Below the pieces are notes generated by a model. That model did not search any database, was not told the DNA's origin, and saw only the letters and a list, made by a program, of their open reading frames with translations. The position numbers and the translations under genes were made by a program. Positions 1 to 64,000 of a stretch of DNA of 64,000 nucleotides are shown piece by piece (position 1 is the stretch's first letter; each line of letters starts with the position of its first letter). This DNA comes from Pedobacter psychrotolerans (GTDB lineage Bacteria > Bacteroidota > Bacteroidia > Sphingobacteriales > Sphingobacteriaceae): assembly GCF_004340665.1 (NCBI RefSeq), contig NZ_SLWO01000008.1, positions 62,001 to 126,000 of the forward strand. The letters are read 5' to 3'.

Positions 1-1685
1 TCTTCAGCTGTTAAATGTTCGGCATGTTTTTCAATAAAACGTTCTGCGGTATATAATAGTTGTTCGCCTTCACTACGAGCCTCAATAAGCATACGCTGTT
101 CCACGTCGCTTTTGGCATGGGTGATGCTATCTATCAGCATTTTCTCTACAGTGTCATCACTTAAGCCATAACTTGGTGTGATCTCGATTTCCTGTTTTAC
201 GCCAGAACGTAATTCAATCGCCTGAACAGTTAATATCCCATCTGCGTTCAATAGAAAGTTAATATCAACTTTAGGTAATCCTGCAGGCATAGCCGGAATG
301 CCTTTTAAATCAAATTCAGCCAATTTACGGTTTTCTTTTACCAGATCGCGTTCGCCCTGATAAACGGAGATTTTCATATTTACCTGCCCATCAATAGATG
401 TAGTATACTGGCGACCTGCTTTAGTTGGAACCTTACTGTTGCGGGCAATAATCACATCCATTAATCCTCCCATAGTTTCGATTCCTAAAGAAAGAGGAGT
501 TACATCAAGTAAAAGAATATCAGAACGGTTTCCGGCAAGAACATCGGCCTGAATGGCTGCACCTAATGCCACTACCTCATCTGGATTGATATTGTCTTGC
601 GGAGTTTTACCAAAGAAATTTTCTACTTGTTGTTTCACGAAAGGAGTACGGGTAGAACCACCAACCAAAATCACCTCATCAATGTCATCAGCTGTAAGTT
701 CTGCATCTTTTAAAGCGTTTTTACAAGCGGTTATGGTTTCTTCTACCTTTGCCGCAATTAATTGTTCAAAAGTCTGCTTATCCAATGTACACCAGATTTC
801 GCCAACTTTTTCATTGTATAAATTTTGAGCAGACAATGCTTTTTTCGCTGCTTCGGCTTGTAAACGCAAGGTTTGCATCAGAATATTATCTTCTGCTAAC
901 ACCTTAATATCTAAATTATTTTTCTCTATCCAGTGGTTTAAAATAGCATTGTCAAAATCATCTCCACCTAAATAAGTGTTTCCATTGGTGGCTAAAACCT
1001 CAAAAATTCCATTCTGAATCTGCAGAATAGAAACATCAAAAGTTCCTCCACCTAAATCGTAAACCGCTATAGTTTTTTGTTGAGATGGATCTAAGCCAAT
1101 ACCGTAAGCCAAACTTGCTGCAGTGGGTTCATTTACAATGCGCATTACATCCAGACCAGCAAGTTTTCCTGCATCGCGGGTGGCTTGGCGCTGACTATCG
1201 TTAAAGTATGCAGGAACAGTAATCACAGCCCGGTTAACAGGTGTTTTTAAAGCATGTTCTGCTCTGGCTTTAAGCTCTTTTAAGATTTCGGCAGATAGTT
1301 CGATTGGGGTATAAAAACGATCACCTGCATGAATTTTCACCAAAGCATCGCTATCATCATCAATAATTTTATAGGAGAAAATAGCAGCATGTTCGGCAAC
1401 ATCTTTATAAGAACGACCTAATAATCTTTTAACTGAAAATATAGTGTTGGCTGGATCGGTAGTTAAATATTCTTTCGCTTCATTACCCACAATAGCCTCA
1501 TTCTGGCTGTTGAAATAAACCACAGATGGTACCAATAGTCCTTTCCCAGCGTCGTTTATAACCTGTGGATTTTTATCTGGATTGATGAAAGCCACCAAAC
1601 TATTAGTGGTGCCTAAATCGATTCCGACTATGATTTCTTCCTTTTGAAACGAACCTGTAGCAAGGTTGATTGATATTTTTGCCAT
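1..1685 (-). CDS. hscA: Fe-S assembly chaperone HscA (Hsp70 family), 3' end outside window
   Basis: Reading the minus strand from the ATG at 1685-1683 gives an uninterrupted Hsp70 frame of about 561 codons that leaves the window at position 1, so the C-terminus is missing. Near residue 22 is the phosphate-1 motif IDLGTTNSLVAF, followed by the hallmarks NEPTAASLAYG and DLGGGTFDVSIL of the ATPase domain and a substrate-binding domain with DVTPLSLGIET. The short N-terminal leader before IDLGTT and the divergent substrate domain fit the HscA branch, which helps transfer Fe-S clusters from IscU, better than DnaK. Ferredoxin and IscX of the same pathway lie 30 kb away (31131-31764). The ATPase domain looks intact. 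DnaK is the alternative; the HscA call is about 85% certain. Confidence 0.88.
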   Translation of the reverse strand, partial: MAKISINLATGSFQKEEIIVGIDLGTTNSLVAFINPDKNPQVINDAGKGLLVPSVVYFNSQNEAIVGNEAKEYLTTDPANTIFSVKRLLGRSYKDVAEHAAIFSYKIIDDDSDALVKIHAGDRFYTPIELSAEILKELKARAEHALKTPVNRAVITVPAYFNDSQRQATRDAGKLAGLDVMRIVNEPTAASLAYGIGLDPSQQKTIAVYDLGGGTFDVSILQIQNGIFEVLATNGNTYLGGDDFDNAILNHWIEKNNLDIKVLAEDNILMQTLRLQAEAAKKALSAQNLYNEKVGEIWCTLDKQTFEQLIAAKVEETITACKNALKDAELTADDIDEVILVGGSTRTPFVKQQVENFFGKTPQDNINPDEVVALGAAIQADVLAGNRSDILLLDVTPLSLGIETMGGLMDVIIARNSKVPTKAGRQYTTSIDGQVNMKISVYQGERDLVKENRKLAEFDLKGIPAMPAGLPKVDINFLLNADGILTVQAIELRSGVKQEIEITPSYGLSDDTVEKMLIDSITHAKSDVEQRMLIEARSEGEQLLYTAERFIEKHAEHLTAE

Positions 1686-1944
1686 AGCAACAAAAATATG
1701 CTTTTTAAGTAAAGGTTATGTCATTCATTTGTTAGCAAGAATACATCTGCTTTAGCAATTTTATTAAATGTTTTTCGATGATGAATATGCAAAAATACCT
1801 GTAAACTGTTAATTTAAGTATACGATTACTAATTTAATTGTTAAGTGTTTGTCTTTTTGACTAATTTTTTTCATTTTATTAATTGTTTTTTCATTCAAAT
1901 AAATATTTTTTTAATTTATATTGCTTGTATCTAACAAAATAAAT

Positions 1945-4677
1945 ATGAAAAAACAATTACTTTATGTTTTAATGTGGGCTTTTATGCTCCCAATTACTGC
2001 TTTTTCGCAAAATATAATTAAAGGAAAAGTTGTAACTTCAAAAGGAGAAGGAATTATTGCCGCTTCTGTTAAAGAAAAAGGAACTGGCAAAGGTACAATT
2101 ACAGATCAGAATGGAGACTTTCAGATTTCCGTTTCCAATGAGGCCGCATTAGTGATTAGTGCAATTGGTTATGAAACCAAAGAAGTTGCTGCGGCAATGG
2201 CTTCGTCAATTACACTGACTGAAGGTTCTCAAAACTTGGGTGATTTTGTAGTGGTTGGAACACGTGGAAAAGGTCGCTCTTCTATGTTAACACCAGTTCC
2301 GGTTGATGTCATTAAAATTAACCAGGTTAACATGCCTACAGCTAAAATGGATTTAACATCTATTTTGAATTCTGCTTCTCCATCTTTTAATTTTAACAAA
2401 CAAAGTGGGTCAGATGGTGCCGATCAAATAGATTTAGCAACGCTTAGGGGTTTAGGACCGGATCAGACTTTGGTTTTGGTAAATGGTAAACGCCGTCACC
2501 AAACGGCATTTGTTGCCGTATTTGGAACTCGAGGCAGGGGAAATTCAGGAACGGATTTAAATGCCATCCCAGAATCATCAATAGATCGTGTGGAAATTTT
2601 AAGAGATGGGGCTTCAGCTCAATACGGATCGGATGCAATTGCAGGTGTAATCAACCTGATATTAAAAAAAGATGTTGGAGTTTTAACTGTCAACACCGGT
2701 TACTCAGGTTATTATGATCCAAGAAATAATACTTATTATGCTAAAGAACTTGGTCAGTATCGCCATGGTGGCGCAATAGATGGCAATGCATTTTCATTAG
2801 GTACTAATTATGGCGTAGCGCTCGGGAAAAATAATGGTTTCATTAATTTTTCGGGAAATTTTTTCGCCAACGGTAAAACATTCAGGCAAAACCTGAATAC
2901 AGATTTAAGTACGAAAGATGGCTTGCCCATTAATACGGTAAGAAGATCAACGGGAGATGGGTCGGTAACTTCGGGAGGTTTGATGTATAATATGGAATTG
3001 CCCATTGCGCATACCAAAACTGTTATTTATTCTTTTGGTAGTGGTAATATAAAGGCTTCCGATGCCTATGCTTATACTAGAAATTTATCAGACAGACCTG
3101 AGCGTTTTCCTGATGGAGTTACCGTAAATCCAATTTTACAAACCACAATAGATGGAGAAACTTATTTTGATCCGATCATACAGACTAAAATTCAGGATTT
3201 ATCTTTTGCAGCAGGAGTAAAGGGTGTTTGGGGGCAAGACTGGAATTGGGATTTAAGTAATACATTGGGACGCAATAACTTTCATTTTTATGGTGATCAA
3301 ACTTTCAATGCGTCTTTGGGCCCTGATCAAACACATTTTGATGATGGAGGTTTCTCATTTTTGCAAAACACAGTTAACTTTAATTTAAGCAAAGCGATAC
3401 CAGACGTCGCATCGGGGTTAAATTTAGCATTTGGCCTGGAGCATCGATATGAAAATTATCAAATTTATGCGGGGGAAGAAGCTTCGTATTCTAACTATAA
3501 TCCCAATAAAGCAACAGGTGCACAGGGTTTTCCAGGTTATCAGCCAGCTGATGAAGTAGACGCCAGCCGATCTAATGTTGCCGCTTATGTTGATGCAGAA
3601 TTAGATGCTACCGATAAATGGCTAATTGGTGTTGCCGTGAGGGCTGAAAATTACAGTGATTTTGGCTTCACGAGTAATTACAAATTTGCCACCCGTTACA
3701 AGTTGACCAACAATTTTAATATCAGAGGATCTGTGAGTACTGGTTTCCGGGCACCATCGCTACAGCAAATTAATTTTAGCAATACCTTTACAAATGTACA
3801 GGGTGGTAATGTTTTTGAAGTTAAAATTGCGCCAAACTATAGTCCAATTACCAAAGCGGCCGGAATTCCTGATTTAAAACAGGAGAAATCTGTTAATGCA
3901 AGTTTAGGATTTTCATGGAAACCTGTACCGGAGATCAATGTGACTTTAGATGGTTACCGTATCAATATTAAAGATAGGGTGGTATTATCAGGCCAGTTTG
4001 ATGAGAGCATTCCAGCTTTAAAGCCGATATTAAATCAACTTAATGTAGCGCAAGCGCAGTTTTTTGCGAATGCTGTTAATACTACGAATTATGGTTTGGA
4101 TTTGGTTGTAGATTATACCAAAAGATTTGATCATCAAAGTATTAAAGTTTTATTTACCGGAAACTTAAATCACTTAAACATTGATAAAATTAATATTCCA
4201 AATGCGTTAAATGGTTCTTATGAAAATCAGCAGGCATTTTTTAGTGATCGGGAACAAGCTTACATTAAAGCATCTGCGCCTCCTGTTAAATTGGGCTTAA
4301 ACTTAGATTATGGTTTTGGCAATTGGATGGTTGGAACGCACTTTTTATACTATGGTAAAATTTCGATTTTGGGTTATGGTTACGAAAATACTTACCCGCC
4401 ATTGGTTGCACTAGATAATGATCCGGCAACAACCGTATTGGAGCAGTTTAATTATTCAGGTAAAATGGTTACCGATCTTTATGGTTCTTATAAAGTATCA
4501 AAAAGGATGACCGTATTTTTTGGTGTAGATAATGTATTTAATGTTCACCCAGATTATGGCTATGTTCAAGGTGCTAAATTGTCGGCTTATGATGGTGAGA
4601 CAGGTGGTGCGTGGGATGCTGTTCAAATGGGCTTTAATGGACGCAGGCTATTTACTAAACTCGCTTTTAACTTTTAA
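1945..4677 (+). CDS. TonB-dependent outer-membrane receptor
   Basis: A 910-residue protein. I start it at the ATG at 1945 because MKKQLLYVLMWAFMLPITAF is a clean signal peptide; an in-frame TTG eight codons upstream adds nothing. After the signal comes the carboxypeptidase-regulatory-like domain usual in Bacteroidota receptors (about residues 23-100), then the plug (LRGLGPDQTLVLVNGKRRH, and ILRDGASAQYGSDAIAGVIN, the typical plug end), then a beta-barrel of about 650 residues with the conserved GFRAPSLQQ strand and a C-terminal strand ending in Phe. It should import a large ligand across the outer membrane using TonB energy. There is no SusD partner next door, so a metal complex or cofactor is likelier than a glycan; the ligand is unknown. 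It converges with the PepSY/siderophore receptor pair. Confidence 0.92.
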   Translation: MKKQLLYVLMWAFMLPITAFSQNIIKGKVVTSKGEGIIAASVKEKGTGKGTITDQNGDFQISVSNEAALVISAIGYETKEVAAAMASSITLTEGSQNLGDFVVVGTRGKGRSSMLTPVPVDVIKINQVNMPTAKMDLTSILNSASPSFNFNKQSGSDGADQIDLATLRGLGPDQTLVLVNGKRRHQTAFVAVFGTRGRGNSGTDLNAIPESSIDRVEILRDGASAQYGSDAIAGVINLILKKDVGVLTVNTGYSGYYDPRNNTYYAKELGQYRHGGAIDGNAFSLGTNYGVALGKNNGFINFSGNFFANGKTFRQNLNTDLSTKDGLPINTVRRSTGDGSVTSGGLMYNMELPIAHTKTVIYSFGSGNIKASDAYAYTRNLSDRPERFPDGVTVNPILQTTIDGETYFDPIIQTKIQDLSFAAGVKGVWGQDWNWDLSNTLGRNNFHFYGDQTFNASLGPDQTHFDDGGFSFLQNTVNFNLSKAIPDVASGLNLAFGLEHRYENYQIYAGEEASYSNYNPNKATGAQGFPGYQPADEVDASRSNVAAYVDAELDATDKWLIGVAVRAENYSDFGFTSNYKFATRYKLTNNFNIRGSVSTGFRAPSLQQINFSNTFTNVQGGNVFEVKIAPNYSPITKAAGIPDLKQEKSVNASLGFSWKPVPEINVTLDGYRINIKDRVVLSGQFDESIPALKPILNQLNVAQAQFFANAVNTTNYGLDLVVDYTKRFDHQSIKVLFTGNLNHLNIDKINIPNALNGSYENQQAFFSDREQAYIKASAPPVKLGLNLDYGFGNWMVGTHFLYYGKISILGYGYENTYPPLVALDNDPATTVLEQFNYSGKMVTDLYGSYKVSKRMTVFFGVDNVFNVHPDYGYVQGAKLSAYDGETGGAWDAVQMGFNGRRLFTKLAFNF

Positions 4678-4701
4678 AAAAAAGACAAAAATATAAATGC
4701 G

Positions 4702-4738
4702 AAGAGGCTTTTGATTAGATCAGAAGCCTCTTTTTTTC
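4702..4738 (+). terminator. Rho-independent terminator after the TonB receptor
   Basis: A nine-base stem AAGAGGCTT (4702-4710) pairs with AAGCCTCTT (4724-4732) around a 13-base loop, and the right arm runs into a T-tract. It lies 25 bases after the receptor stop codon. The end of the opposing PepSY gene (stop at 4720-4722) sits inside the loop, so the two convergent genes overlap this structure. Confidence 0.75.
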
Positions 4739-5865
4739 TTTTTCCCCCACCAGATCAAAAATCCGGTAGTGGGCAAGGTTGCAATAATTAATGCTGCCAG
4801 AAATGCCAGTATTTTAGTGGGCCAACCGAATAAACCCCCATCATGAATGTCGAGATTTGAATTGCGCCATTTTAATCCCAATGGCTTGTTTTGATGTAAC
4901 ATTTCACCCGTAAGTATACCAGTGTTTGGATTAAAGTAGAAATAACTTAATCCCCGCCAGGCATCTTCAGATCTAATCATCTGAACGGTAGCCATCATGT
5001 TTGCTTTTTCATCTTCGGGATAATTCAGCAAGATCGTTTTGTAATTTCCTTTATTTAATTTGATCAGGGTATTTAAGGCTAGATTACTGGCTAATTTGGT
5101 TTTATGTTCAGCAGGAGATGATACATATTCTCTTAAAAGATTTGGCTTTTTAGCTGTTCCCAGTGATTTGTAAATTCCTAATTCCCACCATTTAAATGAC
5201 CACACCAGTCCTGTAATTACGATCACCAGGGCAAAGGGAGTTACGTAAAAACCGAACGTACTGTGCAAATCCCAGTTAAGTCGTTTAAACTTTGCGTTCC
5301 ACTTAACTGTTAAGCGTTGCCTGATGTTTTTTAACTTTTTAGGAAGCCAGATGATAAATCCAGTGATAATAATGACGAAAAACATCAGGACAGAAGAGCC
5401 TACGATTAAACTGCCAATGGGCTTTTTAAATAGCAGATATTGATGAATGAGTCTTAATATACTGAAAAATTCATATTTAAGGTTGATGACACCGAGAACT
5501 TTACCACTAAACTGATCGATATATACATCTTTACTGTAGGCTACCTGATCAAGATAAAAAATGGATTTAGCCTTTTTATTCGCTTTTGAGGCTGAAAAAA
5601 CATAAGCGTATTGATCTGATTTAACTTCTACACGATTAAATTTCTCATTAACAGGAAGTGCTTTTTGAGCCTTTTCCTCTAAAATATACAAAGGCAAGGG
5701 TTTGCCCATTGCTTTTGTATAAACTATATCCTGATTAAAAAAATTAAATAACTCCTCTTCGAAAACATATACACAGCCAGTGATGGCCACAATAGTAATG
5801 ATCACACCACTAATCAGGCCAAGCCACAAGTGTATTAAAGCGGCAGTCTTTTTTAATATTTTCAA
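4720..5865 (-). CDS. PepSY-associated membrane protein
   Basis: A 381-residue inner-membrane protein of the PepSY_TM family. The first helix begins at about residue 10 (HLWLGLISGVIITIVAITG), as is standard for this family. A periplasmic region of about 100 residues carries PepSY-like sequence. Further helices lie near residues 145-175, 205-225 and 350-372, and the tail ends in lysines. Members are commonly encoded beside siderophore receptors and are thought to act in reduction or release of iron from the imported complex; that role is inferred. The gene begins 4 bases after the stop of the upstream TonB siderophore receptor (5870-8350), so the two should form one transcript. Confidence 0.85.
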   Translation of the reverse strand: MKILKKTAALIHLWLGLISGVIITIVAITGCVYVFEEELFNFFNQDIVYTKAMGKPLPLYILEEKAQKALPVNEKFNRVEVKSDQYAYVFSASKANKKAKSIFYLDQVAYSKDVYIDQFSGKVLGVINLKYEFFSILRLIHQYLLFKKPIGSLIVGSSVLMFFVIIITGFIIWLPKKLKNIRQRLTVKWNAKFKRLNWDLHSTFGFYVTPFALVIVITGLVWSFKWWELGIYKSLGTAKKPNLLREYVSSPAEHKTKLASNLALNTLIKLNKGNYKTILLNYPEDEKANMMATVQMIRSEDAWRGLSYFYFNPNTGILTGEMLHQNKPLGLKWRNSNLDIHDGGLFGWPTKILAFLAALIIATLPTTGFLIWWGKKKKRGF

Positions 5866-5869
5866 AATT

Positions 5870-8350
5870 CTAATTGAAAGTATAACCCAATGTGAATAAA
5901 TAATTGGATGGCGTACCCGGGAAAAGCCTTAAGTAATCATATCCACCAACCCAGTGCACTTTATTGGTAATGTTATTCATGTTAAACTGCACTTGTACCT
6001 TACCCACATTATAATAGAATGCAGCATTAAATAAGGTATAGCTTGGAATGGTTTGGGTTGCATCTATCGATAGGATTCTGGAGTCTACATAGTTTGAACC
6101 GCCACCAATACCGAGACCTTTTAATATGCCACTTGTGATGCTATATTTTGCCCAGATATTTGCGGTATGGTGTGGCGCATTAGGTTTTTGTCTGCCAATC
6201 TCTGATGCTATTGGACTATCTGTAATAGACGCTTCGTTATAGGAATAGGAGGCCAGAATGCTTAATTGAGGGATAATGCGACCAATAATATCAAACTCAA
6301 TACCTCGTGAGCGTTCCTCACCAACTGAGCGTAAAAGATCAGGCTGCCCCACTACATTTGCGTTATAAAGTACATTCTTTTGTTTAATTTGGTAGATGGC
6401 TGCTGATGCAGTCAGGCGTTCATCAAGCCAGCTGGTTTTAGCGCCAAATTCTATCATGTTACTTTTTAATGGATCAAATGGTCCGCCGGCATTAGGATTA
6501 GAAATAGCTGAAGCCGTTTGCGGTGTATAACCCATTACGTAGGTTCCGTAGAGATTGATGTTTGTGATAGCAGAATAAACCAGGCCAAATCTAGGCAATA
6601 AAGCTTTGGAGTTTGCGGTAGCTTGCGTAGGCTTAAGGTAATTAGAATAATCAGTATAATATTCGTAGCGCAAACCCAGTAAGGCTTGTAATTTTCCAAA
6701 TTTGATATTATCCTGAACATAACCAGCATTTAAGAAATAATAGGTTGGATCATATGCGGCCTGAGTAAAAAAGTTTTTGCTATCATCCTGCATGCGTTGT
6801 GATGCCATAACATCGTTCAGGTTGAATGATGGTACATTGGGTACCAGCAAATTATTTACTACAAGGAACTTTTTAATATAATTGGTTGGATCTTTATCGT
6901 ACTCTGATTTTACAAAGCTGATGGAACCAGTATTTGCTGCATTGCGATAGTTAGTAGCCGTAAGTTGTGAGGCACCCACCGGAAGTTTTTCACTTGCATA
7001 ATCATATCCGGCTACAATGGTTTGTTCAATTTTTCCAGTTTTGAGTTTATAATTAATAAAGCCAGAAAAGTTATCAATATACCTTTTACGGATGCGGTTA
7101 AAGATTTGCATGGCAATTAGATTGTCAACAGATTTTCCGGTGGCATCTAAAGCATAGGTATTGGCACTTCTATGTTCGTATAAATCTTCACTGTATCCAG
7201 TTTTCATGTAAGAAGCCGTAAAGTTCAGGTTTTCACTGAAGCGGTGATTCAAAGAAAGTGAAACATTATAAGTTTTTTCATTTAAGTGGTCATTTCCTGT
7301 ATTTAAAGATGTCGACTGTGGAGTAGAGTAAAGGTTCCCATTCCCAAATACCGATTGACCACGATCTAAACGGCTCTTCGAATCATTATATACCAAATCA
7401 AAGTTTAGACTGGTGTTTTTTGAAGGTAGAAAAGTAAGTGATGGTGCAATGATCAGGTTCTTATCGAATTGCATATCGCGGAAAGAGTTGGCATCTTCAT
7501 AACCAAAATTTAAGCGGTAAAGTAATGTACTATCTTTATTTGCAGGGCCGGTAACATCACCCAATGCACGGAAAGTGTTGTAACTTCCCATAGAAAGGCT
7601 AAGCGATTTACGTGTCTCTGCCAAAGGTTTTTTAGTTACCCGGTTAATTACGCCTCCCGGACTTGCATTGCCATAAAGTGCTGATGATGGGCCTTTTAAA
7701 ACTTCTACACGTTCCAGGTAATTGGCTAAGGGCTGTTTCCAGAAACCAGTGCTGGTTCGCATGCCGTTGATTAGCTGCGTATTACTGCCGCCATTTATTC
7801 TAAATCCACGGATGGTGATATCATCATAAAAAGTAAACTGGTTAACGCCGCTGAAGTTTTTAACTACTTCACCAACGCGTACGGCACCTTGGTCTGCTAT
7901 CAGTTCCTTACTTGCATATGATACCGATTGTGGCAAATCTTTCAACAGGATTTCGGATTTGCTACCGATGAAAGTAGCCGTATTTTTGTAAGTTTTCTCT
8001 TTTCGCCCGGTAATCTCAACTTGCTGTAAATCTGATTTAGTGGGAGAAAGGCTGATATTTAGTGTGATTTTCTCTTTGTTCTGGTTAATGTTTCTGCTGG
8101 CTGTGATATAGCCTACATAGCTGAATTTAATTGTTAACGTTGTTTTTGGTACTGATAAACTAAAATTTCCTTGATGATCGGTAGTCGTTTTATTATTGCC
8201 ATTCTCTGCATATACATTAACACCTGGGATAACATCTCCCGATTCATCAGTTACTTTACCATTAATAGTCACCAGTTCTTGAGCAGAAGCCAGGGCATAA
8301 ACGCCCATAAAAATGATCAGAAATGATATTTTTTTGTAGAAATTATACAT
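5870..8350 (-). CDS. TonB-dependent siderophore receptor
   Basis: An 826-residue outer-membrane receptor. The signal peptide ends at ALASAQ (about residue 23), followed by a carboxypeptidase-regulatory-like domain (25-110) and a plug with features of the siderophore-receptor subfamily: DLPQSVSYASKELIADQGAV, ITIRGFRINGG, ERVEVLKGPSSALYGNASPG and GGVINRVTKKP. The barrel ends with LFTLGYTFN. The architecture matches FhuA/FpvA-type receptors. It is followed after 4 bases by a PepSY membrane protein, the usual partner. A good Bacteroidota promoter lies 43 bases upstream. No Fur site could be recognised by eye, although iron control would be expected for this family. Confidence 0.92.
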   Translation of the reverse strand: MYNFYKKISFLIIFMGVYALASAQELVTINGKVTDESGDVIPGVNVYAENGNNKTTTDHQGNFSLSVPKTTLTIKFSYVGYITASRNINQNKEKITLNISLSPTKSDLQQVEITGRKEKTYKNTATFIGSKSEILLKDLPQSVSYASKELIADQGAVRVGEVVKNFSGVNQFTFYDDITIRGFRINGGSNTQLINGMRTSTGFWKQPLANYLERVEVLKGPSSALYGNASPGGVINRVTKKPLAETRKSLSLSMGSYNTFRALGDVTGPANKDSTLLYRLNFGYEDANSFRDMQFDKNLIIAPSLTFLPSKNTSLNFDLVYNDSKSRLDRGQSVFGNGNLYSTPQSTSLNTGNDHLNEKTYNVSLSLNHRFSENLNFTASYMKTGYSEDLYEHRSANTYALDATGKSVDNLIAMQIFNRIRKRYIDNFSGFINYKLKTGKIEQTIVAGYDYASEKLPVGASQLTATNYRNAANTGSISFVKSEYDKDPTNYIKKFLVVNNLLVPNVPSFNLNDVMASQRMQDDSKNFFTQAAYDPTYYFLNAGYVQDNIKFGKLQALLGLRYEYYTDYSNYLKPTQATANSKALLPRFGLVYSAITNINLYGTYVMGYTPQTASAISNPNAGGPFDPLKSNMIEFGAKTSWLDERLTASAAIYQIKQKNVLYNANVVGQPDLLRSVGEERSRGIEFDIIGRIIPQLSILASYSYNEASITDSPIASEIGRQKPNAPHHTANIWAKYSITSGILKGLGIGGGSNYVDSRILSIDATQTIPSYTLFNAAFYYNVGKVQVQFNMNNITNKVHWVGGYDYLRLFPGTPSNYLFTLGYTFN

Positions 8351-8392
8351 CGAATTTGTTTGGTTTTATTTAGACTAATTTTAAATAATGCG

Positions 8393-8425
8393 CAAATCTA
8401 AAATATATTTCCGAAATGTTACAAA
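8393..8425 (-). promoter_or_regulatory. Bacteroidota-type promoter of the siderophore receptor operon
   Basis: On the minus strand TTTG (8425-8422) is followed after 21 bases by TAGATTTG (8400-8393), a full match to the -33 TTTG / -7 TAnnTTTG consensus of Bacteroidota housekeeping sigma. It ends 42 bases before the ATG at 8350, leaving a leader of about 35 bases. Confidence 0.7.
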
Positions 8426-8529
8426 CAGAATAAAAATAATTTGAAGTTAGATATTGGATAGATGGGACAGGTGTGAAGTTGAGAGATCAGGTTGCAAAAT
8501 GATTTTATTGCGTGGTTTTCAACAATGAA

Positions 8530-9753
8530 CTATTTTTTGTTTTTTTCTTCAATCCACAATGACATGTATTTGGTACTCTGGGCCGTATGGTGGTTCAAAA
8601 TCTGACCGATAAAATTTGTTTTTCGATGTTCAGTTAAGTTTAATTTTTCAATCCTAGCTATAAAATCATCAGCGAAATGCAAAGCTGCATATCGTCTATT
8701 AATGATTTCAATGCCATTTTGTTGTGCATTAAGCCATGCTGTTTGATCTTGATAAAGTGTAATTGCCTTCTCAATAAAAACATCCGCTTCATCTGCAATA
8801 AAGCCGCTCCAATCCAGCTTACCTTTCATCGCCTCGGCACCGACAGTGGTGGTTAAAGATGGTGTTCCAGTAAGCATCGCATCAATAAATTTTCCTTTCA
8901 CGCCAGCGCCAAATTGAATAGGGGCGAGTAAAATTTTATGTTTTGCAATGGTTTGTTTTGCATTTTCTGCCCGACCTTTGATTAGGAATTTTTCTTTTTT
9001 GTTCTCCAGTTGCAATACTTTTTGCGTGGCATAAGCACCGTAAATATTTAAATTTACCCCTGGAAGTTTTTTACTTAAAGCCGGCCAAATCTTAGTTTTT
9101 AAAACCTGAACGGTGTGCCAGTTTGGTTCATGCAGGAAGTTTCCAATAAATACAAAATCTGAGCGATCTTCAAACGAAACCCATTTAGCTATGGTTTCTG
9201 TTGTAATTTCTTGTTCTAAAAAAGGGAGGTAATATAAAAGGGAAGTATCAATTTTAAATTTTTCTTTCAAAATTTTAATTTCTACTTCCGAGATGATCAG
9301 GGATATATCGCAACGTAAAATAGCAGCTATTTCACGTTTTGCAGTGTCAGAAAATAAATCAATTTCCGTTTGCTTTTTATTGCTTTGCTGGCGGGCACTT
9401 CGCAGGCAGTGTAAATCTTCAGTGTCTAAAATTCTAAGTGCATCCGGGCATTCCTGCTGTACCCGCCATCCGTATTGTTCTTCAACCATAAACCTATCGA
9501 AAATCACGATTTGTGGATCGAGCGATTTTAAAAACGAATTGAAGCTTTGATCATTTAGTTTTATTTCCTGTTCCTGAACTTCTGTTTGGGAGAAATCGTA
9601 GCTAAAATCACTTTTGGAAGCGGCCGATGCAAAAGTAATTTGATAACCTTTGCTTAAGAATAAATCAACCAGTTGGACCATCCTCGTTCCAGCTGCCGAT
9701 GAATTGGGCTCTGGCCAGACTAATCCAATAATCAACAACTTTTTTGCATTCAT
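8530..9753 (-). CDS. Glycosyltransferase, GT-B fold (group 1 / GT4-like)
   Basis: A 407-residue cytoplasmic protein. The N-terminus (KKLLIIGLVWPEPNSSAAGT) is the first beta-strand and glycine loop of a GT-B glycosyltransferase. The C-terminal half has the donor-binding pattern: SDFVFIGNFLHEPNWHTV, LNIYGAYATQ, FLIKGRAEN, then ILLAPIQFGAGVKGKFIDAM with the glycine-rich GAGVKGK motif and a downstream glutamate. It should transfer a sugar from a nucleotide donor to an envelope or exopolysaccharide acceptor; the substrates cannot be told. It stands alone, divergent from miaE. Confidence 0.82.
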   Translation of the reverse strand: MNAKKLLIIGLVWPEPNSSAAGTRMVQLVDLFLSKGYQITFASAASKSDFSYDFSQTEVQEQEIKLNDQSFNSFLKSLDPQIVIFDRFMVEEQYGWRVQQECPDALRILDTEDLHCLRSARQQSNKKQTEIDLFSDTAKREIAAILRCDISLIISEVEIKILKEKFKIDTSLLYYLPFLEQEITTETIAKWVSFEDRSDFVFIGNFLHEPNWHTVQVLKTKIWPALSKKLPGVNLNIYGAYATQKVLQLENKKEKFLIKGRAENAKQTIAKHKILLAPIQFGAGVKGKFIDAMLTGTPSLTTTVGAEAMKGKLDWSGFIADEADVFIEKAITLYQDQTAWLNAQQNGIEIINRRYAALHFADDFIARIEKLNLTEHRKTNFIGQILNHHTAQSTKYMSLWIEEKNKK

Positions 9754-9811
9754 ATTTTTATACTTGCAAAATAAGTGCTTTTTTTTGGCTCAGGCAGATA
9801 AAAGTGATTTT

Positions 9812-9835
9812 CGCAGATTAAAATATAAATCTGCG
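9812..9835. repeat. Short inverted repeat between divergent genes
   Basis: CGCAGATT (9812-9819) and AATCTGCG (9828-9835) form a perfect eight-base inverted repeat with an eight-base spacer. A further AATCTGCG copy lies at about 9847. It sits between the divergent glycosyltransferase and miaE. It may be a remnant of a genomic repeat rather than an operator. Confidence 0.4.
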
Positions 9836-9883
9836 TTTATCCTCTAAATCTGCGGGAGATATTAAACGTATGTTAAATATTCT

Positions 9884-9891
9884 TAATTTTG
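9884..9891 (+). promoter_or_regulatory. Probable -7 element for miaE
   Basis: TAATTTTG matches TAnnTTTG and lies 20 bases before the ATG at 9912. No clear TTTG is present at the -33 position. Its position inside the longest possible miaE frame argues for the downstream start. Confidence 0.4.
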
Positions 9892-9911
9892 CAACTCAAT
9901 TACATCACCAC

Positions 9912-10493
9912 ATGCTAGGATTAAAATTATTGACTGACCCACGTTGGGCAAATATTGCGGAATCAAACTTAGAAGAGATTTTATCTGATCATGCCTGGTG
10001 CGAACAAAAAGCAGCATCAAATGCCATTACGCTAATTACTCAAAATTCAGAACACCAGGACCTGGTTGACGAATTAACGGCTATTGCAATAGAAGAAATG
10101 CAGCATTTTCAAATGGTTATCGAAATCATTAAGCAAAGAGGCTATACTTTAAGCCGCGAAAGAAAAGATGATTATGTGGGCCGTTTGGTGAAGTTTAGTA
10201 AAAAAGATGGAAGCCGCAACCAGGCTTTTATTGATCGGCTTTTATTTGCTGCAATGATAGAAGCCCGAAGTTGCGAACGTTTTCGGGTACTTTCTCAAAA
10301 TATAAAAGATGAAGAATTGGCTAAGTTTTACCATGAATTGATGGTTTCTGAGGCGGGTCATTATACCACATTTTTAAACTTCGCCCGTAAGTACAGTACC
10401 GATGTTGATGTAGATAAACGGTGGAAAGAATGGTTGGATTTTGAAGGTGAATTGATTCAGAGTTTCGGGAAGAAAGAAGCAATACATGGGTAG
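9912..10493 (+). CDS. miaE: tRNA-(ms2io6A)-hydroxylase MiaE
   Basis: A diiron monooxygenase that hydroxylates the isopentenyl group of modified A37 in tRNAs reading U-starting codons. The frame is open from an ATG at 9870, but I choose the ATG at 9912 (193 residues). Family members begin near MLGLKLLTDPRW, the extra 14 residues (MLNILNFATQLHHH) look unlike protein from this family, and a -7-like TAATTTTG at 9884 lies inside them. Diiron-ligand helices are visible: DHAWCEQKAASNA, EEMQHF, EARSCERF and SEAGHYTTF, containing the expected Glu and ExxH ligands. Length is normal. The gene is monocistronic. Confidence 0.93.
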   Translation: MLGLKLLTDPRWANIAESNLEEILSDHAWCEQKAASNAITLITQNSEHQDLVDELTAIAIEEMQHFQMVIEIIKQRGYTLSRERKDDYVGRLVKFSKKDGSRNQAFIDRLLFAAMIEARSCERFRVLSQNIKDEELAKFYHELMVSEAGHYTTFLNFARKYSTDVDVDKRWKEWLDFEGELIQSFGKKEAIHG

Positions 10494-10618
10494 CTCCCCA
10501 ACCTCTAAAGGGGGCTTTAACTTTCTACCGTTCATTTTAAGTTTTTAAAGTGTCAGATTAAAAAGCTTGGCTTTCCATATCACCTGTAGTTCTCCTTTTA
10601 GGGGGCTAGGGGGTTAAC
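10489..10618. repeat. Imperfect inverted repeat of the CCCCCTAGCCCCCTAAAGGGG family
   Basis: Left arm at about 10491-10520 (CCCCAACCTCTAAAGGGGGC) and right arm at about 10588-10618 (CTCCTTTTAGGGGGCTAGGG) are imperfect inverted copies around about 65 bases of AT-rich sequence. The right arm supplies the last codons (NPLAP) and the stop of the DUF3810 gene. This C/G-run motif recurs in the 62.5-kb repeats. Confidence 0.5.
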
Positions 10619-11677
10619 TTCTCTTTTATGTATATTCCACAGCCAAATCACAATATCCTGATAGCTGTCGATTCCCTTTTTCTGATTATTAAGTTTTAAA
10701 AAGCGATCGAAAGTGGCATCCATGTAGCCGAACATTTGTCCGTTATACTTACGCCAAAATTCTTTTTCGATTTTAAAGTCGGCCAGAACTGCAGGAGATA
10801 ACTGATCATGAAGTTGCAGATAATCATCAGGTGATTTCATTCTGATTTCGAACAAAATATACCTTAACATTTCATAATTTGCCGAATATTGATAATTCAC
10901 ATCTGGAATATTACTAGCCGTTAAATAACCTAAAAGATTCGCTTCGTCTTCGTAAGCAATACCCAATTGATGCGCAATTTCATGACAGGAAACATAGGGC
11001 TTCACAAAATCAGGGAGATTCATATTCATGTTGGCCTCACCTGAAAGCGGCGCATAATAGCCTTCAATGCCAGCTTTGCTAACAATCCATGGATTTAAAA
11101 CTGCTTTTAAACAAGGGTTTGAGTAACGAAATAAAGAATTTTTTCTCTTCATTAAATCATAAGCTTTTGCCGAATTGATTTCTAGGGTATCGATGGAATA
11201 AGCTGGAATTTTGGTTTGTTTCAGTTTTAAATCATTGGTCTTTTTCATAAAGTAATCACCCAATAAAACCAATTCTTTTACACTATATTTTTCATTTCCA
11301 ATGCCTAATGCTTCACTCACACTTGGCCTGCTATAATTTAAGCCCCAAACAATTTTGAAGATGATGTAGAGAATTAAGAAGAAGTTTAAAACTTGCAACG
11401 GAACGATAATTCTGTGTGCTCTTTTTAAAGCTTTCCTTTTTTTGAAAAATATGATGATTTTATAAAGGATAAAACCAATTATTAAGGCATAAACAATATC
11501 GCCAATAGCAAAAGGAAAAATTGAGGAGATAAATCTTAATGAAGAAGAAATATAGGGATAGATGCCTATTGAATAATATTTATTAACTAGGGCAGGGAAT
11601 AAACCAAAGAGGAAAATTAGCAGCGCTATGCTGAATATAGCGATAGCTTTAAAAGCTGTTTTTTTTATTGAGGTCAT
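10598..11677 (-). CDS. DUF3810 family membrane protein with zinc-protease-like HEIAH motif
   Basis: A 359-residue protein. The N-terminal third has three membrane helices (about residues 12-34, 55-75 and 90-112). The soluble domain contains HEIAHQLG near residue 233 followed by EDEANLLGYL. This is an HExxH with a downstream glutamate, the layout of gluzincin metalloproteases. The family (DUF3810) is typical of Bacteroidota and uncharacterised; protease activity is inferred from the motif. The ATG overlaps the stop of the broken toxin gene upstream (TAATG at 11675-11679), so it may be co-transcribed with the toxin-antitoxin remnant. The last five residues, NPLAP, are encoded by an intergenic repeat arm. 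Confidence 0.8.
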   Translation of the reverse strand: MTSIKKTAFKAIAIFSIALLIFLFGLFPALVNKYYSIGIYPYISSSLRFISSIFPFAIGDIVYALIIGFILYKIIIFFKKRKALKRAHRIIVPLQVLNFFLILYIIFKIVWGLNYSRPSVSEALGIGNEKYSVKELVLLGDYFMKKTNDLKLKQTKIPAYSIDTLEINSAKAYDLMKRKNSLFRYSNPCLKAVLNPWIVSKAGIEGYYAPLSGEANMNMNLPDFVKPYVSCHEIAHQLGIAYEDEANLLGYLTASNIPDVNYQYSANYEMLRYILFEIRMKSPDDYLQLHDQLSPAVLADFKIEKEFWRKYNGQMFGYMDATFDRFLKLNNQKKGIDSYQDIVIWLWNIHKREVNPLAP

Positions 11678-11938
11678 TATTTGTAATGGCCTTTTAAAGA
11701 ATATATATAAATAACATCTTCTGTAACCTCATATATAATCCTATGTTATTCGTTAATCCTTCTCGACCATTTTTCAGAAAATTCATATTTTAGCGCTTCT
11801 GGTTTTCCTATTCCATCTAAATGGGTCTTCAAGAATTGCTAGTATTAATTGTTCAATTTTCTTTTGTATGACTTTATTATCAGATTTCTTCCAAAATTTG
11901 ATATCTAATAAAGAGTCATCAACATATTGAATTTCCAT
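11677..11938 (-). pseudogene. Broken YoeB/Txe-type RNase toxin
   Basis: The intact frame from ATG 11938 reads MEIQYVDDSLLDIKFWKKSD and continues to DPF, then shifts and stops after about 51 codons. Reading the next frame restores the family sequence: GIGKPEALKYEFSEKWSRRI, then NE, a TAA in place of a coding triplet, then HRIIYEV and IYIYSLKGHYK. One extra base in the stretch TTTAGATGG (removing an A restores PFDGIGKPE) plus one nonsense codon therefore disable an otherwise recognisable YoeB-like mRNA-cleaving toxin. The total span is 262 bases, one more than a multiple of three, as expected from a single insertion. It begins 3 bases after the antitoxin stop. Confidence 0.85.
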
Positions 11939-11941
11939 CTT

Positions 11942-12139
11942 CTATTTCCACAAATCTTCAACCGCAATTTTTACTCCCTTACCATTTTTGATGTCTTCTC
12001 GAGCTTGCAAAATATTTTTTACGAACTCAGGATTATACGGACTTTCTTCTGTTTCAAAATCAATCTTCAAAGCTTTAGCAAATGCTTTCAACGCATTGAG
12101 TTGTTCCTTGTTTTTAGGATGTAATGTTAAAGTTTCCAT
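11942..12139 (-). CDS. Antitoxin of the DUF2683 type (partner of the YoeB-like toxin)
   Basis: A 65-residue protein, METLTLHPKNKEQLNALKAF..., with a central SPYNPEFV motif and a C-terminal VEDLWK. It matches the small Bacteroidota antitoxins found directly upstream of YoeB/Txe toxins. The frame is complete and undamaged, while the toxin 3 bases downstream is broken. It may persist by chance, as a transcriptional repressor, or to neutralise related toxins elsewhere. The family call rests on sequence resemblance and operon position. Confidence 0.75.
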   Translation of the reverse strand: METLTLHPKNKEQLNALKAFAKALKIDFETEESPYNPEFVKNILQAREDIKNGKGVKIAVEDLWK

Positions 12140-12172
12140 TTTGATATTGCTTAATAAACAAATATAACAAAT

Positions 12173-13507
12173 CTATCTCTCAAAAGTCAATCGCTTGCCA
12201 ATCTGGTCTGTTGTGAATTTACCTTTCTGATATGCCAGATTACCTGATACAAAAGTGTGTGTGATGCTGGCTTGAAAAGTATCGCCATCAAACGGACTCC
12301 AGCCACATTTATAAAAATTATTAAGCGTAGTAACTTTCCATGAATCTTTTAAATCTACCAAAACCAAATCGGCCCAGTAACCTTCGCGGATGAACCCTCG
12401 CTTTTCAATATCAAAACAGATGGCTAGGTTATGGGCAGTCTTCTCCACGATTTTTTCCAAAGAAATTTTGCCCTGCAAGTGCATTTCCAATAAAGCGGGC
12501 AATGCATGCTGAACCAATGGTCCGCCAGATGGTGCTGAAGCATAAGGTTGCTGCTTTTCCTCTAAAGTATGAGGTGCATGGTCGGTAGCAATTACATCGA
12601 TATTATCATCTAATACACCCTGAAGCACTCCTTTTTGGTCATCCTTCGTTTTTACAGCAGGATTCCATTTAATAAAATTGCCTTTTGTTGCATAATCTTG
12701 ATCGTTAAACCAAAGGTGATGAACGCAGGCTTCTGCTGTTATTTTTTTATCCTTTAATGGAATGGAATTGTCAAATAAGGCTATTTCCTTAGCTGTTGAA
12801 ATGTGAAGAATATGCAAACGCGTTTGGTAGCGTTTTGCTAATTCCACTGCTAATGATGAAGATTTATAACACGCCTCTGCACTGCGAATAAGTGGGTGCA
12901 TATCTATGGTTAAATCATCACCGTATTTTACTTTAAATTCTGCTAAATTTTGGCGGATGGTTGCTTCATCTTCGCAATGTGTGGCCACCAAAATTGGTGC
13001 TTTGCTAAAAATATTTTCTAAGGTCTTTTCATTGTCAACCAACATATTTCCTGTTGATGAACCCATGAAAACTTTAATGCCGCATACATTTTTAGGATCG
13101 GTTTTTAAAACTTCATCAATATTGTCATTGCTGGCACCCATATAAAAGGAATAATTGGCTAGAGAAGTTTCTGCAGCTATTTTGTATTTATCAGCCAGTA
13201 ATTCTTGTGTCAAAGTATTTGGAACAGTGTTTGGCATCTCCATAAAAGAAGTAATGCCTCCCGCAACGGCGGCCATACTTTCCGTAAATATATCGGCTTT
13301 ATGTGTTAAACCTGGCTCACGGAAATGAACCTGATCATCAATCATTCCTGGTAGAAGAAATTGTCCTTCAGCATTGATTTCTGTAGCGTTTGGTGCACTT
13401 AAATTCCGGCCAATCTTCGCAATAAGTCCATCTTTAATTAATACATCAGCAACAATTTTTTGTCCTTCGTTTACGATTGTAGCCGCTTTGATCAGATAAG
13501 AATTCAT
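12173..13507 (-). CDS. pyrC: Dihydroorotase
   Basis: A 444-residue zinc amidohydrolase that closes N-carbamoyl-aspartate to dihydroorotate, third step of pyrimidine synthesis. Visible active-site elements are DDQVHFREPG (metal-binding DxH and the substrate-binding Arg), GIKVFMGSSTG with the lysine that is carboxylated, ATHCED, LHILHIST, and ATDHAPHTLEEK with the catalytic Asp. Length and order fit the class I (multifunctional-complex-type) dihydroorotases of Bacteroidota. Some close homologues act as allantoinase, but the pattern here favours dihydroorotase. No other pyr genes are adjacent. Confidence 0.9.
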   Translation of the reverse strand: MNSYLIKAATIVNEGQKIVADVLIKDGLIAKIGRNLSAPNATEINAEGQFLLPGMIDDQVHFREPGLTHKADIFTESMAAVAGGITSFMEMPNTVPNTLTQELLADKYKIAAETSLANYSFYMGASNDNIDEVLKTDPKNVCGIKVFMGSSTGNMLVDNEKTLENIFSKAPILVATHCEDEATIRQNLAEFKVKYGDDLTIDMHPLIRSAEACYKSSSLAVELAKRYQTRLHILHISTAKEIALFDNSIPLKDKKITAEACVHHLWFNDQDYATKGNFIKWNPAVKTKDDQKGVLQGVLDDNIDVIATDHAPHTLEEKQQPYASAPSGGPLVQHALPALLEMHLQGKISLEKIVEKTAHNLAICFDIEKRGFIREGYWADLVLVDLKDSWKVTTLNNFYKCGWSPFDGDTFQASITHTFVSGNLAYQKGKFTTDQIGKRLTFER

Positions 13508-13811
13508 GTTTCAAAGGTAAAAATAGATTTGAGAAGTTAGATACGACATTTGAGAAATAGGGGATAAGATTTGGACGGATGAAAGGAAGAAACTGAGTTT
13601 AGGGTTGCTGTTTTAAATTAAATAAACCTGACAGCAGTGAGTACTAGTGTAACGAAGTAAAGCGAATGGCAGGACTACCATAGCCGAAGAATTACTGAAT
13701 TGCTTTACTCCTAATCTCTTTAAGTGAGCTTTGACTTTATGTTTGAGTCTAAGACTCACGACTTAAGACTCCGAACTTCTGACTAGTTTAAGCCTTTCGG
13801 CTTAAAAAACC
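13508..13811. other. Intergenic gap with short hairpin and GACTCC-type filler
   Basis: About 300 bases without a convincing gene between divergent pyrC and the helicase. The right part contains repeated GAGTCTAAGACTC-like words (13745-13775). A perfect eight-base hairpin, TTTAAGCC (13787-13794) and GGCTTAAA (13798-13805), lies just before the helicase promoter. It is not followed by a T-tract on either strand, so it is not a standard terminator. Confidence 0.5.
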
Positions 13812-13819
13812 TATCTTTG
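13812..13819 (+). promoter_or_regulatory. -7 element TATCTTTG directly before the helicase start
   Basis: TATCTTTG is a full match to TAnnTTTG and ends 6 bases before the ATG at 13826. Transcription from it would begin at or next to the start codon, giving a leaderless or near-leaderless mRNA. Confidence 0.6.
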
Positions 13820-13825
13820 TTCGCT

Positions 13826-15172
13826 ATGGCAAAATCCTTTGAAGAATTTAAGTTAAACAGGCAAATATTAAACGCAGTAGCCGATGCAGGTTATACTGTT
13901 GCCACGCCGATACAAGAAAAAGCAATTGCCCCTGTTTTATCAGGTCAGGATATTTTTGGGATTGCAGAAACTGGTACCGGTAAAACGGCAGCCTTTGTTT
14001 TGCCTATTCTAATGCAGTTGAAGTATGCTCAGGGCGATAATCCACGGGCTTTAATCTTATCACCTACTCGGGAGCTGGCCATGCAAATTGCAGAGCAGGT
14101 AAAATTATTTTCTACTTATACGGACTTGCGTTCATTGGTGATTTTCGGTGGAATTGGTCCGAAAACGCAGAAAGAAGAGATTGCAAAGGGAGTTGATATC
14201 TTGATTGCTACACCTGGAAGATTTTTAGATCTATATCTTGCAGGAGACATCAATACACAAAGTCTGAAATTTCTGGTACTGGATGAAGCGGATAAAATGA
14301 TGGATATGGGTTTTATCGGGTCTATCCACAGGATATTGGAAATTGTGCCGCGTAAACGCCAGAACTTACTTTTCTCCGCAACGATGAGCGAGTTGGTGCA
14401 AAAAATTGCAGGTGATTTTTTAAATAATCCGCTTGTTATTGAAGCTTCAGCACAGGCTACACCAGCGGCTAATGTCACTCAGGCATTATATTATGTTCCG
14501 AATTTTAAAACGAAAATAAATTTGTTGCAGCATTTATTGAAAAATGATGAGGCTTTTTCACGCCTGATTATTTTCTGCAAAACAAAAACGGTTGCTGATA
14601 ATATTTTCAGTTTTATTGAACGTAGATATGGCGCTCAAAATGTTCGTGTGATTCATGCCAATAAGGGGCAGAATACCAGAATTAACTCGATAAATAGCTT
14701 TAAAGATGGAAATGTTCGTGTGTTGGTGGCGACAGATGTAGCCAGTAGGGGAATTGATGTGAGCGACGTAAGCCATGTAATTAACTTCGATGTTCCGATT
14801 ATTATTGAAGATTACGTGCATAGAATCGGGCGGACAGGTAGGGCTTTTGCAAAAGGCGATGCCATTACCTTTGCTACTGATGCAGAAAAATATTATATCC
14901 GTAAAATTGAAAAATTAATCCGCCAGTATATTCCTGTTGCTGAAATTCCTGAAGGGGTTTACATCGATGAAACACCTTATGAAGAACGTCAGCAAATTGC
15001 CAAGGAAATTGATATGCAGAAGCGCAAGGAAGATCCTGATTTTAAGGGAGCTTTTCATGAGAAAAAACATGCTGCTGCAATAGAGAAAAAGGTTCGCGAA
15101 AAGGCGAAGGAAAAAGCGGGGAAAGAAGTGAAATCATTTAAAAAGGGTAAACGTTTCGATAAGAAAAAGTAA
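13826..15172 (+). CDS. DEAD-box RNA helicase (RhlE-like)
   Basis: A 448-residue ATP-dependent RNA helicase. I choose ATG 13826 (MAKSFEEFKL); the in-frame TTG at 13817 lies inside the TATCTTTG promoter element. All motifs are present in order: Q motif before ATPIQEKAI, motif I AETGTGKTAAF, Ia PTRELAMQI, Ib TPGRFLDL, II LDEADKMMDMG, III SATM, then IV-VI with ATDVASRGIDV and HRIGRTGRA. The last 50 residues are rich in lysine, a typical unstructured RNA-binding tail. Roles in ribosome assembly or mRNA decay are known for the family. A small membrane protein gene follows after 5 bases. Confidence 0.95.
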   Translation: MAKSFEEFKLNRQILNAVADAGYTVATPIQEKAIAPVLSGQDIFGIAETGTGKTAAFVLPILMQLKYAQGDNPRALILSPTRELAMQIAEQVKLFSTYTDLRSLVIFGGIGPKTQKEEIAKGVDILIATPGRFLDLYLAGDINTQSLKFLVLDEADKMMDMGFIGSIHRILEIVPRKRQNLLFSATMSELVQKIAGDFLNNPLVIEASAQATPAANVTQALYYVPNFKTKINLLQHLLKNDEAFSRLIIFCKTKTVADNIFSFIERRYGAQNVRVIHANKGQNTRINSINSFKDGNVRVLVATDVASRGIDVSDVSHVINFDVPIIIEDYVHRIGRTGRAFAKGDAITFATDAEKYYIRKIEKLIRQYIPVAEIPEGVYIDETPYEERQQIAKEIDMQKRKEDPDFKGAFHEKKHAAAIEKKVREKAKEKAGKEVKSFKKGKRFDKKK

Positions 15173-15177
15173 GGGTT

Positions 15178-15450
15178 ATGAAATTGAGGATTACGCCCCT
15201 AAATATTATTGGCGCTATTGGATTAGGGTTGGCGGCCTTTACTATTTTAAGTCCGAAGGATCATGCGCCAAGGCATGTTGATTTTAGTGGTTTTTATCTG
15301 TTAATACTAGGATGTTTAATTCTGGTAACTTTCATTACCGATTTGATCTTCCGTTTTACACTTAAAGATTTAAAAAAAATCTGGATGGTGGAATCAATTT
15401 TTATTGTCATTACCGCAGTGTTGATGCTGATCATCCAAAGGATCGCGTAA
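15178..15450 (+). CDS. Small membrane protein of unknown function
   Basis: A 90-residue protein with three predicted helices (about residues 6-24, 38-60 and 68-88) and no recognised family. It starts 5 bases after the helicase stop and is probably co-transcribed with it. The size and hydrophobic pattern suggest a real gene. Confidence 0.6.
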   Translation: MKLRITPLNIIGAIGLGLAAFTILSPKDHAPRHVDFSGFYLLILGCLILVTFITDLIFRFTLKDLKKIWMVESIFIVITAVLMLIIQRIA

Positions 15451-15565
15451 TTAAACCGTAAAAATATTTTTGCAGGCTTTTCAACAGTATAATCAAGTTA
15501 AAAATTCAGCATCTTTGCGCCATAAATTAAAACCGTGGAATCTCCACAATCAGTGAAATCATTGT

Positions 15566-15901
15566 ATGAAGACAGCAGAAATTAAATTAACAGTTGAATT
15601 AGACGAAGCCAATAATCCTGATAACATCCTTTGGGAAAGTACGGATTCTGGAAATGCTGATAAAGTACCAGCAAAAGCAATGTTCTTATCCGTTTGGGAT
15701 CATAACTATAAAAACACTTTAAAAATTGACCTTTGGACCAAGGATATGCCTGTTGATGAAATGAAACGTTTCTTCTATGAAACCTTGCAAACCATGGGTG
15801 ATAGCTTTTTGAAGGCGACTAATGAAACACTAATTGTAGAAGATTTACGTGATTACTGTGCGCACTTTGCGGAGAAGATGGGGATTGTGGAAGGACAGTA
15901 G
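15566..15901 (+). CDS. gldC: Gliding motility protein GldC
   Basis: A 111-residue soluble protein, MKTAEIKLTVELDEANNPDN... to ...YCAHFAEKMGIVEG, matching GldC in length and sequence (WDHNYKNTLKIDLWTKDMPV, then FFYETLQTMGDSF). In Flavobacterium GldC supports gliding but is not strictly essential. It is widespread in non-gliding Bacteroidota, so motility cannot be assumed. A near-consensus CATCTTTG lies about 50 bases upstream. No other gld genes are near. Confidence 0.88.
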   Translation: MKTAEIKLTVELDEANNPDNILWESTDSGNADKVPAKAMFLSVWDHNYKNTLKIDLWTKDMPVDEMKRFFYETLQTMGDSFLKATNETLIVEDLRDYCAHFAEKMGIVEGQ

Positions 15902-16029
15902 TTGGTTAGTTGGTTAGTTAAGAAAATGCCAGACAATTTAACAAGAAAAAAATCATTCAAACAATTTATCAATATTAGTGTAATCTTTATACCTGTGTAA
16001 TCAAACCGCAGGGAATATCTTAAATCAAA

Positions 16030-16452
16030 ATGTTAATATTAAATAAATTCAGAGCCTTTGTAGGTGTTTTACTTTGTCTTATTGCAGGGTTTTGTCCGAT
16101 GCTGAAAGTGCCCATTAAAGGAAACTGGAATCTGTATCAATCTGATGCCCGTTTATTTATGATCACTTATGCTATCCTTATTATTTCAGTACTTTTCCTT
16201 TTTATCAGAAAGGCCGGAGCATTTAGATTTATGAGTTTTGTAATGGCTATCTGGTATGTATTGGCCGTGGTAGCAGTTTATTTTACAGCTAATAATTATA
16301 CAAAATATGGCTTCGCTAATAAACTAATTGGTAAGGTGGTTCATTTTCAATGGGGATGGATTGTTCTTTTGGTTGGTGTTTTATTTATGCTTTTTAGCAC
16401 CAAACGTGGTGACAAGATTATTGCTACAACCAATCCTGACTTATTAAAATAA
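16030..16452 (+). CDS. Four-helix membrane protein of unknown function
   Basis: A 140-residue protein with four hydrophobic helices at roughly residues 8-24, 43-60, 68-90 and 108-126, and a short polar C-terminus ([18 protein letters not shown]). No family is recognised. It stands alone and converges with a cupin gene across an inverted-repeat region. Confidence 0.6.
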
Positions 16453-16471
16453 GCTGATTTATTAACTATGC

Positions 16472-16533
16472 TGTTATCATTTGATAACATTTCATCATGA
16501 ATCATAATCTGGAATTATTCAATTCATGATGAA
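16472..16533. terminator. Two adjacent palindromes between convergent genes
   Basis: TGTTATCA/TGATAACA (16472-16479 and 16482-16489) is a perfect eight-base hairpin with a two-base loop. Immediately after it, TTCATCATGAAT/ATTCATGATGAA (16491-16502 and 16522-16533) is a perfect twelve-base inverted repeat. Their place between convergent ends suggests bidirectional termination, although there is no long T-tract. Confidence 0.45.
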
Positions 16534-16577
16534 TTTATTCAGGATTTAGTTTACTATTCTAAAAAGATTTCTGAAGA

Positions 16578-16964
16578 TTAGTCGGTGATAAATAAATCAT
16601 CAGTGTCATCTTCCAATGGAATGTAAATTCTTTCCCATTCCTCACCTTCAATAATTTCCCAGGTATGTCCGATTCCTTTAGTGTCATTCGCAATTAAAAT
16701 AATTCCGGGCTCAATGATAAAAGATTCTCCATTGGTCACTCCAAATTTTAATTTTCCTTTTAGCGTAATTACGTATTGTCGGCGAGGCGCCGGATGCGGA
16801 ATGCCTTCCAATGTTGAAACATCTGTTTTGGCGAAAAAATGACTGGCATTGATGTGTTGTTGTACAGGAATTTTTCCTCTTTCAAAGGTGCAGTCATCGT
16901 TATCCAGGTTAATCAATCTAATCGCTTTTAAATAATTACCAGTTTCGGCTTTTTGTAATGTCAT
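16578..16964 (-). CDS. Cupin-fold protein
   Basis: A 128-residue protein from the ATG at 16964; a TTG two codons upstream is the only alternative. The middle contains HPAPRRQYVITLKGKLKF followed by FIIEPGIILIANDTKGIGHT, the two beta-barrel motifs of a small single-domain cupin. The fold is convincing but the substrate is not predictable. It is transcribed after ogt (16980-17465) with a 15-base gap, so the two probably share a transcript. Confidence 0.65.
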   Translation of the reverse strand: MTLQKAETGNYLKAIRLINLDNDDCTFERGKIPVQQHINASHFFAKTDVSTLEGIPHPAPRRQYVITLKGKLKFGVTNGESFIIEPGIILIANDTKGIGHTWEIIEGEEWERIYIPLEDDTDDLFITD

Positions 16965-16979
16965 CTTCAAATTATCTTG

Positions 16980-17465
16980 TTAAAATTTAATTTCAGTCTG
17001 TCCTTTTTGTGCTATTTCTCGTTCATGCTGCAAGAGCCACTGCTTTCTCCATAAACCACCTGCATAACCAACCAGTTTTCCATTGCTTCCGATAACCCTG
17101 TGACAAGGAACAGCGATGGCTATATTATTTTTTCCGTTAGCTGCTGCAATGGCTCGGATGGCCAGCGGATGATGTTCAGAAAATTTAGCGTATGATGTGG
17201 TTTCTCCATAAGGGATTGCAATTAAGTTTTGCCAAACCTGTTGTTGAAAATCTGTACCTTTTTGTTTAATAGGGAAATCGAAATCCTTTAATTTACCTTT
17301 GAAATAATCTTCAAACTGTAAAGCAACTTTTAATGTCAACGCATTTTGAGTTAAGTCTCTAACATCTGCATCAGCGAAGGTAACCGCATGTACAAATTCG
17401 TCATCGGCGAAGATGGTTAATTTGCCTATTGGCGATTCTATAACTGATGCGTAGTGATTTTCCAT
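16980..17465 (-). CDS. ogt: Methylated-DNA-[protein]-cysteine S-methyltransferase
   Basis: A 161-residue suicide enzyme that removes O6-methyl groups from guanine. The acceptor site is IAVPCHRVIG with Cys121, followed by GKLVGYAGGLWRKQWLLQHE, the standard C-terminal signature. The RAIAAANGKNN helix-turn-helix segment precedes it. The N-terminal domain is short, as in Ogt-type enzymes, without the Ada DNA-binding module. Confidence 0.94.
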   Translation of the reverse strand: MENHYASVIESPIGKLTIFADDEFVHAVTFADADVRDLTQNALTLKVALQFEDYFKGKLKDFDFPIKQKGTDFQQQVWQNLIAIPYGETTSYAKFSEHHPLAIRAIAAANGKNNIAIAVPCHRVIGSNGKLVGYAGGLWRKQWLLQHEREIAQKGQTEIKF

Positions 17466-17571
17466 GATGTAGGCCGCTGATTCGCAGATTATTTAAGAAT
17501 CTATAGCTAAAAAATTTAGACAAAATTACAACAATCCAACAATTTAAACATTCAATATTTATCAATAAAAG

Positions 17572-17579
17572 TATCTTTG
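17572..17579 (+). promoter_or_regulatory. -7 element TATCTTTG directly before ccmB
   Basis: TATCTTTG ends 5 bases before the ccmB ATG at 17585, the same arrangement as before the helicase gene, implying a leaderless or near-leaderless transcript. Confidence 0.6.
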
Positions 17580-17584
17580 CGATT

Positions 17585-18253
17585 ATGCAACTGGCCAAAG
17601 AGGTTAAATATTTGATACAAAAGGAGGTACTGTTAGAGTGGCGATCCAAATATACCATCAATGGCATATTGTTGTATGTAGTTTCCACTATTTTTACCTG
17701 TTACTTATCTTTTGTAAGCCTCGGCGATAATAAGCTTGCTTGGAATGCATTGTTTTGGATCATAATACTCTTTGCTTCTATTAACGGGGTTTCCAAAAGC
17801 TTTCTGCAGGAAACTAAAGGGCAGCAGTTGTATAATTATATTTTGGCAAGTCCGGCGGCAATATTAATTTCTAAAACCGTATATAATACAATATTGATGT
17901 TGGTTTTAACCACCATTGCATTGGGATTTTACATTCTGGTTTTTGATACATTTACACCACCTGATTTATTACTTTATTATGTGGCTGTAATTATGGGAAG
18001 TATCAGTTTTTCAACTGTTTTTACCATGGTTTCAGCAATAGCAAGTAAAGCTGGGAATGGCGGAATGCTCATGGCAATTCTCAGTTTCCCGATTATCATT
18101 CCGGTATTGATTCTTTTAATCAAACTGGCTAAAAATGCGGTAGACGGCTTGCCATGGGAAAATAGTTACGACGAAATAGGCATGTTATTGTTGGTAAATG
18201 TACTGACCGTTGCCACCTCTTTATTGTTATTTCCTTACCTTTGGCGGGATTAA
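17585..18253 (+). CDS. ccmB: Heme exporter membrane subunit CcmB
   Basis: A 222-residue protein with six predicted helices and the CcmB features KEVLLEWRSKYTINGILLY, QETKGQQLYNYILASPA and a conserved GNGGMLMAILSFPIIIPVLI stretch. CcmB is the permease part of the CcmAB ABC complex of System I cytochrome c maturation, which helps release holo-CcmE. No ccmA ATPase gene is in the window. ccmC and ccmD follow after a repeat-filled gap. Confidence 0.92.
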   Translation: MQLAKEVKYLIQKEVLLEWRSKYTINGILLYVVSTIFTCYLSFVSLGDNKLAWNALFWIIILFASINGVSKSFLQETKGQQLYNYILASPAAILISKTVYNTILMLVLTTIALGFYILVFDTFTPPDLLLYYVAVIMGSISFSTVFTMVSAIASKAGNGGMLMAILSFPIIIPVLILLIKLAKNAVDGLPWENSYDEIGMLLLVNVLTVATSLLLFPYLWRD

Positions 18254-18297
18254 AATGGAATGCTATAATGAATGATTGAGATAATATGAATTTTCAT

Positions 18298-18558
18298 AAA
18301 TTAAAAAATGAGAGAATGATTGAATTATAGAATGATTTAATTGCCACTTGACTAACATTCACTCATTCAAAACTCACTCATTCAAAATTAAATTAAAAAA
18401 TGAGAGAATGAATGAATTATAGAATGATTTAATTGCCACTTGACTAACATTTACTTATTCAAAATTAAATTAAACAATGAGAGAATGATTGAATTATAGA
18501 ATGATTTAATTGCCACTTGGCTAACATTCACTCATTCAAAACTCACTCATTAAAAATT
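18298..18558. repeat. Three tandem imperfect repeats between ccmB and ccmC
   Basis: Units begin with ATGAGAGAATGATTGAATTA or near copies at 18308, 18400 and 18477. Units 1, 2 and 3 are about 92, 77 and 80 bases; unit 2 lacks about 15 bases (AACTCACTCATTCA) near its end. Each unit has GAATGA words in its left part and TCATTC words in its right part, so each can fold into an imperfect hairpin. The repeats fill nearly all of the 315-base gap, and I see no gene in it. Confidence 0.85.
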
Positions 18559-18568
18559 ATAAAAAGAT

Positions 18569-19231
18569 ATGTATAAAACTTGGTGGAAAATATTAGGTTC
18601 GGTGCTCGTCATATATACTGCAATTGCAGGTATATTGATGGGCGTACCGCGTTTGCCTATTATAAATGAATCGATTAGAAATTTGTATTTCCATGTACCC
18701 ATGTGGTTTGCTATGATCGTTTTGTTTTCAATTTCAGTTTTTTACAGCATAAAATCTTTAAGTTCGAAAAGCGAAATCGATGATATAAAAGCAGTAGAAA
18801 GTGTTAATGCTGGTATTATCTTTGGGCTTTTAGGCTTGGTTACAGGTGCCATTTGGGCGAAATATACCTGGGGGCAATTCTGGAGTTTTGATCCAAAACA
18901 AAATTTTGCAGCCATTTCTGTATTGCTTTATTTCGCTTATCTCATTCTTCGTAATGCTATAGATGAAGAACAAAAGCGGGCTAAAATTTCGGCCATTTAC
19001 AACATCTTTGCCTTCCCTATGATGGTGGTTTTACTTTTCGTGCTACCACGTTTAAAAGATTCATTACACCCGGGTAACGGTGGGAATCCAGGTTTCAATA
19101 GCTATGATCTAGATAGCCGCATGCGTATGGTATTTTATCCTGCATGTTTAGGCTGGATTTTGATTGGTTACTGGATATACACTATCCGTTTTAGAATACG
19201 TTCCATAGAAACTAAACAACAACACAATTAA
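18569..19231 (+). CDS. ccmC: Cytochrome c maturation protein CcmC/CcsA
   Basis: A 220-residue, six-helix protein of the heme-handling superfamily. It presents heme to CcmE. The heme-binding WWD-type segment reads YTWGQFWSFDPKQNF, and the flanking histidines expected in CcmC are in LYFHVPMWFA (after helix 1) and SLHPGNGG. It starts after three tandem repeats downstream of ccmB, and ccmD follows after one base, so ccmC and ccmD are translationally close. Confidence 0.92.
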   Translation: MYKTWWKILGSVLVIYTAIAGILMGVPRLPIINESIRNLYFHVPMWFAMIVLFSISVFYSIKSLSSKSEIDDIKAVESVNAGIIFGLLGLVTGAIWAKYTWGQFWSFDPKQNFAAISVLLYFAYLILRNAIDEEQKRAKISAIYNIFAFPMMVVLLFVLPRLKDSLHPGNGGNPGFNSYDLDSRMRMVFYPACLGWILIGYWIYTIRFRIRSIETKQQHN

Positions 19232-19232
19232 C

Positions 19233-19451
19233 ATGAAGAAGATATTTTTATCCCTGATATTGATGCTGGCTACAGTGCAATTATTTGCTCAGGATAATGG
19301 CGTGGAAATGGCAGATCGCCTGCGCAGTGACGGTAAAATCTACGTAGTTGTTACCTGTATTGTGATCATTTTAGTCGGTTTATTGGCTTATCTTTTTTCC
19401 ATTGATAAAAGATTAAAAAAAATAGAAAAAGAAAATACGGGTAAAAACTAA
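19233..19451 (+). CDS. CcmD family protein
   Basis: A 72-residue protein with an N-terminal signal-like helix (to LFAQ, about residue 20), a second helix (about 36-56) and a charged coiled tail DKRLKKIEKEN. This matches the Bacteroidota CcmD-like family that stabilises CcmC. It lies one base after ccmC, which supports the call more than the short sequence does. Confidence 0.8.
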   Translation: MKKIFLSLILMLATVQLFAQDNGVEMADRLRSDGKIYVVVTCIVIILVGLLAYLFSIDKRLKKIEKENTGKN

Positions 19452-19453
19452 GT

Positions 19454-19478
19454 TTAAACAGTTTAAAGCTGTTTTTTT
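19454..19478 (+). terminator. Weak terminator after ccmD
   Basis: A short stem AAACAG/CTGTTT with a loop of about seven bases runs into TTTTT just after the ccmD stop. The stem is only six pairs, so termination may be partial. Confidence 0.45.
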
Positions 19479-19584
19479 AGCCATTTGCAATTGGTGTTTG
19501 CTATACACTAAGTGTTTTTTCATTTGGATATATGCTGTTTTTTTAGGCAATTTTGCGGCATACTTAATTCATAAAAGATAAATA

Positions 19585-21006
19585 ATGGCTAATCTAGCAG
19601 ACGAGAACAAGTTCTTTGCAGATGTTTGTAAGAACTTTGACAGTGCGGCTCAATTCACCAATCACCCTGAAGGTTTATTGAACCAGATTAAAGCATGTAA
19701 TAGTGTGTATCGTTTCCAATTTCCTATTCGCAGAGGAAACGGTTTTGAAGTAATTGATGCCTGGCGTGTAGAGCATTCGCACCATATGAGTCCAACCAAA
19801 GGTGGTATTCGTTATAGCGAAATGGTTAATGAAGATGAAGTGATGGCGCTTGCAGCCTTAATGACATACAAATGTGCCATTGTAAATGTGCCATTCGGTG
19901 GCGCAAAAGGTGGTATTAAAATCAACACCAAACAATATAGTGTTGCTGAGTTAGAAACCATCACCCGTCGTTACACAACCGAATTAATTAAAAAGAATTT
20001 TATTGGTCCTGGTATTGATGTTCCTGCTCCTGATTATGGATCTGGTGAACGCGAAATGAGCTGGATTGCAGATACATACATGACAATGAATCCAGGTCAG
20101 CTGGATGCCTTAGGTTGTGTAACAGGTAAACCAATTGCGTTACATGGTATCCGTGGCCGTAAAGAGGCTACTGGACGTGGGGTTGCTTATGCGGTTCGCG
20201 AATGTGTAGATGTTGCGGAAGATATGGCTAAAATTGGTTTAAAAGCTGGTTTAGGTGATAAAAGAGTAATTGTACAAGGGTTGGGTAACGTAGGTTATCA
20301 TTCTGCTAAATTCCTTGCTGAGTTTGGTGCGACCATTGTTGGTTTGTGTGAGTACGAAGGTGCTATTTACAATCCAAATGGTTTAAATGTGGATGAGGTT
20401 TTTGCACACCGTAAAAACACAGGTTCCATTTTAGGCTTTCCAGGTGCTACAGATTTTAGAAATTCTATGGAAGGTTTGGAGCAGGAATGTGATATCATTG
20501 TACCTGCTGCTTTAGAAAATCAGTTCACTGAATTGAACATCCGTAACATCAAAGCAAAAATTATTGCTGAAGGTGCAAATGGCCCAACTACACCAGAAGC
20601 TGAAGTAATTTTCACCGAAATGGGAGGAATCATTATCCCGGATATGTATTGTAATGCAGGTGGTGTTACGGTTTCTTACTTTGAGTGGTTAAAAAACCTT
20701 TCTCACGTAGCCTTCGGACGTATGGAAAACCGTTATGCGGCTAATTCTAACGCTAACCTGATTGCAACTTTAGAAAACTTAACAGGAAAAACCATCCTTC
20801 CTGAACACCGTTTAATGATTGTTAAAGGTGCTTCTGAAATGGAATTGGTAAACTCTGGTTTAGAAGATACCATGATTCATTCTTATCATGAAATTCGTGA
20901 AACCTTAAAAGTAAAACCTGGTACCGAAACGTTGAGAACAGCTGCCTTTGTTAATTCAATTGATAAAATTGCTGTTTCATACATGAACTTAGGCGTTTGG
21001 CCTTAA
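19585..21006 (+). CDS. Glutamate dehydrogenase (Glu/Leu/Phe/Val dehydrogenase family)
   Basis: A 473-residue enzyme interconverting glutamate and 2-oxoglutarate plus ammonia. The catalytic-lysine motif is VPFGGAKGGIKI; substrate-binding residues lie in GPGIDVPAPDYGSGEREMSW, and the nucleotide fold begins VIVQGLGNVGYHSAKFLAEF. PTTPEAEVIF is the usual end of the Rossmann domain. The length fits hexameric GDHs. Cofactor preference is not decided by what I can see. Monocistronic, with a strong terminator. Confidence 0.92.
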   Translation: MANLADENKFFADVCKNFDSAAQFTNHPEGLLNQIKACNSVYRFQFPIRRGNGFEVIDAWRVEHSHHMSPTKGGIRYSEMVNEDEVMALAALMTYKCAIVNVPFGGAKGGIKINTKQYSVAELETITRRYTTELIKKNFIGPGIDVPAPDYGSGEREMSWIADTYMTMNPGQLDALGCVTGKPIALHGIRGRKEATGRGVAYAVRECVDVAEDMAKIGLKAGLGDKRVIVQGLGNVGYHSAKFLAEFGATIVGLCEYEGAIYNPNGLNVDEVFAHRKNTGSILGFPGATDFRNSMEGLEQECDIIVPAALENQFTELNIRNIKAKIIAEGANGPTTPEAEVIFTEMGGIIIPDMYCNAGGVTVSYFEWLKNLSHVAFGRMENRYAANSNANLIATLENLTGKTILPEHRLMIVKGASEMELVNSGLEDTMIHSYHEIRETLKVKPGTETLRTAAFVNSIDKIAVSYMNLGVWP

Positions 21007-21042
21007 TAAGGTTTAAAGCTAAAAGTCTAAAGCTAAAAGCTG

Positions 21043-21079
21043 AAAATCCTTGCAGATGTATCATTTGCAAGGATTTTTT
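21043..21079 (+). terminator. Strong terminator of glutamate dehydrogenase
   Basis: Twelve-base stem AAAATCCTTGCA (21043-21054) and TGCAAGGATTTT (21066-21077) with an eleven-base loop, ending in a run of six T. Confidence 0.85.
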
Positions 21080-21120
21080 ATTTTGGAAATGTATAGTTCT
21101 GTTTTTTGTAGCAGAGACTT

Positions 21121-21200
21121 ATGAGAGATCGTCTTTGCGAGGCACGAAGCAATCTCATTGCAAATAAAGACCCACATGAGATTGCCCGAATATTACTTGT
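21121..21200. repeat. Degenerate single copy of the GAAGCAATCT palindromic repeat
   Basis: The stretch contains GCGAGGCACGAAGCAATCTC and, further on, ATGAGATTGCCCG. CAATCTCAT and ATGAGATTG are inverted copies. It shares words (TTGCGA, GAAGCAATCT) with the three units at 32381-32667 and is probably a decayed member of the same family. Confidence 0.5.
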
Positions 21201-21246
21201 GAAGGATCAGAGTATATTCCCGCAATAATAAAAAGAAATACTATAC

Positions 21247-22851
21247 TTACGAAGTAATACTCAATTCCTCGAGATCAAGTCTCCATTCTTCCTTCCTTAT
21301 AATATCGTCATCATAGTTTTTATTGCGTTTCAATTGATGCAGTTCATCCCGCTGAACCTGAATCAAAGCAAGTAAAATTTCATTATAGGCTTTTAAATCA
21401 ATCTTATTTATTTCACCTTTTCTATATGCCTGAAGTGTATCTTTCTTTTCATTTAACGAATGTTGCAATTCTGCCTTTAAGTTAACCATTAATTCATTGT
21501 GCGTACACTGGTATTGATAATCAGCCACTAATTTTTCCATAGAAAGATCAATTAACTTTAGCTTGATTTGGTTGGTTTGTTCCTGTTCAGAAAGTTTATG
21601 TTTAGGCTCTGGTATTTTCAATAACTTAATAAAAAAGGGAAGTGTTAATCCTTGTACCACTAAAGTAACAAAGATGACCACAAAAGTGATGAATAAGATC
21701 AGATTCCTTAATGGAAAAGCTGTCACGTCTGAAATCATGACGGGAATTGAAAGTGCCACCGCTAATGATACTACACCCCTCATGCCTGCATAAACAATTA
21801 CCAATGATGAATGCCAGGTCAAATCCTGATAACGTACCCTGGTTCTTTTATTAAAAAAACTGGTAATTCTTGCTGTTGAAAAAAGCCAGATGAAACGAAC
21901 TACAAGTGCTAAAAAGCTGATGCCGACTCCATAACCTATTGCTTTTGTAATGGGGTAATCCGGACCTAAACCACCAACAATGTCTGGTAATGCTAAACCA
22001 ATCAGAATAAACACCACACCGTTAAGTAAAAAAATAAGTGCAGACCAAACTGAAACCGTTTTAATTCTGGAGTTAGAAGTGAGAATCACATGCGACTGGC
22101 TGGAAAGCAATAGCCCACCCGAAACAACTGCCATAACGCCTGAAGCTTCAAAATGCTCAGCAACGATGTACATAAAATAGGGGGTGAGCAAGGTAAGTAC
22201 GGTATCAATGTTTTCGGTGGTTGGCAACCAACGGTGAATGGCATAGAATATCCCACCTATGGCTATCCCGATTACGATACCCAATCCTGCAACAGAAACA
22301 AAGTTAACTGCTGCATCCTGTAAAATAAAAGTTCCGGTGGTTACAGTAGCCAGCGCAAATTTAAACACGATTAAACTGGATGCATCGTTCACTAAGCTTT
22401 CCCCTTCCAAAAGTGCGGTAACAGTTTTAGGAAGTTTCATTCCTTTGAGTACGGCAGCGGCGGCGACAGCATCAGGTGGAGAAATAATTCCACCCAGTAA
22501 AAAGCCTAATGCCAAGGTAAATCCAGGAATAAAGGCAACGGATGCATAAGCTACCGCTACTGACGTGATAAACACCAAACCAACCGCCATTAGGAAAATA
22601 GCCCCTTTATATTCCCAGAATGCTTTCCATGAAGTAAACCATGCCGCTTCGTAAAGTAGTGGTGGAAGAAAAAGTAGGAAAACAAGGTCTGGATCTATTT
22701 TGATATGTGGTATTCCTGGAATAAAGCCAATAAATAAACCCGCAAGAACTAAAAATATGGGATAAGAAATCTTAATTTTCTGACCGAGCATAACCAAAAG
22801 GGTTACTCCAAGCAATAGAACCAGAATGAGAATTAAATTATCGTGCAGCAT
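21247..22851 (-). CDS. Na+/H+ antiporter, CPA1/NhaP family
   Basis: A 534-residue antiporter with about twelve membrane helices over residues 5-400. Ion-path motifs typical of CPA1 are GGIISPPDAVAAAAVLKG and LLEGESLVNDASSLIVFKFA. RGVVSLAVALSIPVMI is the conserved late helix. The last 130 residues are soluble, charged and helical (SEQEQTNQIKLKLIDL... to RLDLEELSITS), a likely regulatory tail. It exchanges Na+ or K+ for protons for pH and salt balance. Monocistronic. Confidence 0.9.
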   Translation of the reverse strand: MLHDNLILILVLLLGVTLLVMLGQKIKISYPIFLVLAGLFIGFIPGIPHIKIDPDLVFLLFLPPLLYEAAWFTSWKAFWEYKGAIFLMAVGLVFITSVAVAYASVAFIPGFTLALGFLLGGIISPPDAVAAAAVLKGMKLPKTVTALLEGESLVNDASSLIVFKFALATVTTGTFILQDAAVNFVSVAGLGIVIGIAIGGIFYAIHRWLPTTENIDTVLTLLTPYFMYIVAEHFEASGVMAVVSGGLLLSSQSHVILTSNSRIKTVSVWSALIFLLNGVVFILIGLALPDIVGGLGPDYPITKAIGYGVGISFLALVVRFIWLFSTARITSFFNKRTRVRYQDLTWHSSLVIVYAGMRGVVSLAVALSIPVMISDVTAFPLRNLILFITFVVIFVTLVVQGLTLPFFIKLLKIPEPKHKLSEQEQTNQIKLKLIDLSMEKLVADYQYQCTHNELMVNLKAELQHSLNEKKDTLQAYRKGEINKIDLKAYNEILLALIQVQRDELHQLKRNKNYDDDIIRKEEWRLDLEELSITS

Positions 22852-22920
22852 GTAAAAGAGATATTAATCTAAATATAATTAAATATAAAAGAAGTTGAAA
22901 AGTAAAAAGCAATAGCATAT

Positions 22921-24264
22921 TTAGAAATCTTTTAAGATCTGATATAAAGCATTTACCTGCACATTATTTAGTGTGACTTTTCCACGCAATTGTATTTGTT
23001 CGGTAGTCATTGATGTTCCTTTTACCTCCAAATGTTTAAAAAGCTTTAGGCGTTGTGTTAAACCTGGAATATTCATTGATGAATTTAATTTTACAAAATC
23101 AACATTTAATGAAAAGAATTCATTTGCAGGGATTTGAGTCGTATCGATTTTATTATTTTTGTTGGTTGTCAGTTGAAGCTGATTTTGATTTCCACCTACA
23201 AAAACTTTATAAAGTGGGAAAACGGTCTTACTCATCGTTCCGCTATCCAGGTTTACCACCTGTTTTTCATTAAGATATTTGATTAAAAGATTTTTCTCTG
23301 CTTTGATATTGAGCATAAGATTCGGTACGCTACGTTTCTGTAATGCTACTTTTTCGGTTTTTTCAAAATCATCATTGTATTCATAGGTAATAATAGAATC
23401 AGTTTGTGTTGTGGTATTTGTCCATTCAAAATCAAGATAACCTTTGTAATATTTCAGTAAGCTATCTCGTTCTAAAATGCTGTTTTTTAACCGAATTTTT
23501 TTATTCGGAGATTTAACGAAATCAGCATTTAGCCAGGCAATCGCCGTACTTTCCTTACTGAATTTTCGATGATTAGGTTTGGCTGCCGGAATAAGGAAAT
23601 GATTAGCAAAATCAGCATTAATATTTATTTCTCCATTATTGAAATCTGTTGTAACACTATTTTCAGCGTCGAAATAGGCAATGTGATGGGTTGATTCTTT
23701 AAGGGATTTAAATTTACTACCAATTTTTTGAAAGTTATTTTCCTTCAAAACATTCATAAGTGCCGAATCAAAATTCCGGGCATCACCAGAAACAACTACA
23801 GCAACATTGCTCAAATCATAACAAACAATTACGTTCCCTAATTCTGATCCAGCGAAGGTAATTCCATTCTGTTTCTTCAGGATTTTAAACCCTAGCTTGT
23901 TTTTAATAAATGTTTCAAAATCGTTGAATTGATTAATTTCAAAACGGGAAAATAGAGCCGTTTCTGGCTGGTCTTTAATGGTGTAAAAATAGACACTTGC
24001 AGGTATTTTTAATCCATGTTTAAAGTTGCGTGTACTTATATCTATTTTTTTATTGGTATCTGATTTTAAATAATATTCCGCATTCAAAAGCATATTCATG
24101 GCGAGACTTTTATAGATCTCATCCATACTGATTTTAATGATAGCAGTAGCTTCTTTCGGAACAGAAATCTGATTGGCATTATATTGCCTGTATTTAAACA
24201 AGCCAACAAAAAAAATAAGCAGCAATAGAAATATTGCTGCTGTTATTTTTAGAAATTTCTTCAT
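22921..24264 (-). CDS. Membrane-anchored envelope protein of unknown function
   Basis: A 447-residue protein with one N-terminal helix (residues 4-24) and no lipobox, so probably anchored in the inner membrane with a periplasmic body. The body resembles, in layout though only loosely in sequence, the upstream DUF4836 protein: an early AIIKISMDEI segment, a middle section (HHIAYFDAENSV) and a late pair of beta-rich segments. It is the third member of a same-strand cluster (27118 to 22921). No enzyme motif is visible. Confidence 0.6.
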   Translation of the reverse strand: MKKFLKITAAIFLLLLIFFVGLFKYRQYNANQISVPKEATAIIKISMDEIYKSLAMNMLLNAEYYLKSDTNKKIDISTRNFKHGLKIPASVYFYTIKDQPETALFSRFEINQFNDFETFIKNKLGFKILKKQNGITFAGSELGNVIVCYDLSNVAVVVSGDARNFDSALMNVLKENNFQKIGSKFKSLKESTHHIAYFDAENSVTTDFNNGEININADFANHFLIPAAKPNHRKFSKESTAIAWLNADFVKSPNKKIRLKNSILERDSLLKYYKGYLDFEWTNTTTQTDSIITYEYNDDFEKTEKVALQKRSVPNLMLNIKAEKNLLIKYLNEKQVVNLDSGTMSKTVFPLYKVFVGGNQNQLQLTTNKNNKIDTTQIPANEFFSLNVDFVKLNSSMNIPGLTQRLKLFKHLEVKGTSMTTEQIQLRGKVTLNNVQVNALYQILKDF

Positions 24265-24331
24265 AGAGAATGGTTCATTCGTTCATCAGTCATTCGTTTA
24301 TTGGTCTTTGCCAATTAAAAATTCCAATGGT

Positions 24332-26347
24332 CTATTTTGCCGCATTTTCAATTAAAGTAAACAAATATTTTAAGGCATTTTCATGCCCGTTAGGAATTTC
24401 TGCGCTGATATCTGCAGAAACCAAGTTTCCTTTAATTGGATTCGACTTCATATAAACGTTACCCATTTTGCCCAACGTTTCATTAAATTTCTTCGCTGTT
24501 TCTTCACCGCCAAACTCTTGATCAGGAACCTTTCCAACCAGGTTCTTTGCATTGAATAAGAAACTGAAATTATTCTTGCTTAATAAAGTTTTATGCATTT
24601 TGCTAATGCTTGTATGGAAACTGTTGTCGCTAATGCTTTGCATTTCGGTTAATGAATTTCCAAAAAATACAATGCCATCCTTAATCATGAAGTAGATATC
24701 TATAGGACTTTTCTTTTCTTCAATTTTATAAATGTTATTACTAACACTAACCTTGTTTTTATTTATTCCGTATTTAATCAGTTTATTCATTAAACGCTGG
24801 TCTTCTGATGAGAACATAAAAAGAAAGTCAGGAAGGGTTTCTTTTTTAGTTTTGGTTACCTCTGTTTGATTATAATCTTCATCATAATCATATGTGGTGT
24901 AACTCACATCACGACTGTTTAGGCCATTGATGATAAATAGAGCATCGCCTTTTACTACTTTGCTTACAGCTTCTTCATCCAGCAGGAGTGAAAATAATTC
25001 TGAACCCAGTGCAATTTCTTCGTCCATTTTATTGATGCCTAAAAATGAGCCATAGGTTTGTTGCATCAATTTCGGTAATTCCTCTAAGTAAGCTTTCGTA
25101 TCAATGGCATATCCCATAAAGCCAATTGCCTTTTCACTGTCTACATATTTCAGGAATTTTTTATTCAATTTCCTGTTCATGATTTTTTTATACGAATCAG
25201 CCTGCTCTTTTGCCAGTTCAAGACCTGTAGAAATGCGGAAGCTCTTATTATCCATAAATAATTTAGCGGTTAAACTTCCGTAACCCTTCATTACTCCAGC
25301 TCTGCCATAGGAGCGAAATGCTGGGGAGAGGGAATTATAAACATCCTGCAAGCTTGAAACCCAAACTTCTGCAATGGCATTTTTATCCAGACTTGCGGCA
25401 TATGATTTATTACTTTCAATAGATTCGTAATTGCTATTGAAAATTTGATTAGCCTGAACAGTAATCCATTCAAGTGCCAATTGTTTTTTCTTTGCCTCCT
25501 GTTCTGTCTGCTCTTGTTGATATTGATCGTATTGGTCATCTCCAGCTGTAGATGGAAGCGAAGCCATTCCAACTGAATCGGTTACTGTATATTCAGCTGA
25601 ATCATATTCATTATGTTTAACCTTTTTTGGTATTTTTTTAGATTTAACGCCCTTTTTTCTCTTTCCCGATTTATTTTTAACAGTACTTTTCTTTCCTGTT
25701 TTTTTCTGCACTTTTGCTTTTACAACTGGCGGTGCAATCACTTCTTCTACCATCGGCTCATCTGTGGTTACATAGGTTGAGTCTGTTGCCGTCATGGTGC
25801 TATCAGCCAGCGAAATTTCAGTTTGATAGCGAACATCCTTAATGCCATAGCGTGCAGATTTTAGTGAATCAGCAAAAAAAGAGCTATTGATGCTTCCTGT
25901 TACGAAGTACATCATGTTGTTGTTCCATTTGATAATACTCATGCTATCAGGTAAAATCATGGTTCTGATCTCGCCATCAATCTTAATCTTTTTCTCTTTA
26001 TCTGTAATCAAGTTTTCAAACCGTGATGCATCTTTAAGCGGAATCAGGAAGCAATTATAAGTAATGCTATCACTCAGCTGATTAAAATAATACATGTTTT
26101 TCTCCAGGTTAATTCCAAAGTCTTCTACACTGGTGAAGTTTTTATCAAGCGATTTTGAGGTCTCTGTTAATATTTTTTTGCCCACAAAAGATTCATTAAA
26201 ATCTTTCACAAACATCAATTTAAATACATTATCACCTTTTATGGTAGCCACAGTAAAGGCATTTGCAGGAATTTTCTTAACCAAATCCTGCGCATAGGTC
26301 AGACTGGTAAGGAATAGGAACGAGAGTGCAACGAGAAGTTTTTTCAT
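24332..26347 (-). CDS. DUF4836 family envelope protein
   Basis: I start at the ATG at 26347 (671 residues), where MKKLLVALSFLFLTSLTYAQ is a clean signal peptide; an ATG 13 codons upstream gives no such signal. Residues 20-200 (KKIPANAFTVATIKGDNVF...) and the C-terminal 300 residues match the Bacteroidota DUF4836 pattern. Between them lies a low-complexity basic stretch at about 217-253 (many Lys, with KKTGKKS, GKRKKGVKSKKIPKK) followed by an acidic, glutamine-rich stretch (DDQYDQYQQEQTEQEAKKK). Function is unknown. It should be periplasmic or outer-membrane associated. Confidence 0.7.
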   Translation of the reverse strand: MKKLLVALSFLFLTSLTYAQDLVKKIPANAFTVATIKGDNVFKLMFVKDFNESFVGKKILTETSKSLDKNFTSVEDFGINLEKNMYYFNQLSDSITYNCFLIPLKDASRFENLITDKEKKIKIDGEIRTMILPDSMSIIKWNNNMMYFVTGSINSSFFADSLKSARYGIKDVRYQTEISLADSTMTATDSTYVTTDEPMVEEVIAPPVVKAKVQKKTGKKSTVKNKSGKRKKGVKSKKIPKKVKHNEYDSAEYTVTDSVGMASLPSTAGDDQYDQYQQEQTEQEAKKKQLALEWITVQANQIFNSNYESIESNKSYAASLDKNAIAEVWVSSLQDVYNSLSPAFRSYGRAGVMKGYGSLTAKLFMDNKSFRISTGLELAKEQADSYKKIMNRKLNKKFLKYVDSEKAIGFMGYAIDTKAYLEELPKLMQQTYGSFLGINKMDEEIALGSELFSLLLDEEAVSKVVKGDALFIINGLNSRDVSYTTYDYDEDYNQTEVTKTKKETLPDFLFMFSSEDQRLMNKLIKYGINKNKVSVSNNIYKIEEKKSPIDIYFMIKDGIVFFGNSLTEMQSISDNSFHTSISKMHKTLLSKNNFSFLFNAKNLVGKVPDQEFGGEETAKKFNETLGKMGNVYMKSNPIKGNLVSADISAEIPNGHENALKYLFTLIENAAK

Positions 26348-26437
26348 TTGTATAAGTTTGTTTTTCAAAGGTGAGCAACCTGTCATGATGATATACTTTC
26401 TTTATGTTAAGATTTCGAAATCATGTAGGTTTTTAGA

Positions 26438-27118
26438 TTATTTTAGAAGTTGTATTTGATTGGAAACGTTAACTTTTCCGTTGATTAAATTCATAATATT
26501 GCTCTTTAGCATCACCGCCTTTTTTGATTTTGACACGTTTGATGCCGGATTGGACACATTTGTTACAGGAGTCTCAAATCGATAGATACTGGTGTACATG
26601 GCACCATTGAAAACTGCTTTATCCTGATTTTTAAGTTTATTAAATTCAGACTTTGCATTAGCTATAGGTTGGTACTTCCTTGAAAATATTTTGGTGGCTT
26701 TATTAAAACTATAGGAGGATGTATTGGTGGCTTTTATTTTTTGCTTGGCCAGGATGTTTTTAGTAATGTTATTGATGTTAGATACATCTTTAAAGGTAAA
26801 GCTGATGGTGGCAATGTAATTAGTGAAATCACTGCTGCTCTTTACATTCGAAATTCCTTCACTTTTCTTTAGATAAGCAACGGCTTCTGCCAGTTCTGAT
26901 TGAATCTTTTGCTTGCTGGGAACCTTATATCCTTGAACGCTATCCAAGAGCATCACAGAAGCCACTTTAGTTTTACTCTGGCTAAGGTTAATGGTCAATA
27001 TTACATCTCCGGTTCCATTGTTACGCATGTTTATTTCTTCTACAATTTCGAAGCATGAACTTAATGCAGGAATCAATACAATAAATAATAAAAGTTTATA
27101 GAACTGCTTGAGATTCAT
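26438..27118 (-). CDS. Putative lipoprotein
   Basis: A 226-residue protein from the ATG at 27118 (a TTG 14 codons earlier is not favoured). The signal peptide ends in a lipobox, ALSSC, at about residue 22, so it should be a lipid-anchored envelope protein. The mature part has beta-rich segments (GDVILTINLSQSK, YIATISFTFKDVSNI) and no recognised domain. It heads the same-strand cluster with the DUF4836 protein, separated by about 90 bases. Confidence 0.65.
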   Translation of the reverse strand: MNLKQFYKLLLFIVLIPALSSCFEIVEEINMRNNGTGDVILTINLSQSKTKVASVMLLDSVQGYKVPSKQKIQSELAEAVAYLKKSEGISNVKSSSDFTNYIATISFTFKDVSNINNITKNILAKQKIKATNTSSYSFNKATKIFSRKYQPIANAKSEFNKLKNQDKAVFNGAMYTSIYRFETPVTNVSNPASNVSKSKKAVMLKSNIMNLINGKVNVSNQIQLLK

Positions 27119-27377
27119 AGAAGTAATGATTAAGAGTTGCCGAAAATTTAAAAATAACAATTATCTGATCGCCAAACATAATCATTTAACTGAATTTTAT
27201 GAGCAGTTATTCGAAGGTTAAAGATAATTTCAACTCCACATATTGTAATTAATATCATACCAAAATCATGATCGCCTGATAATTTCTATAATTTTGAGTG
27301 ATCTTATAATATCATCAGTTAATTGTCAATATAACGACACGAAAACGGTAAAAGAATGTTCGCTATGGCTATTTTTC

Positions 27378-27385
27378 TATCTTTG
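27378..27385 (+). promoter_or_regulatory. -7 element TATCTTTG for ccmE-ccmF
   Basis: TATCTTTG lies 28 bases before the ccmE ATG (27414), leaving a short leader of about 20 bases. No clear -33 TTTG is seen. Confidence 0.55.
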
Positions 27386-27413
27386 TTGCCAGCTTTTACT
27401 ACAATAACACAAC

Positions 27414-27848
27414 ATGAAAAAAAGTGCAATCATTGGATTAATTACTATTGCAATTTCCGTAGGGATTCTTTTTAGCTTAAATGCCAATACAGATACTTAC
27501 TCAAATTTTAAAGAGGCCGCTACTTCTCAAAAAGAAGAACACGTAATGGGCTATTGGGAAAAATCTAAAGGGATGTATTATGATGCTGTTAAAGATGCCA
27601 ATCATTTTGCTTTTCACATGAAAGATGAAAAAGGCGAAATCAGAGAAGTTGTTTACAATGGCACCAAGCCACAGGATTTCGAAAAATCAGAAAAGTTGGT
27701 GTTAATTGGTAAAATGGATGGCGATAAATTTTACGCTTCAAAAATTCTAATGAAGTGTCCATCAAAGTATAATGATAACCTGGTCGAAATAAATCAAGAT
27801 GGTAAGGTTAAAGAAGTGGGTAAGTACGGCGAGAAAAAATATAATTAA
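27414..27848 (+). CDS. ccmE: Cytochrome c maturation heme chaperone CcmE, CxxxY type
   Basis: A 144-residue periplasmic heme chaperone with an N-terminal membrane anchor (residues 4-24) and an OB-fold domain (VVYNGTKPQDF, KLVLIGKMDGDKFYASKILM). Where classical CcmE has a heme-binding histidine in an HxxxY motif, this protein has Cys115 and Tyr119 in KCPSKY, the CxxxY variant described in some archaea and deltaproteobacteria. The rest of the fold is intact, so this is a natural variant rather than damage. ccmF follows after 5 bases; ccmB, ccmC and ccmD are 8 kb upstream. Confidence 0.9.
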   Translation: MKKSAIIGLITIAISVGILFSLNANTDTYSNFKEAATSQKEEHVMGYWEKSKGMYYDAVKDANHFAFHMKDEKGEIREVVYNGTKPQDFEKSEKLVLIGKMDGDKFYASKILMKCPSKYNDNLVEINQDGKVKEVGKYGEKKYN

Positions 27849-27853
27849 TTTTA

Positions 27854-30322
27854 ATGGATATTCAATTTGTAGGTGAGAACCTGCTGCCGGGTAAAATCGG
27901 ACAGTTTTTTATTGTGCTGGCATTTAGTGCATCATTACTTTCAACCATATCATATTTCCTCGCTACCCGCTCTAAAGATTTAGCAGATCATTCCTGGCGC
28001 AATTTAGGAAGAATTGGATTCTTAATTAACTGGGCCAGTATCATTGGTATTGGAGCTACGCTGTTCTACCTGATTTTAGGTCACTACAATGAATATAGCT
28101 ATGTTTATTGGCATTCATCTAAAGAATTACCCATTTATTATATTGTGTCCGCTTTTTGGGAAGGTCAGGAAGGAAGTTTTTGGCTTTGGGCCTTTTGGCA
28201 ATCTTTTTTAGGTGCATTGCTTATTTGGAAAGCAAAATCTTGGGAGCGTCCGGTAATGACTGTTGTGGCATTTTCACAAGTGTTTTTAACCTCAATGCTG
28301 TTGGGTGTCGAAATTTTAGGCGAGCGGGTTGGAAGTTCGCCATTTATCCTTTTAAGAGATTCCCTTGATTTGAAAGCGATGGCCCCTGTGGTTTTTGCCA
28401 ATCCGGAGAATTTTGCCAACTACTTAAAATTTATTACCGATGGAAGAGGATTAAATCCATTGCTTCAAAACTATTGGATGGTGATTCACCCACCAACTCT
28501 GTTTTTAGGTTTTGCGAGTATGGTGGTTCCTTTTGCTTATGGTATTGCTGCTCTTTGGCAAAAAAGATATAAAGAATGGATTAAACCTGCTCTACCATGG
28601 ACGCTTTTTGCTGTCATGATTTTAGGAACGGGTATCATCATGGGTTCGTTCTGGGCTTATGAAGCTTTAAACTTTGGTGGTTTCTGGGCTTGGGATCCGG
28701 TAGAAAATGCCTCTATAATTCCTTGGCTAACGCTAATAGGTGCAGTACACGTAATGATCGCGTATAAGAACACTGGTCATGCTTATTTCACTGCTATTGC
28801 ATTAGTATTCTTAAGTTTCTTGTTGGTGCTTTATGCATCGTTCTTAACTAGAAGTGGGATTTTAGGCGATACATCTGTCCATTCATTTACCGACATGGGC
28901 ATGTTTGGTCACCTGATTCTTTATAATGTGGTATTTGCAGTAATTGCGATAGCACTTATTATAGCGAGGTGGAAAGAATTACCCATCACTACTAAAGATG
29001 AAGAGACCTATTCTAGAGAATTCTGGATGTTTATAGGAGCCTTAGTGGTTACTGTGGCCTGTATTCAGATTATTTTCTCTACTTCAGTTCCGGTATTCAA
29101 TAAAGCTTTCGGAACAAATTTTTCTCCGCCAATTGATGCAGTGAAATACTATAATCAATGGCAGGCACCATTTGCCGTACTGATTACGTTAATCTCCGGC
29201 TTTTCTCAATATTTAAAATATAAACGGACTGATCCACGTAAGTTCTACAGCAGCCTCGTTTCGGCTATTTTATTTTCATTGGTGTTAACTGCGGGTTTGG
29301 TTTGGGTAGCAGACATCTACACCAACACCATGTATATTCTGATCACCTTTAGCTGTTTATTTGCAGTGTTGTCTAATTCGGCAATTTTGTATCAGGCATT
29401 TGGTGGTAAAGCTAAACTTGCTGGTTCAGCTGTGGCGCACATCGGTTTTGCCTTTTTAATTTTAGGGGCATTAATTTCTGCAGCAACCAATAAGCCATTA
29501 TCTATTAATGCCAATAATTTTATTCCGGTAAAAGACTTTGAAAAAACAGAGAAGCCAGGTGAAAACATCATGTTATACAAAAACGAGCCTAAAGAAATGG
29601 GTAAGTATACGGTAACTTATGTGAGTGATACTACCCAGGCACCAAATACGATCTATACACTTAATTTTAAAGTTTTAGATAAAGAAACCGGAAAAGTTAA
29701 AGAAGATTTCAACTTGCATCCGCATGTTCAGGATAATGAAAAAATGGGATTGATTGCTTCACCTGATACCAAGCATTATTTAACTTATGATGTGTACACG
29801 CACATTACCAGTGCGGCAATCAAGCAGTCTAATCATGCCGATCATGAAGGTCATTCTGACGATGAAAATTATAAAGAACCAAGAATTGTAAAGGTTTCCG
29901 TTGGCGATACCATTCACACTTCAAGCGGTGTGGTTACTGTAAAGGCATTAAATAACAAACCAGTGGCTAAAGATCTGGTATTGGCTCAGGGAGATTATGC
30001 AGTAGGTTTACCTTTAGAAATTAATTCTGCCGGAAAAATTTACACAGCCGAGCCAATGTTCTTAATCAAAGGGAACAATACTTTCGATTTTGCACGTAAA
30101 GTAGAGGGTTTAGATCTTAAATTCCGCTTCTCTAAAGTTTTACCTGACGAGAAAAAGGTAGAATTACAGATTTTTGAAAAACCTCAGCAGGCAAAAGATT
30201 GGGTTGTTTTTAAAGCCATAGAATTTCCTTTTATTAATTTATACTGGGCGGGTACCATCGTAATGGTAATTGGTTTCTTGCTATCCATTTTCAGAAGAAG
30301 AAAAGAAGCGAAAATCGCATAA
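27854..30322 (+). CDS. ccmF: Cytochrome c-type heme lyase CcmF / CcsA
   Basis: An 822-residue membrane protein with about fifteen helices. The WWD motif is NFGGFWAWDPVENASIIPWL, preceded by WMVIHPPTLFLGF (conserved His-Pro-Pro). Helices extend from residue 15 to about 560. A large periplasmic insertion (about 565-775) precedes the last helix (IVMVIGFLLSIF), as in CcmF. It ligates heme to apocytochromes. It follows ccmE after 5 bases and precedes the DUF2520 gene by 3 bases. Confidence 0.93.
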   Translation: MDIQFVGENLLPGKIGQFFIVLAFSASLLSTISYFLATRSKDLADHSWRNLGRIGFLINWASIIGIGATLFYLILGHYNEYSYVYWHSSKELPIYYIVSAFWEGQEGSFWLWAFWQSFLGALLIWKAKSWERPVMTVVAFSQVFLTSMLLGVEILGERVGSSPFILLRDSLDLKAMAPVVFANPENFANYLKFITDGRGLNPLLQNYWMVIHPPTLFLGFASMVVPFAYGIAALWQKRYKEWIKPALPWTLFAVMILGTGIIMGSFWAYEALNFGGFWAWDPVENASIIPWLTLIGAVHVMIAYKNTGHAYFTAIALVFLSFLLVLYASFLTRSGILGDTSVHSFTDMGMFGHLILYNVVFAVIAIALIIARWKELPITTKDEETYSREFWMFIGALVVTVACIQIIFSTSVPVFNKAFGTNFSPPIDAVKYYNQWQAPFAVLITLISGFSQYLKYKRTDPRKFYSSLVSAILFSLVLTAGLVWVADIYTNTMYILITFSCLFAVLSNSAILYQAFGGKAKLAGSAVAHIGFAFLILGALISAATNKPLSINANNFIPVKDFEKTEKPGENIMLYKNEPKEMGKYTVTYVSDTTQAPNTIYTLNFKVLDKETGKVKEDFNLHPHVQDNEKMGLIASPDTKHYLTYDVYTHITSAAIKQSNHADHEGHSDDENYKEPRIVKVSVGDTIHTSSGVVTVKALNNKPVAKDLVLAQGDYAVGLPLEINSAGKIYTAEPMFLIKGNNTFDFARKVEGLDLKFRFSKVLPDEKKVELQIFEKPQQAKDWVVFKAIEFPFINLYWAGTIVMVIGFLLSIFRRRKEAKIA

Positions 30323-30325
30323 ATC

Positions 30326-31090
30326 ATGAAGATCGTTTTATTAGGTTCTGGAAATGTAGCGACTCATCTTGCTCAGGCTTTAAAAAGCAAAGGTGAAGAG
30401 ATTGTTCAGATTTATAGCCAGAACCTGAATCACGCTCAATTATTGGCCGATCGCATTCCATGTGAATCAATTGATAATTTGAAAGCGATTAAAACGGATG
30501 CTGATTTATACATTATAGCAGTAAAAGATGATGCCATTGAAAGCATTGCTGATCATTTGAAGGCTGTGAGTGGCCTGGTCGTTCATACCTCAGGCACAAC
30601 AGATATTCAGGTTTTATCTTCGAAAGTTAAACACGCAGGAGTTTTATATCCCCTGCAAACTTTTTCTAAAACGAAAGAGGTTTCTTTTGAAGAGATTCCC
30701 TTATGTATTGAAGCTACAGATGAATCTCATTTAAGCATTTTACAAAACCTGGCTTCGAAATTAAGTCAACAGGTATATCATCTGGGTGGAGATCAAAGAA
30801 AAGTATTACATCTTGCAGCCGTTTTTGCCTGTAACTTTACCAATCACCTGTATACATTAGCCCATCAGTTGCTTCAGCAAAACGATTTGGATTTCGAAAT
30901 CATCAGACCATTGATTAAAGAAACTGCTGATAAAGTCATGGTTAGTTTGCCTGAAAAAGTGCAAACTGGTCCGGCAGCGAGAGGAGATGAAACCACATTA
31001 AATAAGCATTTTAGCATGTTAAACAATATGCCAGAATTGCAGCACATTTATCAAACTTTAAGCGATAGCATAAAATTTATGCCCAAATAG
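30326..31090 (+). CDS. Rossmann-fold and DUF2520 domain protein
   Basis: A 254-residue protein with an N-terminal NAD(P)-binding fold (MKIVLLGSGNVATHLAQAL, residues 1-120) like that of F420-dependent NADP oxidoreductases, and a C-terminal helical DUF2520 domain (AAVFACNFTNHLYTLAHQLL and PLIKETADKVM). Substrates are unknown. It begins 3 bases after ccmF and is part of that operon by spacing, although no link to heme is established. Confidence 0.88.
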   Translation: MKIVLLGSGNVATHLAQALKSKGEEIVQIYSQNLNHAQLLADRIPCESIDNLKAIKTDADLYIIAVKDDAIESIADHLKAVSGLVVHTSGTTDIQVLSSKVKHAGVLYPLQTFSKTKEVSFEEIPLCIEATDESHLSILQNLASKLSQQVYHLGGDQRKVLHLAAVFACNFTNHLYTLAHQLLQQNDLDFEIIRPLIKETADKVMVSLPEKVQTGPAARGDETTLNKHFSMLNNMPELQHIYQTLSDSIKFMPK

Positions 31091-31112
31091 CATATTTACC
31101 GCTTTAGCTTAC

Positions 31113-31120
31113 TATTTTTG
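31113..31120 (+). promoter_or_regulatory. -7 element TATTTTTG before the ferredoxin gene
   Basis: TATTTTTG fits TAnnTTTG and ends 10 bases before the ATG at 31131. A transcript from here would have a leader of only a few bases. Confidence 0.5.
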
Positions 31121-31130
31121 CAACATAATT

Positions 31131-31463
31131 ATGAGCATTTTTAAACTAAAAATAAATTTTGAAGAAGCTGATCACGAATCTATAGAATTGCCTATAGCTG
31201 CCGGAGAATCGGTTTTAGATGTTTGTCTGGATAATGGAATTGACCTTCAGCACAATTGCGGAGGCGTTTGCGGATGCAGTACATGCCATGTCTATGTAAC
31301 AAAGGGTATGGATAATATTGAGGAAATTTCTGATAAAGAAGAAGATTTCATCGATAGAGCCGTTCGTCCAAAAATTACTTCTCGTTTGGGTTGCCAGTGT
31401 GTGGTCATCAATGGAGATATTGAAGTAACCATTCCGGATCAATCTGGCTTCATGGGACATTAG
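31131..31463 (+). CDS. fdx: 2Fe-2S ferredoxin, adrenodoxin type
   Basis: A 110-residue ferredoxin. The cluster ligands are in HNCGGVCGCSTCHVYV plus a late cysteine in LGCQCVV, the Cx5Cx2C...C pattern of ISC-type and adrenodoxin-type ferredoxins. EAGESVLDVCLDNGID-like sequence precedes it (here AAGESVLDVCLDNGIDLQ). IscX is encoded 58 bases downstream, and HscA 30 kb away, so it probably feeds electrons to Fe-S cluster assembly. The ISC role is inferred from context. Confidence 0.9.
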   Translation: MSIFKLKINFEEADHESIELPIAAGESVLDVCLDNGIDLQHNCGGVCGCSTCHVYVTKGMDNIEEISDKEEDFIDRAVRPKITSRLGCQCVVINGDIEVTIPDQSGFMGH

Positions 31464-31521
31464 ATTAGTCCTTGAGTCCCGAGTCCGAAACTTTACAACA
31501 TTTAACCTTACAACCAACAAT

Positions 31522-31764
31522 ATGAATAACGATAAATTCGCCTTACCTTTTTACTGGAATGATTACGAAGATATTGCCATGTCTTTATATGAAAAATTTG
31601 GCGACGATTTTTCTGAAGCTAAAATTTATCGCGTTCGTTTTACCGAGCTTTTAGAATGGGTTTTAGAATTGCCAAACTTTAAAGGAACCCGTGAAGAAAG
31701 CAGTGAAGGGCATTTAGAGCAAATTCAATCTGCCTGGGTTTACGAATGGAGAGATAATCAGTAA
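31522..31764 (+). CDS. iscX: Fe-S assembly protein IscX
   Basis: An 80-residue acidic protein. FYWNDYEDIAMSLYEKFGDD and the ending QSAWVYEWRDNQ are diagnostic of IscX, which binds the cysteine desulfurase IscS and adjusts its activity according to iron. It follows the ferredoxin gene on the same strand, as in many isc operons, although iscS, iscU and hscB are not here. Confidence 0.92.
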   Translation: MNNDKFALPFYWNDYEDIAMSLYEKFGDDFSEAKIYRVRFTELLEWVLELPNFKGTREESSEGHLEQIQSAWVYEWRDNQ

Positions 31765-31833
31765 AGTAAGTCATGAGTTCGGAGTCCTTAGTCATGAGTA
31801 AATTTAACTCCAAGCTCCAAACTCCAAGCTAAA

Positions 31834-32361
31834 ATGTTTCTTCAAAAGCTAAAAAATATCACCACCTTCATTTTTGATGTTGATGGCGTATTAACCGATG
31901 GATCTGTTCAGGTAACAGATAGCGGTGAATCCCTACGTACTTTTAACATTAAGGATGGCTATGCCATGCAACTAGCCGTAAAGCGGGGTTACAATTTTTG
32001 TATCATATCAGGTGGCGATGGCATTGCCATGAGAAAACGTCTTACAAACCTGGGCATTACCGATATCTTTTTGGGTACTGGCGATAAGGTTACCATATTT
32101 AATCAATACCTGAAAGATAAAAATATAACCGCCGGGGAAGTGCTTTATATGGGAGATGATATACCCGATTTAAAAGTGATGCGGCTGGTTGGACTTCCAA
32201 CTTGCCCTGCTGATGCAGTAGAGGAAATTAAAGCCATTTCAACATTCATCTCACCTTATAAAGGCGGTAAAACTGCTGCACGTGATATTATTGAAAAAGT
32301 AATGAAAGTACAAGGTAAATGGTTTGATGAAAATCCAAATGCCGTTGATTCAGGTAAGTAA
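31834..32361 (+). CDS. kdsC: 3-deoxy-D-manno-octulosonate 8-phosphate phosphatase, KdsC type
   Basis: A 175-residue HAD phosphatase of the small cap-less, tetrameric C0 type. Motif I is FIFDVDGVLTDGSV with the nucleophile and acid aspartates, motif II is in CIISGGDG, and motifs III/IV are in YMGDDIPDLKVM. CPADAVEEIK is typical of KdsC. It dephosphorylates Kdo-8-P for lipopolysaccharide synthesis. No kdsA, kdsB or kdsD is adjacent. Confidence 0.9.
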   Translation: MFLQKLKNITTFIFDVDGVLTDGSVQVTDSGESLRTFNIKDGYAMQLAVKRGYNFCIISGGDGIAMRKRLTNLGITDIFLGTGDKVTIFNQYLKDKNITAGEVLYMGDDIPDLKVMRLVGLPTCPADAVEEIKAISTFISPYKGGKTAARDIIEKVMKVQGKWFDENPNAVDSGK

Positions 32362-32380
32362 GTTGAATCATTAGGGAAAC

Positions 32381-32667
32381 TCGTCATTGCGAACTGAAGG
32401 GCAAGGTTCAGCAATGGCGTTAAGCAATCTTTCTAAAATAGATAATTCGTTGTATCTCCTGGCAATGACGATAGGGAAACTCGTCATTGCGAACTGAAGG
32501 GTAAGGCTTAGCAATGTTGTGAAGCAATCTTTCTAAAACAAATGTTTCGTTGCTTCCTTGCAATGACGATAGGAAACTTGTCATTGCGAACTGAAGGGCA
32601 AGGCTTAGCAATGGCGTGAAGCAATCTTTCTAAACAGATGTTTCGTTGTGCTCCCTTGCAATGACGA
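32381..32667. repeat. Three tandem palindromic repeats (about 90 bp each)
   Basis: Units at 32381-32471, 32481-32569 and 32579-32667 are about 85-90% alike by eye. Each begins with TCGTCATTGCGAACTGAAGG (unit 3 starts TTGTCATTGC) and ends with GCAATGACGA, the inverted copy, so each unit can fold end to end. Inside each is GCAATCTTTCTAAA. Unit spacers are about ten bases (TAGGGAAAC). They fill the gap between kdsC and the Spy-like gene, where I see no coding sequence. Confidence 0.9.
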
Positions 32668-32812
32668 AAATTTTAATTCTATCTATTTTCTTTGACAGAA
32701 TTCCACTTAAGAGTAGATATCTGCAATGATCTGCAACAGTGAAGTTACAGTATGTCATTAAACTTTGTTCTCTGCCAATACTCCAATGAGTCTAAACTTC
32801 AAAAACAACGAG

Positions 32813-33202
32813 ATGAAAAAATTATTGATGATCTGCGGATTAATGCTTGGTATAGCTGGTTTTACTCAGGCACAACAAGGTGGTGGCCAGGGAAGAGGGG
32901 GGATGATGATGAAACCTGAAGAACGGGTAAAACAATTAGACGAAAAATTAAAGCTTAGTGATGACCAGAAAACAAAGCTAACCACTGTTTTTACAGAACA
33001 AGCTGAAGCCATGAAGAAAATGCGTGAAGATATGCAAGGGGCTGATCGTGATGCGATGAGAGAGAAGATGCAGAAATTCCGTGCTGATAACGATACCAAA
33101 GTTTCAGCGGTACTCACTGATGATCAGAAAAAAACTTATGAGGCTTGGCAGAAAGAGCAGCGTGCAGAAATGCAAAAGCGTATGCAGGGTGGAAGTAATT
33201 AA
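32813..33202 (+). CDS. Spy/CpxP-like periplasmic protein
   Basis: A 129-residue protein from the ATG at 32813, where MKKLLMICGLMLGIAGFTQA is a signal peptide; an in-frame TTG 16 codons earlier is rejected. After a Gly/Gln/Met-rich start come two copies of an LTxxQ-like element: LSDDQKTKLTTVF and LTDDQKKTYEAW, set in charged helices rich in Met, Lys and Glu. This is the pattern of small Spy-like envelope proteins of Bacteroidota, possibly chaperones or metal-binding proteins. Function is inferred. Confidence 0.75.
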   Translation: MKKLLMICGLMLGIAGFTQAQQGGGQGRGGMMMKPEERVKQLDEKLKLSDDQKTKLTTVFTEQAEAMKKMREDMQGADRDAMREKMQKFRADNDTKVSAVLTDDQKKTYEAWQKEQRAEMQKRMQGGSN

Positions 33203-33217
33203 TCTGTTAAAACATTC

Positions 33218-33252
33218 AATAATAAAAGCGGCTTTTGGTCGCTTTTATTATT
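33218..33252 (+). terminator. Strong terminator of the Spy-like gene
   Basis: Thirteen-base perfect stem AATAATAAAAGCG (33218-33230) and CGCTTTTATTATT (33240-33252) with a nine-base loop, followed by TTAG. Confidence 0.8.
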
Positions 33253-33271
33253 TTAGCGAAAAAAATATTTT

Positions 33272-33844
33272 ATGGCAATTACCTTCCCGCCCATTATACT
33301 GGCATCAAAATCTCCACGTCGCCAAGAGCTTCTAACCCTAATGGGTCTAAATTTTAAAGTCTTACTTAAAGATGTAGATGAAAGTTATCCTGCAGGCTTA
33401 GAACCAGCCGAAATTGCGGTGTATATTGCAGAGCAGAAAGCAAAAGCCTTTGATGCTGCTGAAGAAATTGTCATTACTGCTGATACCATTGTTGCCTTAA
33501 ATGGCGAAATTTTGGGCAAACCAACAGATCGTGCACATGCTCAGGAAATGCTGGCAAAATTATCTGGACGCAAACATGAAGTTTATACAGGTGTGACTTT
33601 AGTTAAAGGCGATAAAATACATTCTTTTTATGACCGGACCGAAGTTTATTGTAAACCAGTCACCAGTGAAGAAATTGATTTCTATATTGATCACTATCAG
33701 CCTTATGATAAAGCTGGAAGTTATGGTGTACAAGATTGGTGGGGATTGGTTGTGGTACAGCGAATAGAAGGTTCTTACACCAATGTGATGGGTTTGCCCA
33801 CTGAAAAACTATATCATGAGCTTAAAAATTTCTTAGGTTTATAA
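33272..33844 (+). CDS. Maf-family nucleotide pyrophosphatase
   Basis: A 190-residue protein. LASKSPRRQELL is the nucleotide-binding loop and ADTIVALNGEILGKP holds the metal-binding and catalytic acidic residues. YDKAGSYGVQDWWGL is the family C-terminal signature. It matches the YhdE group that hydrolyses dTTP, UTP and their modified forms. The start at 33272 is the only close ATG. Confidence 0.93.
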   Translation: MAITFPPIILASKSPRRQELLTLMGLNFKVLLKDVDESYPAGLEPAEIAVYIAEQKAKAFDAAEEIVITADTIVALNGEILGKPTDRAHAQEMLAKLSGRKHEVYTGVTLVKGDKIHSFYDRTEVYCKPVTSEEIDFYIDHYQPYDKAGSYGVQDWWGLVVVQRIEGSYTNVMGLPTEKLYHELKNFLGL

Positions 33845-33901
33845 ATGCTAATCCTTAATTTGAATAAAAATTAAATCATCAAATTAAACCCATCCAGTTT
33901 T

Positions 33902-34267
33902 TTATTTTGTTAACTCAGCCACTACATCGCTTTTATGATTAACAGCATAAGATAGGGCTGTTTTAACAAAATCATTTAAGGTCATTTTGTATTGCGATGC
34001 AGAAAGAGCAATTTGTTTATGCAGACTTGAAGGTACCCTAACATTAAACACGCCTTTATAAGTTTTGTCTGGCGATTTGTCTGATGCTTGGCAGGTTTCC
34101 AAATAATCTTCAATAGCTTCTGCAAAGCTAGCTTTGAGCTCACTTACCGATGAACCTTCAAAAGTAATAAGATCATTTATGGCCACAACTTTGCCGAAAA
34201 ATACTTCGTCGTCAGCACTATAATGAACGGTAGCAGTGTAATCTTTATATTTTAAATTATCGATCAT
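33902..34267 (-). CDS. hicB: Antitoxin HicB
   Basis: A 121-residue antitoxin. The N-terminal half is the degenerate RNase-H-like HicB fold (YTATVHYSADDEVFFGKVVA, then ITFEGSSVSELKASFAEAIEDYL), and the C-terminal half is a ribbon-helix-helix DNA-binding segment (FNVRVPSSLHKQIALSA). It neutralises HicA by direct binding and represses the operon. It lies one base after the hicA stop. Confidence 0.9.
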   Translation of the reverse strand: MIDNLKYKDYTATVHYSADDEVFFGKVVAINDLITFEGSSVSELKASFAEAIEDYLETCQASDKSPDKTYKGVFNVRVPSSLHKQIALSASQYKMTLNDFVKTALSYAVNHKSDVVAELTK

Positions 34268-34268
34268 T

Positions 34269-34523
34269 TTAAAGTTTCCCTTTTTCTCTTAAATATTCTA
34301 ATACTTGTTCAATTATATAATATTTTACAATAGGCTTTGGATGAGGCTTATGTAAACTTATAATATCTTTATTTTTATCAGTAAATTTTCTTCTGGAGCC
34401 ACCTGTTTTTCCTGTTGGTAATTCTTCGAAACCATAAAATCTAAGTACTATAATTAATTCTTCCCAAGTTAAATCTTTAGGTTTCGATAAGAATCTGGCA
34501 ATCAGCTTTTCTATTTTGCTCAA
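34269..34523 (-). CDS. hicA: Toxin HicA (mRNA interferase)
   Basis: An 84-residue toxin of the double-stranded RNA-binding-like fold. LTWEELIIVLRFYGFEELPTG, then GGSRRKF and LHKPHPKPI, are the family signature; the histidine usually in GSH is Arg here, while the LHKPHP histidines remain, as in a common HicA subgroup. No ATG is available: the frame can only begin at a TTG (34523-34521). A perfect palindrome lies 2 bases upstream. The gene appears intact. Confidence 0.85.
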   Translation of the reverse strand: MSKIEKLIARFLSKPKDLTWEELIIVLRFYGFEELPTGKTGGSRRKFTDKNKDIISLHKPHPKPIVKYYIIEQVLEYLREKGKL

Positions 34524-34525
34524 TA

Positions 34526-34548
34526 TTGTAACTAAATTATAGTTACAA
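34526..34548 (-). promoter_or_regulatory. Probable HicB operator
   Basis: TTGTAACT (34526-34533) and AGTTACAA (34541-34548) form a perfect eight-base inverted repeat with a seven-base spacer, ending 2 bases before the hicA start. On the minus strand its left arm overlaps CATATTTG (34554-34547), one mismatch from the -7 consensus, so a repressor bound here would block the promoter. Confidence 0.6.
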
Positions 34549-34646
34549 ATATGTGCTTTATTTTTTTAATTACAAAATGATTAAATCATTTCAAATAACT
34601 TATGGAATCCTGATTTCTTTTTCATCATGTTTACAAATCAATCAAG

Positions 34647-35324
34647 ATGAAAAACTCAACAGCACAAGTTACCATTGACAAACCCTGTACTCAGAATTGG
34701 GAGGAGATGGAAAAAGGATCAGGATTTAATTTCTGCAAAGCCTGCAGTAAAAATGTAATTGATTTCAGTGGGCATACCAATGCCGAAATAATTTCTATAC
34801 TGGCAGCTTCAACATCATCAGTTTGTGGCCGTTTAAGTGAAACACAATTAAACCAACTCAATCATTATCTTCTGGTTAAGCCGGCAAATAGAAACTGGAT
34901 GAAATATTTAGGGGTTCTGGCTATTGGTGTCAGTATCTTCGCACAAGAAGCTAATGCGGCAATTCCACCAGTGGCAAAAGAAATCTCAAAAAAAGTCAAT
35001 AATAATAAAAAAGACGATAAAAAGCCAGCGGTAGTAAATAAGGTTACGGGGAAAATCTTAGGCGTGGATAAAAAGCCATTAGCAGGAATTCGTTTGGTAA
35101 TTTTAAATACCAAATATCATGCTTTAACCAATGATCGTGGTGAGTATGAAATTTTATTCAAAAGTGGTTTAGATACTAAAAATAATTCATTATCCATTGA
35201 AAGTGTAAACTATTCAGCTGTTATGAAAATCGATTATACCAAGGTAAAGCAAAAGGATTTGATATTGAAACTTCAGCCAATGATTATGGGTGAAATGATT
35301 TACACGCCTAAAAAGGGTAAATAA
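34647..35324 (+). CDS. Cysteine-motif and carboxypeptidase-regulatory-like domain protein
   Basis: A 225-residue protein. The N-terminus (residues 10-50) holds a four-cysteine-like pattern, PCTQNWEEM then FNFCKACSKNVIDFSGHT, seen in many Bacteroidota proteins and likely a small metal-binding or redox element. A single helix at about residues 85-105 (YLGVLAIGVSIFAQEANA) is followed by a lysine/asparagine-rich linker and a carboxypeptidase-regulatory-like domain (TGKILGVDKKPLAGIRLVIL). It probably crosses the inner membrane once with the last domain outside. The function is unknown. Confidence 0.7.
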   Translation: MKNSTAQVTIDKPCTQNWEEMEKGSGFNFCKACSKNVIDFSGHTNAEIISILAASTSSVCGRLSETQLNQLNHYLLVKPANRNWMKYLGVLAIGVSIFAQEANAAIPPVAKEISKKVNNNKKDDKKPAVVNKVTGKILGVDKKPLAGIRLVILNTKYHALTNDRGEYEILFKSGLDTKNNSLSIESVNYSAVMKIDYTKVKQKDLILKLQPMIMGEMIYTPKKGK

Positions 35325-35327
35325 CAA

Positions 35328-36242
35328 TTATAATTCAGTTGCTAAAATCCCCATTTTCAAATCGTAGGTGGATAGTTTAAGCTGATTAATTTTAAGCCTG
35401 CCCAAAACATAATTGGTGATTAGGGTGGCGATTACAATTAAATCGACCCGCAACGGGATGATACCCGGCATTTTTGATCGCTGTTGATGTGTTGAGTTGA
35501 TCAACTTGATGGAAAGGGTAATGTATTCATCAAAATCAAAGCGGTAGGATTGGAGGGTATCTAAATCAATAACTGATTTTTTAGAGCTGCTTACCAATTC
35601 GGCAAAGGTTTCAAAAGCACCAGCTGATCCGATTAGCGTTTTAGGTTGGTGCTGCTTGCAGATTTCGAACAGATCAGTCAATTCATGTTGAATGTAGTTG
35701 AGGATGTTATTTTTATCCTCATCAGAAATAGGATCTGATTTAAAAAACTTCTGCATCAAGCGGGCTGCACCGATATTGTAGCTCTTCTTCCAGATTAAAT
35801 TTTCCGTATCACAGAGAATAAATTCCACACTACCACCACCAATATCCATAATCAAGGATAAATCTTCTATCGCACCACTCAACTTAACGCCTTTATAAAT
35901 TAATGAGGCTTCTTCATCTCCGGATAAAATGTCTATCTCTATTTCAGTCTGTTCTTTTACGGAATGAACAAAATCCTTACCATTGGCTGCGCTGCGAACC
36001 GCTGATGTCGCTGTGGCTTTTATCTTTTCTGCCTGGTAATTTAATATGGTTTTACTAAAATTTTTAAGGCATTCAATTCCCCTTTCAAATGCTTCAGGAA
36101 TGATGATGTTATCATTGATACGCCCTTCGCCTAGTTTAACAGGGACATTGGTTTTATAAAGCACTTCGAAACTATCACCATTGATCTCTGCAATCAGCAG
36201 GTGAAAGGTATTGGTGCCCATATCAATAATCGCTATGCGCAT
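35328..36242 (-). CDS. Ppx/GppA phosphatase (exopolyphosphatase family)
   Basis: A 304-residue protein of the actin-like ASKHA fold. IIDMGTNTFHLLIAE is the phosphate-1 loop, and MDIGGGSVEFIL the phosphate-2 loop. The length is that of short single-module Ppx/GppA enzymes that hydrolyse polyphosphate or pppGpp; which substrate applies is not decided by sequence. Its stop lies 3 bases from the stop of the convergent gene. No polyphosphate kinase gene is in the window. Confidence 0.88.
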   Translation of the reverse strand: MRIAIIDMGTNTFHLLIAEINGDSFEVLYKTNVPVKLGEGRINDNIIIPEAFERGIECLKNFSKTILNYQAEKIKATATSAVRSAANGKDFVHSVKEQTEIEIDILSGDEEASLIYKGVKLSGAIEDLSLIMDIGGGSVEFILCDTENLIWKKSYNIGAARLMQKFFKSDPISDEDKNNILNYIQHELTDLFEICKQHQPKTLIGSAGAFETFAELVSSSKKSVIDLDTLQSYRFDFDEYITLSIKLINSTHQQRSKMPGIIPLRVDLIVIATLITNYVLGRLKINQLKLSTYDLKMGILATEL

Positions 36243-36365
36243 ATTTTAAATATTTGAATTTGTATGAATGTTAAATCACTGATGTCATTTGGATGGTTTT
36301 AACACTAAATTTTAAAGGTAAGTTGTCAAAGTTGGCCCAAGTTAGAAAATTCTTGAAATTTAAAT

Positions 36366-36896
36366 TCAGACCAGATTTTTTAATCCATCAAATATGCTTT
36401 CAAAGAATGTGGAGATATTTAAGCCCGAACTGTGATTGAAATACACAAAAACCAGAAATGCAATCACCACAAAAATGATGAGTTTTCTAAACGCAAAAGC
36501 AATAATGATCAGTGCAATTGGGATAATGAACAGCCATAAACTATTGATGGTGTATGGATTCAGGTCATTATCTTTTTTGTATACATATACGAGTTTGCTA
36601 TGTGTACCAAAATCATTTTGGTGTTTAATGTAAACAAAAGTAGATTTATCTATAGGCAGTGGTAATACCGCAATGCCATCATTAAATTTAAGAATTTGGG
36701 TAAAACCACTTACGCTAAAGGTATAGGTTCCATTAATGTTCTCATTCGGAACGTTAAGCGAATCGGCAGCTATGATGGCAAGCTTATTGTTTTTTATTAA
36801 ATTTTCCTTCACCAGGAAATTGTTAATGGTTGCGGTTTGTGCCGAGCTGATCAAAGCAACTAAACAGAGCGAGCAAAATAAGATAAATTGTTTCAT
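36366..36896 (-). CDS. Membrane protein of unknown function coupled to patatin
   Basis: A 176-residue protein with a signal peptide (to SSAQ, about residue 19), a beta-rich extracytoplasmic stretch, and two closely spaced helices near residues 122-138 and 140-158. Its ATG overlaps the last four bases of the patatin gene (36893-36896), indicating translational coupling. Nothing in it identifies a function; a role with the patatin-barrel protein is inferred from coupling only. Confidence 0.6.
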   Translation of the reverse strand: MKQFILFCSLCLVALISSAQTATINNFLVKENLIKNNKLAIIAADSLNVPNENINGTYTFSVSGFTQILKFNDGIAVLPLPIDKSTFVYIKHQNDFGTHSKLVYVYKKDNDLNPYTINSLWLFIIPIALIIIAFAFRKLIIFVVIAFLVFVYFNHSSGLNISTFFESIFDGLKNLV

Positions 36897-39211
36897 TCGA
36901 TAGAACGTTTATTGTAAATTAAATAACCGATATGCAATAATACACCATTTCTTTTAACTGCATCATTATATAAATTATAACTTAAGCTTACCGGGCCAAG
37001 TGGTGTATGATAAACTACCCCAGCTGTTGCAGCATAGCGAATTTTTGTAATGGCCTTTGCATAATCAACATCTTGTAAGCCAACACGTTCAAATTCTTTA
37101 TGTGGTAAAAATAAATAGGCTTCAGCTCTCAAATCAATATTCTTTTTTAGGCTGTAAATATTTTTAATCCCACCGGCGGCATAAGTGGTAGCCCTGAATC
37201 TATCCAGAAAAAGTGAACGGCTATCCTGCAGTGGGTAGAAAGCAGGGGAGACCAATAAAGTTGAATAATAATTGTTAAATAAGGGCTGATTTGAAATAAC
37301 ACCTTCTACAATGTAACCCAGTGTATATTTTTTCAGATGCAGAAAATAGTTCTCCTGTGTGATCTTAATACTCGCCCAATGATGCAATCGGCTCACTTCC
37401 GGTGGTTTAACATAGCCAATTGTATTGCGGAAGATGTTGCCAGGCGTATAGTTTTCTCTACCAGTGGTGTAATTGAAGCTTAAGGAAAAGTTTTGTCCAT
37501 TAGTGGCGTATTGTTTCCTGTTTAAAGAGTTTTTCTCCAGATTAAGTGAGCCTCTGAAGCCGTTAAAAATGGTTTGATCAAGTAAATCGCCCACAGCAAA
37601 AGTATTATTCGGGCTATAACGATCATTGTTATTGATAAAGGTTGAGTGCAGTACAATTTTCGTATTATAATTTAATGGAACGCCCATCATCAGATCTATT
37701 TTGCGGTCAGACTGTTCGATATAAATGGGTTGTGGATTTTCAATAAAAATCTGGCTGGTATTGTAAAAGTTCCAGTGATTATAAGTCATTTCTGCAGCCA
37801 GAAAAAGCGGCAACTTCGTTGGGTAATCCACCCGGCCGTTTAATTGTACAGATTCATAGAAGCGCCCAGAGTAGAAACTTGTTCCAAAGGTGTAAGCTTT
37901 ACGGTTTAAATAATTGTATTCTGCACCAAGAAAAACATTGCTGATAGGACGGGTAGATATGTTGCCGCCCAGTTCCATCTTAAAGCTCTTTTTGGGCTGA
38001 GCCACCACTTCAAAAGTATAACTGTCTGTAGCCGCCTGGTAAGATATTTTAGGATAAACGGTTTCGAAAGTTTGATCGGCAACTAATTTATAATACCCAC
38101 GCTTGATATCCTGCAGATTAAATGTAGGTTGATCGCTCTTAAATAAACGCTCAATATATTTTTTCTGCTGGTTATTTACGCCAGATACCGAGACGGTACT
38201 GAATTTAAAATCTGGTTTCTTTGAATTGAATATGGCTCTTTTCCGGGCCAGTTCTTCATCACTCACTCTTCTGCTAATTAATTTTTTTATTCGCGGCATA
38301 TCAGCCATCGTTGCATCATATCCTCTTTTAATAAGTTCTTTAACAGGAGCAAAATTAGTAGCGGTGAATTCGGCAAGTTCAGGTTGAATATAAATCCCAT
38401 TTTTGCCTATGGTGGTAGAATCTGATTTAGAAAGAAACATGTAAACCAAAAATCGGTTCATTAATCGATCGTCGGTATTTTTAGGATATTCATTATAAGT
38501 TTTGGAAGATACATTGGCACCAATCATATAATCAGGCTTGAATTCCTTTTCCATTACATCTGCCGGAAAATTGTTATACAAGCCACCATCAAAAACATAT
38601 TTTCCATCTAACTTAATGGGCCTGTAAATAATAGGAACCGTCATTGTAGCACGAACGGCTTCGGCTAAACTTCCTTTGCTTACGGTAATGCTCTTTTGAG
38701 AAAGCACGTCGGCCACCATACAGCGGTAAGGAATAAAAAGCTTATTAAAATCATCTTTAGATACAGCCGATGCCTGTGAAAAAAGTTCAAGAAAAGCAAA
38801 ATTTAAAGGAATATCATTAATCAGGTTGGAGCGAAAACTAAAATGGAAACCTGTATCTATGGCTACCTTAGCTGTAAGCATTGATGCATTTGGTGCATTT
38901 TTTTGAAAATAGTAAGTATAATCACTCGTATAACGGCCATTTACCCAGTTCTGAAAATCTTCACTTAAAGCTATTTTCTCAATTTCCAATGGTGAATAGC
39001 CTGCGGCATACATGGCACCAACAATGCCACCCATTGATGTTCCGGTAATATAATCTATCGGGATGTGGTTTTCTTCCAGTGCTTTTAAGGTGCCAATATG
39101 TGCTAAACCTTTTGCGCCACCACCACTAAAAACGAGGCCCACCTTTTGCGCATGCAATTGGGTATAGCATAGAACGAAGAGTATCAGCAAAATTCTTTTA
39201 ATAGCTACCAC
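36893..39211 (-). CDS. Patatin-like phospholipase with C-terminal outer-membrane barrel
   Basis: A 772-residue protein. After a signal peptide (to HAQ, residue 22) comes a patatin domain. The oxyanion loop is GGGAKGLAHIG, the nucleophile Ser59 is in GTSMGG, and the catalytic Asp is in DGGLYNNFP. Residues from about 330 hold a POTRA-like segment (FKFSTVSVSGVNNQQKKYIE), and about 400-772 are alternating barrel strands ending GVLLHIGYLIYNKRSIE. The layout matches type Vd autotransporter-like patatins such as PlpD, in which the barrel places the lipase at the cell surface. Activity on host or foreign membranes is known for some members; here it is inferred. Confidence 0.9.
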   Translation of the reverse strand: MVAIKRILLILFVLCYTQLHAQKVGLVFSGGGAKGLAHIGTLKALEENHIPIDYITGTSMGGIVGAMYAAGYSPLEIEKIALSEDFQNWVNGRYTSDYTYYFQKNAPNASMLTAKVAIDTGFHFSFRSNLINDIPLNFAFLELFSQASAVSKDDFNKLFIPYRCMVADVLSQKSITVSKGSLAEAVRATMTVPIIYRPIKLDGKYVFDGGLYNNFPADVMEKEFKPDYMIGANVSSKTYNEYPKNTDDRLMNRFLVYMFLSKSDSTTIGKNGIYIQPELAEFTATNFAPVKELIKRGYDATMADMPRIKKLISRRVSDEELARKRAIFNSKKPDFKFSTVSVSGVNNQQKKYIERLFKSDQPTFNLQDIKRGYYKLVADQTFETVYPKISYQAATDSYTFEVVAQPKKSFKMELGGNISTRPISNVFLGAEYNYLNRKAYTFGTSFYSGRFYESVQLNGRVDYPTKLPLFLAAEMTYNHWNFYNTSQIFIENPQPIYIEQSDRKIDLMMGVPLNYNTKIVLHSTFINNNDRYSPNNTFAVGDLLDQTIFNGFRGSLNLEKNSLNRKQYATNGQNFSLSFNYTTGRENYTPGNIFRNTIGYVKPPEVSRLHHWASIKITQENYFLHLKKYTLGYIVEGVISNQPLFNNYYSTLLVSPAFYPLQDSRSLFLDRFRATTYAAGGIKNIYSLKKNIDLRAEAYLFLPHKEFERVGLQDVDYAKAITKIRYAATAGVVYHTPLGPVSLSYNLYNDAVKRNGVLLHIGYLIYNKRSIE

Positions 39212-39239
39212 TCTTCTAAAATAAGATTTTCTTTTAAAA

Positions 39240-39713
39240 TTAATTCAATATGAATAGGTTATAAGTTAAAAATGATGCAAAACTTACCCAAAGGATGTAT
39301 GGGATAAACAGTAAGCCCGCCCATTTATCAATTTTATAGAACATCACTGCATTCAGAATGACTACTATAAGGAGCGCAATAATTTCTGCGAGTGCAAAAC
39401 CAATTTCATGCAGGTAAAAGAAAATAAAAGACCAGGCCAGGTTTAAAATAAGCTGAATGAAATATATCGCTACCGTTCTGGGAAAGTGCTGAACTTGATC
39501 GCGTTTTACCCAAACCAGGTAGGCTGCAATTCCAATTAGGATATAAAGGCTAGTCCAAACCGGAGCAAACAACCAGTTTGGCGGATTAAAAGAAGGCTTA
39601 TTTAATAATGGATACCAGGTTTTTACAGATTGGGCAGTGGCAAAACCACCAAGTGCACCAATACTTAAGGTAATAGCGATGCTTAAAATAAATGCTAAAG
39701 GCTTAAATCTCAT
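39240..39713 (-). CDS. tspO: TspO/MBR family protein
   Basis: A 157-residue, five-helix membrane protein. WYPLLNKPSFNPPNWLFAPV is the tryptophan/proline-rich TspO signature in loop 1, followed by WTSLYILIGIAAYLVW and NLAWSFIFF. TspO binds porphyrins and affects their handling and stress responses. It is separated from the patatin gene by 28 bases on the same strand. Confidence 0.93.
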   Translation of the reverse strand: MRFKPLAFILSIAITLSIGALGGFATAQSVKTWYPLLNKPSFNPPNWLFAPVWTSLYILIGIAAYLVWVKRDQVQHFPRTVAIYFIQLILNLAWSFIFFYLHEIGFALAEIIALLIVVILNAVMFYKIDKWAGLLFIPYILWVSFASFLTYNLFILN

Positions 39714-39758
39714 GGCATAAAATTAAGGTTAAACTTTGAGTTAAGGCTAAAAGGTTTT

Positions 39759-41108
39759 CTATCTACCAATGCCAGGAACAACTGGCAGGCTTTCATTATC
39801 TTCATTGCCAACACTTTGTACGGCAAATAAATAATTATCTTTACTGTACGGTAATGTTATTTTTGTTGCTGAGGTAAAGAATTTCTTTTCCCAAACCGGG
39901 CTACTGGTTTCGCGCATGAGAACATAGTAGCCTTTTACATTGCCATTTGCTGGCGCTTTCCAATATAATAGTGAAGCATTGCTCAGGTTTTTAACATCTA
40001 TTTTAGCTTCTATGGGTGCTGAAGGTGCCTTAGCCAAATTGGCTAAAACGGCAATATTAACACCTGTATTTTTTCTAAGGTATTCAAAATCCATAAATTC
40101 TTGTAAATCGCCATATCTGATGCCATTTTCAGTTCTTAAATCCTGATGTTGATGGTCGAAATTTTCATTCATTTCGGTGATTCTTACGGCAGTGAAACCA
40201 TTCTCTACAAAAGGAGTATGATCGCCACCTCTCAAAAAGCGGTCATTTCTGTAAATGAGTTTAACTTCTAGCTGATCTACATAGCGTTCGCCAACTTCCT
40301 TAACGTATCTGGCCAACTGACGGCTTTTGCCATCGTTTTCCAATCCAAACTGCCTGATGCTTTTTGCGCTTTTATCCAGTTCATAAGCAGGCAAGCCTTC
40401 ACTAAATACGCGCAACCTAGTATTATCTATAATTTGTGTTTCGCTGCTATTGTTGCTGCCAATCATATCGTTATTTAGCATGGCATCTACTTTCCAACCT
40501 TCTTTTTTAGCTTTATCTGCCATAAAACCAGAACCTAATAAAGATTGCTCTTCACCACTAACTGCTACAAAAATGATTGTTGAAGGGAATTTATACTGAC
40601 TCATGATTCTCGCTGCTTCTATTACACCTGCCACACCGCTACCATCATCATTTGCGCCTGGAGCATTGCTGGTTCTGTTCATTACATCTGTAACACGACT
40701 ATCTAAATGGCCGCTTACTACATAAACCCTTTTATCATTTGGATCAGTTCCTTTTAATATGGCAACAGCATTTCCCAATAGTGTAGGTTGGTCTACACGT
40801 TTTCCGTCTGGTTTAAAGGTGATCGTATCTAAATAAGCAGTAAGTCTGCCATCGCCTTGTTTTGCAAATTGATTAAACTTACCAACAACCCAATTTCTTG
40901 CTGCTCCAATTCCTTTCGTTTTACTTTTAATATCGCTTAAAGTGTTTCTGGTGCCAAAAGAAACCATTTTTGTGATATAAGATTTTAATGAATCCTGACT
41001 GACAGATTTGACCATTTGATCAATATCCTTATTTCGGCTAACAATAGTTTGCGCATGGATAGAAGTGATTAAAAAGGAAAATATTAATAGGGCGTAAGTC
41101 TTTTTCAT
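39759..41108 (-). CDS. Secreted M28 metallopeptidase
   Basis: A 449-residue protein with a signal peptide (to IHAQ, about residue 20). Zinc-ligand and catalytic motifs of M28 aminopeptidases appear in order: VSGHLDSR, NAPGANDDGSGVAGV (bridging Asp), VAVSGEEQSLLGS (catalytic Glu), NNDMIG and GGDHTPFVENGFTAVRI (last His). The final 90 residues (about 355-449) form a fibronectin-III-like domain (SNASLLYWKAPANGNVKGYY). It should be a periplasmic or secreted aminopeptidase. Monocistronic. Confidence 0.92.
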   Translation of the reverse strand: MKKTYALLIFSFLITSIHAQTIVSRNKDIDQMVKSVSQDSLKSYITKMVSFGTRNTLSDIKSKTKGIGAARNWVVGKFNQFAKQGDGRLTAYLDTITFKPDGKRVDQPTLLGNAVAILKGTDPNDKRVYVVSGHLDSRVTDVMNRTSNAPGANDDGSGVAGVIEAARIMSQYKFPSTIIFVAVSGEEQSLLGSGFMADKAKKEGWKVDAMLNNDMIGSNNSSETQIIDNTRLRVFSEGLPAYELDKSAKSIRQFGLENDGKSRQLARYVKEVGERYVDQLEVKLIYRNDRFLRGGDHTPFVENGFTAVRITEMNENFDHQHQDLRTENGIRYGDLQEFMDFEYLRKNTGVNIAVLANLAKAPSAPIEAKIDVKNLSNASLLYWKAPANGNVKGYYVLMRETSSPVWEKKFFTSATKITLPYSKDNYLFAVQSVGNEDNESLPVVPGIGR

Positions 41109-41192
41109 AGCTGGGTGATTGATGCGCTAAGATATTGAATGTTTAATCAATTTAAACTCGATCAGGACGAAATCATGTAACATTTTGAGCAT

Positions 41193-41223
41193 AAAAAAAG
41201 CTTCCTGATTTAAACCAGGAAGC
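41193..41223 (-). terminator. Terminator of the M16-like gene
   Basis: On the minus strand the eight-base stem GCTTCCTG/CAGGAAGC (41223-41216 and 41207-41200) with an eight-base loop is followed by seven T (41199-41193). It lies 20 bases after the stop of the gene at 41244-41870. Confidence 0.85.
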
Positions 41224-41243
41224 CTTTATTTTAAACGAATAAA

Positions 41244-41870
41244 TTATTTTGCTGTTGCAAAAGTTTCTTGCTTTTCAGCTTTTTTCCAGTTTCCAAAAGC
41301 TTTTTTTACGGCTGCTTTTGCGGTATCCATTTCAACGTTACCTGCAACTGTTAAAAATGTTTTTTCAGGTGAAATTTCATTATAAAAAGCAATCAAATCT
41401 GAAAGCGAAATTGCATTGATTGAATTTACATTCACCGTTTGATCGTAATCATAATCTTGTTTTTTTATGCTGGCCAGTAATGCAGCTTTGCCGCTATCAA
41501 ATGTTTTTTGATTGATATCAGCATGTTGAATGATGTTAGCCATTTCTGTTAATCCTTTTTCCAGTTGGGCATTATTTGTAGCTAATCGGCCACTGTTATC
41601 TTTAAATAAGATCTGATCATTTTTTGCAACGCTTTCATTTAATGTAGCATTAAGTAATTCTACGATACCATCTTTTTTATTTTGGAATGCTGTTGTATTT
41701 AAGGTAAAGCTAGAAAATGCGCCTTGAGATTTTTCATTTTCTGAAACGATAATTTTCATACCATTTTTTAGCGAATAATTAATAGGTTCACGCATGCCAT
41801 TTTGTGCATTACTGGCCAATGCTGAAAAAATAATGAACGAAAAGAGGGCAATTTTTTTGATAGTGATCAT
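41244..41870 (-). CDS. Short, probably inactive M16 (insulinase-like) protein
   Basis: A 208-residue secreted protein (signal peptide to NAQ, residue 23). The first part, INYSLKNGMKIIVSEN, is the typical M16 N-terminus, and the last part, LSDLIAFYNEISPEKTFLTV then AGNV and KKAFGNWKKAEKQ, is the typical end of an M16 domain. The catalytic HxxEH position reads ELLNA (in GIVELLNATLNES), so the zinc site is missing, and most of the middle is absent. It is intact, with its own terminator, so it looks like a maintained non-catalytic short form rather than a fresh deletion. About 70% sure of the family. Confidence 0.7.
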   Translation of the reverse strand: MITIKKIALFSFIIFSALASNAQNGMREPINYSLKNGMKIIVSENEKSQGAFSSFTLNTTAFQNKKDGIVELLNATLNESVAKNDQILFKDNSGRLATNNAQLEKGLTEMANIIQHADINQKTFDSGKAALLASIKKQDYDYDQTVNVNSINAISLSDLIAFYNEISPEKTFLTVAGNVEMDTAKAAVKKAFGNWKKAEKQETFATAK

Positions 41871-42629
41871 GTGTTTTGTTTTTTTATGTGTTATAAATTA
41901 TTGTTCATTCAACCTAAAATATAACCGAAAGCGCCAGATGGGCATATATTACTGTCGAACGGGCTTATATACGTGATTAAAATAGGCTCGGTTTTTTGAA
42001 AGGACAAGATTTATTCATTTTGTTCATTTTTATTTTAATATCATTGGTTTATTCATTTTATAAATTGTTTGTTACATTTAAAATATTAATAAACAGCCTT
42101 TTGTAAATAGCTGTTTATTGCCAATTGCATAAACGATTAGGAAAATTAATAAGCGGAGATTTGATAATTATTTACTGATTTAACACCCCGGTCTGCGACC
42201 ATGCATCTGATAGATGGAAATTATGATTGCCATTTCGTCCGATGCATTGGAGGGTGCCCGAAGGGTGATGTGATTAAGAAAAAGAAATACAACTGATGCT
42301 TCAATCTTAACCTTTTAGATTTAATTAAAACCTGTAACTCCTGAATGGTTTTTCAAGGTACATGGTGACTACATCAAATCATCATAAATGAATAATTTGA
42401 TGCGATCTATTCATTGTTAAAATCTGTTGAAGTTTTTGCTCTCGGTAACAGATCGTTTTTAGTTAAGGGATTAAGATTGACGCTGTGAGGGCAATACTTT
42501 TATTAGGTAAAACTATGTAAGTCTTTCTGAGGTTAATAAAGCAACACTTAGTATTAAATGAAGGTACTTTAAATTAATATTCAGAGAAGAATTAAATAAC
42601 GATATTAATGTCACCCTAATTTATCTAAA
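41871..42629. other. Large intergenic gap with a nested hairpin
   Basis: 759 bases between divergent genes, with no plausible coding frame. It is AT-rich except for about 42185-42275. That part folds as nested stems: outer ATGCATC/GATGCAT (42201-42207, 42241-42247) and inner ATGGAAAT/ATTGCCAT with one mismatch (42214-42221, 42226-42233) around a TATG loop. A separate perfect inverted repeat CATCAAAT/ATTTGATG lies at 42372-42379 and 42395-42402. A structured RNA or a leader of either flanking gene is possible; no known riboswitch was recognised. Confidence 0.45.
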
Positions 42630-43367
42630 ATGAATGCTCTAATCATTGAAGATGATGCTTATCATCAAAAAATAATCACCAGTTATTTAAGTGAATATGA
42701 TGTAACTACATGGATTGTAGAAGCATCTGAAGTTCTGAATCAGATCAAAAAAGGAAACTTTGATTTGATTTTTATCGCTATAAATGAATCAAAATTCGAC
42801 GGGTATAAAATTGTTCACTCCATTAGAAAAGTGTTAAAGTGTAATTTGCCTATTGTTGCACTTAGTGAACAGCATGTAGAAGAGATTAAAAAAAAATGTT
42901 TTAGCGCAGGAATGAATGCTGTTCTTTCAAAACCTGTTCATCGTGTGGAGATTGCTGCAATCATCACACAGTTCGCACCACTAATGATTAGATCTTCATA
43001 TACTGATTCAAAACTGGATCATTCATACGCCGTGATAGATTTAACTTATCTTAAAGATATTAGCAAAGGTGATGCAAAGTTTGAAAAAGAAATTACTGAA
43101 AAATTTCTAATATTTATTGATGAGCATCTAAAAGATTTAAAGCAGAACCTAACTTTAGGTTTTATTGATAAATTTAAAATGACCGCACACCAGGCGCTTT
43201 CTACTATTTATATTATGGGTTTAAATAACCTACTGGAGAAACCTTTGAAAGCGATTGAAAACGAAAATTTATCGAAAAGTGAGTTAGCAATAATATTGAA
43301 AGAGGTAGAAGATATTATCGTAATGGCAAAGGCTGATGCCAATAAATTTTTACAAACTTTAATTTAG
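42630..43367 (+). CDS. Receiver-like and HPt domain protein with a substituted phosphoacceptor
   Basis: A 245-residue protein. Residues 1-118 have the receiver fold (LIIEDDAYHQKI with the acidic pair, IVAL, and LSKPV with Lys101). The phosphoacceptor position at the end of strand 3 is Ala50: it reads FIAINESKFDGY where a receiver has an aspartate. Residues 140-245 form a helical HPt-like domain with a candidate phosphohistidine His187 in TAHQALSTIYIMG. So the first domain probably cannot be phosphorylated, while the second could relay phosphate. It overlaps the convergent hydrolase gene by 4 bases. No partner kinase is adjacent; kinases lie at 55-64 kb. Confidence 0.75.
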   Translation: MNALIIEDDAYHQKIITSYLSEYDVTTWIVEASEVLNQIKKGNFDLIFIAINESKFDGYKIVHSIRKVLKCNLPIVALSEQHVEEIKKKCFSAGMNAVLSKPVHRVEIAAIITQFAPLMIRSSYTDSKLDHSYAVIDLTYLKDISKGDAKFEKEITEKFLIFIDEHLKDLKQNLTLGFIDKFKMTAHQALSTIYIMGLNNLLEKPLKAIENENLSKSELAIILKEVEDIIVMAKADANKFLQTLI

Positions 43368-44224
43368 AATTTATCAAACAGATGGAGTGATTGTGCGCTA
43401 AATATTAATTTCAGAAATAAATTTTTAATTTCTTTTATGGTTTCTTCCGGTGCACAAATGTGAGGGTAATGGCCGGTAGCTTTCATCACCACCAAAAAAT
43501 TATCTGGTGTATATTCTTTAATGTATTCTACAACATTTAACGGCACCATGGGGTCATTCGCGGTAGACAAAGTGAGACTTGGAACTGATAATTCTTTTAA
43601 TTGTTCCCGGCAATCTACCTTGAAAGTGGCCATCGCAAAAGCCAGCGCAATACTTGGGTTGGTTTCTTCGAAGCACTCCAATAAAAACTCTTCCAATTCG
43701 GGTTTATCAGGGCAAGCCAGAACAGCTGGCGAAATTGATTTTGCCCAGCCTTTATAATCTTCGGCAATGTGGTTGAAAATTGTTTCTATATCCGCAGTAT
43801 CAAAACCACCAATATAATCGAGATCATTCACGTATTTTGGAGAAGGCCCAATAAAAACTAACTTCTTAAAAACCTCTGGCTTTTGTAGTGCAGCAAGCAT
43901 CCCGATCATGCTGCTTACTGAATGGCCGATGAAAATAATATCTTTAAGATCGAGTGCTTCTATAATATCAATTACATCACAGGCGTAACCTTCTAATGTG
44001 GCATATTTGTGGTAATCGTACTTGCTGATATCAGAATTTCCTGATCCTACGTAATCAAATAATATTACCTTATAATCTTTCAGAAATGCATCTGTAATAT
44101 ATTTCCACGTTGTTTGTGCACAACCAAAGCCATGTGCAAAAACAATGGTTTGAGTGCCTTCACCTAAAATTTTAACATTATTTCTAACCAGAATGGGATG
44201 TGCAGTTTTATGATTTAAATTCAT
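43364..44224 (-). CDS. Alpha/beta hydrolase, RsbQ-like
   Basis: I use the ATG at 44224 (286 residues), because related proteins begin shortly before ILVRNNVKILGEG. A longer frame from ATG 44263 or TTG 44314 adds an aromatic leader that may be spurious. Catalytic features are the oxyanion region FAHGFGCAQTTW, YVGSGNSD, the nucleophile Ser in GHSVSSMIGM, the acid Asp in STANDPMVPL and the final His in TGHYPH. The GHSVSSM and VGSGNSD strings match RsbQ, the energy-stress hydrolase needed by the PAS phosphatase RsbP in Bacillus. Whether it signals here is unknown. It converges on and overlaps the receiver/HPt gene. Confidence 0.82.
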   Translation of the reverse strand: MNLNHKTAHPILVRNNVKILGEGTQTIVFAHGFGCAQTTWKYITDAFLKDYKVILFDYVGSGNSDISKYDYHKYATLEGYACDVIDIIEALDLKDIIFIGHSVSSMIGMLAALQKPEVFKKLVFIGPSPKYVNDLDYIGGFDTADIETIFNHIAEDYKGWAKSISPAVLACPDKPELEEFLLECFEETNPSIALAFAMATFKVDCREQLKELSVPSLTLSTANDPMVPLNVVEYIKEYTPDNFLVVMKATGHYPHICAPEETIKEIKNLFLKLIFSAQSLHLFDKF

Positions 44225-44389
44225 TGGAGCGACAATATTTTTATGAAAGTATATATTGTTCATCCAAAAACAAAAAAAAAGAAATAATGAATAGAATGGT
44301 AACAAAACATGCAATAGTTATACCGCTTCTGTGCATAACGTATTGCATGTTTAATACTGTTTTGAAGATGGCATTAGTAGCCAGATTAA

Positions 44390-44920
44390 CTAATTTTTAA
44401 TTCTGATTTCTGTTCTTCTGTTTAAAGTTCTGCCTTCTTCATTATTATTGGTACTAATGGGTTCCTTTTCGCCATGGCCTACAATAGTAAAACGATCTGC
44501 ATTTAAACCTGCATTAACAAAATATGATTTAACAGCATTGGCGCGATCTACCGAAAGAGACATATTATGCTCAGGTGAGCCTTCAGCAGAAGAATGACCA
44601 TGTAATATAAACTGAGTGTTTGGCGCTTTTTTCATTTCTGCAACGGCTTTGTCTAAAATAGAAAAAGATGAAGTTTTTAATACGAAAGAATTAAACTCGA
44701 ACTGGATGTTATCCAGGTTGAAATTCGGTTTATCAGAAGGCGCTGCTTCTGGTTCTTTTTCGGGGGCAGGTGTTGGTTTTTTCTCTTCTACAGGTGGCTT
44801 TGGTTTAGCTACTGGTGCAGGTTCTGGTTTGGCTGCCAGTTTTTTTGTTTTGCATGAATAAATGCTTAATGTAGATAGTGCGATGAGTGTAGTTAATAAA
44901 ATGTTTTTGCTGATGTTCAT
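44390..44920 (-). CDS. OmpA-family peptidoglycan-associated lipoprotein
   Basis: A 176-residue protein with a signal peptide ending in a lipobox (SIYSC, about residue 23), a proline/lysine/glutamate-rich linker (residues 28-62, PVAKPKPPVEEKKPTPAPE) and an OmpA C-terminal domain (70-176). ILHGHSSAEGSPEHNMSLSV, RANAVKSYFVNAG and GRTLNRRTEIRI give the peptidoglycan-binding pattern. It should be anchored in the outer membrane by lipid and bind the cell wall. Monocistronic. Confidence 0.92.
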   Translation of the reverse strand: MNISKNILLTTLIALSTLSIYSCKTKKLAAKPEPAPVAKPKPPVEEKKPTPAPEKEPEAAPSDKPNFNLDNIQFEFNSFVLKTSSFSILDKAVAEMKKAPNTQFILHGHSSAEGSPEHNMSLSVDRANAVKSYFVNAGLNADRFTIVGHGEKEPISTNNNEEGRTLNRRTEIRIKN

Positions 44921-45130
44921 TTTTTTTTAGTTTTTGGGATGAAGTTTACTGTTCCAATCAAACATACAAAATTCCGATTATAGCTATAACGATTCTTTTT
45001 TAAAGAACTTATGTTGCCCAAAAATTGGATTTAAATTATCGATATCGGATTTACCTGGAAATGCAAGTATTAGCTTAAAAAACCGAAAGCCAATTTTTAA
45101 CGTATATTAAAACACTAAAACATAGAACCT

Positions 45131-45322
45131 ATGAAAGATTTCACTATCGCTGCATTATTGGGTGGCCCGGAAATGATTATCCTTGGCGTAGCCATATTAT
45201 TATTGTTTGGCGGAAAGAAAATTCCTGAACTAATGAAAGGCCTAGGCAAAGGAATTAAAGAATTTAAACAGGGCCAGCAAGATGAACCTATCCCAGCCCC
45301 AGTTACTGAAAAAACTAAATAA
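45131..45322 (+). CDS. tatA: Twin-arginine translocase subunit TatA/E
   Basis: A 63-residue protein with one membrane helix ([20 protein letters not shown]), the conserved phenylalanine-glycine hinge ([18 protein letters not shown]) and an amphipathic helix with an acidic C-tail. It forms the pore-type component of the Tat system that exports folded proteins. tatC is not adjacent. Confidence 0.93.
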
Positions 45323-45340
45323 ATTTTTACGATTATCTAC

Positions 45341-45372
45341 AAACCTTATAGGTTTTAAAACCTATGAGGTTT
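45341..45372 (+). terminator. Palindrome after tatA
   Basis: AAACCTTATAGGTTTT (45341-45356) and AAAACCTATGAGGTTT (45357-45372) form a sixteen-base palindrome with a single G-T wobble. It lies 18 bases after the tatA stop. The same sequence family recurs at 53603-53618, so it may be a repeat element doing the work of a terminator. Confidence 0.5.
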
Positions 45373-46140
45373 ATAAGTTTATAGTCATGCAGATAAATTC
45401 TGTATTTCAAATTGATCAATAATATTTTTGTATGATTAATTTTATGTCAAAAATACCCCACAATTTCTGATCTTAGGATGATTGCTCGCTATTATTAAAG
45501 ATGACGATGAAGCAATTTTTTAAAAAAAGTCCCTTTATTGCCTGGAATATAAATGTTGAAACATTTTCCTGAGAAACAAAAAAAAGTTTCTTTAAGAAAT
45601 GTTTCGCTTGGGAGAAACAATTTATCGAGAAACAAAAAAATGTTTCTCTCTTTTTTGTTTCTCGGTTTATGATTTAATATTGCCGGTATCGCTTGTCGCT
45701 TGTTTTCAGTTCTTATAAATTACCAGCTATTGCAAGGTTAATTTTTCAAAACGAGCCAACCGCAAATTTTTAGTAATGGTACCGATGATTTGAGCTTATT
45801 ATTTCTCCATATGTTGTGGAGAAAGGGCAACACAATGCCCCAAAAGTTCCACAATATTTTAGTTGGTCTATCGTATGATAAGTAATACTAAAATTATTTT
45901 AAAATAAATACAATGTGTTTACTTGTTTAAAATCTGCATTTAAGTGCATTTCAATAAATATTTTCAAAACAGATGTATGGGTTAGCGCTTATAAATGAGC
46001 GATATAGATAATCATTGGCTTAATATTTGGTCGAGGCTTAATTATAGCATAACCAAATAATCAATTTTAATTTTAGCGGCAACTCATTCATTCTCAATAA
46101 AATGATTTTATCTAAAATGCTGAGGATGTGTTAAAGTTGA
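45373..46140. other. AT-rich gap upstream of vgrG with clustered GAGAAAC palindromes
   Basis: No plausible gene in about 770 bases. Between 45571 and 45664 the word GAGAAAC or its complement GTTTCTC occurs at 45571, 45612, 45627, 45642 and 45658. CGAGAAACAAAAAA (45626-45639) and TTTTTTGTTTCTCG (45651-45664) form a perfect fourteen-base inverted repeat. The remainder is AT-rich without recognised signals. Confidence 0.6.
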
Positions 46141-48039
46141 ATGGATGAATATCTAAACCATATGGAAAATCAACTCATCACCGAAATTAATATAGAAGAC
46201 CAGGCGATTCGTCATTTTGCCTCATTTAGTTTACAGCAAGCCTTTAATAGTCACCATTATTTTGAACTGCGGTTTAACCACGACCAGATGGGTGCGCCAG
46301 GTTTAATTAACCTGGATGACAGCCGAGATTTCGTCGGTAAAACCCTAACGGCCTCCTTTGGCTATTTAGCTGAACAAATGCAGCAATTTTCTGGTTTGGT
46401 TACCCGTGTAGAACTGGCGCAAAGCCATGGCTACCATGGGGTATTAATTGTGAGTGGTTACAGCCCCACCATTTTAATAGATAGGGGCGAAGATTTAGGA
46501 TCTTACCTGGATAAAGATTTAAATGAAATTGTAAAACTGGCCACAATCGATACTCCCGCTAATGATTTAAAAATTGTGGCGAATGCCAGCCGTCAGGCCA
46601 ACATAGATTACCTGATTCAGTATAAGGAAAGTGACTGGGAATTTTTAAACCGCCTTTCTGGCGAATACCATGAATGGCTGTACTATGATGGTAAGCAGCT
46701 CAATTTTGGTAAGCCCGATACGCAAAAAGACATTGCCTTATTTTATGGCAGGGATGTGCATAACCTGCAATATGCCATGGAACTGGCACCTTTAAAAAAC
46801 AAACGTTTTGCCTATAACCCCAAACAGGATGAAATACTGCAAAGCGAAAGCAGTGGCCAGGCAGATGGAAACCCTGATCTGGCACATGCCATCAAAGCTT
46901 CTAACCTGATGTACAGCAAAACCTTTAACCAGCCCTCCATGATCAGGGTTGATAACAGTGGAGACATTAAAAGCCATGTGGATAATGAAGAAAAGGCCAA
47001 CATCAGCGAGTTGCTAAAGGTGAATGCCAGTGGAGACCATGCCGGGTTAAGCATTGGCGCTATCGCGGAAATTACGATGAGCATCAGGCAGGAAATCGCC
47101 TTTGTAACAGAAAGCCTGGGTCGGTTTTTAATTACCAGCATTACCCATAACCTGGATGGAACAGGAAAATACCACAATACATTTGAAGGAGTAGTGGCCA
47201 GTACCGAACGGTTACTGGTGACGAATTATGATAAACCTCATCCGGATATGCAACTGGCCGATGTGGTTGATAATGATGACCCGCAAGGACAGGGACGGGT
47301 GAAGGTAAAATTGAAATGGGAATGCCACACCAATGATATAACTGAATGGCTGCGGGTGGTGAGTCCGAATGCGGGGACTGGTGATACCGGAAAAAACCGT
47401 GGCTTCCATGTGATCCCTGAAAAGGGCGACCAGGTAGTGATTGCTTTTGAAGAAGGCAATGTGGCACGGCCCGTGGTGATGGGTAGTGTTTACCATGGCA
47501 AAAGTGGCGACAGTTCTGGCTTTAAGAACAGTAATACGAAGGGTTTAACTTCCAGAAAAGGTAGTGCTTTAACTTTTGATGATTTAAACCATGCGCTGAA
47601 TATGGGCACCAGTGCGGCTAATTTTGTAAATATTAAAAACGGACAGGCTTTACTTACCGCACAGGCGGGAAATAAAATTGTGATCCAAAGTGGCAAAAGT
47701 ACCATCACCCTGGATAAGGAGGGGAATATTGCCATCAGTGGCGAGAACATCAGCATCAATGGGCGTGCTAGTATCGATATTCAATCGCCAAAAATTACCA
47801 TGGGGAATCTGGCTCCGGCAGAAGGTGCTACTCCAGAACAAACCGCTGCTGCTACGCAAACCATCGACATTAAGGCGAAAAAGATTACGGTAGAAGGAGA
47901 AGAAAGCATCGAAAATACGGCGCCCCTGGTTGATTTAGGTAAAGATGCCGAAGGCCTTACCAATATGAAGGGCAAAACAGTTAATATAGATGGTGCGGAA
48001 GAAATTAACCTGAGTTCAACAATTATTAATTCGAATTAA
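46141..48039 (+). CDS. VgrG-like spike protein (type VI secretion, Bacteroidota type)
   Basis: A 632-residue protein. The N-terminal gp27-like region (about 10-370) includes YKESDWEFLNRLSGEYHEWL, the usual VgrG signature. The gp5 OB-fold (about 380-450) includes DPQGQGRVKVKLKWE and GFHVIPEKGDQVVIAFEEGN. The C-terminal part (500-632) is a repetitive beta-helix needle (IAISGENISINGRASIDIQS). The base composition is visibly less AT-rich than in flanking genes. The next genes are two unknown proteins and a DUF4280 effector, so this VgrG most likely carries that effector. No Hcp, sheath or TssM-like genes are in the window. Confidence 0.9.
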   Translation: MDEYLNHMENQLITEINIEDQAIRHFASFSLQQAFNSHHYFELRFNHDQMGAPGLINLDDSRDFVGKTLTASFGYLAEQMQQFSGLVTRVELAQSHGYHGVLIVSGYSPTILIDRGEDLGSYLDKDLNEIVKLATIDTPANDLKIVANASRQANIDYLIQYKESDWEFLNRLSGEYHEWLYYDGKQLNFGKPDTQKDIALFYGRDVHNLQYAMELAPLKNKRFAYNPKQDEILQSESSGQADGNPDLAHAIKASNLMYSKTFNQPSMIRVDNSGDIKSHVDNEEKANISELLKVNASGDHAGLSIGAIAEITMSIRQEIAFVTESLGRFLITSITHNLDGTGKYHNTFEGVVASTERLLVTNYDKPHPDMQLADVVDNDDPQGQGRVKVKLKWECHTNDITEWLRVVSPNAGTGDTGKNRGFHVIPEKGDQVVIAFEEGNVARPVVMGSVYHGKSGDSSGFKNSNTKGLTSRKGSALTFDDLNHALNMGTSAANFVNIKNGQALLTAQAGNKIVIQSGKSTITLDKEGNIAISGENISINGRASIDIQSPKITMGNLAPAEGATPEQTAAATQTIDIKAKKITVEGEESIENTAPLVDLGKDAEGLTNMKGKTVNIDGAEEINLSSTIINSN

Positions 48040-48041
48040 TA

Positions 48042-48494
48042 ATGAGCTGGTTGAATGATTTCTTAGGAATAGGTAAAAGCGACGCTGAACTGGATTCAGA
48101 AGCTTTTCCGCCGGTTATTGGCTCTGATAAACAACTTTTTAGTTTTACGTATAAACATAAACACTGGCTGGCAAACCGTGATGTAACGCACCATATTACA
48201 GGTGATATTGCCATTGGTGTACAGTTGGAGCATTCCAAAATCCAAAAATGGAGTATTTTAATGAACAACGTACAATGCGATTGGTCGTTAAACTGTCTGC
48301 CAGAAATTTACCTGTTTTTCAATTGTATCAAAAGAATCGAAATTTATATGGATGAGCAGGGCCATGTACTGGATACACTTTATCCCATTAGCCAGTCACT
48401 GTTTTTAAAAGAGAAGAAAAAACAAATATCTACACATGTAAAAGATAAAAAGCAGGCTGCAAACCTCCAGCGTTTTTTTGAAAGAAATCTTTAA
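48042..48494 (+). CDS. Unknown protein between VgrG and effector (linker 1)
   Basis: A 150-residue protein beginning MSWLNDFLGIGKSDAEL, 2 bases after the vgrG stop. It has no signal peptide or membrane helix. Sequence is mixed alpha/beta with notable tryptophans and VQCDWSLNCLPEIYLFFNCI in the middle. No family recognised. Position between spike and effector suggests an adaptor or effector chaperone; that is inference. Confidence 0.6.
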   Translation: MSWLNDFLGIGKSDAELDSEAFPPVIGSDKQLFSFTYKHKHWLANRDVTHHITGDIAIGVQLEHSKIQKWSILMNNVQCDWSLNCLPEIYLFFNCIKRIEIYMDEQGHVLDTLYPISQSLFLKEKKKQISTHVKDKKQAANLQRFFERNL

Positions 48495-48545
48495 AATACG
48501 CTTTTCTTACAAAAAATAATTCCACATAACGCGGTAATCAGAACC

Positions 48546-48977
48546 ATGATCAGTGCTTATAAGGCTGCTAACCTTCACAACAGCCAGCCCGGCTTTAATC
48601 AGCTTGCAGAACCGCTTCACATCCCCGGTTACTTTGGTAATGAAGCTATTTTACCAGTAAAAGCTTGCTGGTTGTACAAACCTGGAAAGGATAGTGCTAC
48701 AGATTTGGCTTGGTTACGGCTAGGCGGATTAGATGAGGCAATATATCAAAAGCAGCATTTAAGCAATTGGATGCATACCCTGAACGGAAATTTTGATAGC
48801 GATGATAGCTTAAAAGTAGATTTTGCTGAGCAATACCGTTTTAAAACTGCAGATGCGCTTAAGGTAACCCATTTAACCTATGCAAACAGTTACCTGGAAA
48901 CCATAGTAGCCAAAGGTTGGTATAAGGAAGAAGAGGTGATTATTTCTGCAACAGAAAAGGAGGTAACACATGGCTAA
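48546..48977 (+). CDS. Unknown protein between VgrG and effector (linker 2)
   Basis: A 143-residue soluble protein (MISAYKAANLHNSQPGFNQL...), with repeated aromatic residues (KACWLYKPG, LAWLRLGG). Its stop overlaps the start of the DUF4280 gene by 8 bases, so the two should be translated together. No family recognised. A second adaptor, or a domain associated with loading the PAAR-like tip, is possible. Confidence 0.6.
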   Translation: MISAYKAANLHNSQPGFNQLAEPLHIPGYFGNEAILPVKACWLYKPGKDSATDLAWLRLGGLDEAIYQKQHLSNWMHTLNGNFDSDDSLKVDFAEQYRFKTADALKVTHLTYANSYLETIVAKGWYKEEEVIISATEKEVTHG

Positions 48978-50388
48978 GGATGATTTGTATGCCTTTCATG
49001 GCGTAATCTTAAAGTGTGATAAGGGGGCAACTGTTTTACCCTTGCTTACTACCCCGAAAAAACATGCGGTAAGTAAACTACAAATAGCCACTGTAACTGA
49101 TAATATTCCGGTGGTGAATATTCCCAGCTTTGGGGTATGTTCCATTACCGGGAGTGCCTGCATGCCGGTAGCCCCGCAATGGCTAAAAGCACACGATGGT
49201 GCACAAAAAGTATTGGGGCAGGCACCACTGTTGTTTTCTTCATATTGCAAATGCCAGGCGGGGGGTACCATAGAAATATTTCCTAGTGTAGATGAAGCAA
49301 TGGCTGCATTGGAAAACGATAAAGAAAGTAGGGTAGATGGCATCCCACTGCTGGATGGGATATTGGGCGCAGCCTTAACCTCGCCTATTGGCCCCATACT
49401 GGATCTGTTTACCGATGGTGGCGCAGATGTAACGCAAGGCGTTGGCCGTGGCTTTAGGCAAGGATTAAAAGGCACCTGGAATGGTTTGGTGCAAATGGTG
49501 AGCCACCCGGTAGAAACCGCAAAGGGGCTAACTAAAATGGTAGGCATTGCGGTAGTGGGTTATGGCACACAATCTCCTGTAGGGCAAATGTCTACACCCG
49601 ATCAACGGCTGAAAGATTTTGATTCAGTTTTTGGTACTGATCTGGCGCCAACGCATGAGGCCATTGGCGATGCCATAGCTGACGGATGGGATAAGAAGGT
49701 AGTAAATGGTACCACCGAAGAACGCAGTGAGGTGGTTGGCGAAGTTTATGAAGGTGTGCTGGAAGCAGTAGTGGGTACTAAAGGTGCGGGCGCGGCCGTA
49801 AAGGGGGTAACCTCCGCAGGTAAATTTGTTTTAGGTGCCGATAGAATGGCAGGAATAACCGCGGCAATTGCTAAATTGCAGAGTGCTATGAAGCTGGAAG
49901 CTTTGGCAGGTAAAGTGAAAGGGATTTTTAAGGTGGGGGTTAAAGAAGATAGAATTACTTCAAAAATTCCTGATAAAGCATTGTTGAATGGTGAAGGAAA
50001 AATTGGGACTTATAGCGAATTGAGAGACGCTGGTTCTGTGGGTGATGATATAACACCCCATCATATGCCTTCAGATGCTTATATGAAAAAAAATAATGTG
50101 CCTGACTACACAAGAGATGATGGATTATCTATGAATATGGAACAACCACATCCTGGTAAAGGAGGTAGACATCGTCGTACATCAACCTACGATAACAACA
50201 TGACAAAGGCCGAGCAAAATGCTTATTGGGAAAAAACTCCAAGGGAGGCTTTAGCACATGACATAAAGGATGCTAGAAAAATTTATAAAGAAGATGGATT
50301 ATATAACAAAGAAATTAGAGAGAGTCTTCGCGATTATATAAAACAAGCAAAAGAGAAATATCCAGATCTTTATAAAAAAAGCAAATAG
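48970..50388 (+). CDS. DUF4280 (PAAR-like) protein with C-terminal polymorphic toxin
   Basis: A 472-residue effector. Residues 1-110 are a DUF4280 domain (GVILKCDKGA, VVNIPSFGVCSITGSACMPV, CKCQAGGTIEIFP), which caps the VgrG spike like PAAR. Residues 115-325 are a Gly/Ala/Val-rich linker region. From about residue 330 (nt 49,960) the sequence becomes AT-rich and charged and carries a His-rich toxin module: DDITPHHMPSDAYM, GLSMNMEQPHPG and GGRHRRTSTY. The clustered His and Asn resemble nuclease-type polymorphic toxin ends; catalytic activity is inferred, not shown. An immunity-type gene starts 12 bases after it. Confidence 0.85.
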   Translation: MAKDDLYAFHGVILKCDKGATVLPLLTTPKKHAVSKLQIATVTDNIPVVNIPSFGVCSITGSACMPVAPQWLKAHDGAQKVLGQAPLLFSSYCKCQAGGTIEIFPSVDEAMAALENDKESRVDGIPLLDGILGAALTSPIGPILDLFTDGGADVTQGVGRGFRQGLKGTWNGLVQMVSHPVETAKGLTKMVGIAVVGYGTQSPVGQMSTPDQRLKDFDSVFGTDLAPTHEAIGDAIADGWDKKVVNGTTEERSEVVGEVYEGVLEAVVGTKGAGAAVKGVTSAGKFVLGADRMAGITAAIAKLQSAMKLEALAGKVKGIFKVGVKEDRITSKIPDKALLNGEGKIGTYSELRDAGSVGDDITPHHMPSDAYMKKNNVPDYTRDDGLSMNMEQPHPGKGGRHRRTSTYDNNMTKAEQNAYWEKTPREALAHDIKDARKIYKEDGLYNKEIRESLRDYIKQAKEKYPDLYKKSK

Positions 50389-50400
50389 TAACAAAATACC

Positions 50401-50865
50401 ATGGAAATAAAGCAATTAGAATCTCAACTCATTGAAAATAAACTGATGAGAACTTACGAAGAAACAGGTCTTTATGAAGAAGCTGTTGATGAGTTATTTA
50501 ACGAAAATAATCCAGAATGCATTAATTCATTGATAAAAGGTTTTTCCGATGCAACTGAAAACGAAGAAGTAATGTTTTCAAATTTGCATGGTATCGAATA
50601 TTTTTCTAAGACTTTGGGACTTGAGACTTATATTAAAATCATACTACCTAAATTAAAGGAAATGCAAGTAGATGCATATGGTTGGGCAGAAACTTTTTTT
50701 CTAAGATTATTAAATAACGACGCAGCTTTAGATGCACTGATTCGAAACGTTGAGTATTTATCTCAAGAAAACAAAATATTTATTCGCAAAATGGTAGAAA
50801 ACCTCAGTGAAAGGAATCCTGAACGCTTCAAAAATAAAGGTGATATTATTATCTCTAAATTATAA
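50401..50865 (+). CDS. Imm30-like immunity protein
   Basis: A 154-residue acidic, all-helical protein beginning 12 bases after the toxin stop, the classic place for the cognate immunity gene. EVMFSNLHGIEYF, WAETFFLRLLNNDAALDALI and the overall helix pattern match my recollection of the Imm30 family. It should bind and block the DUF4280-linked toxin. The match to Imm30 is from memory and moderate. Confidence 0.72.
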   Translation: MEIKQLESQLIENKLMRTYEETGLYEEAVDELFNENNPECINSLIKGFSDATENEEVMFSNLHGIEYFSKTLGLETYIKIILPKLKEMQVDAYGWAETFFLRLLNNDAALDALIRNVEYLSQENKIFIRKMVENLSERNPERFKNKGDIIISKL

Positions 50866-50875
50866 TCAAAAAGGA

Positions 50876-51688
50876 GTGAACAAAGTAGAAATATTAACCC
50901 AGAAGATTAAACAGGTGATAAGCGGCGAGATTCAGATTCCATACAATCGTGGAGAGTATAATTCTGTAAACGATTATTGGTATCCGCACCCACCTGCCCT
51001 CTTCCCGTTATTTCTGGGTTCGGGAGCTTTTTATTATGGCATCATAAATCATTTTTTTATTAACAGACAAAAAACTTTTGTCGAGTATTCTTTAGAAACT
51101 GGATACATTTCAGAGCGGTACAGAAACTCAGATCAGTTTCTCACCAAATTACTTCTGGAAATGATTATGCTTAAAGAAGAAATAACGGATGAGATCGTAG
51201 ATTTCGCTGAAAAAATTGATTACAAGAACGTATCTGACATTTATGCTTTTGCTGAAAAATATGGAGATAATCCGGAAGAATTTAAGCATTTAATTTTTTT
51301 CGAGTCGGACTTGCCTTTATTCTATGCTAAAAGCTTAGAAGAATATAAAGGTGATTATCCTTCATCATCTAAAATTTTAAATGTTAAGCAAATTCATAAC
51401 TCTTGCTCGTTTGAAATTGCTGATCCATCACATCTGAAGGAAATCCAAAATTTACCTAAATGGTTAATTGGAGAAAACCCTCAAAAGGAATTATTTGATG
51501 AACTACTTAAGCAAAATGATATAAAAGGTGCCTGGTTAACACTTAATAGCAAAGGATGGCAGTTGGAAGATGTCGCGATTGCGTTAGCAAAATTGAAATT
51601 TAAAACGAATGACAAGCTGTTTCATTTAGTTGCAGATAATTGGATTGATGGCTGGGCTAACTCAAATTTTAAAGAAGATTCTTACTAG
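50876..51688 (+). CDS. Putative additional immunity-type protein
   Basis: A 270-residue protein from a GTG at 50876 directly after AAAAAGGA; a longer frame from GTG 50807 would overlap the immunity gene by 59 bases and is less likely. The N-terminal half holds YWYPHPPALFPLFLGSGAFY, resembling the aromatic core of SUKH-like immunity proteins, and the rest is helical and acidic. No exact family is recognised. It lies 10 bases after the Imm30-like gene and belongs to the same run. Confidence 0.6.
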   Translation: MNKVEILTQKIKQVISGEIQIPYNRGEYNSVNDYWYPHPPALFPLFLGSGAFYYGIINHFFINRQKTFVEYSLETGYISERYRNSDQFLTKLLLEMIMLKEEITDEIVDFAEKIDYKNVSDIYAFAEKYGDNPEEFKHLIFFESDLPLFYAKSLEEYKGDYPSSSKILNVKQIHNSCSFEIADPSHLKEIQNLPKWLIGENPQKELFDELLKQNDIKGAWLTLNSKGWQLEDVAIALAKLKFKTNDKLFHLVADNWIDGWANSNFKEDSY

Positions 51689-51995
51689 CTACAAAATTGA
51701 AAATACCATAACACCATTATTTTAAGCTTTTTAGAAAAGTCAAATTTGCTTCCACTTGGCTTCATGATCGTTTAAGTAGTTCATAGTATGGTTGGGAAAA
51801 GAAATTAGCAATAATATTTCCGCAATCCCGGATCTTATTGAAATTACTTATTCAAGTATTTTAGGTACTCCATATACTATTCAAAATTAGATTTTCTTAG
51901 ATTCATACCCGGTTGAGAGATTCACATATTAAGGTGGTGTGTCAAATTGAAAAAAAAGTGGCCTTTAAGAAAAAATAATATATTTAAAAAAGATT
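51689..51995. other. Gap with no clear gene
   Basis: 307 AT-rich bases between immunity genes. A short open stretch (about 51806-51890) reads NNISAIPDLIEITYSSILGT then PYTIQN and a stop, which could be the tail of a decayed gene. There is no start codon or flanking homology to support it, and I see no terminator or promoter here. Confidence 0.35.
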
Positions 51996-52448
51996 ATGGA
52001 AGTGATTAAATTTCAAAATGGTGATCCAAAAAACATAGCTTATCTGGAAGATGAATTTTCAATTGAGTTACCAATTGATTATAGAAATTTTTTAATTGAG
52101 AACAATGGAGCTGATATTGAAAACGGATTTTTTTATGTCAAAGAAATAAATCAAGCAATACCAATGGGCTATTTTTTTGGCATAGATACAAAAGAAAAGG
52201 CCGCAGATATAGTCAGAATTAATAAAGAGTATGGAGATGATATAGCAGAGTCATCCTTTTTAATAGGAAATGATATTGGTTCAGGCTTTTTATTACTGGT
52301 ATTTGACGGGGAGAATGACGGCATATGGTATTATGACCATACATATTTTTTTAAAGAATCTACTGATGAATTAAATACTTATTTCATTGCGGAGTCTTTT
52401 TCTGATTTCTTAAAAATATTAGAAACCACACCTGCTACGAAAGTGTAA
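51996..52448 (+). CDS. SMI1/KNR4 (SUKH) immunity family protein
   Basis: A 150-residue acidic protein. IELPIDYRNFLIENNGADIE near the start and FLIGNDIGSGFLLLVFDGEN in the middle are the SUKH-1 signature, a family whose bacterial members mostly act as immunity proteins to polymorphic toxins. No matching toxin is adjacent, so it is probably an orphan immunity gene. It ends just before a good terminator. Confidence 0.88.
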   Translation: MEVIKFQNGDPKNIAYLEDEFSIELPIDYRNFLIENNGADIENGFFYVKEINQAIPMGYFFGIDTKEKAADIVRINKEYGDDIAESSFLIGNDIGSGFLLLVFDGENDGIWYYDHTYFFKESTDELNTYFIAESFSDFLKILETTPATKV

Positions 52449-52469
52449 GAATGTTAATAACAAATATTT

Positions 52470-52496
52470 AAAAGCTCCTAATGGAGCTTTTACTTT
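52470..52496 (+). terminator. Terminator after the SUKH gene
   Basis: Nine-base stem AAAAGCTCC (52470-52478) and GGAGCTTTT (52483-52491) with a four-base loop, followed by ACTTTTAGG. It is 22 bases after the stop codon. Confidence 0.75.
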
Positions 52497-52537
52497 TAGG
52501 AGCTTATTATAATTAGTTTGTGTTATAATTTAATATT

Positions 52538-53017
52538 ATGAAAAAATTAGAAAATATTATTTCTGCGATAAAGGAACAGAATTTAAAATATGGCGATCAG
52601 CTTCCATCACCTGCTAGTACTGAAGAAATCAATGATTTAGAAAGGAAAACAACGCAAATATTTCAAGTGGAATTACCTGAAGCATACAAAGGTATATTAT
52701 CACAAACAAACGGAATCGATAATGATGGTGTTATGCTGTATGGGACTAAAACACTACCCATTGAAGGCTATCAAGACCGGTTTATTTCTGGTTTAATGGC
52801 GGCAAATGAAGAATGGAAGGAATTTGCTGGTTATTTATTTTACGCAGAATCGGATATGTATTTGTTCGTACAGTCTTTGAGCGATAAAAGCTTTAGCTAT
52901 CGATCCAGAGAGCGTTTTGAGGATGTTATTTTCTCTACTGAAGACAATGAATTATTTTTTGAGATTATACTCAACCTTTCTTTAGGAGAGAATAGTGAGG
53001 AAGAATATAGTAATTAG
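52538..53017 (+). CDS. YrhA/SMI1-type immunity family protein
   Basis: A 159-residue acidic protein. EEINDLERKTTQIFQVELPE and YKGILSQTNGIDNDGVML form the SUKH-like beginning, and KEFAGYLFYAESDMYLFV and FEIILNLSLGENSEEE the end. This pattern matches the YrhA group of SMI1/KNR4-related proteins. It is the second orphan immunity-type gene in the row. A fragment of a related gene lies at 53423-53584. Confidence 0.8.
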   Translation: MKKLENIISAIKEQNLKYGDQLPSPASTEEINDLERKTTQIFQVELPEAYKGILSQTNGIDNDGVMLYGTKTLPIEGYQDRFISGLMAANEEWKEFAGYLFYAESDMYLFVQSLSDKSFSYRSRERFEDVIFSTEDNELFFEIILNLSLGENSEEEYSN

Positions 53018-53048
53018 TTCAAGGAAAAGTTCTTGTTAAACCATAAAA

Positions 53049-53414
53049 ATGAAGATATTTATTTCACCATTAGCAAAACCAGATTGGGCTGTTGATAAAG
53101 ATGTATTTATTGAGGCTTTGAGAACAAATTGGAAGGAAGTTATTATAAATAAAATTGAAGATGAAAGCAGAAAATATTCTTTTACTTGGTCTATAACTCA
53201 AAATGATAAAGATGTATTAGAAGGAAAACTAGACAAAGATGGCAGTACATTTGTGCTCGAATCTGAAGACTATCTATTGCTTTATAAATGCTCGCTTTAT
53301 TGTAGGGAATTTATGCCATCAACCGCTCACATTATATTTTATGATGAAAATTATTCATTTAATTTAGAATTAAATGATAAACTATCTAAAAAGGATTTTA
53401 TTGATGTGCTTTAG
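53049..53414 (+). CDS. Unknown small protein in the immunity array
   Basis: A 121-residue acidic protein beginning MKIFISPLAKPDWAVDKDVF, 31 bases after the YrhA-like gene. No signal, helix or recognised domain. Its size, acidity and position suggest another immunity-type protein; that is inference only. Confidence 0.55.
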   Translation: MKIFISPLAKPDWAVDKDVFIEALRTNWKEVIINKIEDESRKYSFTWSITQNDKDVLEGKLDKDGSTFVLESEDYLLLYKCSLYCREFMPSTAHIIFYDENYSFNLELNDKLSKKDFIDVL

Positions 53415-53422
53415 CCTAGTTT

Positions 53423-53584
53423 ATGTGTGCGATTCTCGATAGCTTCGATCGCGTGATTTTTACCGCTAAGAACTATAAATTATTTTTTGAGATTATACTC
53501 AATTCGGAATCCTCAAAAAAAACTTATAAAATATCTCAACAAGTTAGAGCAAAATGCTCATCTCTCATTTGTCGTTATGAATAA
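53423..53584 (+). pseudogene. Fragment of a second YrhA-like immunity gene
   Basis: A 53-codon open fragment reads SFDRVIFTAKNYKLFFEIIL, aligned without gaps to the end of the YrhA-like protein upstream (RFEDVIFSTEDNELFFEIIL). A 25-base stretch is identical in both (52950-52974 and 53478-53502). The upstream two thirds of the gene are missing. After the shared part the sequence diverges. It is best read as the decayed 3' end of a duplicated immunity gene. Confidence 0.65.
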
Positions 53585-53591
53585 TGTAGAC

Positions 53592-55283
53592 TTATCGATT
53601 TTTAAAACCTACAAGGTTTGATAAAAGTGTAGATGTTTTATTAGGATTTATCAATTCTTCGGAATTAAAGAATTGCCTCCTGTCTTGTGTATATTTTTTT
53701 CTGAAGACTTCATTTACATCAGATAAGATATAAATATTGACTCCTCGCAAATGTGAGTTTTCCAATTTCAATTGCTTGTAGAGTGATACATGACGAGCCA
53801 TTTTAGCTACCATTTCTTTAGCATCTCTGGATAGGTAAAGGATAGTGCCAGATGGAAGATTATTTGGAGATTCGAGCATGAAGCTATTATTGGCCGAGAT
53901 TACTTGCGGGGCTAATAACTTTGAATAATATTTCAGTGCACCTGCAATGGCATAACTGTTGGTGAGTACAGCAATGGGTTTTCTATTCTGTTCTTTACCC
54001 GAAACCTTGTTGATATCGCCAGATAATATTTCCCATCCAGACATATCAGCAAAAAACTGAGGAATGGTACCACTTGTTCCATCTTCCCAAACCAAAGGTC
54101 GGGAGAAGGCCGTATAAGAAACCATTTTTTTGATGTATTGCCTGCAAATGGAAATCGGCAAAATAGGAATCACCAGCGGCAAGCAAAGCAAGCCAAACAA
54201 ATAAATCGTGGCTACAAATATAAACTTGGGTTGCTTTTTAGATGAAAGAATCATTTCCCAGCAGCAGCCCCCGGCAGCAAATAAAATAGGAAACATCCCC
54301 AATCCGTAATAAAGTTTACCTTTTAAAAATGCAAGTAAAATAACGAGTATCACCAGTGTAATTGGCCATACTAAGTTAAACTTACTGCCATTCTTATTCA
54401 TTAAAAGAAAAAGAAATCCAGCTGTCCATACTGCAACACCTGCACCATGAAAGAAAAACAGTTGAAATACGTAATCCAATACATCAAATGAAAATGCCTG
54501 TGTCCCTACTAATTTCAGGTATCCGAAAATAGGGAAGCCATATGCCCATTGCCAAACCAGGTTAGGTATAATCACTAATATAAAAAGCAGGAGTGGACCT
54601 GGAAGCCTGCGCCAGTTGAATTTTATATTTTTGGTGTAGACAATAAAGTACCCTAGTAAAATTGCAGCGAGGTACATGCCAATGGTATACTTGTTTAGCA
54701 TCCCAAAACCTAAGGTTAACGCTGTAATGTATAAGAACAACATTTTTTGAGTTTGCTGATACCTCAGGATGGAAAATGCCAGAAGTGCCCAGAAAAATTC
54801 ATCAAAAACAACGGGTTGTAAAAGGTATGAGGTAGCAAGAAATGCAGGTGAACAAATAATCGCGGAGCAGGCGATGGTAATTCCTAGCTTTTTACCACCC
54901 AGATAATGCGCCATTAAACCCGTGAGCATAACGGTTGCTGATGCAAACATGCAGGGAATTATTCTCCAGGCAATAATGGAAGATCCAAACAGGGTGGAAG
55001 AGACTTTCGCAATCCAGGTGACAAATGGAGAAATATCCAGAAAGCCCCAGGCAAACTTTTCACTGAGTGAAATGTAATATAGTTCGTCTGCATGAAGACC
55101 ATAATTGGAAATGCCAGACAAGTGAATACTGAATTTCAACAAGCCGAAAAAGACAAGGAGTAGCCAGATACTTCGATCTAATTTAAATTCTGACTTGATG
55201 GGTTTAGAGCGCGTTATGTTTTTGGCTTCATCAAGTTTTTCAGAATTTGATACATTAAAATAATTTCTGCTTAAAATATCCAT
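53592..55283 (-). CDS. Glycosyltransferase family 39 (dolichyl-phosphate-mannose mannosyltransferase-like)
   Basis: A 563-residue membrane protein from the ATG at 55283 (TTG 55292 rejected). About eleven helices follow a cytoplasmic N-terminus. The first loop has GLHADELYYISLSEKFAWGF, the acidic catalytic loop of GT39/ArnT enzymes, then DISPFVTWIAKVSSTLFGSS. The last 170 residues form a periplasmic domain. It transfers a sugar from a polyprenyl-phosphate donor to lipid or protein outside the membrane. The final seven residues (SNLVGFKN) come from a palindromic repeat arm. Confidence 0.87.
   Translation of the reverse strand: MDILSRNYFNVSNSEKLDEAKNITRSKPIKSEFKLDRSIWLLLVFFGLLKFSIHLSGISNYGLHADELYYISLSEKFAWGFLDISPFVTWIAKVSSTLFGSSIIAWRIIPCMFASATVMLTGLMAHYLGGKKLGITIACSAIICSPAFLATSYLLQPVVFDEFFWALLAFSILRYQQTQKMLFLYITALTLGFGMLNKYTIGMYLAAILLGYFIVYTKNIKFNWRRLPGPLLLFILVIIPNLVWQWAYGFPIFGYLKLVGTQAFSFDVLDYVFQLFFFHGAGVAVWTAGFLFLLMNKNGSKFNLVWPITLVILVILLAFLKGKLYYGLGMFPILFAAGGCCWEMILSSKKQPKFIFVATIYLFGLLCLPLVIPILPISICRQYIKKMVSYTAFSRPLVWEDGTSGTIPQFFADMSGWEILSGDINKVSGKEQNRKPIAVLTNSYAIAGALKYYSKLLAPQVISANNSFMLESPNNLPSGTILYLSRDAKEMVAKMARHVSLYKQLKLENSHLRGVNIYILSDVNEVFRKKYTQDRRQFFNSEELINPNKTSTLLSNLVGFKNR
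53603..53618. repeat. Palindromic repeat AAAACCTACAAGGTTT
   Basis: A sixteen-base copy of the same family as 45341-45372, here only half of the double palindrome. It lies inside the 3' end of the GT39 gene and encodes its last residues. Confidence 0.5.
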
Positions 55284-55461
55284 TACCAGCAATAAGCAGT
55301 TTTAGATGGTGTGTTGATGCTTAACAATGACAAAAGGATACTAACCATAATGATTTTATGCATAATGTGTTTGGTAAGGTTTGATCTTTTAATTATAGTT
55401 GGCTGAAACCTATCCTGAATAACACCAAATGCTATGGATTGATTTATAAAATATTATTTTA

Positions 55462-58400
55462 TCATATTGATGGATGATTTAATGGAATTTCAAACCAAAA
55501 TTCAGATCCCGAATTTAGCTCACTGTCTACACCAATTTTCCCGGCATGTCGTTCTATAATCTGTGCTGAAATATAGAGACCAAGACCAAGGCCGGAGAAA
55601 TGATTGGAGGATTCATCTACCCTAAAAAAGCGGTCGAAAATTAATTCTGCTTTATCTTTTGGAATACCAATTCCCTGATCTTTTACGGCAAGCTTCAGGG
55701 TTTTTCCGTTTGATTTTGCTGCGATTCTAATTTCTTTTCCTTCTGGTGAATATTTCAGTGCATTAGATAGAAAATTTGAAATTACCTGTTCTATTCTATT
55801 TTTATCAGCAGAGATTAATACATCATCTATATCTGTAAAAATGGTTTGTTTACCAAGATTTCCCTGTATCCCATCAACTGCTTCTGCAACAACTTCTTTA
55901 ATGTTAAAAGAAGATATGGTAAAAGTAAGTTTACCTGCCTGAATTTTGGTTACATCCAGCAAATCATCAACTAACCTGGTTAGCTTGCCAATTTGTCGGT
56001 TGGCTTTACTTACGAACTCTAAAATGTGGCCGAATTTTTCTTCTTTGGCCATTTTCATGGCAAACTGAAGGTAGCCCTTGATGCTGGTAATAGGCGTTTT
56101 TAATTCATGACTGGCTATACTCATAAACTCATCTTTCTTGTTCATTAGCGCCCTGGTGGTTCTTTGCGCAATGATTAAATCGGTTACCTCAAAGCCAAAG
56201 AAAGATATGCCATCAATTATGCCCTCTGCAGAAAATACCGGATTGAGAATTAAATCAAACCAGCTATCTGTTACTTTTCCTGATGCCTTATCTTTTAGCT
56301 GAAGTAAATAAGCATTGGCAATAAATGTTTTGCCTGTTGCCATTACCTGTTGCTCTATAGCTTTAAGCTCTGGATTTGCAAATTGTGAATCGTGTTTCAT
56401 GGTTTCGCCAATGTAACTTTCGCCACCATCAAAGTTTGCAAAAGATTCATTCACAAATTCGAACACCAGGTTTTTACCTCTGCGGATACTGATTAAAGCT
56501 GGGGCTTTTTTGAAAATACTATAAAACTCATCCTGCTGTTTTTTGATCAGGTGCTGAAGTTCATTCCGTCTTTTCTCATTATGTTTTTGCTTGCTGATGT
56601 CGATGATATAGGTTACGGCATCACTCCGGTTTTCATCATCCAGAATAGCGGAGCCTATCAATACATCTAATTTCTTTCCGTTTTTGGTGAGGTATTGTTT
56701 TTCAAATGGCGGACAAAAGCCCTTAGATTTTAATAATTCTGCTGAAATTTTGCTAATGGGCATGAACTCATCAGGCGTAAGGGTTTTCCAGTTGATATTG
56801 CCTTGTTTAAAATCTTCAGCAGTGTAACCCAACATTTCTAAAAAGCTTCGGTTCGCCGTTTCAATTCTACCCGAATCAACGTTGGAGAACATCATGCCGA
56901 TTACATTTGAATCGAATATTTTTCTGAATTTTCGCTCGGTTGAACTTAGTTTTGTTTCGGTGTCGGCTAAAACCGAGATATCCAGAATGGAACCTACCAT
57001 TCGGTAAGGCACCTGGTTTTCATCCAGTAAAATACTTCCTCTATCTAAAATGGTGGCAAAACTGCCATCAGCCTTTTTTAGCCGATACTGAGCGGTCCAT
57101 TGTTCGGTTCCTTGATTTATCGCACCATAAACACTATCCTTCACCCGCTGCCTGTCATCAGGATGAATGATATCAAGGTAGAAAGAAATGTTTTGATTTT
57201 CAGGTGCATTTTCATAACCAAACATGCTGGTGAAATTCTGGCTTCGCCACATGGTATTTTCAGCCAGGTTCCAATCCCAAATGGTATCATTGGTGGCCTG
57301 AGCAACCAGGTTAAACCGGGTTTCACTTTCTGATAAGCGCATGGTTCGTTCCAGTACCTTCTGTTCCAGTGCCGTATTTAAATATTTAAGATTTTCACGG
57401 GTTCCCAGAAGTTCATTATAGTTTCTTTTCAGTTTTTCTTCTGCAATTTTTTGCTTGGTAATATCTGTAAGGGTTGCGGCAAAGCCATCAGACATTTTAA
57501 CCGCCACCAGCTCAAGCCAGGTCTGATCATTTAATTTAAACTGCATTTGTAGCGTAATTCCCTTTTCTACTACGCCAATATATTTATCCATGAGGTTACT
57601 ACCAGAAAGCTCTGGCAGGTTCTCTAGAATTTTGGATTGGTATAACGATTCATGCGTTCTTTTCAAGATATGAAGTGAAGCCTGATTAAAAGAAATACAC
57701 TCAAAATCGGTGATAAAGTGCTGCTTGTTCCTTACGGCCTTAAAAGCGAGTACCCCGTTCAAGCTGGCGTTAAATACACCACTGATGATATTATTTAATT
57801 CAGTCAGTTTAGAAATATCTACGAAGGTAATCACCACGCCGTCTGTTTTTCTATCCTTTCTGATGTAAGGCATAATGCGCATGAGGCAATTGTGTCCGTT
57901 ATGGATTTGCACCTCTTTTTCAATCACGAGCCCATCTTTTAATACCTGCTGGATATCTTGGTTAAGGTTTTGCGCTTTAATGTTGTTAGAAATGTGTTCG
58001 ATGGAACGACCAATGTCAGCCTCAATCAGGTTAACCATACTAATGGCTGCACCATTAAATTTTCTGATGAACATGCCTGCATCAACGAAAATCTGTCCGA
58101 TATCTGTACTTCTGAAATAGTTGTCCAGATCATCATTCAAATCCACCAGGTCTTTTATCTTAATCTGGTGTTCCGTATTCAGGGTGTGTAATTCTTCATT
58201 TAGTGATTGAAGTTCTTCATTGCTGGACTGAAGTTCCTCATTGGCAGAAAGCAATTCTTCATTGGTAGATTGGAGTTCCTCATTGGTGGTTTCCATTTCT
58301 TCCACAGCCATTTGAAGGTTACTCCGGGTTTCATTTAATTCGGCTTCGAGTTCAAAAATATACTCGTTTTGGTTTCCATCATGGAGTTCAAACATGCCCA

Positions 58401-60297
58401 AATCATCCTTCTCAGGAATGGTTTCCATGGTGCTCTCTCCAAAAACAATCAGGGCGAAGCTCAGGCTATTGTCTAATTCAGGAGGTTGAATGGAAATGTT
58501 TAAATAAGTTTCTTGGTTTTTCTTATTGAAACGAACCCTTTTTAAATGAGTTGGAACATGATCTTTCCAGGCTTTGCGGAGGGCTGTATTTAGGATAATG
58601 GATACCTCTTTGGGTACCATTTTTAAAATATTTAATTCTATTTTCTCTTCAGGTAAGGAAAGGTACTGGCGATAATCGCCAATGGCATCCTGCATGATGT
58701 AGGATTTATCTACATATACTCCGGCATAGCCAAGGTCTTTAGTTAAAAAGTTACTAAAACTTTTCTCTATGGGACTCATCGCAAAATCTGCTGCAATATT
58801 TTTCTTTTTATCCTTCTCTAGCTGAGATCTGGTACTGGTATTATAGGTATTGTAACTGGCGTAGTTGATGTTTCCTGTTTTTTGGTAAATCTTCCATTTA
58901 CCAGATATTTCTGTAAAACCCTCTTTTAAAGAGGAAGCGGTTTCACTTGAACCTAAAAATAAATAGCCACCCTTAACCAGTGAAAAGTGAAATACTGATA
59001 ATATCTTTTCCTGAAGGATATTGTTCACATAGATCAGCATGTTTCTACAGGTAACCATATCATTTTTGATGAATGGTGGAGATTTGATGACATCATGTTT
59101 AGCAAAAACCACCATTTTACGTACTGCGGGAAGAACTCCATAGAACTTTCCATCCTGAATGAAATACTTTTTAAAATATTTAGCTGGGATTTCCTTGCTT
59201 ATACCTTCAGGATATTGGTTTTTAGCGGCTATTTCTACACTCTTTTCATCAATGTCTGTAGCGAAAATTTTAATATCTATCTTTTTTCTTGATTTTTCAA
59301 CAAGCTCATTGGCGAGTATCGCTACGGTATAGGCTTCTTGTCCGGTACTGCAGGCACAAACCCAGATTTTTAAGGTATCGCCATTGCCTTTCTTTTCGAT
59401 GAGGTCGCCAAGCTGTTCGCTAAAGGCTTCAAAAGCTTTCTCATCTCTGAAAAATTTAGTTACGCCAATCAGGAAATCCTGTGCCAGAATTCCAGGTTCT
59501 TTTTTATTTGTTTTTAAAAATTCAACATAATCATCCAGCGATTTAATCCTATTTTCATTCATTCTACGGCCAATTCTCCGGATGATGGTTGGCGTTTTGT
59601 AGAGATTAAAGTCGTTACCGCTTTGGTGATGGATGATTTTAAAAATTTCTTCTAGTAACTGCTCATTTATTTTTCCATTCTCTAATACATTCACCGGCTC
59701 TTCATTTACATAGTTAAAGAGTTCGTGGCTCATTTCAGGAGGGGGGAGAATAAAATCTGCATTTCCTGAGGCGATGGCACTATTGGGCATCCCATCAAAT
59801 TTTGCTGAAGCCGGATCCTGAACAATTACCATTCCTCCATTTTCTTTAATGGCTTGTATCCCTTTGGTTCCGTCAGTTCCAGTTCCTGAAAGGATTATGG
59901 CTATGGCTTTTTCTTTTTTGTCTTTAGCCAGGGTATAGAGAAAATGATCGATTGCGGTATTGGGTGCTTTGATAAGTGATTTATCAGCAAGTCTTAATTT
60001 ACCATGACTCATGGTCATTAGTTTATTATTGGGAATGATGTACACACAATCCTGCTGAATGGTCATATCATTCGCTGCTTCGAACACCTTCATGTGCGTG
60101 TGCTTGCCTACAAGCTCTACCAATAAGCTTTTATAATCTGATGATAAATGCTGAATCACCACAAAGGAGAAACTTGCATTTGCTGGCATGTGATCAAAAA
60201 ACTCATGAATAGCCTCTAATCCGCCAGCAGATGCGCCAATGGCCACAATATATTTATCGTATCTTTTTAAACCTCCTTTTGTTTTCTCTTCAATCAT
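55462..60297 (-). CDS. CheB-CheR-PAS sensor histidine kinase
   Basis: A 1611-residue cytoplasmic fusion. Residues 10-190 are a CheB methylesterase domain (GASAGGLEAIHEF, IQHLSSDYK, GTGTDGTKG hold the Ser-His-Asp triad). About 215-480 is CheR methyltransferase (WVCACSTGQEAYTVAIL, IFATDIDEKS, DMVTCRNMLIYV). A long coiled coil follows (about 640-725, repeated TNEELQS/SNEELQSLNEEL units), then at least four PAS domains (730-1350), a HisKA domain (SIASHELKTPITSIKGYL, His near 1385) and an HATPase domain (NFLSNALKYSPEGK, DQGIGIP, GLGLGLYISAQI). It has no receiver. The phytochrome gene lies 6 bases upstream. Homologues are thought to regulate by protein methylation-like or phosphorelay steps; targets are unknown. 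Confidence 0.93.
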   Translation of the reverse strand: MIEEKTKGGLKRYDKYIVAIGASAGGLEAIHEFFDHMPANASFSFVVIQHLSSDYKSLLVELVGKHTHMKVFEAANDMTIQQDCVYIIPNNKLMTMSHGKLRLADKSLIKAPNTAIDHFLYTLAKDKKEKAIAIILSGTGTDGTKGIQAIKENGGMVIVQDPASAKFDGMPNSAIASGNADFILPPPEMSHELFNYVNEEPVNVLENGKINEQLLEEIFKIIHHQSGNDFNLYKTPTIIRRIGRRMNENRIKSLDDYVEFLKTNKKEPGILAQDFLIGVTKFFRDEKAFEAFSEQLGDLIEKKGNGDTLKIWVCACSTGQEAYTVAILANELVEKSRKKIDIKIFATDIDEKSVEIAAKNQYPEGISKEIPAKYFKKYFIQDGKFYGVLPAVRKMVVFAKHDVIKSPPFIKNDMVTCRNMLIYVNNILQEKILSVFHFSLVKGGYLFLGSSETASSLKEGFTEISGKWKIYQKTGNINYASYNTYNTSTRSQLEKDKKKNIAADFAMSPIEKSFSNFLTKDLGYAGVYVDKSYIMQDAIGDYRQYLSLPEEKIELNILKMVPKEVSIILNTALRKAWKDHVPTHLKRVRFNKKNQETYLNISIQPPELDNSLSFALIVFGESTMETIPEKDDLGMFELHDGNQNEYIFELEAELNETRSNLQMAVEEMETTNEELQSTNEELLSANEELQSSNEELQSLNEELHTLNTEHQIKIKDLVDLNDDLDNYFRSTDIGQIFVDAGMFIRKFNGAAISMVNLIEADIGRSIEHISNNIKAQNLNQDIQQVLKDGLVIEKEVQIHNGHNCLMRIMPYIRKDRKTDGVVITFVDISKLTELNNIISGVFNASLNGVLAFKAVRNKQHFITDFECISFNQASLHILKRTHESLYQSKILENLPELSGSNLMDKYIGVVEKGITLQMQFKLNDQTWLELVAVKMSDGFAATLTDITKQKIAEEKLKRNYNELLGTRENLKYLNTALEQKVLERTMRLSESETRFNLVAQATNDTIWDWNLAENTMWRSQNFTSMFGYENAPENQNISFYLDIIHPDDRQRVKDSVYGAINQGTEQWTAQYRLKKADGSFATILDRGSILLDENQVPYRMVGSILDISVLADTETKLSSTERKFRKIFDSNVIGMMFSNVDSGRIETANRSFLEMLGYTAEDFKQGNINWKTLTPDEFMPISKISAELLKSKGFCPPFEKQYLTKNGKKLDVLIGSAILDDENRSDAVTYIIDISKQKHNEKRRNELQHLIKKQQDEFYSIFKKAPALISIRRGKNLVFEFVNESFANFDGGESYIGETMKHDSQFANPELKAIEQQVMATGKTFIANAYLLQLKDKASGKVTDSWFDLILNPVFSAEGIIDGISFFGFEVTDLIIAQRTTRALMNKKDEFMSIASHELKTPITSIKGYLQFAMKMAKEEKFGHILEFVSKANRQIGKLTRLVDDLLDVTKIQAGKLTFTISSFNIKEVVAEAVDGIQGNLGKQTIFTDIDDVLISADKNRIEQVISNFLSNALKYSPEGKEIRIAAKSNGKTLKLAVKDQGIGIPKDKAELIFDRFFRVDESSNHFSGLGLGLYISAQIIERHAGKIGVDSELNSGSEFWFEIPLNHPSI

Positions 60298-60303
60298 TGT
60301 GCA

Positions 60304-61833
60304 CTAATTGTATAGCTGAGTAGCACCAAATTCAAAAAGGAAATTCCTCAATGATTCTGCCGTTTCCATTTCCTGCTCCAACCATTCTTCAGATTGCCCG
60401 TGAACCGTTTCCAGCCAAAGCTTAAATGAATTCCGTGGGTGGTAACTTTTGCCATCTTTTTCAAAGTTTATTGCCTGGTTGGGGTTGCCACCCCACTTAA
60501 TGCGTTTCACTACTTCGGGCCTGAAACAAACTATGAAATCTCCCTGACTTGGATTTATTGGTATAATAAGTAATCCACTGGCAATATCTGAATAATGATT
60601 GGCATCTTCATATACATCACTAAGGTTATTCGTAGCGTACACATTTACAAATGAATTGCCTTCAATCCACAGGATCAGGTTGTCCAGCGCTTCATTTTCA
60701 GGTACTACACCAACTTTGGAGATCAATCCATTAAAGTGAACCAAAAATCCTGTAGCGTTAAACAAGGAGAGGAGGTTCTGATTTTGATCTTTAGCCAATC
60801 CCCTTACAATACTCCCTTTGGAGAAAATATTTTCTGTGATTTGGGCTTTCTTTTTTAGTAATTCTGTAGAGTAAGTGAGCGATTCCTGCATAATCACTGA
60901 GGATATGCGATGTGAAATTTCCATGCTTAACCACTCAAATATGGATCTGTTTTCTACACTGAGGTATTTTGGCGTTTGATGGTGGCAGGATATGAGCCCC
61001 CATAGATTTCCATCTACCATTACACGGATAGACATTGAAGCAGTAACGTGCATATTAGCCATATACTCCAGATGCACACCGGCAATACTGCGCAGGTTGC
61101 AATCAGAAAGGTCTAAAAAACCATTAGATATGGGATTAATTACCGGGTACAATCGGTACGATTGATATAGCCTGTTTGGTATTAGCCGATAAGGGTTTTT
61201 AATATAAAGTGCACGGGCTTGTTTAGGAACGTCAGACGCTGGAAAAGTTTGTCCGATATACTGCTCCAGATCTCCGCTAATTTCTTCTGCGATAACAGTG
61301 CCGTTCCAATTTTTATCGAAGCTATACATGCGAATGCCATCAAAGCCAGAGAGGCGTCTGATCTCCTGGATACTGGCTTCACAAATTTCGCGAATACTAG
61401 CCGTTTTTTCTATGGTTGATATAAATGAACGAACTTCCTGGAAAACTTCTGTAAAACTTCTTTCAACGGCATCAGCTTCTTGTTCTATCTCCAGAATGAT
61501 GAATTCTTTTTTAACATGCGCCAGTATATGCAATGGTATAGCACCTGTAGGATGATTTAAGTTGAAATGAAATGGCAACCTGCTCCTTTCGCCTTTGCCG
61601 ATTTCTGCTTTCAGGTGCGCCAGGTCTTCGGTATTTAGAAATGATGCTAAAGTATCTCCCAGAAGATCCTGTATTTTCTTTTTAAAAATATGATCTATAT
61701 TTTCACTGCCTTGTATGATTTCGAAGTTTGCGTGATCTATCACTAACAAATAGCCATAATCCTGTATAGAATTCGTCTGGTGTATGGCGAGGTTTCCGCA
61801 GAATTGTGAATCGTAATTTTTATTTTCAGCCAT
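60304..61833 (-). CDS. Bacteriophytochrome photosensory module without kinase
   Basis: A 509-residue soluble protein. The PAS domain begins SQFCGNLAIHQTNSIQDYGY with Cys12 at the biliverdin-attachment position. The GAF domain has FPASDVPKQARALY (Asp201, the PASDIP motif), AGVHLEYMANMHVTASMSIR (His254) and LWGLISCHH (His285), residues that hold the bilin. The PHY domain ends with PRNSFKLWLETV near 466, the tongue motif, and a helix EEWLEQEMETAESLRNFLF. No kinase, HATPase or other output domain is attached. A CheB-CheR kinase follows after 6 bases. No heme oxygenase gene is in the window to make biliverdin. Confidence 0.9.
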   Translation of the reverse strand: MAENKNYDSQFCGNLAIHQTNSIQDYGYLLVIDHANFEIIQGSENIDHIFKKKIQDLLGDTLASFLNTEDLAHLKAEIGKGERSRLPFHFNLNHPTGAIPLHILAHVKKEFIILEIEQEADAVERSFTEVFQEVRSFISTIEKTASIREICEASIQEIRRLSGFDGIRMYSFDKNWNGTVIAEEISGDLEQYIGQTFPASDVPKQARALYIKNPYRLIPNRLYQSYRLYPVINPISNGFLDLSDCNLRSIAGVHLEYMANMHVTASMSIRVMVDGNLWGLISCHHQTPKYLSVENRSIFEWLSMEISHRISSVIMQESLTYSTELLKKKAQITENIFSKGSIVRGLAKDQNQNLLSLFNATGFLVHFNGLISKVGVVPENEALDNLILWIEGNSFVNVYATNNLSDVYEDANHYSDIASGLLIIPINPSQGDFIVCFRPEVVKRIKWGGNPNQAINFEKDGKSYHPRNSFKLWLETVHGQSEEWLEQEMETAESLRNFLFEFGATQLYN

Positions 61834-62077
61834 TTGTTATTTTGTTTAGGTATCCGTCTGTTTTCTTAACATTAAACTAATGTCATGAAGCATTAATACA
61901 ATTCAGTTTTTAATTTATAAGCCAGTAAAAATATTGATTTAACTTGGTTATGACGAACACAGTGTTACATAAGGCATAAACATTTGGGAAAGGGGCTTAA
62001 AATCTACTAAAGATTGATGGGAAATAACATCAGACTAATTTTTTTTCAAAAATAGGTCAAAATTGGATGTCAAGTTA

Positions 62078-62085
62078 TATCTTTG
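62078..62085 (+). promoter_or_regulatory. -7 element TATCTTTG of tRNA-Arg
   Basis: TATCTTTG lies 9 bases before the first base of the tRNA, the expected distance for a transcript starting at or near the mature 5' end. Confidence 0.6.
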
Positions 62086-62094
62086 CCGCTTAAA

Positions 62095-62166
62095 GTTCCC
62101 ATAGTTCAATGGATAGAATTGTGGTTTCCGGTACCACCGATGGGGGTTCGAATCCCTCTGGGAACA
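62095..62166 (+). tRNA. tRNA-Arg (anticodon CCG)
   Basis: Seven-base acceptor GTTCCCA pairs with TGGGAAC. The D-arm is GTTC/GAAT. The anticodon stem GTGGT/ACCAC encloses loop TTCCGGT, with anticodon CCG (bases 62128-62130) reading codon CGG. The T-arm has the TTCGAAT loop. The discriminator base is A and no CCA is encoded, usual in this phylum. A strong terminator follows. Confidence 0.93.
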
Positions 62167-62174
62167 CATCATAG

Positions 62175-62207
62175 GAGTTAGTTCTACATAGAGCTAACTC
62201 TTTTTTT
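62175..62207 (+). terminator. Terminator of tRNA-Arg
   Basis: GAGTTAG (62175-62181) and CTAACTC (62194-62200) with an inner TCTA/TAGA extension form a near-perfect hairpin, followed by seven T. Confidence 0.85.
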
Positions 62208-62280
62208 ATGCTGATTTGTTGTTAGTGTTGTAAATAAGGTATGATGCCATTTGTCTGATCGGACAGTTGTATTTAATATA

Positions 62281-62820
62281 ACCTACTGGTTGGTGTCTCA
62301 CCAACTAGGCTAAGCTAATATTGTTAATCTGTTGATACTAATTTCAGGTATAATTTCTTCTGACGATAAGACACCAACCGATAGAAGAATTTTACCTACT
62401 GGTTGGTGTCTCACCAACCAGGCTAAGCTAATATTGTTAATCTGTTGATACTAATTTCAGGTATAATTTCTTCTGTCGGTTAGACACCAACCGATAGAAG
62501 AAATTGGTTAACCACCCCCTGCCCCTCCTAAATTAGGAGGGGAGTTCCCCTCATAGTTGTGTAATATAGACTACTATTAATTTTACCTACTGGTTGGTGT
62601 CTCACCAACCAGGCTAAATATTGTTAATTTGTTGATGCTAATTTCAGGTATAAGTTTTTCTGTTGGTGAGACACCAACCGATAGAAGAAATTGGTTAACA
62701 CCCCTGCCGCTCCTAAATTAGGAGGGGAGTTCCCCTCATAGTTGTGTAATATAGACTACTATTAATTTTACCTACTGGTTAGTGTCTTATCAACCAGGCT
62801 AAATCCTGTCAATCTATTGA
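62281..62820. repeat. Cluster of four long palindromic repeat units
   Basis: Units start with ACCTACTGGTTGGTGTCTCA at 62281 and 62394, a third at 62585, and a degenerate fourth at 62770. Each contains a hairpin GGTTGGTG/CACCAACC at its head and ends about 110 bases later with AGACACCAACCGATAGAAGA, the inverted copy of the head. Units 2 and 3 carry an 80-base tail with a perfect CCCCTCCTAA/TTAGGAGGGG stem (62523-62542 and at 62705-62725, the latter with one mismatch). No gene is seen from 62208 to 62898. Confidence 0.88.
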
Positions 62821-62898
62821 TAGCATTGTGTTTACAGTCATGAGCTCTTCGATAGATGAAAACATTTGGCGACTTCAACTTAGAAGGTACTTAAAGGT

Positions 62899-64000
62899 TT
62901 ATTCTTCTTGCGTATATTTTGACAATATTGGAATAAGTAATTTGATCTCTTTTATAAGTTCTTCAGCTCCTTTTTTTAAGGAATAATGATCAGCAAGATC
63001 AAGTTTCTGCAAATCTCTACTTATTTCTGCTAATTTGATAAGTCCTGCTGAGGTAGACATGCCATACAATTTGTGTGATAGAGACAACACCATTTGGGAA
63101 TCTTCGGGTTGAATATTTTTATCTAATTGATGATGGGCTTGATTAAGCTGATCAATGGTTATACCGATTATTTTTTTCATTTTTACGGAGTCTTTACCAA
63201 AGTAAGATTCCAGTTTTTCAACATTAAAATGAACATCATCAGTTTCGTTTTCCTTTTTGCCAGATTCCATCTCAACTGATTGTCCTAACCATTTCTTTAA
63301 TATGTCTTCTATATTTTCTTCTAAAATGGGTTTAGTGATAAAATCATCCATACCTGCAGCGATGCTTTTTTCTCTCTCGCCCTTTACATTTGCGGCAGTT
63401 AAAGCAATTATTGGTGTTCTTTTCTCTTTTTCTATTGATCTGATTTTTTTTGAACATTCGTAACCATTCATTTCCGGCATTTGTATATCCATAAAAACGA
63501 GGCTGAACGGCATTTTCTGGAATTGTTCAATACCGACCACACCATTCTCAGCTTCCATGATTATACTTTGTGGATAGAGTTTTTCTATGTACGAACGGGT
63601 CAGGAATCTATTTACTTCATTGTCTTCAACAATCAAAAATCTATAATCAAGATTTTGGTATGAGATTGATGGTGCTGAAATTTCTAGGTTTCGGGTAGAT
63701 GGTTCTTTCGTTTTTAGCCTGGACAAAGCAAGGTAGAGCTTATCCATTTTTATCGGCTTGAGCAATCGGTTGTCAATTTTTAGCTCATTACAAGCCTTAA
63801 TAATTGTACCATCATCAGATGAGCTATGGAGCAGAATTATAGGAAGCTTTTCATCTTCATCCATGAAATTATCCCTTATTTTCGTTGCAGTTTCTATTCC
63901 ATCTATATATTGCATATGGTAATCCATTAAGATGGCATCGTAGTTTCTACCTTCTGCTAAAAACTGTAGGGCTTCGAAGCCATTTGCTGCATGATCAGAC
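62899..64000 (-). CDS. Hybrid sensor kinase C-terminus: receiver, receiver, HPt (5' end outside window)
   Basis: The frame is open to the window edge, so the protein's N-terminal kinase part is missing. The visible 366 residues begin inside a receiver (DAILMDYHMQYIDGIE with the phosphoacceptor Asp, and RLLKPI). A second receiver follows (RFLIVEDNEVNRF, LVFMDIQMPEMNGYE, ITKPI). An HPt domain comes last (SLSHKLYGMSTSAGL, phosphohistidine in LSHKL). A multi-step phosphorelay is implied. It is transcribed toward the repeat cluster. Length upstream and sensor input are unknown. Confidence 0.9.
   Translation of the reverse strand, partial: SDHAANGFEALQFLAEGRNYDAILMDYHMQYIDGIETATKIRDNFMDEDEKLPIILLHSSSDDGTIIKACNELKIDNRLLKPIKMDKLYLALSRLKTKEPSTRNLEISAPSISYQNLDYRFLIVEDNEVNRFLTRSYIEKLYPQSIIMEAENGVVGIEQFQKMPFSLVFMDIQMPEMNGYECSKKIRSIEKEKRTPIIALTAANVKGEREKSIAAGMDDFITKPILEENIEDILKKWLGQSVEMESGKKENETDDVHFNVEKLESYFGKDSVKMKKIIGITIDQLNQAHHQLDKNIQPEDSQMVLSLSHKLYGMSTSAGLIKLAEISRDLQKLDLADHYSLKKGAEELIKEIKLLIPILSKYTQEE

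Follow-up and report, generated by a model that had tools for sequence, protein, structure and literature searches.

The locus and its two genes

The window analysed here is a 64,000-nt stretch of a Pedobacter psychrotolerans contig (NZ_SLWO01000008.1, positions 62,001 to 126,000). Two adjacent genes on its reverse strand concern us (Table 1). The first-pass annotation had described a kinase of 1611 residues and, 6 bp upstream of it, a sensor that has a PHY tongue but no output domain. We found both open reading frames in place, separated by 60298-60303. Pfam gave PAS_2, GAF and PHY for the sensor and then nothing: no Pfam domain lies beyond residue 501, and the chain stops at 509.

Table 1. 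Features of the sensor and kinase genes, in window coordinates.
Feature	Position	Strand	Basis or remark
Stand-alone phytochrome photosensory module	60304..61833	-	509 aa, PAS_2-GAF-PHY, no output domain
Codon of Cys12, where biliverdin is predicted to attach	61798..61800	-	Unchanged in all sensors: 35/35 in the genus, 110/110 pooled
PAS_2 domain, sensor aa 14-117	61483..61794	-	Pfam
GAF domain, sensor aa 147-302, with PASDVP, His254, CHH	60928..61395	-	Pfam and motifs
PHY domain, sensor aa 331-501, with WGG and PRxSF tongue motifs	60331..60843	-	Pfam and motifs
CheB-CheR-PAS-histidine kinase	55462..60297	-	1611 aa, 6 bp downstream of sensor
CheB methylesterase domain, kinase aa 18-193	59719..60246	-	Pfam; Ser-His-Asp motifs intact
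CheR_N, kinase aa 215-265	59503..59655	-	Pfam
CheR SAM-binding methyltransferase domain, kinase aa 279-469	58891..59463	-	Pfam and motifs
PAS-like helix/strand pattern without Pfam match, kinase aa 509-621	58435..58773	-	Secondary structure read from model
Continuous helix linking N-terminal half to PAS_10, kinase aa 644-730	58108..58368	-	AlphaFold2 model
Five NEELQSx-type heptads, candidate methylation helix, kinase aa 672-706	58180..58284	-	Conservation
PAS_10 domain, kinase aa 724-828	57814..58128	-	Pfam
Further PAS region, kinase aa 863-1370	56188..57711	-	Pfam; part after about aa 1110 absent in some orthologues
HisKA phospho-acceptor domain, kinase aa 1388-1455, H-box ASHELKTP	55933..56136	-	Pfam and motif
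HATPase_c domain, kinase aa 1498-1607	55477..55806	-	Pfam and motifs

The second protein is a CheB-CheR-PAS histidine kinase: Pfam places CheB_methylest, CheR_N, CheR, PAS_10, several more PAS, HisKA and HATPase_c domains on one chain, and the motifs are intact, including the catalytic motifs of CheB and CheR. No receiver domain accompanies its CheB domain by Pfam. The H, N and G box motifs are retained in 33 of the 35 genus sequences, and the other two are without that part because of contig breaks. The several PAS domains of the kinase could sense other signals.

A phytochrome without an output domain

Pfam, the AlphaFold2 model and the PDB match all give the sensor the PAS-GAF-PHY order of a bacteriophytochrome photosensory module. 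It matches solved phytochromes at an E of 1e-91 (phmmer), and its model (mean pLDDT 86.7) matches phytochrome photosensory modules in the PDB with a best E of 5.9e-44 and a TM of 0.84, so its identity as a phytochrome is not due to chance. The model is less certain at residues 1-17, which include Cys12 (pLDDT < 50), and in the tongue region around 451-470 (about 62-64). Against the NCBIfam model bacphytchrmBphP (NF041576) the sensor scored 278 bits, below the curated cut-off of 1040, and it has no histidine kinase C-terminal on the same chain, as a type 1 protein would.

The sensor has the conserved N-terminal Cys and the Asp, Arg, His and Tyr of the GAF pocket, which we take to be bilin-pocket residues as in bacteriophytochromes; Cys12 is presumably where biliverdin attaches. 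All of the pocket residues named in the first-pass annotation were present in 35/35 sensors of the genus, which kept Cys12, PASD(V/I)P (198-203), His254, CHH (283-285), WGG (447-449) and PRxSF (466-470). Further out the claim holds less strictly for CHH, with His284 replaced by Asn in seven of the 110 pooled sensors. Cys12, Asp201, Arg248, His254 and Tyr257 are invariant in all 110, and the pocket and both tongue motifs are preserved in nearly all.

Sensor and kinase occur together

We found a sensor orthologue in 35 of 145 genus genomes and a kinase orthologue in exactly the same 35, with the two genes adjacent and co-directional every time; no genome had the kinase orthologue without the sensor (three candidates scored per genome). 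In the family sample, a CheB-CheR kinase lay beside 46/46 stand-alone sensors from outside the genus, and in the pooled Bacteroidota loci it was the next or next-but-one open reading frame for 115 of 116 distinct stand-alone sensors. Homologues occurring independently of each other in relatives would have spoken against a pair, and this search did not refute it. The pairing is near-obligate. No other neighbour was common to all of the pooled loci, nor was any gene family beyond the pair common to all 35 genus loci, where each of the most frequent direct neighbours turns up at about six loci.

For the pooled count, identical sensors were merged and near-identical ones kept apart. Kinases cut at contig ends (e.g. 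L043, L063, L084, L100) were counted, as were L110, with its kinase in two frames, and L194, with a sensor frame cut to 431 aa. Left out were L132, where the gene order is reversed and the kinase frames are broken, with sensor and kinase still linked; L195, a lone photosensory module of 514 aa on the classical branch, with no kinase beside it; and L133-L136 and L138-L148, which are fused or had no sensor frame recognised. In L111 the sensor pairs with a PAS kinase that has neither CheB nor CheR, so these domains are not strictly needed, which still fits coupling of sensor to kinase.

A fused gene broken by a frameshift or by misassembly could also look like a split. We found nothing in favour of this, and it is refuted: 116 distinct sensors show the same division. 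We give it essentially no chance. No natural fusion of sensor, CheB and CheR was found among 42 matches in 395 genomes of the phylum (three candidates per genome), where the longest frame, 977 aa, is not long enough for one. The family sample likewise had no sensor-kinase fusion, with a longest frame of 790 aa among the matches listed (three candidates per genome).

In the tree, the split sensors fall on one side of a branch with support of 100/100, and 12 fused phytochromes and one lone sequence fall on the other. The split sensors are a single lineage, distinct from the 12 fused phytochromes in the sample. Sensor and kinase distances are correlated (Mantel r 0.893 over 110 pairs, against a permuted maximum of 0.097), as shared species history would also make them, and in 75/110 pairs sensor and kinase have the same nearest neighbour. 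A literature search by title and abstract found no description of the pair, a weak negative since subscription journals were mostly outside its scope. One phytochrome survey, according to a passage of PMC4422448, retained only proteins with a C-terminal kinase, and would therefore miss a lineage of split sensors.

A probable two-protein light system

We think that the pair is probably a red/far-red two-component system made of two proteins, in which the stand-alone sensor controls the adjacent kinase. The sensor would bind biliverdin from a heme oxygenase whose gene lies elsewhere in the genome, light would change the sensor's shape, and by direct contact the sensor would govern autophosphorylation of the kinase. 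The phosphate acceptor would be a single-domain response regulator, whose gene is linked to the pair in some relatives and lies apart from it here. Co-transcription, bilin binding, direct contact, the direction of the signal and the phosphotransfer partner are what we infer; adjacency is no proof of contact. The earlier suggestion, that a sensor standing alone hands the light signal to a CheB-CheR kinase on another protein, has gained support in the form of genetic association.

A heme oxygenase is found in 35/35 pair-bearing genus genomes, and in 93/93 genus genomes with any phytochrome match against 10/52 without one. It adjoins the sensor in at least 24 of the 116 pooled loci; in this genome it is encoded away from the pair. 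This link would also suit a sensor of biliverdin or redox state that reports heme turnover to the kinase and is not a photoreceptor. We find that very improbable, as the enzyme is required anyway for chromophore supply, and nearly all of the 110 sensors retain WGG, PRxSF and the pocket.

The fullest locus, with heme oxygenase, sensor, kinase and a single-domain response regulator in that order, occurs in 12/116, and a receiver protein lies directly 3' of the kinase in 14/116 (Pfam on examples). No dedicated response regulator was found beside the pair in this genome. A candidate phosphotransfer partner is the receiver protein on contig C3 (C3:248571), the nearest homologue here of the linked receiver of L129 (54% identical), which clusters with a CheR, a CheB-like frame and another receiver-like frame. 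Its presence is uninformative because 144 of the 145 genus genomes have some match.

The two proteins might instead be co-expressed and uncoupled, with the sensor acting on another protein and the kinase using its own PAS domains to detect some different cue. The genus does have kinases with this domain make-up and no linked phytochrome, at most 43% identical to this one. A CheB-CheR-PAS kinase without a linked phytochrome, L197, was scanned as an example and has the same order of domains, and NEE heptads were present in 21 of the 21 CheB-CheR fusions sampled. There is also precedent for a kinase-less phytochrome that acts by binding: a passage of PMC6899989 describes how RpBphP1 passes on light by binding the repressor PpsR2. 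We nevertheless judge uncoupled proteins unlikely, given that none of the 145 genomes, with three candidates scored in each, has the kinase orthologue but no sensor, and that the genus loci share no gene family beside the pair.

Coupled to its neighbour, the sensor would resemble type 3 RpBphP1/PpsR2 in lacking a kinase and signalling light through a bound partner, but RpBphP1 has PAS9-HOS output domains and this sensor has none, and its neighbour is a kinase and not a repressor. With the type 1 bacteriophytochrome-histidine kinases DrBphP, Agp1 and Cph1 it shares PAS-GAF-PHY, the conserved Cys, the pocket, the tongue motifs and a genomic heme oxygenase; unlike in these, the kinase is a separate CheB-CheR-PAS protein, and the sensor lineage is separate in the tree. 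If our reading is true, phytochromes of this lineage regularly have photosensor and kinase on separate proteins, which offers a natural test of photosensory signalling when no covalent helix leads into the kinase.

CheR and CheB without chemoreceptors

The first-pass annotation had noted that no chemotaxis receptors were nearby, which understates the case. None of the 145 genus genomes, this one included, has a chemoreceptor (MCP) over the cut-off; there were two sub-threshold matches in other genomes, and controls matched in 7/14. The CheW domain PF01584 had no match in this genome (controls again 7/14). What CheB and CheR act on here is a real puzzle, and the pair makes it testable for chemoreceptor-free genomes. 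The kinase is like MCP-CheA-CheW-CheR-CheB pathways in having both enzymes and candidate Glu-Glu methylation heptads close to the consensus, and differs in that no MCP passes the cut-off in the 145 genus genomes, CheW has no match in this genome, and the enzymes are fused to the kinase.

A candidate substrate is the kinase's own NEELQSx coil, which resembles receptor methylation helices. No 35-residue stretch of the kinase is more conserved than the five heptads of this coil, and the Glu at positions b and c (our own assignment) are invariant in 110/110 kinases while the codons vary. Against the strict MCP consensus, [ASTG][ASTG]xx[EQ][EQ]xx[ASTG][ASTG], the coil of this kinase has the last three of four small positions at three pairs and no strict match; across the 110 kinases there are 25 strict matches within the coil. 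The AlphaFold2 model of kinase residues 1-850 has a pTM of 0.44, too low to place the coil relative to the CheR active site. A plasmid search with the coil gave no match, and the low-complexity filter may mask one.

Judged from these heptads, it is possible, if doubtful, that the coil carries methyl esters which the fused CheR adds and the fused CheB removes, and that this tunes the kinase, a weaker step than those above that would give a light-controlled kinase with built-in adaptation. That the enzymes work in trans on some partner, such as a response regulator or the sensor itself, with the coil only a signalling coiled coil, has close to an even chance. Signalling coiled coils may be conserved for structural reasons. 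In-trans action has a parallel in a CheR that is reported in PMC8546571 to methylate the response regulator PhoP on an arginine. Packing alone, however, would not require the invariant b and c Glu of all five heptads. In-trans action competes with methylation in cis and not with the two-protein light system, and the chances we give these are not additive.

If methylation in cis is true, a phytochrome two-component system would adapt to background light in the manner of chemoreceptors, without a chemoreceptor. The Halobacterium system consists of a membrane rhodopsin and an MCP-like transducer. There too, according to a passage of PMC5812497, the photoreceptors (sensory rhodopsins) are separate from their methylatable signalling partners, HtrI and HtrII; here, in contrast, the parts are a soluble phytochrome and a kinase. 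Methylation in cis would, if true, extend to other CheB-CheR kinases of bacteria that have no chemoreceptors.

Sensor and kinase genes

Both open reading frames (ORFs) lie where the first-pass annotation placed them, on the minus strand and 6 bp apart (table below). Pfam detects PAS_2, GAF and PHY in the sensor, and the chain stops 8 residues past PHY. Its top matches in a sequence search against solved structures were phytochrome photosensory modules (E 1e-91), and a model of the sensor matched one such module, 6r26, with a TM of 0.84. Against the NCBI full-length bacteriophytochrome model the sensor scored 278 bits, with a cut-off of 1040, as expected because the protein has no kinase. In the kinase, Pfam finds CheB, CheR_N, CheR, PAS_10, further PAS, HisKA and HATPase_c. 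One segment ahead of the coil discussed below has no Pfam match and is modelled with helices and strands in a PAS-like arrangement.

Positions of the features discussed
Feature	Sequence	Positions	Strand	Description
Sensor	window	60304-61833	-	509 aa, PAS-GAF-PHY
Kinase	window	55462-60297	-	1611 aa, CheB-CheR-PAS-histidine kinase
Segment without Pfam match	window	58435-58773		kinase residues 509-621
NEEL coil	kinase	residues 672-706		five NEELQSx-type heptads
Hybrid kinase, C-terminal part	window	62899-63927		upstream of the pair; receiver domains, weak Hpt match
PAAR-like locus	window	48970-53414		
L229 cluster	G000:C3:243500-253500	5054-10001		receiver-like, CheR and CheB-like ORFs, source genome
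L195 lone module	G093:C1:396900-408000	2510-4054		514-aa photosensory module
L196	G000:C6:301000-314000			classical phytochrome-kinase, source genome

A tRNA-Arg separates the pair from the hybrid kinase part; in 2 of the 35 genus loci a member of the hybrid kinase family immediately precedes the sensor. The PAAR-like protein has a variable-looking C-terminal end and is followed by small SMI1/KNR4-like ORFs, presumably for immunity; by eye we take this to be an antibacterial polymorphic toxin locus.

Sensor and kinase occur together

We used both proteins as queries against 145 genus genomes, with three candidates scored per genome. Sensor matches split sharply: 35 scored at least 560 bits, in open frames of 509–559 aa, and the remainder scored at most 245 bits, with frames of about 730–780 in nearly all. 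The genomes with a kinase orthologue were exactly the same 35, so within the genus the homologues do not occur independently of each other; the first-pass annotation had held that independent occurrence would count against the pairing. The best-matching piece of each orthologue was at least 61% identical (lesser pieces down to 51%), and the next-best kinase matches in any genome reached at most 43%; in two genomes, G090 and G013, the kinase gene is broken over contigs. Sensor is followed by kinase on the same strand in all 35 loci, with gaps of -161 to 29 bp between ORFs whose start codons were set mechanically. We found no other gene family common to all 35 loci, and the commonest direct neighbours are shared by subgroups of about six. 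One Pedobacter sensor (L069) is 95% identical to that in the window.

The search among family relatives that the first-pass annotation had proposed gave the same picture. From a sample of 399 genomes we fetched all 46 non-genus stand-alone sensors listed (at least 535 bits), and a CheB-CheR kinase adjoins every one; in one of these loci, L194, the sensor frame is shortened and a spurious antisense ORF lies between the two. A scan of named genomes yielded 80 loci, with the same layout in Pedobacter, Mucilaginibacter, Parapedobacter, Paradesertivirga, Hufsiella and Chitinophaga, and also in Chryseosolibacter, Pontibacter, Rufibacter, Adhaeribacter and Rhodocytophaga. After removal of identical sensors the pooled loci numbered 116, and the kinase is the next or next-but-one ORF in 115. 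At L111, the only locus to differ, the neighbouring PAS-histidine kinase has neither CheB nor CheR. In a Sporocytophaga locus outside the 116 (L132), pieces of a CheB-CheR kinase come first, followed by the sensor, heme oxygenase and an ORF of 127 aa that is receiver-like by eye.

In an unrooted tree of 56 photosensory modules, a branch at 100/100 separates 43 split sensors from 12 fused ones and one lone module. Phytochrome matches at E 1e-40 were present in 36 of 395 genomes sampled across the phylum, and 3 of the 42 matches were stand-alone by frame length. We saw no fusion of the sensor to a CheB-CheR kinase among these 42, since no open frame exceeded 977 aa.

This association makes it likely that the pair forms a two-protein light sensor. 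RpBphP1 is similar in being a phytochrome that acts on a separate partner protein (PMC6899989). In the part of the literature covered we found no account of a CheB-CheR kinase partnered by a stand-alone phytochrome; one phytochrome survey was restricted to proteins that carry a kinase at the C terminus (PMC4422448).

Bilin pocket and heme oxygenase

All 110 aligned sensors share Cys12, Tyr170, Asp201, Tyr210, Arg216, Arg248, His254, Tyr257, Ser266 and Ser268, which correspond to pocket residues of DrBphP with the numbering offset by 6. Position 284 is His in 103 sensors and Asn in the other 7. Heme oxygenase is present in all 35 pair-bearing genus genomes, and in 93 of 93 genus genomes with any phytochrome match versus 10 of the 52 that lack such a match. 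In five pair-bearing genomes (G001, G015, G037, G086 and G119) no other phytochrome reaches the threshold, and heme oxygenase is nonetheless present. Its gene is a neighbour of the sensor gene at no fewer than 24 of the 116 loci (19 on the same strand, 5 divergent).

Receivers downstream of the kinase

By a BLAST criterion, a single-domain receiver directly follows the kinase in at least 14 of the 116 loci. This is a lower bound because the count missed L124, one of three downstream proteins scanned with Pfam, all of which have Response_reg. Twelve of the 14 loci also have heme oxygenase, making the fullest form a four-gene cluster. Within the genus the criterion found a receiver in 1 of 35 loci (L068), and no receiver adjoins the pair in the source genome. 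The nearest homologue there of the receiver at locus L129 is 54% identical and belongs to a different gene cluster, L229, on contig C3.

Besides an ORF of 924 aa (cut), the L229 cluster contains two receiver-like ORFs, a CheB-like ORF and a CheR that stands alone; the CheR was named by search and the others by eye. One of its receivers has matches in 144 of 145 genus genomes. The cluster sits in a genome without chemoreceptors.

CheB, CheR and the NEEL coil

That CheB and CheR have no chemotaxis receptors nearby, as first noted for the window, extends to the genus: no chemoreceptor signalling domain exceeded the cut-off in any of 145 genomes (controls match in 7 of 14; two sub-threshold hits contain stops), and the source genome has no CheW match. 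Nonetheless, all 35 genus kinases retain the motifs surrounding Ser23, His50 and Asp142 in CheB and the SAM motif CACSTG in CheR, and CheB is the best conserved Pfam domain among them. CheR has been reported to act beyond receptors, on an arginine of PhoP (PMC8546571), and CheR-TPR fusions have been surveyed (PMC3447774).

The most conserved 35-residue stretch among 110 kinases lies outside CheB and CheR and is the NEEL coil. Its mean column identity is 0.948 versus a median of 0.609 (next best stretch, 0.858), and 0.950 among 68 representatives below 80% identity. Each of the ten Glu that make up its five pairs is invariant across all 110 kinases, with varying codons. Known methylation sites follow [ASTG][ASTG]xx[EQ][EQ]xx[ASTG][ASTG] (PMC6829392; consensus also PMC6391922), and the methylated residue is typically the second of the pair, at heptad position c (PMC6829392). 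Taking Leu as d, our assignment puts the NEEL pairs at b and c. Counting matches that keep the final three of the four small positions gave 345 across the 110 kinases (329 within the coil), compared with 32 when each protein was shuffled once. For strict matches the figures were 29 (25 within the coil) and 7. The window kinase has no strict match in its coil.

Conservation, position and the near-match to the consensus make it conceivable, if rather doubtful, that CheR and CheB act on the coil of their own kinase. The coil could instead have a structural role. AlphaFold2 predicts one helix over residues 644–730, in an overall arrangement that is unreliable. The coil belongs to the wider CheB-CheR kinase family: two or more NEE heptads in register occur in each of the 21 fusions examined that have no phytochrome linked to them (20 hand-picked from the genus kinase-match list, plus L197). 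The L111 kinase, a single case, has no NEE heptads. A coil search of the source genome gave two strong matches, its two CheB-CheR kinases, and three weak ones, which fall in frames 838 and 938 aa long.

Classical phytochromes

The second phytochrome of the source genome is classical, 30% identical to the sensor in an open frame of 751 aa; its 738-aa ORF includes the kinase part and adjoins heme oxygenase. The lone module at L195, on the classical branch, adjoins an antiporter-like gene (by eye), with no kinase alongside; it is perhaps an orphan sensor or a truncated one. About 3 kb from the classical phytochrome-kinase and heme oxygenase at L196 are a Cas2-like ORF of 110 aa and a pair of short ORFs with a common repeated stretch, which by eye look like a CRISPR array.
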